Assembly: GCF_026151205.1 (NCBI RefSeq)
Contig: NC_087082.1
Coordinates: forward strand, 17,513,401-17,577,400
Source of the DNA: Bolinopsis microptera
Taxonomy: Eukaryota; Ctenophora; Tentaculata; Lobata; Bolinopsidae
Length of the DNA stretch: 64,000 nucleotides
Direction: 5' to 3'
Shown here: piece by piece, positions 1 through 64,000 of the stretch
Numbering within the stretch: position 1 is the first letter of the stretch
Layout of the letters: the number at the start of each line of letters is the position of its first letter
Made by a program: the position numbers and the translations under genes
Notes under the pieces: model-generated
Seen by the model: only the letters and a program-made list of their open reading frames with translations
Databases searched by the model: none
Told to the model about the DNA's origin: nothing

Positions 1-740
1 TCTCGAGCCAATCCCCATCTTGTGGTTACTTCTAGGGTATTGTAAGGGAGTTCCAACACGATGGATTGTGTACAGTATGCTTCTTTTTGTTCGAGAACTG
101 TGATGGAGTTAATTGAGCAGGACTTAATTGACATGACTCCAATTAAATCAGCGATAATAAAACTGCATAGCATGGCCCAGGAAGGGGGCAGGTATTGCGT
201 GAGAAAGTTGAGTCAGTTTGGTAATTAGTACACATGAGTAATTACAACGTACTAACTGGTCCCTGTTTAGCTGAATATGAACACAGGTATAATTATGCGG
301 TGCTTAGTACATACTACATTCTTCAAAACATTCCATACTCCTCCGATAAGAGATTGCATAAAACCCCCCGTACTCCTTTAAATTGTGTAATTTGATTGAA
401 AAAACTGGTATTATGTTCATTATGGATTAGGCGTGGTTTATATGATAAAAGAGGTTACATTAAGAATGTTATTGACCATTGGTGAAGAGTCCGTGTGCAT
501 TTAATGTAGGTCCAAGAACATTTTAAGGCGTAATATAATCGTAATATAATCGCCTCTTGTTTATAACTTTTGTTAAATGTACTTGAGGTACTTGTAAACA
601 TTTGTTATCATTTTAACTTTTATCTACGATAAAGGTTAAAATTTCGTATATACACCTGTCATGATGAATGTTATATTATCAGTTCTGTTATACTATCTTG
701 TGTTGATAAGATTAAAAGTTACTTACTTGGGTTACTTGGG
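1..740. other. AT-rich stretch, nothing recognised
   Basis: No convincing exon, RNA gene or repeat family is visible. Short open frames here show no recognisable domain. The right edge (about 718-745) is the 3' tail of the adjacent minus-strand retrotransposon. Confidence 0.5.
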
Positions 741-757
741 GTTGCTTCATAGATCCT

Positions 758-1945
758 CTATCGGGTCATCAGAACGGCTGACCACCCGTGCAGCGAAGTT
801 GCTGTCTTTTCTGCGCTCCAGTTCAATAACGAATTCCCGTTCTGGCAACAATATCCAGTAACAGGAGGTTCGTCCGGAATAGATGTAACAAACTCCGTCA
901 ACAATGACTTGAAACGTAGGGGGTCCTCGATAAGGTGCAGGTTTGCGGGAATGATGTTCCACAATCGAGGCCCCATCACTACAAATGAGCTGTCAAAGAT
1001 CGATTGATTCCTTTGGCTACTGGACGTTGACAAGCTAGGGACTACTGCTTTCTGGCCATAACGGAGTGTATCTGTAAACTTAACGTTGACGTCATTAGGA
1101 CACTTCTTGTGTAGGATCTTCCACATATGAATGATAGTGTAACGTTCTCTCCTCCGTTGAAGTGACATCAATTTTAAGGCCTTCAGTCTCTGCCAATAGT
1201 TCAGATGTTGCACACCATGTATTTTGGACGTAAATGTACGTTGTACTCCCTCTAGCTCAGCGATATCAGCTTGCTTAGTTGAATTCCAGAGGGGACAACA
1301 GTACTCGAGATGGCTTCTGACTAATGACTTGTAGAGGGTCAGCATAGTGATCTTGTTTCTCGATCTAAAAGCGCTCAGAACCCAAGAGGCAACTTTACGG
1401 GCACGATCTGCTATCATAGTAACATGTGAGCTCCAAGACAAATCCGCCGAGATCAAAACCCCCAGGTCTTTGACTGCATCCGTAGGGTACATTATGTTAC
1501 CATGCGAAACTTGATAAGTTTGCGTCAGGATGGCAAACGGGAGGTCTTGCAAGCTGTTTCGGGGACAGTGTTTGTGCACGAGTATCTCAAATTTATCCTC
1601 ATGCAATGACATGTTATTGCATCTTGCCCAGTCGATGACAGAGTTGAGATCATTTTGCAGTATACTTGCATCTTCAAGTGTATAGATGTGCCTCAAAATC
1701 CGTGTATCGTCAGCAAAGAATCTAATGACACATCCTGTGATGCACAGCTTCATGTCATTAATGAACAAAATGAAAAGCAGCGGGCCCAAAACTGTACCCT
1801 GTGGCACTCCGCTTATGATTGCTGCAGCAAGTGATGACATCCCGTCCAACACAACACACTGTGTGCGGTCACTTAAGAAGTACCAAGTGCTATACATATT
1901 TGTTGCATTTAAATATTTGGGTCTATTTGCATATTTGTTTACCAC
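758..1945 (-). pseudogene. 5'-truncated non-LTR retrotransposon ORF2, reverse transcriptase C-terminal half
   Basis: An open frame of about 395 codons starts inside a reverse transcriptase domain. Visible motifs are SGVPQGTVLGPLLFILFIND, then FFADDT (the catalytic FADD box), then thumb and C-terminal motifs typical of CR1/Jockey-like elements (LGVLISADLSW, YKSLVRSHLEYCCPLWN, GPRLWNIIPANL). The fingers region, the endonuclease and ORF1 are missing, so the copy is 5'-truncated near 1945-1964, as expected from incomplete target-primed reverse transcription. The 3' end on this strand is a short CCCAAGTAA-like repeat tail at about 718-745. It is free of stops and therefore fairly young, but cannot move on its own. 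The clade assignment is inference. Confidence 0.85.
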
Positions 1946-1964
1946 GAATCGTGGTGTTACATAA

Positions 1965-4900
1965 CTTATACCATAGGGTTACATACCATAATTAACTTTT
2001 TGGATACAATACTTTCAAATTCAGTAATAACTAGCAGGAACCCGTATGATATAACCCTAAAATGGTGTCAAGACTCAAGAAACTAAAATAATTATTACTT
2101 ATTTAATTGGCGTTTTTGACACCACTTGGGGGTCCAAATTTTTGGCATTAAAATCATTATTCCTTGGCCAATTTTTTATTTTTTCATACTGATTTGGAGG
2201 CCATTTAAGCATTTGACCCAGCTAAAAAAGTTTCAGTTGTATATCTTTTACGGTTTTTGCGGAAAGTCGCGTTAAAGTTGATGCCGTGGTGTCAGTAAAA
2301 TGGCACAGATATATATATATATATATCGTCTCGCTTTATATATAGTAAGATGGTGATAACAACTGTCGATAAGTTAGTAATTACAGCTAGCTTGACCTTC
2401 TTGTAAAGATAATGAGATCAACAAAACCTTAGAGTTACATTTGATCTTACTTGACACTCAATCAAACAATCAAATCTCTATCGAACCTGGCACATACAGC
2501 TCCTTTAAAAATTTTCACCAAATTAGGTCCACCCAGGTAGTCTAAATCTTGATACAATAGGAGTTTATCATATTAGGATTTAACAAGGTAACGAGATAAG
2601 GGTATCTCGGCTGTCATTCAAACCTAGTTTTGTTTCATAGGTTGGACCAGTCATGTGGGGGTAGATCTTGGCTCTGATTGGTCGGTCAGATGTCATGTGA
2701 GCAAAGGGGCGAATATTACTGGTTTATAGCTTGTTAGAGTGAAAAAGTGGGCCCATACTTGAAATACTTTGTCAATTTAGCGAGGGTAAAACATGGTTGA
2801 ACAGTTAATACTATCTAATATCTATAATCAATCTGACTCTATTATTGCCTGGTCCGTCTAATGACGCGAGATACAATGGCTGCGTCCGGTCGCACGGTGA
2901 TAGACTTCCCCCGCTCAAACGGCCCCATGATGATAGCCCGCGTAACTAGGTGTGACCTCACATGGTGCAATTTTGCCCAATAACTGAGCGCGCGACAGCG
3001 CAAACATGATGCTACAAAGTAACCTCTAGCATTACTGCAGACAATGAAGTCCGATAAGGGTTTACGCGTGTTGCTAAATTTAAGACTACGCGTAATGGCC
3101 CTGTTTCCCGTTTCTTGATGAAATAAGAATGTGCGAAGGGAGTTTTTGATGCGCGATTGGTTACTTTAGGTCACGCGGTTCTTATGGGTACTCTCGAGTG
3201 CGAGGTACGCGTTGCGCTCTCAGAAAAGTTTCATGAGGGGCCATGATAAACGTATCCTGTATGGGTTTATTGGCGTAATCTCATGAAATAGACGTGATAT
3301 TTGCAACAATATGGTCTGGAAGCCTCCTGGTCTGTTCAGCGCGCATTACATCACAGTATCTTCTCGACTCGGAATGTATCCGGTTATGCCTATCCTGGTT
3401 GCGAATTAACGAATCATTGTGTATCAAGGAATTAAAGTTTCTTGAGATACTTGCCCCACAGCCTTGAGTAAACGACATTAGATCAGGGATTATTTAGGCT
3501 TCGTTGATACCACAGATACTTTGTATCCGATGCATTTGTAGTCTCTCTCAATATAAGGTAAAAATAATAACATCTACATTGAATCAAAACTTTGATTATG
3601 AACAGAGGTTTTACATTGAAAACTGTCTACAGCATCCCACATAGAACATCTAATTTATCTACTTGCAAAACCTTTTACACGCAAGACGTCTTTAATATTA
3701 TATACCTCACCAAAACCTGGTTACAAATAGCTTTTATGCACAAAAGTTGTCTTCCATACCCCCACTAAAACCCAATAAACTTGTAGCAAAACGTGCAGAT
3801 AATACAAACCTGCCATTAGACGTCTGCCTATCACAAAACAGTCTTCTCATCCACGTGATCAGCCACGTGATCAATAACCACCAGTTAGAGGTCTCCTGAT
3901 AGGCAATTTCCCATGGGGTAGACAACCGGTCAATTGTTTGAGGACTTGAACTTGTGTTCCTCTGTGATCTAGTGACAGTTCGAGTCATGTCCTGGGATTG
4001 GTGGCTTTTAGACATGTGAGTTTGAGGGCGATTTCCTATTGGTGGCCATGTTTTAGATGAACGATTCTAAAGGAAGTTATTCGTGTAGAAACAATGGCAC
4101 GATTTAGGAATGGATACAATAGAACGACATTACCAATAGAGGACACTAGGAGAAGTGTAGAGCATGTATTGTGAATGCATGGGAAAATTATTGTTTTACT
4201 TCTTCTTCATTAAATGTACATTGAACTGTGAAAGTGAATGCTTCTGAATTCCGAACTAAAATTTAACCTACATCTAATGGCAGCTGTGTGAAACCTAATT
4301 TATAAGCTATCGAGTCAAACTATTGTTCATTCTAAAAGTAAGCCACACCAATACCATTCCATGCCTTACCCTAAGTTTTAATGTATTATAAGGTGTTGAC
4401 TGTTGACCTTTAAACTTTATTGAGTGATAAATATCTAGCGATAGGTACTCAGTGATAGGTACTCAGGACGGCATAGCGAGAGTAAGAACGTGTAGATTTA
4501 CACTGCAGGGTAACTGACAGACATCTTGTCCTGCGTGTCTACACGAGAAAGTGCTGATATATGGTGTAAAACTGTCATACAACATCGCTGAAATGATCAC
4601 TTGTACGAGCAGGAGCTCTACCAGATAAGCAGTTGGTGACATGTGCGGATAGTAGTCCGGGTGGTTTGAGTTGTGGTAAGCGCTTTATGAAGTTGTAAGG
4701 CTTTCGGCATACTTGAGATGGGTGGTAATGGAAAGACTGTAAAGCGTATCAAAGTTAAAGTTAACGCCCTAGACATGGTAGTGGCTGAACTTGTTCCCAC
4801 AGTAAGCTTGTAGAAGGTATAAGCTCACCACAATTTTGTGGGGATTGTAAATATGAAAATATTTCTTAGTTCTCATATACTAGATCCCCGATCAAATTAA

Positions 4901-5604
4901 CTCTGTGGGCCAACTTCCGTACCAAATTCGACTTGTTTTGGGTGCTTTGCGTTACGCGCATGGACTGAAGTATAATATCCAGGTGCGCCGAATGAAATTA
5001 CCCACATGGCTTACCCGCCGCGCGCATCAATCGCACTCTACTATATTAATACTGTATACTGTATACTCTGTTAGGGGTCGTTTACATATTACGATTATTT
5101 GTTGTAAAGACCCGTATAGAGCCACCTCTAAGGGCTTTGAGACAGTTTATTAAATATAATAATCAATAATATCGAAAGTCGTTTCAAAATATTTTCAAAC
5201 TCAAAGTTGAAATCACACTCACACTAAAAAGATCAATTATTTTGTCAAATAGTAAAAATTAAAAAAAACTCTCGACACATTATATATACAGTACGTGAGC
5301 ATGATTAGCATGCCTTTCATTTTATTTGTACCACTCAAGTCCCAGAACCTTTTATCTTTTAATTCTGCTTGCTATAGTTTGTTATAATATACGGCTATTC
5401 TAATTTCTAGAAATTTTCAAGCGTGACGATGAAAATTTTATCGCGAGAATTATCTTTAAGATTTAGTGCATTAAAAAGCCGCGCGGAGTGGGGTAAGGCT
5501 TGCTGTTATCAGCGCTTTGGCAGTGAAAAATATGCTGAAATATGTCAGTCCATTAAGCGAACGTTGTTTATTACTGCTCGTTTATTGTGTGTTTGCTGTC
5601 GTCC
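1965..5604. other. Intergenic region, no gene recognised
   Basis: No exon with a recognisable domain is seen on either strand. The stretch contains a short (TA)n run at about 2311-2327 and two nearby CACGTGATCA motifs at about 3853-3872. Open frames under 100 codons at 3281-3478, 3734-4015 and 4618-4905 have no family signature and look like chance. Confidence 0.4.
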
Positions 5605-5605
5605 T

Positions 5606-5632
5606 ATGTTATGTTATGTTATGATATGATGT
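5606..5632 (-). repeat. 3' pentamer tail of the CR1/L2-like retrotransposon
   Basis: ATGTT/ATGAT pentamers, reading (AACAT)n on the minus strand, lie about 45 bp downstream of the reverse transcriptase stop codon. Short tandem tails rather than poly(A) are usual in CR1/L2-like elements, so this marks the 3' end of the copy. Confidence 0.65.
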
Positions 5633-5675
5633 CATGATTTAGCGATTATTGGTCGCTGTATTACTCAATCATCCC

Positions 5676-7118
5676 TCATCTATTGGACTTCCTCAAACCA
5701 GGTACGTTGTGTAGCAGAAATGCTGGCCAGCTGTCCTCTGAGTTAGCTAGTGTTGACTGTTGCTCAAGAAGCACGCGTTTTGCGTTCGATTTGTAAATAT
5801 TTATTGAAAATAAGCTAGGTAGGGACGTGATGTTCTTGTTGGTGTCTGTTAGAGCTAGTAAAGGTCCTTTAAAAAAGATGGATGCTTTGAAACATCGGTT
5901 ATTGTACGTATCTAGCCATTCGCTACTGTTCTCATGATTTGAACCATGCGTGGGTATGTTATCTGGAAACAAATTTCTAATTGATACAGGTACTGTGTTA
6001 GGAAAGTGCTTCATGCGGTGCATTAATGTAAGCGCATTCTTTACGATGATGCCGTGTATTGTCAAAATCTCAAATTTGCAGAATGCTTCTCTGGTGTGAG
6101 CTGGCAATTTGCCGTCTTTGTAAAAGTAATTTACATATCCTGGCATAACCATCCGCATTCCTTGCTTTTGTCTACGGAATAATGTCTCAATGTGACATTT
6201 TGCCGCGAATCCCCAGGCTAACGAGCAGTAGTTAACATGTGCCTCAATAAAACTATGGTAGAGTTGTAGTCGCACTTTTAGGGGCAGATGTCGTTTTAAT
6301 TTGAACATGATGCCTATGTACCTACTCATTTTTAATCTTACCGCTGTGATATGTTTACACCATGTTAGTTTCTCATCAATTATAACACCCAGAAACCGTG
6401 CCTCAGTAACCCGTTCAATGTTTGTTCCAGATATGTTGAGACTTATTTTGGAATAATCTACTTTACGGTTACTGAAGACCATATAGTGGGTCTTCTTCAG
6501 GTTTAAAGAAAGCCCGTTGCTACTTACCCAATTCACTAGAAGTGTTGCAATCATGGAGAGCTTACTTTGAATTTCTTCCTCGTTATGGCCCGTGACTATA
6601 ATATTTGCATCATCGGCGTAAAGTATGAACTTGGCCAGGTCTGAGATTCCGGGGAGGTCGTTTATATAGATGACGAAGAGTAGGGGGCCCAGAATAGAGC
6701 CTTGAGGAATACCATAATTGATCGTCTTGGGACTGGAATCAACCCCGTTGACTGTGACGAACTGATGACGATCGTGAAGATAGGAGTCGAACCAGCTTAG
6801 TGCTATACCTCTAATTCCGTAGTGTTCCAGTTTTTTAAGCAAAATTTTATGTTCAAGTAGGTCGAAAGCTTTGGAGTAGTCTAACAGTAGGAGCACCGCA
6901 ATTTGTTTCCTGCCAAGGTAATGAAGGATAGAGTTCTGTGCATTAAGAAGAGCATGCTCGCATGACATCCCCGGTCTAAAGCCGTATTGGCTTTCGAACA
7001 GAGAGCCGTTTTTATCAAGAAATTCAAGGACTCTAGTGTGCATTAACTTTTCGTAAATTTTTGAGAATGAGCTAAGAACTAGAAGAGATATGGGTCTATA
7101 GTTAGTGACATCTGTCTT
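5676..7118 (-). CDS. CR1/L2-like retrotransposon ORF2, reverse transcriptase (3' part, split by insertion)
   Basis: The frame is open from the edge of the palindromic insertion to the stop at 5676, about 480 codons. It begins KTDVTNYRPISLL, the fingers motif of non-LTR reverse transcriptases. It continues through YGFRPGMSCEHAL, LLDYSKAFDLLEHKIL (first catalytic Asp), GIPQGSILGPLLFVIYINDL, FILYADDANI (YADD box), LGVIIDEKLTWCKH and the usual C-terminal region. The 5' part of the same ORF lies beyond the insertion at 22635-24870, and removing 7119-22629 plus one GTCTT rejoins the frame at GGSKT/DVTNYRP. This 3' part has no stop. It would copy element RNA at a nicked target, but the copy is interrupted and cannot function as it stands. 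Confidence 0.92.
   Translation of the reverse strand, partial: KTDVTNYRPISLLVLSSFSKIYEKLMHTRVLEFLDKNGSLFESQYGFRPGMSCEHALLNAQNSILHYLGRKQIAVLLLLDYSKAFDLLEHKILLKKLEHYGIRGIALSWFDSYLHDRHQFVTVNGVDSSPKTINYGIPQGSILGPLLFVIYINDLPGISDLAKFILYADDANIIVTGHNEEEIQSKLSMIATLLVNWVSSNGLSLNLKKTHYMVFSNRKVDYSKISLNISGTNIERVTEARFLGVIIDEKLTWCKHITAVRLKMSRYIGIMFKLKRHLPLKVRLQLYHSFIEAHVNYCSLAWGFAAKCHIETLFRRQKQGMRMVMPGYVNYFYKDGKLPAHTREAFCKFEILTIHGIIVKNALTLMHRMKHFPNTVPVSIRNLFPDNIPTHGSNHENSSEWLDTYNNRCFKASIFFKGPLLALTDTNKNITSLPSLFSINIYKSNAKRVLLEQQSTLANSEDSWPAFLLHNVPGLRKSNR
7114..7118. repeat. Left 5-bp target site duplication (GTCTT)
   Basis: GTCTT directly precedes the outer end TATAATGGCG of the palindromic insertion. The identical GTCTT follows the other end at 22630-22634. 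Both copies lie in the host reverse transcriptase sequence, where a single copy is needed to keep the frame. Confidence 0.9.
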
Positions 7119-7128
7119 TATAATGGCG

Positions 7129-7375
7129 CAGGAGGGTCAACCTGAAAAGAACATTGCTTGACCCTCCTGCCCCACCGCATGGATCAGGAGGTTCATTTCA
7201 GAAACAGTGCTTGACCCTCCTGCCCCACCACATGGATCAGGAGGTTCATTTCAGAAAAAACAGTGCTTGACCCTCCTGCCCCACCACATGGATTACGGGG
7301 GTCACCCACAAAAACAGTGCTTGACCCTCCTGCCCCACCACATGGATTACGGGGGTCACCCACAAGACCATGTGC
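7129..7375 (+). repeat. Subterminal ~60-bp tandem repeats, left end
   Basis: Four copies of a unit containing TTGACCCTCCTGCCCCACC follow one another. The first two are spaced by a segment with GGATCAGGAGGTTCA, the last two by GGATTACGGGGGTCACCC. The very terminus (CAGGAGGGTCAA near 7129) is the reverse complement of the repeat core, so the element end can itself fold into a small hairpin. The mirror array is at 22376-22620. Confidence 0.85.
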
Positions 7376-9840
7376 GCTGCACTTATTTCTACATCGCGCG
7401 CGATACGTGTGTGCGTGATTACATGAAATATTACCGCGCCCTACGCCAAGTAGACGAAAAGCGTGGTCGAAGAGCGAGAGTCGGTACAATAAATAAAACG
7501 AGAGTTGGTACATTTAACTGGCATTTTTTAACCGTGGTACAATCAGAATTGAATACAGCCGACACAGGATGAGGGGGGGGGGGGGCAATGACTACTGATG
7601 GAGACTTTTGAGCACCAATGGGGACGAAAATCATAGGGACTGAAGGTCAAATCGCTGGTGAAATTTTCCATTTGTCCCCATAAGTACCCAAAGTTTTGGC
7701 GAGTTTTATGTAGTTTTGATATTATCTTTTATTAAATGACTTCTAAAGGAGACTTTTGGGTACCAATGGGGGCTAAAAATCTTGGAGACTTGAGGTTAAA
7801 TTGCTGGCGAAATTCTGCACTTGTCCCCAAAGTACCCAAAGTCATTGGCTCCCCCCCCCCCTCCCCCGGGTGAGGTGACGGAGAAAAATAAACTGAGCTC
7901 AAGGCTACATTTCCAGATATCCCGCCACGGCACCGTCGCTCATGCTGCAAAGTGTGTTGAGAGATGCCCACGTCATCACACGTAAACTGTGTCACGAATA
8001 CCTGAAATGCAGACGTGCAGAACAAACATAACTCTGATCTATATTTTTCATAAAACTTTCAGGATTTGCCAATGAGGGAAAAGACAGCACTGTCCGAGAA
8101 GCTAGAAATGCATGAATCATAGGTGACATGGATAGGGGTAAGAAGTTTTTTAAAAACATGAAAATTGTGAAAGGAAAAGAAGTAGAAATGAGAAAGGGTA
8201 GATTTAAAATGTTTGAGAATCGATTTTGTGCTGAAGAACTCCGTCCGCAGGACGGGCTTCCGGCTACTTATGATAATTCGAATAAATTTGAGATTCAAAC
8301 AAGCTACGAATACGAATGCTTATAGCAGTGGCAAGCTCTTGTTTGCTGCGCATTGGCTGCAATGTATAACCGCAGTATGAACTGTCAAAATATTTGAATT
8401 TGCTTACCTAGTGGCTTTGTTTGATAAAGCATACATACTTTATATACCGATAAATCAATAACTCCTTTTGATTCTTCGGTTTGAGAATTGTGCGGTCACA
8501 CATCTCTGCAATGTCTGAAAAGGTGGCAGGGAAGTATTGAAACTTACTTAACACTATATTTACAGTTAAACCTTGAACTACTATAACTAGGGCAGTAGGA
8601 AACGCCAAAAAGTAGATCATCTGACTAAAACAACTTAACTTCATCCAAGAGTCTAGTTAGCAGCATTGTAGCGATAAGATACCACCATAGTTTGAGCTGT
8701 CGACACTGAAATAAAACAAACAATTTACTTTTCACTACTGCAGGGGAATGCATGTAACATATAAAGAATAAAGATATAATATATTGTATGTTTTTCATCG
8801 TGGCCTCAGGGGAGAAGGGCAGCTCGAAAAACCGAAAAAAGTCTAAAAAACCGTGTTGGAGCTGGTGAGTTAAAGCTACCGATCTCGATCGTGAGAGTCA
8901 GATGATCAGATCGCATGTAACGTGAGTTTCGCCCGCCTGAATAAGGCAACATGAAATCATATTGCTGGTGACAGGTCTCGACCAAGATGTAAAATAAAGA
9001 TACCCCAAATTTGTTATTTTTAAGCCGATTCACATCGACCCAAGTCTCTGCTTTGACCCTAAATGCTCAAACTTCGTTAATAGATTGGAAAATCGTGTTA
9101 TGCTTGTTACTAATAACTGTTGTTTGTGAGAGGACATCTCGATTTCCCGGATCAGAGGATCACACCAATGAGGGGTTGATTGTGCATGTGTGAACTTGAC
9201 TAAATTTTCAAATTGCCCGATTTTTTTTCAGTAGGTCACATTACTCGTGACGTGCAAATGTATCTTTTGTCTTTTAATAGGTCAAGCTCAGAGCTTTAAA
9301 GCTTTAAAGACTTCTCCGTGACAAAGACGGCCGACATATATCTTTACTCCAGGAAAAGTCAGAACTCTTTCCACACCACATTCTTAAATGTACACGACAG
9401 CAGAACGACGATGTAGCCCCACGCCGCAGTAAACTTTAAATTTCTGACCCGGAACGAGCCCAGCAACTGTAGACAGCTGCGTGAGCTATGTACGGTTAGC
9501 AGATTTAAGAGCTTATGCAATAAGCAGTCACCGTTCACTCTCATTTTTGACTTTTCTTCTTTTGAACAACAAATGTCCATTGAATGATGCCAAGCTAAGC
9601 GATTATGATTAGAAAAGTACCGTGATTTACACTGATGGCTCATACAAGGACTTGTTGGACTTCGTGAATTTGGAGGACCTGCAGCTGTAATCAGTACTTC
9701 ACTACCAGATGTGCGAGGCCGAGGTTCCCGTTTGACAACATTACAAGTGGACCACCCAGGCCGGGATGATCACGCGCTAGTTGACATGAGATCTGATTCT
9801 CCCGGGAAAATTGGGCGAGATGACCGGTGTCCTGTCAGAG

Positions 9841-9900
9841 GTCACGGATACAAGGATACAAAAATATAAATATTTTATTGTACAATTACAATAGTCGTAT
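9841..9900 (-). repeat. 3' end of a non-LTR element with (TTGTATCC)n tail, left arm
   Basis: On the minus strand an AATAAAATATTTATA-like 3' end is followed by TTGTATCCTTGTATCC. The same arrangement is seen at 63583-63700 with a longer tail, and in the right arm at about 19880-19915. This is probably the end of an old retrotransposon copy nested in the palindrome. Confidence 0.55.
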
Positions 9901-11619
9901 AAACTTGACAAATTCGCCTACCATCACGTGACCCTCGTCAACGAGCAAGTGAAAAATGTGTTCACAGCATTTATATTATACGGTAACTACACCATAGATT
10001 GACAAGCTAAGCGTACAGAAAAACGTCCAACTCCTGACTATAATAAAACTCCGGTATAATAGCGTTTTTGACGGAGCAATTTAATGGCCTGGAGTAGGAA
10101 ACTTTGTTGACCGGAATAAATTGATCCGAAAGGCGAAAGATACATATGAGAGGCCATCATAAGATGGTACCAAAATATCTCTGTGAAAAGTCCTTTTTAC
10201 TTTTTTAAGCGTCAAAAGTCGGTGCACTTACTTTATCCATCGAAAAAAGGCATCCCCTGGTGGCTCGTAAAGTATCGATTTTAGCTGTCTAGTAGCCATC
10301 TTCTGTGCTCTCTGGCAGTCTAAGAAGAAACATTATTATATACGACTCTATACAAATAATCTTATTATAAAACAGGATCATACATAGTTAATAGAACTCC
10401 ATTAAGAAAACATCTTAACTACGTAATCTGTGCCTAGTACAACAGTTTCCAACACTTCCTACAGCTAGCAATATCCCTTATTTCATTTAAATCACTCAAA
10501 TTTCTAAGTTCTAAGTTTCTATATTTAAGGTCATCAACAAGCATATTTGATATAAGTTTGTATTAGGTCTACCAACACGCCCTTTAAATTTACCACTACT
10601 ATTTAACACAAATTTCTCTTTGTGATGAAAAAGTTTAAAGAAGCTTTACAACTTAACTCAAACTAATGCTTCTGTCTGTCTGCTGCATTTGAGTTTATTT
10701 CTAAATGATTCGCAGCTTTCGGTAGCTCCATGTTCAGCCCACCATGCCTGAAAAAATTTGGTTCACAATAACTTTGGTTCCCATAAATATTATGGTTACC
10801 ATAATATAAGTCACAAATTTTGTTAATTTCAAGTCAACAACAATATTAGTCGTATTTTTAAGACCATTTTTCCATATCATTTAATTTTTTTAAATTTATT
10901 CAGCTAGCTTTTTTGACTAAAATATTTTCGATCTGGGAAATTATTTAAAGACGAGTCAACATTACATACATCAATTACATAGCATCACATACATTTACCT
11001 ATAACACGCAGTAGCGACTTGTATAAATTTAACGATACTTAAATTCGTTAAATCATATATCATGTATATGCTCTGCTGAAATCTTAGTCTCCTTTAAAAT
11101 AAGTCCTCCCATGAAATTTAGTTTACAACAATTTTAGGCAATTGTTTGACTTAATTTATGGTATAATAGATTTTTCGTTCCTGAGGAAAGGGAATTTCGG
11201 CGGATATAGTAACACCAGAAAATATTGGTTTATGTAAATTGAGTTTACGTTGTTTATCAATGATTCGAGGGCACTGCAACGAGAATTAGAACAATTAATC
11301 AAAAATTACTGCCTAAACATTTAATGACCAAAACCTAACGAGCTTAACCTCTGTCACTCTTTTTCGGAGATTCAATATCATTTGACACAACTCTATGGAT
11401 TAACTATATGATTTTTTAAAATAGGAAAACTAATCTGGTTGTATCCTAGCAGAACTGATTATTATATACGTTAAGAACAGTGTCAGCTGGAATATTCAAG
11501 TAAGGTCATTTGTGTGCTTTCTTTTACAACAGAAACAAGGAATTGAAATATCATTGTAAACTAAAACTGACAAGGGTAATCATAACATAACATTGTGCTC
11601 ACAGTGTCACTCCATTCCT

Positions 11620-11945
11620 GAAAAAAGCCCATTTTCTTCCAATAAGACAACAAATAGAGTATAAGATTGCTCTAACCGTGTTCAAATGTGTCAACAACGT
11701 AGCTCCAAATTATATCACCAAATGCATCAACATTAAGAGTCAACCTGTACGTGTACTACGGACTGAACAAGACTATTTCCTCCTAAATGTTCCTACTGTT
11801 TCAAATTATAGTAAAACTGAGAGAAGCTTTAGTTACTGTGGACCCTTTGTTTGGAATCAGCTTCCTTAGCAATTGAGAACATTAACCGATATCGTCTTGT
11901 TTAAAAAGAGAATAAATACGCATCTCTTTGAAAAAGCATTCATAT
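11620..11945 (+). pseudogene. Decayed non-LTR reverse transcriptase C-terminus (left arm)
   Basis: The translation shows the usual tail of CR1/L2-type ORF2: QRIEYKIALTVFKCVNNVAP, then ERSFSYCGPFVWNQLP, a stop, and a further in-register remnant (LFKKRINTHLFEKAF). The catalytic domain is missing. The mirror copy is at about 17830-18150 on the other strand. Confidence 0.75.
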
Positions 11946-12397
11946 AAGTAGCATATAATAACTTTATCATAAAACCCAAACTTCATAAAAATAAGTTCTA
12001 ATGTACATATTCAATATTCATGAGTCGCTTTAGATGGCTTGAACTGAATCTTTACTTAGCTGTCATTAGTTTAGTGCTCAGTGTCAACAAGAATTGTCAT
12101 TATATTTTCCCTGTGATAATATTCAATTTCAAGTCAATATATCATAGTTATTGAATGCCTATATATATCCTGAAGTTAGGACTATGATTTGACCTGCCCA
12201 TCCCCTAATTTTGGAAGTTTATATGCTCCTATCGTGAAAATGAGGTTAATTGAATGAAGGCTTTCATGTTATTCTGTATTATCACGTCATCTTACATCAC
12301 ATTATCAGGTCCAGTATATCCATAATTAAGACACCAATTGAATAATGAATGTGAATTTGTTTAGAGAATAAAATTTAGGTCGAAAATTTTGATCTCT

Positions 12398-12442
12398 TCC
12401 CCCCCCCCCCCCCCCCCCCCCGCCCCCCCCCCCCCCCCGCCC
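12398..12442 (+). repeat. Poly-C run (left arm)
   Basis: A run of about 40 cytosines with two G interruptions. The mirror position in the right arm (about 17337-17371) is a poly-G run of different length, consistent with independent slippage or sequencing uncertainty. Confidence 0.9.
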
Positions 12443-13198
12443 CCTCTGGCCTTATTTCATTAAATCCATAACACCTGATCTTGAAGTTACTCACAAGGCG
12501 AGGAACATCCTAGCCTGTCCAGCATCTGGGAGGTCTACACAGGAAACAGTAGCTCATTTAGCTCTAGGTCACCAGGCTGTGACAGTAGTCTTGATGTCCA
12601 TTGTCCAACCAGTTCTGCGATTTACAGGTAACATCTAGGTAAATGAAATGAAATAATGAAATGAAATAAGAATAAGATTAAGTTGAATGTGCTTATGATG
12701 GGACCCCGGAGGGCAAGATCAGGTTATAATACTTGAATGACAATTCTAATGACAACCCAAAAATAGGAAGAGATCAAGAGGCAGGTCTATAGGAAGAGCT
12801 TAAATGTAGTAGAAATGTTACCTACCCTCCGAAGATGTATAAGTAAAGTAATAAAACAGCTCCCGCAGACTAATCTTTTTGGATGGAGATCTCGCTAGAG
12901 TAACATGTTACTTGGTTCAATCCAATAACATATAAAAATTAAAGAGTTTAAGAGTCCAAAATAGGAATTTAACACAAATATCTTATATTAAATTCATTCA
13001 CTGCAACAATCACTCCATAAAATCATGTAGGAGTATTGATAAGATTGAGTTCCAGATCACCTATATTGCTGTGGATGCTAAAATCCTGACACCTCTATAA
13101 CCCCTAAAAGAAACTATACATGTCATGGGTAATGGATATCATTAGTAGGTAGTTATTGCAAACAGAGTGCTACCAAGTGCCACGTCTTATGATTTTCT

Positions 13199-13745
13199 AG
13201 AAATCAGAAACAAAAAGTAAAACTCTAATCAAAATGCTGAGCAGGATGAAGCAAAGACTTGAAGAAAAACTAAGAGACAACCAGAATGGCTTCAGACCTG
13301 GTTGCTCTACAACTTCGCACATTCTTGTTCTGTGAAGAATTATATAGGGTCTAAAGAGTGTGAAGGCCACTATGATGTTTATAGATTTTAATAAAGCCTT
13401 TGACAGTGTACATAAAGGTTTGCTTATTAAGATACTTAAAGCAAATGGTATACCAGAATACATAGTGCGATTGATCTACACAAACACAGTGGCTTAAGTA
13501 ATCACAACTGCAGATGGTATTACAGGGGTCTTCGAGGTCCTGGTAGGATCAGGATTCGGGAGTACTGCAAAGAGACACCTCATACTTGTTCATCATCGTG
13601 ATTGACTATATCATGACAGTGGCTATAGATGATGACTCAGACTCTGGGTTCACTCTTAAGCCTGCACAGGGTGTAGATGGATTTGTGCTGAAAATATCGC
13701 ATATGTCAAATTCTCAGATGATGGTGCCCTTATCACTGATATAAT
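13199..13745 (+). pseudogene. Decayed RTE-like reverse transcriptase fragment (left arm)
   Basis: The translation shows NQNGFRPGCSTTSHILVL-like sequence and then MMFIDFNKAFDSVHKGLL, the first catalytic motif of a reverse transcriptase. ILKANGIPEYIVRLI follows, with stops and frameshifts later. The catalytic YxDD box is not recoverable. It is related to Craniata/RTE-type ORFs by eye only. The mirror copy lies at about 15700-16320, minus strand. Confidence 0.7.
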
Positions 13746-14698
13746 TGAATGGGGCAAAACTACTCCTGGACAGGCTATAGGAAGCAGCAAAAAGTGTGGG
13801 GGTTAGTCTTGAACAACTCTAAAACAAATCTCATGACTCTAAACACTACAGAGGAAAGTAGACTTTAAAGCTGTTCTGGAAACCAGCTGGAAAACGTACC
13901 TTGGGGGCATAGATATCAACAACTGAGAGAGACTTTAGAGAGACTTTCAAGAGCAACTATGAAGATCCAAGAGCGTAGGATGCAACTAGCTTTGCCATAT
14001 ACACTGCCACCTTGAACTAGTTGCTAAGTGTGGGGTACTTAATGAACCTAACCATGGTACGGTGTGCTGAGCAGGGGAAGAACAGTCATAACTTATGTTG
14101 ATAGCCTAAGGGCTGATACAGGTTTGAGTAACACTGGAGAAATCACGGGACTTATGGAGGATAGAAATCTATCGAGACAGTGCATCAATACTCGGACGCT
14201 GAAGCCTAAATTAAGAGAAGTTTAAAAGTTCACAATCATAATTATTATTTAAAATTGCCTCTAATAGCTACTGATAATCAGCTTGATAGTCGTCTTCCAG
14301 CCAGTTTATCAGAAATAAATAAAATGCAGAACCTAACAAAAGGACTAAAATAACTCCAAGATATTTTTCATGAAAATTACTAAATTTGCATTGGCGCTCG
14401 ATTCCAAAGGATTTTTGTTAATGATGCGTTGACAAAATGCGCGGCGCGGAAAAATTATCATTTGAAAATTGTTTGTTGTTCAAACATATTTCATAAAATA
14501 ATCTATAATATATAGTTCTAATAGTGTATAAAAAAGAATAATCTCAAAATATAACACTAAACAGAGCAAAAACGAGGATCGCGCAAAAATCATATCTATT
14601 TTAACAATTTCCGGGATTTGAACAGGAACCATGTTTATACATATAGTATAATTAACAAATTACGCAAACCCTAAATTTATTGATCCATAAATTTTTAA

Positions 14699-14756
14699 AT
14701 TCTTTATATTTTCGTATATAAAATTATTTTTGCAAACTATTGACCGGGGACTCTAC
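14699..14756. other. Loop (spacer) of the giant palindrome
   Basis: About 58 bp between the inner arm ends, which are TTGATCCATAAATTTTTAA on the left and its mirror on the right. The loop is AT-rich except for GACCGGGGACTC. It has no inverted partner. Confidence 0.7.
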
Positions 14757-15699
14757 AATTAAAAATTTATGGATCAAGATTTTAATGGTTTGCGTATTTT
14801 GTTTTCATATATTTAAATGGTTCCTATTTAAAATCGCGGAAATTGTCAAAATAGATATAATTTTGCGCGATCCTCGTTTTTGCTCTGTTTAGTGTTATAT
14901 TTTGAGATTATTCTTTTTTTATACACTATTAGAACTATATATTACAGATTATTTTATGAAATATGTTTGAACAACAAACAATTTCAAATGATAATTTTTG
15001 CGCGCCGCGCATTTTGTCAACGCATCATTAACAAAAATTCTTTGAATCGAGCGCCAATGCAAATTTAGTAATTTTCATGAAATATATCTTGGAGTTATTT
15101 TAGTCCTTTTGTTAGGTTCTGCATTTTATTTATTTCTGATAAACTGGCTGGAAGACGACTATCAAGCTGATTATCAGTAGCTATTAGAAGCAATTTTAAA
15201 TAATAATTATGATTGTGAACTTTTAAATTTCTCTTAATTTAGGCTTCAGCGTCCGAGTATTGATGCACTGTCTCGATAGATTTCTATCCTCCATAAGTCC
15301 CGTGATTTCTCCAGTGTTACTCAAACCTGTATCAGCCCTTAGGCTATCAACATAAGTTATGACTTTCTTCCCCTGCTCAGCACACCATGGTTAGGTTCAT
15401 TAAGTACCCCACACTTAGCAACTAGTTCAAGGTGGCAGTGTATATGGCAAAGCTAGTTGCATCCTACGCTCTTGGATCTTCATAGTTGCTCTTGAAAGTC
15501 TCTCTAAAGTCTCTCTCAGTTGTTGATATCTATGCCCCCAAGGTACGTTTTCCAGCTGGTTTCCAGAACAGCTTTAAAGTCTACTTTTCCTCTGTAGTGT
15601 TTAGAGTCATGAGATTTGTTTTAGAGTGTGTTCAAGACTAACCCCACACTTTTTGCTGCTCCTATAGCCTGTCCAGGAGTAGTTTTGCCCCATTCATTA

Positions 15700-16325
15700 T
15701 ATCAGTGATAAGGGCACCATCATCTGAGAATTTGACATATGCGATATTTTCAGCACAAATCCATCTACACCCTGTGCAGGCTTAAGAGTGAACCCAGAGT
15801 CTGAGTCATCATCTATAGCCACTGTCATGATATAGTCAATCACGATGATGAACAAGTATGAGGTGGTCCTCTTTGCAGTACTCCCGAATCCTGATCCTAC
15901 CAGGACTTCGAAGACCCCTGAATACCATCTATTCTGGTATACCATTTGCTTTAAGTATCTTAATAACTCTGACTTACTTCAGCGTCCGAGTATTGATGCG
16001 CTGTCTCCATAAAAACTCTATCCGCCATAAGTCCGCCCATTTCTCCAGTGTCGTTGAGACCCGTGTCAGCTCGTAGGCTATCAACATAAGTCATGGCTGG
16101 TCTTAATAAGCAAACCTTTATGTACACTGTCAAAGGCTTTATTAAAATCTATAAACACCATAGTGGCCTTCACACTCATGGCCTTTAGACCCTATATAAT
16201 TCTTCACAGAACAAGAATGTGCGAAGTTGGAGAGCAACCAGGTCTGAAGCCATTCTGGTTGTCTCTTAGTTCTTCTTCAGTCTTTGCTTCATCCTGCTCA
16301 GCATTTTGATTAGAGTTTTACTTTT
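15700..16325 (-). pseudogene. Decayed RTE-like reverse transcriptase fragment (right arm)
   Basis: Mirror copy of the fragment at 13199-13745. The segment YLFIIVIDYIMTVAIDDDSD is readable on the minus strand, as is an NKAFDSVHKGLL-type motif. It is rearranged by the inserted duplicate segment at about 15968-16100. Confidence 0.65.
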
Positions 16326-17336
16326 TGTTTCTGATTTCTAGAAAATCATAAGACGTGGCACTTGTAGCACTCTGTTTGCAATAACTACCTACTAATGATA
16401 TCCATTACCCATGTAACTTGTATAGTTTCTTTTATGGGTTATAGAGGTGTCAGGATTTTAGCATCCACATCATATATAGGTGATCTGGATCAATCTGATC
16501 AATTCTCCTACATGATTTTATGATGTGATTGTATGCTGACAGTGAATGAATTTAATATTTATTTGTGTTAAATACCTATTTTGGACTCTTAAACTCTTTA
16601 ATTTTTTAATTCTTGTTTTGGATTCGAAACCAAGAACATGTTACTCTAGCGAGATCCTCCATCCAAAAAGATTAGTCTGCGGGAGCTGTTTTATTACTTT
16701 TAACTTATACATCTTCGGAGGGTAGGTACATTTCTACTACATTTAAGCTCTTCCTATAGACCTGCCTCTTGATCTCTTCCTATTGTTTGGGTTGTCATAC
16801 AAGTAGACAGTTGGGTAACAGATCTTCAGCATCTATACTGACAAGTCCAAAGCAATGCAGCTATTTTGTTGTAGTATGTCAGTAAGGGAAGTTATTAATG
16901 CCTTTAAAACATTCCTTGGACCAAGAGGAAGATTAAGTGAGTGTGTAATGTCACCAGACAGTAACCACCAACTCTATTCAAAGATTCAAGATCCACTTGT
17001 CACAGAAAAAATATTCGAAGAGATTCCTTTCAGATATTATAGAATATAGTACATTAAAAATTCAAGGTGTTATATTTATTATAACCTGATCTTGCCCTCC
17101 GGGGTCCCATCATAAGCACATTCAACTTAATCTTATTCTTTACCTAGATGTTACCTGTAAATCGCAGAACTGGTTGGATCAATGGACATCAAGACTACTG
17201 TCACAAGCCTGGTGACCTAGAGCTAAATGAGCTACGGTTTCTGTGTAGACCTCCCAGATGCTGGACAGCTAGGGATGTTCCTCGCCTTGTGAGTAACTTC
17301 AAGATCAGGTTTTATGGATTTAATGAAATAAGGCAG

Positions 17337-17371
17337 AGGGGGGCGGGGGGGGGGGGGGGGGGGGGGGGGGC
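17337..17371 (+). repeat. Poly-G run (right arm)
   Basis: Mirror of the poly-C run at 12398-12442. The two lengths differ. Confidence 0.9.
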
Positions 17372-17829
17372 AGGATCAAAATTTTCGACCTAAATTTATT
17401 CTCTAAACAAATTCACATTCATTATTCAATTGGTGTCTTAATTATGGATATACTGGACCTGATAATGTGATGTAAGATGAACGTTGATATACAGAATAAC
17501 ATGAAAGGCCTTCATTCAATTAACCTCATTTTCACGATAGGTAGCATAGAAACTTCAAAATTAGGGGATGGGCAGGGTCAAATCATAGTCCTAACTTCAG
17601 GATATATATAGGCATTCGATGAACTATGATATATTGACTTGAAATTGAATATTAATCACAGGGAAAATATAATGACAATTCGTGTTGACACTGAGCACTA
17701 AACTAAGGACAGCTAAGTAAGATTCAGTTCAAAGCCATCTAAAGCGACTCATGATTATTGAATATGTACATTAGAACTTATTTTTATGAAGTTTGGGTTT
17801 TTATGATAAAGTTATTATATGCTACTTAT

Positions 17830-18150
17830 ATGAATGCTTTTTCAAAGAGTTGCGTTTTTATTCTCTTTTTAAACAAGGACGATATCGTAATGTTCTCAAT
17901 GCTAAGGAAGCTGATTCCAAACAAAGGGTCCACAGTAACTAAAGCTTCTCTCAGTTGTTACTATAATTGAAACAGTAGGAACATTTAGGAGGAAATAGTC
18001 TTGTCAGTCCGTAGTACACGTACAGGTTGACTCGTAATGTTGATGCATTTGGTGATATAATTTGGAGCTACGTTGTTGACACATTTGAACACGGTTAGAG
18101 CAATCTTATACTCTATTTGTTGTCTTATTGGAAGAAAATGGGCTTTTTTT
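17830..18150 (-). pseudogene. Decayed non-LTR reverse transcriptase C-terminus (right arm)
   Basis: Mirror copy of 11620-11945. The same C-terminal RT motifs are present with additional substitutions. Confidence 0.65.
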
Positions 18151-21100
18151 CAGAATGGAGTGACACTGTGAGCACATTGTTATGTTATGATTACCCTTGT
18201 CCGTTTTAGTTACAATGATATTTCAATTCCTTGTTTCTGTTGTAATAGAAAGCACACAAATGACCTTACTTGAATATTCCAATGACACTGTCTTAACGTA
18301 TATATAATCAGTTCTGCTAGGATACAACCAGATTAGTTTTCCTATTTTAAAAAATCATATAGTTAATCCATAGAGTTGTGTCAAAATGATATTGAATCTC
18401 CGAAAAAGAGTGACAGAGGTTAAGCTCGTTAGGTTTTGGTCATTAAATGTAGGCAGTAATTTTTGATTAATTGTTCTAATTCTCGTTGCAGTGCCCCGAA
18501 TCATTGATAAACAACGTAAACTCAATTTACATAAACCAATATTTTCTGGTGTTAGATATCCGCCGAAATTCCCTTTCCTCAGGAACGAAAAATCTATTAT
18601 ACATAAATTAAGTCAAACAATTGCCTAAAATTGTGTAAACTAAATTTCATGGGAGGACTTATTTTAAAGGAGACCTAGATTTCAGCAGAGCAATACATGA
18701 TATATGATTTAACGAATTTAAGTATCGTTAAATTTATACAAGTCGCTACTGCGTGGTATAGGTAAATGTATGTGATGCTATGTAATTGATGTATGTAATG
18801 TTGACTCGTCTTAAATAATTTCCCAGATCGAAAAGTATTTTAGTCAAAAAAGCTAGCTGAATAAATTTAAAAAAATTAAATGATATGAAAAATGGGTCTT
18901 AAAAATACGACTAATATTGTTGTTGACTTGAAATTAACAAAATTTGGTGACTTATATTATGGTAACCATTATATTTATGGGAACCAAAGTTTAGTGAACC
19001 AAATTTTTTCAGGCATGGTGGGCTGAACATGGAGCTACCGAAAGCTGCGAATCATTAGAAATAAACTCAAATGCGCAGACAGACAGAAGCATTAGTTTTG
19101 GAGTAAGTTGTAAAGGCTTCTTTAAACTTTTTCATCACAAGAGAAATTTGGTTAAATAGTAGTGGTAATTTAAAGGGCGTGTTGGTAGACCTAATACAAA
19201 CTTAGTTCAAAGATGCTTGTTGATGACCTTAAATATAGAAACTTAGACTTAGAAATTTGAGTGATTTAAATGAATAAGGGATATTGCTAGCTGTAGGAAG
19301 TGTTGGAAACTGTTGTACTAGGCACAGATTAAGTAGTTAAGATGTTTTCTTAATGAGTTCTATTAACTATGTATGATCCTGTTTTATAATAAGATTATTT
19401 GTATAGAGTCGTATATAATAATGTTTCTTTCTTAGACTGCCCAGAGAGCACAGAAGATGGCTACTAGACAGCTAAAATCGATTACTTTACGAGCCACCAG
19501 GGGATGCCTTTTTTCGATGGATAAAGTAAGTGCACCGACTTTTGACGCTTAAAAAAGTAAAAAGGACCTTTTCACAGAGATATTTTGGTACCATCTTATG
19601 ATGGCCTCTCATATGTATCTTTCGCCTTTCGGATCAATTTATTCCGGTCAACAAAGTTTCCTACGCCAGGCCATTAAATTGCTCCGTCAAAAACGCTATT
19701 AACCGGGAGTTTTATTATAGTCTAGGAGTTGGACGTTTTTCTGTACGCTTAGCTTGTCAATCTATGGTGTAGTTACCGTATAATTAAATGCTGGTGAACA
19801 CATTTTCCACTTGCTCGTTGACGAGGGTCACGTGATGGTAGGCGAATTTGTCAAGTTTATACGACTATTGTAATTGTACAATAAAATATTTATATTTTTG
19901 TATCCTTGTATTCCCGTGACCTATGACAGGAAACGGTCAACTCGCCCAAAATTTCCGGGAGAATCAGATCTCATGTCAACAGCGCGTGATCATCCGGCCT
20001 GGGTGGTCCACTTGTAATGTTGTTAAACGGGAACCTCGGCCTCGCCACATCTGTAGTGATAAGTACTGATTACAGCTGCAGGTCCTCCCAATTCACGAAG
20101 TCCAACAAGTCCTTGTATGAGCCATCAGTGTAAATCACAGTATTTTCCTAATCATAATCGCTTAGCTTGGCATCTTCAAGGACTTTGTTGTTCAAAGAAG
20201 AAAAGTCAAAATGAGAGGTGATACGGTGACTGATTAGCATAAGCTCATAAATCTGCTAACCGCTCACATAGCTCACGAGTGTCGACAGTTGCTGTGCAGG
20301 GCTCGTTCCGGGTCAGAAATTCTAAAGTTTACTGCGGCGTGGGGCTACAATCGTGTTCTGCTGTGTGTACATTTAAGAATGTGGTTTGGAAAGAGTTATG
20401 ACTTTTCTGGAGTAAAGATAGTTGTCGGCCGTCGTGTGTCACGGAGAAGTCTTGAAGCGTTAAAGCCTTCTGAGCTTGAACCTATTAAATGACAAAAGAT
20501 ACATTGCACGTCGACGAGAATGTGACCTACTGATAAAAAATCGGGCAATTTGAAAATTTAGTCAAGTTCACACATGCACAATCAACCCCTCATTGTGTGA
20601 TCCTCTGATCCGGGAAATCGAGATGTCCTCTCACAAACAACAGTTATTAGTAACAAGCATAGAACGATTTCCAATCTATTAACGAAGTTTGAGCATTTAG
20701 GGTCAAAGCAGAGACTTGGGTCGATGTGAATCGTCTTAAAAATAACAAATTTGGGGTATCTTTATTTTACATCTTGGTCGAGACCTGTCACCAGCAATAT
20801 GATTTCATGTTGCCTTATTCAGGCGGGCGAAACTCACGTTACATGCGATCTGATCAACTGACTCTCACGATCGAGATCGGTAGCTTTAACTCACCAGCTC
20901 CAACACGGTTTTTTAGACTTTTTTCGGTTTTTCGAGCTGCCCTTCTCCCCTGAGGCCACGATGAAAACATACAATATATTATATCTTATTCTTTATATGT
21001 TACATGCATTCCCGTGCAGTAGTGATAAGTAAATTGTTTGTTTTATTTCAGTGTCGACAGCTCAAACTATGGTGGTATCTTATCGCTACAATGCTGCTAA

Positions 21101-22375
21101 CTAGACTCTTGGATGAAGTTAAGTTGTTTAGTCAGATGATCTACTGTTTGGCGTTCCTACTGCCCTTGTTATAGTAGTTCAAGGTTAACTGTAAATATAG
21201 TGTTAAGTAAGTTTCAATACTTCCCTGCCACCTTTTCAGAGCATTGCAGAGAGGTGTGACCGCACAATTCTCAAACCGAAGAATCAAAAGGAGTTATTGA
21301 TTTATCGGTATATAAAGTATGTATGCTTTATCAAACAAAGCCACTAGGTAAGCAAATTCAAATATTTTGACAGTTCATACTGCGGTTATACATTGCAGCC
21401 AATGCGCAGCAAACAAGAGCTTGCCACTGCTATAAGCATTCGTATTCGTAGCTTGTTTGAATCTCAAATTTATTCGAATTATCATAAGTAGCCGGAAGCC
21501 CGTCTGCGGACGGAGTTCTTCAGCACAAAATCGATTCTCAAACATTTTAAATCTACCCTTTCTCATTTCTACTTCTTTTCCTTTCACATTTTCATGTTTT
21601 TAAAAAACTTCTTACCCTATCCATGTCACCTATGATTCATGCATTTCTAGCTTCTCGGACAGTGCTGTCTTTTCCCTCATTGGCAAATCCTGAAAGTTTT
21701 ATGAAAAATATAGATCAGAGTTATGTTTGTTCTGCACGTCTGCATTTCAGGTATTCGTGACACAGTTTTACGTGTGATGACGTGGGCATCTCTCAACACA
21801 CTTTGCAGCATGAGCGACGGTGCCGTGGCGGGATATCTGGAAATGTAGCCTTGAGCTCAGTTTATTTTTCTCCGTCACCTCACCCGGGGGAGGGGGGGGG
21901 GAGCCAATGACTTTGGGTACTTTGGGGACAAGTGCAGATTTCGCCAGCAATTTAACCTCAAGTCTCCAAGATTTTTACCCCCAATGGTACCCAAAAAGTC
22001 TCCTTTAGAGTCATTTAATAAAAGATAATATCAAAACTACATAAAACTCGCCAAAACTTTGGGTACTTATGGGGACAAATGGAAAATTTCACCAGCGATT
22101 TGACCTTCATCCCTATGATTTCGTCCCCATTGGTGCTCAAAAGTCTCCATCAGTAGTCATTGCCCCCCCCCCCCCTCATCCTGTGTCGGCTGTATTCAAT
22201 TCTGATTGTACCCACGGTTAAAAAATGCCAGTTAAATGTACCAACTCTCGTTTTATTTATTGTACCGACTCTCGCTCTTCGACCACGCTTTCGTCTACTT
22301 GGCCGTAGGGCGCGGTAATATTTCATGTAATCACGCACACACGTATCGCGCGCGATGTAGAAATAAGTGCAGCGC

Positions 22376-22620
22376 ACATGGTCTTGTGGGTGACCCCCGT
22401 AATCCATGTGGTGGGGCAGGAGGGTCAAGCACTGTTTTTGTGGGTGACCCCCGTAATCCATGTGGTGGGGCAGGAGGGTCAAGCACTGTTTTTTCTGAAA
22501 TGAACCTCCTGATCCATGTGGTGGGGCAGGAGGGTCAAGCACTGTTTCTGAATGAACCTCCTGATCCATGCGGTGGGGCAGGAGGGTCAAGCAATGTTCT
22601 TTTCAGGTTGACCCTCCTGC
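22376..22620 (-). repeat. Subterminal ~60-bp tandem repeats, right end
   Basis: Mirror of the left-end array: four units with GGGGCAGGAGGGTCAAGCA, followed by GGTTGACCCTCCTGCGCC at the terminus. Unit number and order match the left end. Confidence 0.85.
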
Positions 22621-22629
22621 GCCATTATA

Positions 22630-22634
22630 GTCTT
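22630..22634. repeat. Right 5-bp target site duplication (GTCTT)
   Basis: Identical to 7114-7118. The sequence beyond it (ACTACCTCCCTTGTGG, minus strand IHKGGSKT) is the host retrotransposon ORF. Confidence 0.9.
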
Positions 22635-23200
22635 ACTACCTCCCTTGTGGATAGGGATTACGCGTGCAGTTTTAAGAGCAGTTGGAAATATGCCCTGTGT
22701 AAATGATGAGTTTATGATAGTAGAAATCACACCGGTGAACTTGCTATCATGGTTTGCGACTTTCATCGGCCCCCAATTTTGGTATCCAGTGTTGCCTTAT
22801 TCTTAAATTTTAGAATCACCTCACTCACCTCAGTTGGTGTTACCGGCCTAAGATACATCGAATTCGATGTTGGGTTCCTAAGATATCTACTAAAACCCCC
22901 CACTATCAAAAGTTTTGTCTAGCACTGATCTGTGCTTTATTGTTTGAAGCTATATTTGAGAAGTAGTGTTAAATTATGCTGCAACCTCGGTGCCATTGCT
23001 GATAATAGATCCGTCGTCGCCTTTCAGTTTTATAGAATTTTTTTCTTTCAACTTCCTGTTCAACAGCGTGTTAATCATTTGCCATTGCTTTTTAGAGTTC
23101 TCACAATGCCTCGTCAAAAAATTTCCTTATAATATTTTGCTTTAGCTAAGTCAATGTGCCTTGTTGCAGAATTTATCAATTTTTCATACGCTTCATCATT
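22635..23200 (-). pseudogene. CR1/L2-like ORF2, region just before the reverse transcriptase
   Basis: The minus-strand translation ends FPTALKTARVIPIHKGGSKT, the invariant start of the RT domain that continues at 7118 beyond the insertion. Further upstream PVTPTEVSEVILKFKNKATL and NSIKLKGDDGSIISNG are readable as linker sequence, separated by frameshifts and stops. The copy is therefore inactive on this side. Confidence 0.8.
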
Positions 23201-23499
23201 GCCTTGGTTGAAGTTGTGATTTTTAGGTGGTGGAGCTTATGCCTTCGCGCACACGCATCCTCTAGCCAGGGAAGAATCCAAGGTTTTGGATCTCTTCGTT
23301 CATTTTTTCGCCCGCGGCCTGGATTTGTTCAAGGGGTATGCCTCAACATAATGTTTGGTGTAATTTCACAACATTTTTCGTACTGTACTTCACAATTTTC
23401 GTGTGAACTCACTTCACTCCAGTCCTCACTTTCGATCAAACTTTTGAAATTTAGCATTGTTAGCTTCGCCAAATCTCCGTGCCTGTTTGATACTTGGTT

Positions 23500-24250
23500 T
23501 TTTACTTGTAACCCCTCCCGCATGGCCCCTCTCTGTCCCCAAGTAGAAGCGTAGTAAGGGTGGCTAGGTGGTCTGATACGTGTAGAGTAAGCACCTGACA
23601 ACTTGCCGTGTTCTTGATATCATTAGAATACACGTGGTCTATGAGTGTTGCACTGTGGTCTGTAATTCTGGTGGGCCTTGAAATCATTTGAACGAAACCG
23701 TAGTTTTCAAAAGTTGCAACAAGGTTCTGACTGTGCACGTCCTTATCGTATTTTATTAGATCAATATTGAAGTCACCCGTGAATAAAATGTGTTTACGTG
23801 AGTGCCTGTCTAGGCTTCTAAGTACATTATCTAGCAGTTTCATGAACTTATCAACATTTACGCGATGGTGAGCGGTAAACTTGATTAGTAGCTTGGTCTT
23901 GTTAAAACCTTTGCAGTTGTGGATTTTTATAATTGAAATTCACCACTTGTTTCTTCTCACAGCTGAAGTGTGGCCTGTAATGTTCTATTTGCTCCTCTGT
24001 ACATACCTGTCTATTTACGTATAACACCAGTCCACCCCCACGGCCAGATGCACGTGCTGGTTCCTGTATTATCGGCTCATGAAATCCCTCTAGAAGTATG
24101 TCATAATACCGTTAGGTAGCTTACTTAGAGCGCAGTTTGTTTCATTGAAACTCAGTATATCGTAATTTAGATACGTGTGAATTTCTTCTCGGAAATGAGT
24201 TATGTTTTTGTGTAAAGATCGTACGTTTAATGAAAAACTTTTAGTTCATT
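23500..24250 (-). pseudogene. CR1/L2-like ORF2, AP endonuclease domain
   Basis: The minus strand shows YDILLEGFHEPIIQEPARAS and GRGGGLVLYVNRQV. After a frameshift near 23900 it shows KHILFTGDFNIDLIKYDKD (the GDFN motif of APE-type endonucleases), SRPTRITDHSATLIDHVYSN and LHVSDHLATL (the SDH catalytic motif). The order and motifs are those of the target-nicking endonuclease of non-LTR elements. Frameshifts make it non-functional as sequenced. Confidence 0.85.
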
Positions 24251-24439
24251 GGTTTTTGATGGTGAGATATGGACTTGTTGAATGTACTCACATCTTGTTA
24301 GCATTTCACTAAGATCTTTCCAATACATGGAGTCGTGCTCAAGTTCCTCTATTTGGTTACCAATTGAATTTATGAGGCTGATTTATTGTAAGGGTTGTAA
24401 GTGTGCCGGATTGAGGAGGAGTTATAATCATCATTTAGA

Positions 24440-24870
24440 TCTATACTGCTAGTGCTGTAACCAGGTATGTTTTCTACGCAGCATTTGACGCATCCTAGCT
24501 CATATCTATAACACTTCTTGTGGGACTGCTAGTTCACACCAATCACACACTCTCACATTTCTTGAAGAGTAAGACCAGCCCAGACAACTGTGACATTGCT
24601 GCTTGTATTTTTTTGAAGTAGTGTGCGGATCTAAGATACATTCATCGCAGGCTCTTATTGCAAAATACTACTAAGGCATTCGTAGCAGGTCCAATAAGTT
24701 TTAGCTAGTTCATCGGCTTCTAATTTAGTTAACTTTTCACATTTGTAATGTTTCAATCGTTCGCACAGTGCACAGTAAAGATGAGGGTGGTTCTTTGGGA
24801 TCCGTTTTTCACATTGTCACAGTGGTTTGGCTGATCTGGTCTACATAACTCGCACATGGTTTCATAGATG
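24440..24870 (-). pseudogene. CR1/L2-like ORF2 N-terminus with PHD-like zinc finger
   Basis: The minus strand reads MCELCRPDQPNHCDNVK. After a small frameshift it reads CERLKHYKCEKLTKLEAD and YWTCYECLSSIL, followed by Cys-rich CDECILDPHTTSKKYKQ, CHSCLGW and VCDWCELAVP. The paired Cys and the WxCxxC ending resemble a PHD finger. PHD-EN-RT polyproteins are found in some invertebrate non-LTR elements. Identification is by motif spacing only. Confidence 0.65.
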
Positions 24871-25535
24871 AACAATAAGTAAAAGTAAAAGTTAAAAGTA
24901 AAAATAAAATGATATGATGTATAGTATTAATATAGCAGTAATCCTATCAGGACTGTTTAGCGAGGACTGCTCAGCCCTGTTTGTAAATCAGCCCGTGATT
25001 TCCTAGTTTCCTGTACCTATACCTTAATACCTCCTGCAGTTAATTACCTCATGCTGTTCTAACTGTTCTGTTCTTAACTATGAGAAAACTTTACTTTTAC
25101 TTCGCAATTATGTAAACACTGTACAGGGTGGGGCGACCGCTAATCTAATGTTAGTCTAATGTTAGTCGTCTACTGTCAGTTGTGGTAATGTACAATGTGT
25201 AGTGTGTAATGTAATGTACAATGTATAAAGAAGAACGCAGCTGTGTGGCGAGGTTTTAAGTTTAATCAAGGACTATATATAACGAAAAATTGAGCTAAGA
25301 TAAGATAAGATAAGCGATTTTATCGATGTTTTATTTTTCCAAAAAGAAGATGAGAATTAGTTGCTTAGATTTGGTAATTCTTTTGTTTCGTGCGAGATTG
25401 TGGCAAGCATAGAATTAAGTTCTGGGACCAAAAGTGGTATGTTGTTCAGAATAAAAGTTAGCTCATATCTCATGGTATGTTATTCAGAATAAATTTTAGC
25501 TCATATCTCATAGTACATGATAATATCTTGTTACA
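24871..25535. other. Inter-ORF spacer of the retrotransposon
   Basis: No coding signal is seen. It contains AAAAGTAAAAGTT-type simple repeats at about 24885-24910, a doubled TAATGTTAGTCTAATGTTAG segment near 25145, and a (GATAA)n run at about 25293-25315. The run could be the 3' tail of another small element inserted here on the plus strand. Confidence 0.35.
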
Positions 25536-25539
25536 ACAC

Positions 25540-27060
25540 TCATTTGCAGTAAAACTCGTCAACTATACTAATAAATTGACGGCGTAGTGGCAATGGTCCT
25601 TGTCTAAAGCCGAGTGCTAGCAGTATGCAGTGTACCCAGCAGTCAGTCATTGCTGATTTCCCCGCGTGGTTCAGGTGTAAGCCGTCACGTGACAGGTGAG
25701 GAAGTCCGAAACATATGTTCTCAAAGAGTTTGAAATTTGGGGTTCTGAGTGACAGTTTGAGAAGTAATTCATTGAGATAGTTAATGCGTCTGTTCATGTT
25801 GTTGTAAGGATCAGCGGACATGGAGAGGTTTGTGATGCAGTCAAAGAGGAATTGTGTTTTGTATTTTTGCACGAAATGTTTCAGGTGGTTGTGCAGTGTA
25901 TCGGTTAGCTGCGGAGACTTTCATCATGTCATTTATGCCTGCTGATATCAAAACCACGTCAGCCTGTTCGATGGATTTGCTGTGCTCATGGAGATCACGC
26001 AAAAAGAAGAGGTTCTCTCTAAATGCGATAACAGGCTCACGGAATAAGGAACAGTCAAAGGACGCCATTCTTAGAGTCTGATAGTATGAGGACCTTTTTA
26101 GGTCGGCTCGCAGTGCTGGCAGGGTTGCGTGGCGGCCTGGTTGATCTAGCAGAGTGATCTAGAAGAACTCGACATGTGATCGTGATTCTAGGCCCAGTAA
26201 ATCAGATTCTTGAATGGGTGGAACGCTGTGATCAAACATGTCTTGGCTGGCACGTGACATAGCATACAGAGAGCCGTGGTGTGGTGTAAGTTCTCCCTTG
26301 CCATAACCGAAGGCTAGTTTCCTCCGAAAGGTAATTGGGCGGGGATGCCCCCAGAGAGATGGTCATAATGAGGCTTTCAGGGTCTATTGAGTCTTCGTTA
26401 TCACTGTGTGGGGGAATACTGGACGTATGGTTTGTCGTATTTAGTGACCATAAAACTGTTGTAGTGATGAGTTTGGGTCGGGGGCAAGTGTATTAAAGTG
26501 TTCAACAATTTGTTTGAGATACGGATTCGTGCTGATGTCCCGTGGACTGTGTGACCCCCCTGCGTACTTTGTAGGGTACGTCCCCATAGTAGGCCACTTT
26601 CCTATACGGAATGTGCGGTCATTATCCGTGTCGGCGTCTAACAGGTCAGGTGTGAAGCTTTCAAACGGTGTACGGGGAAAGTCAAATAGGCAAGGCCAAG
26701 GAAAGTACCTGTGTTCTCCTCGTTACCCGTATCAGTGTGTGTTGTCTGCTGGACTTCAGTTATCAGTGTAGTCGCGTGCTGGATGCTTTTCTTAGCTGTT
26801 TCCATCTGTTGCAGCAGCTTCTTGTTCGTGCCTCGTAAAAATTGATATTAGTTCACTAGTGTTGCGAGTCAAGTCCTTGTTGTAAAACTCAACCTCAGGT
26901 GCAATACACTTTTCTAATGCGTTTGGAGTTTCCTCTCTGTATTTCGTTCATTCAGAGCTTTCTCGTCAAGAACTAGAGCTAGTTCATTGCGCATTTGTGC
27001 AACTGAGAGGTGGCGGTCGCGAATTAACTCAAGGCATAGCCCCAGTGTAAAGGGTTTAAA
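25540..27060 (-). pseudogene. CR1/L2-like retrotransposon ORF1, coiled coil plus SGNH-esterase-like domain
   Basis: Several minus-strand open segments line up. A helical charged N-terminal part (LELIRDRHLSVAQMRNELA, near 27050-26920) is followed by QQMETAKKSIQHATTLITEV (26800). Next come FDFPRTPFESFTPDLLDADT and RFREPVIAFRENLFF-like sequence, then ADVVLISAGINDMMKVSA (SGNH block with GxND). The end is HLSRDGLHLNHAGKSAMTDC, the DGxHxN catalytic block. ORF1 proteins with a C-terminal esterase are characteristic of many CR1-clade elements. Stops and frameshifts at about 25860, 26160 and 26440 break it. It lies directly upstream of ORF2 on the same strand. Confidence 0.75.
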
Positions 27061-27305
27061 GGGTTTTGGGGTTTGATTTTCCCTCAAAAATTCGCGTGGA
27101 AAATTTAACTTGCGTACTTTTCGAAGTTTTCTATACCCCTTTGATCTGGTACGGGGGGCCCCGCACCTACACCCGGGGAGTCGTTTATTTTCCGCCCAAA
27201 AGTTCTCCCAAAAAGGTCCGAAGTTGATTCCGTTTGGGCCCAGGGTTTTATTTAATTGGGAAATAAAAAGCATCCCCACGATTCATTTTCCTCCAAAATT
27301 TAAAA
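27055..27305. other. Stretch with abnormal homopolymer doubling, probable low-quality assembly
   Basis: An abrupt change to many runs of 3-5 identical bases (GGGTTTAAAGGGTTTTGGGG, CCCGCCCAAAAG and similar), unlike both flanks. It falls within ORF1 of the retrotransposon. It looks like error-rich gap-filled sequence rather than biology. The stretch at 47879-48060 has a similar texture. Confidence 0.5.
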
Positions 27306-27309
27306 ACGA

Positions 27310-29240
27310 ACAAATATGATAAACAATAAGTGTATGATAAGACAATAATTAAGGGTACAGGATGTTCAGCTCGACAAAATGTCGGTAGTAATATTTCTAA
27401 GGCCCTAAAATGACTCCTCCAGATCCAGTCTTAACCTTCAATTAGACATAACTCACTAGCTGAAGTAGCTCTGATACGTCGGATTAGAACCAGCTCGCCC
27501 TTTTTTAGATTCAAGCAAATCGAGGAATTTCAAAAGGTACAGGATGTTCACTAGTCGTGAAAATATAACAATGAAAGTATAATGATTGTCTAATGCTTTG
27601 GAACGAACATGATCTATAGTTGGCACTATGCCGCCAGAGTGCCGCCAGAGTGCCGCCAGAGTGCCGCCAGAGTGCCGTCAGAGTGTCACGAGAGTGCCGC
27701 GACAGTGCCATCGGGATCCTGATGTATGACCCTTTTATTATCTAATTGCTGCTTTCCCGGCAGTATATTTTCATTGTCTTCTGCAAAACAAATTAAACTA
27801 GCTCATAAAATATGCTGTAACAAAAATTCTGAAAACATAACAGCTGAATTAATATGATACATCCTGTAGTAATAGTATGTAAAGATGACGACAACTCATT
27901 TTTGAGCGAATTCTTATCTAGCAACTTAAAAGAAATAAAATGTGTCCATGGCTCTGTAGAACGACTTGATTGGTTTTCTGTCAAATTGAGGTCGAGGAAA
28001 TGAGAAGTTCTACAAATCACCGCCATAATATTAATCAATTAATTAACTAATTATGAATTCTGCTTATTAAAAGAAAATCGTAGAGATCATGCATTAAGTT
28101 TCTCAGATATACTGACTGAATATGGTATCATTACGGAAGCCATCTTCTCATTAGTTACTGAAGTCTGGTAAAATAAATATCAATAACAAATGTTTTCACA
28201 AGTATAAACATTGAACATATCGATGATCCCAAATAAATTCCTGTCGCCCTAATATTACTCAAGTAGTTACATAAATAACACTAATTCTATATAACCGCCG
28301 CGAATTAAGCAGGCCGCTATATAAGCCCGAAATTGCAATCGAATTACATTCAAAGCTTAAAATTTAGAGGCCATCTTTTCGCGACTGTGCTAAAGGGGAA
28401 GCCTAGCTTGTGACGTGATCTCTCGAAACTAAACAAATTCTTGTAAACGGTTCGTATCAGCTTTAAGGTTAAAGGTAACTTAAGCATCAGAATATTAATT
28501 GAAACATTTACTTTAACTTAAAAAGACTTGGTTTATACGATAAATTTTCAATAAAATTATTGTTAAAATACCCACAACAGTCCAGTAGTTTTGAATGGAT
28601 CAGAGAAACTCTCTGGGGACCTTCAGTGGTGGAGAAGTAGTCGGGAGCAAATAATTTTAGAGCGAGATTATCTATTTATCATTTGATGCACACGAGAACT
28701 ATCTACAATAATTCTAACCGTGAATAAAACCACTGAATAACTAATCACTTGTCTATTCGATTTATATTTCGAGATAGAGTTTGACATGGTCTCCCTCTCA
28801 AAGTCATGTCCCAGCAAAGGTAAAGGATGCAGTATGCACCTAATCAAAATCTAGGCTAAAAACCGATATGCACCTAATCAAAATCTAGGCTAAAAACTGG
28901 TATGCAAAAAAATTGCTTTTTAACAGTCCCGGTTAACATTTTCAGATGACATATTTGTCACATTTAAAAGATTTTGTCATGTAATTAGACAGGTGATAAC
29001 TATACGTGACAAGTAAACTCCCACCTAAATCCTCCTCCTCCACCCCTGAAGTAGAATCTACTCGATTGATGAGATTAACTGAACGAAATGCTTTAACATC
29101 CTAATTATAGTCCTAAAGTAAGATGAGGAAGTGAGTAAGGTTCATCTCGCAGGGAGAGAGGTAAATACACTTTGTAGAGCTGACATCACACGTTCACTGG
29201 TTCAACGTTTTTCTGAACCGCTCGTTTGTAGCTCATCCTG
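27310..29240. other. Intergenic region with a 12-bp minisatellite
   Basis: No exon is recognised. A short (GCCGCCAGAGTG)n array lies at about 27629-27710, with five good and two degenerate units. A doubled 31-bp segment with CACCTAATCAAAATCTAGGC lies at about 28836-28895. Confidence 0.5.
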
Positions 29241-30070
29241 AGGGAGAGGGAGGGTTATCAAGATGTTGTAGTTGGGGGGGCGGGTGTAGTTGTATCAAGG
29301 CTGTATATTGGGGGGGAGGGTTATCAAGATGTTGTAGTGGGGGGAGGGGATTATCAAGATGTTGTAGTGGGGGGGGGGAGGGTTATCAAGATGTTAGTAG
29401 TGGGGGGAGGGTTATCAAGGGATTTTTGGGTAGTGGGGGGGAGGGTTATCAAGATGTTGTAGTGGGGGGGGGGAGGGTTATCAAGATGTTGTAGTGGGGG
29501 GGGGAGGGTTATCAAGATGTTGTAGTGGGGGGGGGAGGGTTATCAAGATGTTGTAGTGGGGGGGGGGAGGGTTATCAAGATGTTGTAGTGGGGGGGGGGG
29601 AGGGTTATAAAGATGTTGTAGTGGGGGGGGGGAGGGTTATCAAGATGTTGTAGTGGGGGGGGGGAGGGTTATCAAGATGTTGTAGTGGGGGGGGGGGGAG
29701 GGTTATCAAGATGTTGTAGTGGGGGGGAGGGTTATCAAGATGTTGTAGTGGGGGGGGGGGAGGGTTATCAAGATGTTGTAGTGGGGGGGGAGGGTTATCA
29801 AGATGTTGTAGTGGGGGGGGGAGGGTTATCAAGATGTTGTAGTGGGGGGGGAGGGTTATCAAGATGTTGTAGTGGGGGGGAGGGTTATCAAGATGTTGTA
29901 GTGGGGGGGGAGGGTTATCAAGATGTTGTAGTGGGGGGGGGGAGGGTTATCAAGATGTTGTAGTGGGGGGGGGGGGGGTTATCAAGATGTTGTAGTGGGG
30001 GGGGGGGGGTTATCAAGATGTTGTAGTGGGGGGGGGGTTATCAAGATGTTGTAGTGGGGGGGGGGAGGGT
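29241..30070 (+). repeat. G-rich ~30-bp minisatellite
   Basis: About 27 units of GTTGTAGTG(G)nAGGGTTATCAAGAT. The G-run varies from 4 to 12 and the rest is well conserved. The left end is more degenerate, with insertions at about 29300 and 29410. The plus strand carries repeated long G tracts. It lies just downstream of the EFA6-like gene stop codon at 30360. Open frames across it are repeat artefacts. Confidence 0.95.
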
Positions 30071-30359
30071 TATAAAGTAGCTATGATGAACTCCAGCCCC
30101 AAATAGCTATTAATCTCTAGCTATTAATCTATTAATAGGGAGTAGTAAACACGTTCAGTAAATCTTACAGCCTCCAAAGTCGAAGATTTCTTGAATTGTT
30201 AGAGTCAGAGTTGATTCAGGTATGTTTAAACCCTTAGCTTATTAGAACTGGATGTAGTCAGACCAAAGCAGTCCGCCTAAAACTCAGTACTAGAGAAAGC
30301 ACTGAACTTAAAAGATAAGAAAATAATGTCACTCCTAGGGTAGTTCATACTACTACAGA

Positions 30360-59993
<29,634 letters not shown>

Positions 59994-59999
59994 CTGTCC

Positions 60000-60920
60000 T
60001 TGGGGAATTGTGTTGAGTTAGTGGGGCTGACATAATGACAAGTTTTCCTTGAATACCTGGAGTCTGGGATATGTTATTGTAGTTTATATAATACAATATT
60101 AGTTAACACCTTGTTTTTATATAATACATTATTAGTTAACACCTTGTTTTTAGTCGGGGTGTGATCCAGGGTGAGTGTCGACAAGTTGCGGGGTTTACTG
60201 TGAGGTTGATGGGTGGAGGTATGAGTGGTGGGTTGGTGTTTATTGTGTTTCATGATTTATTGTTTACTTATGCTGTGAGTAATGATCGTTTGAAGATCAT
60301 GAAGAGTGTACAATCTGATGTTTTTGTCATGTAACATACATACATACATACTAATTTAATTAATCAGCATTGAACACTGATCATGATTATATTGTATAAT
60401 ATTCATGAATACAGAAAATGCAGTAAAACAGTATTTTATATTTGACATGCTCTAAATTCTACTTAATCATGATAATGAATCAATTTCAAATAATTCTACG
60501 ATTAAATCGTTATTAAATAATATGTCAATATTAAATCAGTGATATGTTACAGATTCTGGTACAATAGTACGGTTGATATAAAGAGGGTTTTTGTCATGTG
60601 ATTTAGAAAAAATGTAATTTAAGATCAACATGCTCAACTTGTCACTAAACGGATCATTCTCGGAAAATGATGATCTTTGAATTTAGTTAGGCAACTTTTA
60701 TCGATTGGCACTACTTCCGTAGCAAAAAAGTGTCCAGCTTAAAAAACATGTCAAAAACAGCATTATATCGCAAATGCGCAAATCTATTTTCCTAACCCAA
60801 GAGTAGACAGGGCAAACTGGAGCGAAAGCATGAACAAAAACATTTCAAAGTATAAACAATGTGTTGATTCGCAACCTGAGCAAGAATTGCCAATGGTAGA
60901 TCTTGTATGCAAGCACAAGG
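60000..60920. other. Region upstream of the first identified EFA6 exon
   Basis: A 35-bp segment ending TTAGTTAACACCTTGTTTTT is doubled near 60080-60150, and a short (ACAT)n lies at 60337-60350. The EFA6 start exon could lie here or beyond, but I cannot point to it. Confidence 0.4.
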
Positions 60921-60925
60921 GGGGT

Positions 60926-61250
60926 ATCCAATGGTGAAAAATGGTGAATGATTTTTATGGTGAATCGGGTTTCCAAATTGTAAAATTTCACCATTTTTCG
61001 CCATTTTTCACCATTTTTGTCGATGAATATAATTGCCTTCTAGTTTTAGTTTTGACCTGGTGATATCACTCCCAAAAAAATTGTTGTTTATTAACTCAGA
61101 TTTTGAGGATATAAAGAAACAATTAAACATGTGTTTCATTAAATTTAAAGTAAGTCTAGGTTTTACAATTCGAAAACTCGAAACTCGATTCACCAAAACT
61201 ATCAATCACCATTTTTCATCAAAACTAGTGAACACTGAATATGGTGAGAA
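60926..61250 (+). repeat. Dispersed AT-rich repeat, copy 1 (CACCATTTTT-type)
   Basis: It starts GGTATCCAATGGTGAAAAAT and contains the inverted pair AAAATGGTGAA / TTCACCATTTTT. It continues with CCTTCTAGTTTTAGTTTTGA and AAACAATTAAACATGTGTTT. A second full copy in the same direction is at 63298-63570, and a partial copy of the first 90 bp at 61470-61560. Confidence 0.85.
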
Positions 61251-61469
61251 AGGTACATTGAAAATGGTAGGGCCCCCCATGGTAACTTAAAGTGAAAATG
61301 GTGCAGTGAGAAAGATACATTGATATTGGTAATTTTTGGTGAAAATGGCGAGTAAGGTACATCAAAATTGGTTACTTTAGTGAACATGGCGAGTAAGGTT
61401 CATCAAAACTGAGCTCTTGGACCTTGGTACACATTTAATATTCCAATTTGATACTTTGAAAATAAAAAA

Positions 61470-61560
61470 CTAAAATGGTGAAAAATTGTGAAAAATGGTG
61501 AATGATTTTTATGGTGAATAGGGTTTCCAAATTGTAAAATTTCACCATTTTTCACCATTG
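61470..61560 (+). repeat. Dispersed AT-rich repeat, partial copy 2
   Basis: Carries AATGATTTTTATGGTGAATA and AAATTTCACCATTTTTCACC, nearly identical to the starts of the copies at 60926 and 63298. Confidence 0.85.
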
Positions 61561-61561
61561 A

Positions 61562-62006
61562 ATTCCCCCCACCCGCCAATATTTGTGTGTATGACGAACA
61601 ACAAATTAAACAAACAGATACAATAACGAATTCTATGTAAAAGATACTTTGATCACGATGGAAGATTTACCTGACAGACACAATAAGGGGTTGTTCACAT
61701 ATTACGTATTCAGCCGAGGGAAGGGGGGGGGGGGGGGGTTTCCAAATCATTATGCTCTAGTGTAATTTTGACACAATAGCTATTTATAAAACTGATTACA
61801 GGGGGATTTCAAACAGATACAACCACGACGATGCTCCATTACTTAATGTCAATAAAGGCACCAAATCATAATGTCTCGCCATCTTATCAAGAACTGAACA
61901 ACATCTTGCAGGACTGCCCATTTAGTTTCTCACCATAGTGGATTCTGATATTTCTTGTAGGATCACTCATTTTTCTTGCAGCATAGGAGCTCTGTGAACA
62001 TTTGAA
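61562..62006. other. 3' flank of the zinc-finger gene
   Basis: A poly-G run lies at about 61723-61738. No other gene is recognised. It probably includes the 3' UTR of the minus-strand gene. Confidence 0.5.
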
Positions 62007-63167
62007 TCAATTCTCCCCAGAGTGAGTTTTCATATGTTCAGTAAGATGACCTGCTTGTCTTGCAGCAAATGAACACTCAGAACACTTGAAGGGTTTCTCG
62101 CCTGAGTGAGTTCTCATATGTACAGTTAGATGACCTGATTGTTTTGTAGCATATGAACACTCAGAACACTTGAAGGGTTTCTCGCCTGAGTGAGTTCTCA
62201 TATGTACAGTAAGATTACCTGCTCGTATTGTAGCATATGAACACTCAGAACATTTGAAGAGAAAGCCTGAGTGAGTTCTCATATGTACAGTAAGATGACC
62301 TGCTTGTTTTGTAGCAAATGAACACTCAGAACACTTGAAGGGTTTCTCGCCTGAGTGAGTTCTCATATGTTGAGTAAGATTACCTGCTTGTTTTGTAGCA
62401 AATGAACACTCAGAACACTTGAAGGGTTTCTCACCTGAGTGACTTCTCATATGTTCAGTAAGATGACCTGTTTGTTTTGTAGCAAATGAACACTCAGAAC
62501 ACTTGAAGGGTTTCTCGCCTGAGTGAGTTCTCATATGTACAGTAAGATGACCTGCTCGTCTTGTAGCATATGAACACTCAGAACATTTGAAGGGTTTCTC
62601 GCCTGAGTGAGTTCTCATATGTACAGTTAGATGACCTGCTTGTTTTGTAGCATATGAACACTCAGAACACTTGAAGGGTTTCTCGCCTGAGTGAGTTCTC
62701 ATATGTACAGAAAGATTACTTGCGTGTCTTGCAGCAAATGAACACTCTGAACATTTGAAGGGTTTCTCTTCAGAGTGAGTTCTCATATGCACAGGCGGAC
62801 TCTCACTAGGAGACAGAACTAATGTCCTCTGACGATCTGTTCCAATCAAGTTATCTGAAGTATCAAAGTAGTCAGGTACTTCTGAGCTGCTATGATCATG
62901 GTGCTGTTTTAAATGTTCTATTAACTGAGTGTCTGAATAAACATGTTCAGCACAAACTGGACAGATAAAAATAGATGGTTTATCTGATTCAGATATAAGT
63001 TCTTCTTTTATTGTACAATTTGATATTGTTTTATGTTCTTTGATGTGCTCAACAAAGTAGTCTTCTGAAAAGTAATGTGCTCCACACATTGGGCAGAGGA
63101 AACCGTTTGACTTTTCTGGGTTCTCCATTTGCTCTGATTTGATCTCTTGCTTACAGTCTTTAGACAT
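62007..63167 (-). CDS. C2H2 zinc-finger protein, nine tandem near-identical fingers
   Basis: 386 residues. Two diverged N-terminal fingers (CPMCGAHYFSEDYFVEHIKE at about 25, CPVCAEHVYSDTQLIEH at about 69) are followed by a finger remnant (PPVHMRTHSEEKPF). Nine canonical fingers of the form FKCSECS(F/Y)AT.QAGHLTVH come next, joined by RTHSGEKP linkers. Helix positions -1/3/6 are mostly Q/H/V or Q/N/V, so the fingers are nearly the same. One linker, before finger 7, is HSGFLFKC instead of HSGEKPFKC and is a residue short. MSKDCKQEIKSEQ contains a sumoylation-like IKSE. There is no KRAB, BTB or SET domain. The coding region is one exon; a possible acceptor (ATACCTCAG) lies just before the ATG, so the 5' UTR may be spliced. 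It is probably a sequence-specific DNA-binding protein of the nucleus; the target is unknown. Confidence 0.93.
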   Translation of the reverse strand: MSKDCKQEIKSEQMENPEKSNGFLCPMCGAHYFSEDYFVEHIKEHKTISNCTIKEELISESDKPSIFICPVCAEHVYSDTQLIEHLKQHHDHSSSEVPDYFDTSDNLIGTDRQRTLVLSPSESPPVHMRTHSEEKPFKCSECSFAARHASNLSVHMRTHSGEKPFKCSECSYATKQAGHLTVHMRTHSGEKPFKCSECSYATRRAGHLTVHMRTHSGEKPFKCSECSFATKQTGHLTEHMRSHSGEKPFKCSECSFATKQAGNLTQHMRTHSGEKPFKCSECSFATKQAGHLTVHMRTHSGFLFKCSECSYATIRAGNLTVHMRTHSGEKPFKCSECSYATKQSGHLTVHMRTHSGEKPFKCSECSFAARQAGHLTEHMKTHSGEN

Positions 63168-63297
63168 TCTGAGGTATTGAAATATAAGAGATATCTAAAG
63201 TACATTTATTTTAAATTCGATTGTGAAGGAATTTGGCATTGATAACGTGCCTTGCCTTATCCAATGAAAATCACAAATATTTGCCCAGTTAAACCGG

Positions 63298-63570
63298 GGG
63301 TATCCAATGGTGAAAAATTGTGTAAAATGGTGAATGATTTTTATGGTGAATCAGGTTTCCAGATCGTAAAATTTCACCATTTTTCGCCATTTTTCGATGA
63401 GTATATTTGCCTTCTAGTTTTAGTTTTGACCTGGTGTTATCACTCTAAAACAATATTTCGTTAGATTTTGAGGATATAAAGAAACAATTAAACATGTGTT
63501 TCATTATAATATTTAAAGTACGTCTAGATTTTACAATCCGGAAAGTATCAATCACGATTTTTCATCAAAA
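63298..63570 (+). repeat. Dispersed AT-rich repeat, copy 3
   Basis: About 270 bp, largely identical to 60926-61210 with small deletions. It lies upstream of the zinc-finger gene, so the gene is bracketed by copies in the same orientation. Confidence 0.85.
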
Positions 63571-63582
63571 CTAGTGAACATG

Positions 63583-63675
63583 GATACAAGGATACAAGGA
63601 TACAAGGATACAAGGATACAAGGATACAAGGATACAAGGATACAAGGATACAAGGATACAAGGATACAAGGATAC
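63583..63675 (-). repeat. (TTGTATCC)n 8-bp tail of a non-LTR retrotransposon
   Basis: About eleven units of GGATACAA on the plus strand. On the minus strand the tail follows an AATAAAGTAATTATCA-like 3' end, which is the form of a non-LTR 3' terminus. Confidence 0.85.
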
Positions 63676-64000
63676 AAAAGTGATAATTACTTTATTGAGT
63701 ACACAATAGTTTTAATTCTGAAATAATTCTAATTATTTACAAATGTGTAGGGATAATTTAGAAATGTTATATATAATGCTAGTTAGAAAAAATAAATAAA
63801 TCGAGTTTGTATGGTTCAATTTTATTTTAAGGTCCTATAGCATTATGCACTTGCCAGTATTTGAGTGGAAATCTGGGCTCTTATAACAGGCTGTATATTG
63901 TTCGTTCACAGAGAGAATTGAATGGATTGCTCTTGCTGTGGCAGTGAGTGTGGTAGGATCTAGAGTTTTGTTGGAGAGCAAACCGGCTAGGTCAGTAATG
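63676..64000 (-). mobile_element. 3' end of a non-LTR retrotransposon, continues beyond the window
   Basis: Minus-strand sequence upstream of the tail. An open frame from the window edge gives ITDLAGLLSNKTLDPTTLTA and ends GKCIML, stop, at about 63837-63839, followed by a 3' UTR with AATAAA. I do not recognise the peptide. It may be the ORF2 end or simply a chance frame. Confidence 0.5.

Follow-up and report, generated by a model that had tools for sequence, protein, structure and literature searches.

Entire ~15-kb palindromes as the probable transposing unit of a foldback-type element family in Bolinopsis microptera

We conclude that the large palindrome in the 64,000-nucleotide stretch of Bolinopsis microptera DNA analysed here (the window) is a copy of a non-autonomous, foldback-type family of DNA transposons that was active recently and in which the transposing unit is the entire ~15-kb palindrome. 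We assign this reading a probability of roughly 0.85. The palindrome occupies window positions 7119-22629 (15,511 bp), has the termini TATAATGGCGCAGG, lies between two copies of GTCTT, and breaks the reverse-transcriptase (RT) open reading frame (ORF) of a LINE. Its parts and surroundings are as follows.

5679-7118, minus strand: downstream part of the host LINE RT ORF, broken by the palindrome
7114-7118, no strand: left copy of the target-site duplication GTCTT, identified from LINE paralogues with an empty site
7119-14697, plus strand: left arm, A type, beginning TATAATGGCGCAGG; inner limit approximate
7124-7174, plus strand: small terminal hairpin, 13-bp stem and 3 outer pairs (z = -5.17 versus shuffles)
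7144-7347, plus strand: subterminal tandem array, 53-bp unit, 3.7 copies
13228-13476, plus strand: degraded RT fragment nested in the arm (RVT_1, E = 2.5e-6; 27.8 bits, slightly under the curated cut-off of 29.6)
14698-14756, no strand: unpaired loop, limits approximate and read by eye; the centre recurs in other copies
14757-22629, minus strand: right arm, B type, with the ~340 to 105 bp and 170 to 79 bp replacements typical of B arms
22402-22598, minus strand: mirror subterminal tandem array, 52-bp unit, 3.6 copies
22630-22634, no strand: right copy of GTCTT, identified from the same empty-site paralogues
22630-23939, minus strand: upstream part of the host LINE (remaining RT segment and endonuclease domain)

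The alignment of the two arms is continuous from positions 7119 and 22629 inward to the centre. BLAST self-comparison pairs 7119-12647 with 22629-17136 at 96.3% and 13512-15930 with its own reverse at 94.8%, and 4,159 of the 7,581 left-arm 20-mers recur in the reverse-complemented right arm, compared with none in a shuffle and none in one other piece of the window. These comparisons confirm the ~15.5-kb palindrome with a GTCTT duplication put forward in the original prediction, and its ~58-bp loop agrees closely with the segment that we read as unpaired. Deleting the palindrome and one GTCTT in silico reopens the RT frame (...HKGGSKTDVTNYRP...). At least 16 LINE paralogues (40 of 44 candidates scored) span the joined site at 95-96%, 15 of them along the full 162 bases and one along 152. 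Among three that were aligned, two are identical through the junction and have a single GTCTT; the third, in the opposite orientation, was compared unturned. The restored frame and the empty-site paralogues bear out the earlier claim that the host ORF can be rejoined exactly. Scans of the window for tRNA genes and Rfam families (gathering threshold) returned no matches.

The original prediction proposed, as its check, a search for further palindromic copies and their flanking 5-bp duplications, and both exist. A 581-bp arm probe gave 37 genomic matches, with every candidate scored; facing arm pairs are present at 16 of 20 arm-probe loci, and 15 copies have both ends. The copy at C9:2.097 Mb is single-ended. 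The palindromes are spread over many scaffolds, and several are nearly identical and therefore recent. Nine of the 15 two-ended copies have a perfect 5-bp target duplication, compared with 2 of 210 pairings of mismatched flanks, and none has a duplication longer than 5 bp. Together with the palindromic copies themselves, these duplications support the earlier reading of a foldback-type transposon whose arms far exceed the usual length. Three two-ended copies (C4, C5, and C12) have no duplication, that of C2a is displaced, and those of C9 and C6a are only 4 bp long. A by-eye comparison of C4 and C5, made in case the two had lost their duplications by exchange with each other, gave no match. The available text on Galileo describes copies without matching duplications (PMC3573991), as well as duplications exchanged at inversions, which are attributed there to ectopic recombination (PMC2775673). 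Target sites show a GT..AC tendency (7 of 18 ends, with ~1 expected), for a motif picked after the sites were seen and based on 9 of them.

The off-centre loop is also present in the 10 other copies where the centre was read. The 160-bp centre recurs at 100% identity in C2a, C4, C5, and C9 (in two pieces in C9), at 95.6-98.1% in C6b, C1, C6c, C12, and C3, and at 88% in C7a; it was not found in the pieces of C7b, and C6a is missing the innermost part of the palindrome. Seven of nine informative copies pair one A-type with one B-type arm, in either orientation, the B arm of C1 lacking one of the two B markers; C6a and C7a show no clean pair. Nested insertions also distinguish the arms within one copy. 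Because the loop and the A/B arm differences recur in other copies, the palindrome itself has transposed, and it seems to move as a whole.

The pattern of arm differences changes with the distance from the loop. Between C4 and C1, the outer 4,343 positions hold 6 copy-specific sites at which both arms agree, no shared A/B sites, and 4 others, while the innermost 285 hold 0, 10, and 6, respectively. Arm-to-arm substitutions number 0/4,089 in C4, 1/4,090 in C5, and 4/4,086 in C1, and the left arm of the window does not differ from either C4 arm (0/4,086). Outer arms that are near-identical within and between most copies, together with loop-proximal A/B differences that persist, are, as far as the alignments indicate, a pattern of concerted evolution. 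Within-copy identity could also be partly an effect of assembly, with one collapsed arm used twice.

Based on these features, we propose that a transposase supplied in trans would recognise the terminal sequence, and probably also the 53-bp subterminal repeats at both ends, move the whole palindrome (two ~7.6-kb arms around a ~58-bp loop), and insert it with a 5-bp stagger, tending toward GTNAC-like sites. The outer arms would stay identical by exchanging sequence through gene conversion, both from arm to arm and with other copies, and the loop-proximal ~0.3 kb would escape conversion and so keep ancestral A/B differences; this asymmetry may make so long a palindrome tolerable. Because no autonomous partner or transposase was found, mobilisation in trans is what we infer. 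We suggest, tentatively, that the element is normally inherited as a ~15-kb palindrome, competent to transpose in that state, and that the palindrome is older than the recent burst, with outer arms evolving in concert in each copy and a short asymmetric centre retained in most copies for tolerability. In its boldest form, this proposal would have the lineage move or copy itself via a self-paired hairpin.

In agreement with the earlier statement that no known transposase is present, six read-through frames of the window's left arm contain no recognised transposase domain. In the parts of the large copies that were read (16.5 kb for C12 and 9.9 kb each for C6c and C3), the extra sequence consists of nested retroelements, and no transposase was noticed, both judged by eye. 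A 22-bp terminus pattern with up to three mismatches retrieved 50 ends, compared with 1 in a reversed control, and an exact 12-bp pattern retrieved 68 compared with 33, the surplus being already known family ends. The autonomous partner with the same ends that the original prediction expected was not found with these patterns, which would miss a partner whose ends are more diverged. Eleven single-end loci were retrieved. Nine have a common 30-bp flank, which in one of them is three bases shorter, and represent a separate ~2-kb repeat that contains an end of the palindrome family; two are short terminal fragments joined to other repeats. In C41, a G-rich tract begins ~0.5 kb inside.

The transposase could belong to the P superfamily (Galileo-like), with the stagger shortened to 5 bp. 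The architecture is that of Galileo copies with long terminal inverted repeats (TIRs) and no transposase, and the Galileo target consensus given in the available text (GTATTAC/GTANTAC; PMC4168063) resembles the GT..AC tendency seen at 7 of 18 ends. That resemblance is weak and comes from 9 sites, however, the duplications are 5 bp rather than 7-8 bp, and no P or THAP domain occurs in the six frames of the window's left arm, so we regard this possibility as rather unlikely. A Mutator-type (MULE) transposase, which the available part of one study suggests for most foldbacks (PMC4079207), is slightly less probable still. Its remnant would be a FLYWCH-containing ORF, found in C5 (one arm) and C6a (both arms), whose 1.3-kb DNA segment occurs twice, in opposite orientations, in the copy at C6:19.97 Mb. 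Against this, the duplications are not 8-11 bp, pieces of the segment are scattered at many places outside palindromes, and 7 of 10 compared copies lack it in their outer arms, where these were covered (C7b-L to 1744 only). As a candidate for the family's own transposase, the FLYWCH ORF was set aside as a dispersed repeat.

Spread through a self-folded hairpin or extrachromosomal intermediate, with the strand paired to itself rather than carried as ordinary double-stranded cargo, would fit arms that are identical except near the loop, as hairpin repair could yield, and a scanned arm that has no transposase. Gene conversion explains the arm identity, however, and the 5-bp duplications are consistent with ordinary cut-and-paste; we consider this route very unlikely.

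An assembly artefact, from foldback reads or a collapsed arm written twice, has some points in its favour. Palindromes are difficult to assemble, local collapse in the outer arms is possible, and certain arms carry many private indels. Across 4,042 compared positions, 159 substitutions and 74 indel columns separate the right arm of the window from the left, and this ~4% divergence is mostly private to the right arm. In that arm, 55 of 75 deleted bases adjoin an identical base (compared with 48% of bases overall), and transitions make up 71 of 196 substitutions, close to the one-third expected from random error; the private differences look like consensus error. C2b matches the 581-bp probe at 86% in its right arm and at 99% in its left. 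We rate an artefact as highly improbable: a foldback read would mirror the flank, whereas the window flanks differ and rejoin a LINE ORF, nested insertions differ between the arms of one copy, and loop-proximal arm differences are common to several copies. Noisy arms number 4 of 20 compared (the right arm of the window, C9-L, and parts of C2a-R and C6b-L), and all are B type, a restriction that chance error does not predict and that we count against our best explanation. Arm divergence was rejected as a clock, as two arms of the same insertion age show 0 (left) and 159 (right) substitutions against C4. Finally, large palindromes often arise from local inverted duplication, but the earlier alternative of a smaller TIR element that became palindromic in place after insertion is scarcely credible: it is excluded at the window locus by the loop and A/B differences common to other copies, the same centre and arm differences occur on other scaffolds, facing arms are present at 16 loci, and the identical inverted duplication would have to recur at each site.

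Eukaryotic genomes are generally considered to tolerate very long, short-looped palindromes poorly, yet those described here are dispersed. The family provides replicated natural copies of one palindrome in which replication, recombination, and arm homogenisation can be studied. Transcription of a copy across the loop, if it occurs, would yield a very long double-stranded RNA, which might trigger small-RNA silencing.

The window family has the structure of the Foldback class: very long TIRs, subterminal tandem repeats, and independent insertions with duplicated targets. Transib elements share the 5-bp duplication but have termini starting CAC(A/T)GTG, whereas those here are TATAATGGCGC. Polinton/Maverick elements encode polymerase, integrase, and capsid proteins and duplicate 6 bp, unlike this family, in which the duplication is 5 bp and the six frames of the window's left arm contain no such domains. 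Ginger2/TDD elements duplicate 4-5 bp and, in the available description, have TGTNR termini (PMC2836005), whereas the termini here begin TATAA. In long-arm palindromes of sex chromosomes, such as those of willow, arms are kept alike by gene conversion, as we propose here; the willow palindromes, according to the text available, belong to a sex-determining region, whereas those described here are dispersed and have target duplications (PMC7023750). Long composite TIRs with internal tandem repeats are shared with the Tetris and Tm1 foldbacks (PMC4079207, PMC3169594), and the accessible account of Tetris likewise reports that no transposase-coding copy was found (PMC4079207). Their duplications are 8-10 bp, however, and their authors assign or compare them to Mutator; one Tm1 element is 1,080 bp (PMC3169594), compared with 15.5 kb here. 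On our best reading, the nearest precedent is a long-TIR Galileo copy. Copy 112 of Drosophila willistoni has TIRs of 4,246 and 4,680 bp in a total of 9,021 bp and no transposase; like the window element, it is nearly all TIR, its TIRs contain nested elements and tandem repeats, and it has a GT..AC target with identical duplications (PMC4168063, available text). The present family differs from Galileo in its 7.6-kb arms, its 5-bp rather than 7-bp duplication, and the absence of a transposase-bearing relative among the sequences found. It differs also in frequency: significantly extended TIRs are described for three Galileo copies among 191 (PMC4168063, available text), whereas facing arms occur here at 16 of 20 arm-probe loci.

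The predicted palindrome is present as described: a 15,511-bp inverted repeat spans window positions 7119-22629, carries the termini TATAATGGCGCAGG, and has GTCTT on either side. Its left arm shares 4,159 of 7,581 20-mers with the reverse-complemented right arm (controls, zero with a shuffle and zero with one other piece of the window). At the centre lies the expected unpaired loop of about 58 bp (14698-14756, boundaries approximate and set by eye), with roughly 100 bp of imperfectly paired sequence around it. Inside the first ~230 bp of each end is a 52-53-bp tandem repeat of 3.6-3.7 copies, and a small hairpin is possible within the left terminus (z = -5.17). The inner-arm segment 14100-14206 also occurs as a short dispersed repeat at more than 15 other places, with 82-83% identity.

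With the element and a single GTCTT deleted, the reverse-transcriptase frame is open again, as the original prediction held. The joined, element-free site is matched at at least 16 other places with 95-96% identity (15 matches span all 162 bases and one spans 152; further matches lie at 69-74%), and the host is a LINE. Two of three aligned LINE paralogues are identical across the junction, with one GTCTT and a 6-bp difference away from the junction; the third, in opposite orientation, was compared without being turned. LINE sequence past the element recurs, whole or in part, at 16 other loci. The palindrome was inserted as one unit. Other features of the window are as follows.

29001-30000: kilobase with strong G skew (GC skew, 0.69)
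40029-41891: lipoxygenase-like ORF, host-gene candidate near the element
44063-47021: long tandem array of near-identical units, 52-bp period, strong AT skew
56421-57893: second tandem array, 46-bp period
62007-63167: C2H2 zinc-finger ORF, host-gene candidate near the element

A G-rich tract also lies beyond an element end on contig C41 (piece L073); such G-skewed or G-rich tracts are possibly a sequencing or assembly feature.

The window element is one of a family of palindromes. We searched 264.65 Mb in 232 contigs, in which the window occupies C11:17513401-17577400. The first 382 bp of the element occur at at least 43 places, mostly as facing pairs, and the 22-base terminus occurs 50 times. 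A 581-bp arm-internal probe gave 37 matches at 20 loci (all 37 candidates scored), 32 of which form 16 facing pairs; the other five are on a short contig (C146), at C9:2.097 Mb, in an old copy at C11:12.05 Mb, and in two fragments at C1:12.866-12.868 Mb. Among the matches listed, a centre probe located at least the turning points at the arm-probe loci, older relatives on C11 (86-89% identity), and, at C6:3.97 Mb, a relative with greater divergence. Two old centres, 86-89% identical to the probe, lie just 8.2 kb apart at C11:12034508-12043994. Nine other copies, named here by contig, were taken over their length (C7a, C6a, C5, C4, C2a, C6b, C9, C1, and C7b), as were both ends of five more (C10, C3, C2b, C6c, and C12), some single ends, and inner parts of C12, C6c, and C3. 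All nine have arm sequence on both sides (outer arms only in C7b). Among 10 copies besides the window, the centre is 100% identical in C2a, C4, C5, and C9 (in two pieces in C9), 95.6-98.1% identical in C6b, C1, C6c, C12, and C3, and 88% identical in C7a; the innermost part of the palindrome is absent from C6a, and no centre was found in the pieces of C7b. We conclude that this is a real, multicopy, recently active giant foldback element. A separate ~2-kb repeat on C1, C3, C6, C7, C8, and C9 (pieces L029-L036 and L038) includes a family end next to an invariant flank; several of its copies also have an ORF with paired CxxC motifs that, by eye, resemble RanBP2-type zinc fingers.

The proposed 5-bp target duplication recurs across the family, being perfect and of exactly that length in 9 of 15 two-ended copies (GTCTT, CAAAC, GTAAG, GTAGC, CTGTT, CATAG, GTTAC, GATAC, and ATTGT). 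As a control, left flanks were paired with right flanks from other copies, and 2 of these 210 pairs match over 5 bp. C9 and C6a have 4-bp duplications (the left terminus of C6a is shortened by 7 bases), C2a has a GTAAT duplication two bases out of place, and the flanks of C4, C5, and C12 have none (the right terminus of C12 is altered). A sixteenth two-armed locus, C6:19.97 Mb, was left out of the count, its left terminus being absent in the pattern search. The nine sites start with GT or end with AC at 7 of 18 chances, compared to about 1 expected (P of ~1e-4, flank resampling); this GT..AC preference is a tendency only, the motif having been chosen after the sites were viewed.

No transposase was found in six read-through frames of the window left arm; the two matches there are to a degraded reverse transcriptase just short of the curated cutoff (27.8 against 29.6 bits, E = 2.5e-6) and, at chance level, one other (E = 0.048). 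Of 10 open frames, of which nine belong to other copies and one to the window arm, three match FLYWCH, two match reverse transcriptases, one matches both PHD and 2OG-oxygenase, and four match nothing. C5 carries the FLYWCH ORF in its left arm and C6a in both arms, and the C6:19.97 Mb copy has the DNA of this ORF twice, in opposing orientations. Because pieces of the ORF occur at many further places in the genome, we take it to be a dispersed repeat rather than the family's own gene. Two terminus patterns revealed no other element bearing these termini genome-wide. The PHD finger and 2OG-Fe(II) oxygenase (AlkB-like) ORF is at L009:7537-8994 (Pfam, L009 only), with similar ORFs by eye at L040:3193-4938 and L045:210-2327; it precedes endonuclease/RT-type frames (by eye) of an apparent nested non-LTR retroelement, a setting in which an oxygenase looks unusual.

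One A arm is joined to one B arm in seven of nine informative copies. Two replacements mark the B type, ~340 for 105 bp and 170 for 79 bp, which in some cases are larger or have further changes on top. The A arm is on the left in the window copy, C4, C2a, and C1 (whose B arm has the second marker only) and on the right in C5, C6b, and C9; the state of C6a and C7a is mixed or unclear, and C7b is outside the informative set.

Substitutions between arms of the same copy, outer arm
C4: 0/4,089
C5: 1/4,090
C6a: 1/2,942
C7a: 2/3,139
C7b: 1/919
C1: 4/4,086
C6b: 9/3,538
C2a: 18/4,059
C9: 112/4,033
Window: 159/4,042

The window left arm has 0/4,086 substitutions relative to both C4 arms, and many pairings of clean (low-noise) arms across copies lie at 0.00 to 0.15%. 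We read the differences in the noisy arms as probable consensus error, since both arms of one insertion are equal in age. The window right arm and the C9 left arm (113 substitutions relative to C4) have no common pattern; they differ from each other by 6.76%, about as much as their separate divergences add up to. C2a-R and C6b-L are noisy in parts, and in C2b the 581-bp probe matches the right arm at 86% and the left at 99%. Over 5.5 kb of the window right arm, 55 of 75 deleted bases adjoin an identical base, as 48% of bases do anyway, and transitions make up 71 of 196 substitutions. All four arms that are noisy in the main comparison belong to the B type, a bias that chance error does not predict.

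Sites were classed along the arm for C4, C5, and C1, and in inner segments for C3 and C12, as those at which both arms of one copy differ from both of the other, shared A/B sites, and others. Between C4 and C1, the respective counts are 6, 0, and 4 in the outer region (400-5180; 4,343 positions), 2, 0, and 7 in the intermediate zone (5640-7250, minus one noncomparable segment), and 0, 10, and 6 at 285 loop-proximal positions. Between C4 and C5, they are 1, 0, and 1; 0, 5, and 0 (minus two noncomparable segments); and 0, 14, and 1. Eight loop-proximal A/B sites are common to C3, C12, and C4, with C12 in reverse orientation. These counts by zone indicate that changes in one outer arm are matched in its partner, and that those close to the loop are not. 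Gene conversion between arms would, on a plain reading, account for the matching, and local collapse by the assembler could produce the same pattern. A ~495-bp nested insert is present in both arms of C7a (on the right, across a piece break), C6a, and C9 and in one arm of C5, and C4 and C6b each have a 584-bp insert in a single arm. That nested insertions differ between the arms of a single copy and are found again in other copies points to mosaic exchange.

Among the listings of full-text searches in openly accessible papers, we found no transposon family reported to have a palindrome this large as its normal form. The excerpts consulted give target duplications of 7 bp, with a few of 8 bp, for Galileo (PMC4168063), mostly 9 bp for Tm1 (PMC3169594), and 8 to 10 bp for Tetris (PMC4079207); the element described here differs, with 5 bp, from the 7 to 10 bp of these foldback families. 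Galileo copies without matching duplications are described and tied to exchange between copies (PMC3573991, PMC2775673), and by analogy such exchange may lie behind the absent duplications of C4, C5, and C12. The nearest likeness among these foldback families is a Galileo copy of D. willistoni, 9,021 bp in length and without transposase, with TIRs of 4,246 and 4,680 bp (PMC4168063).
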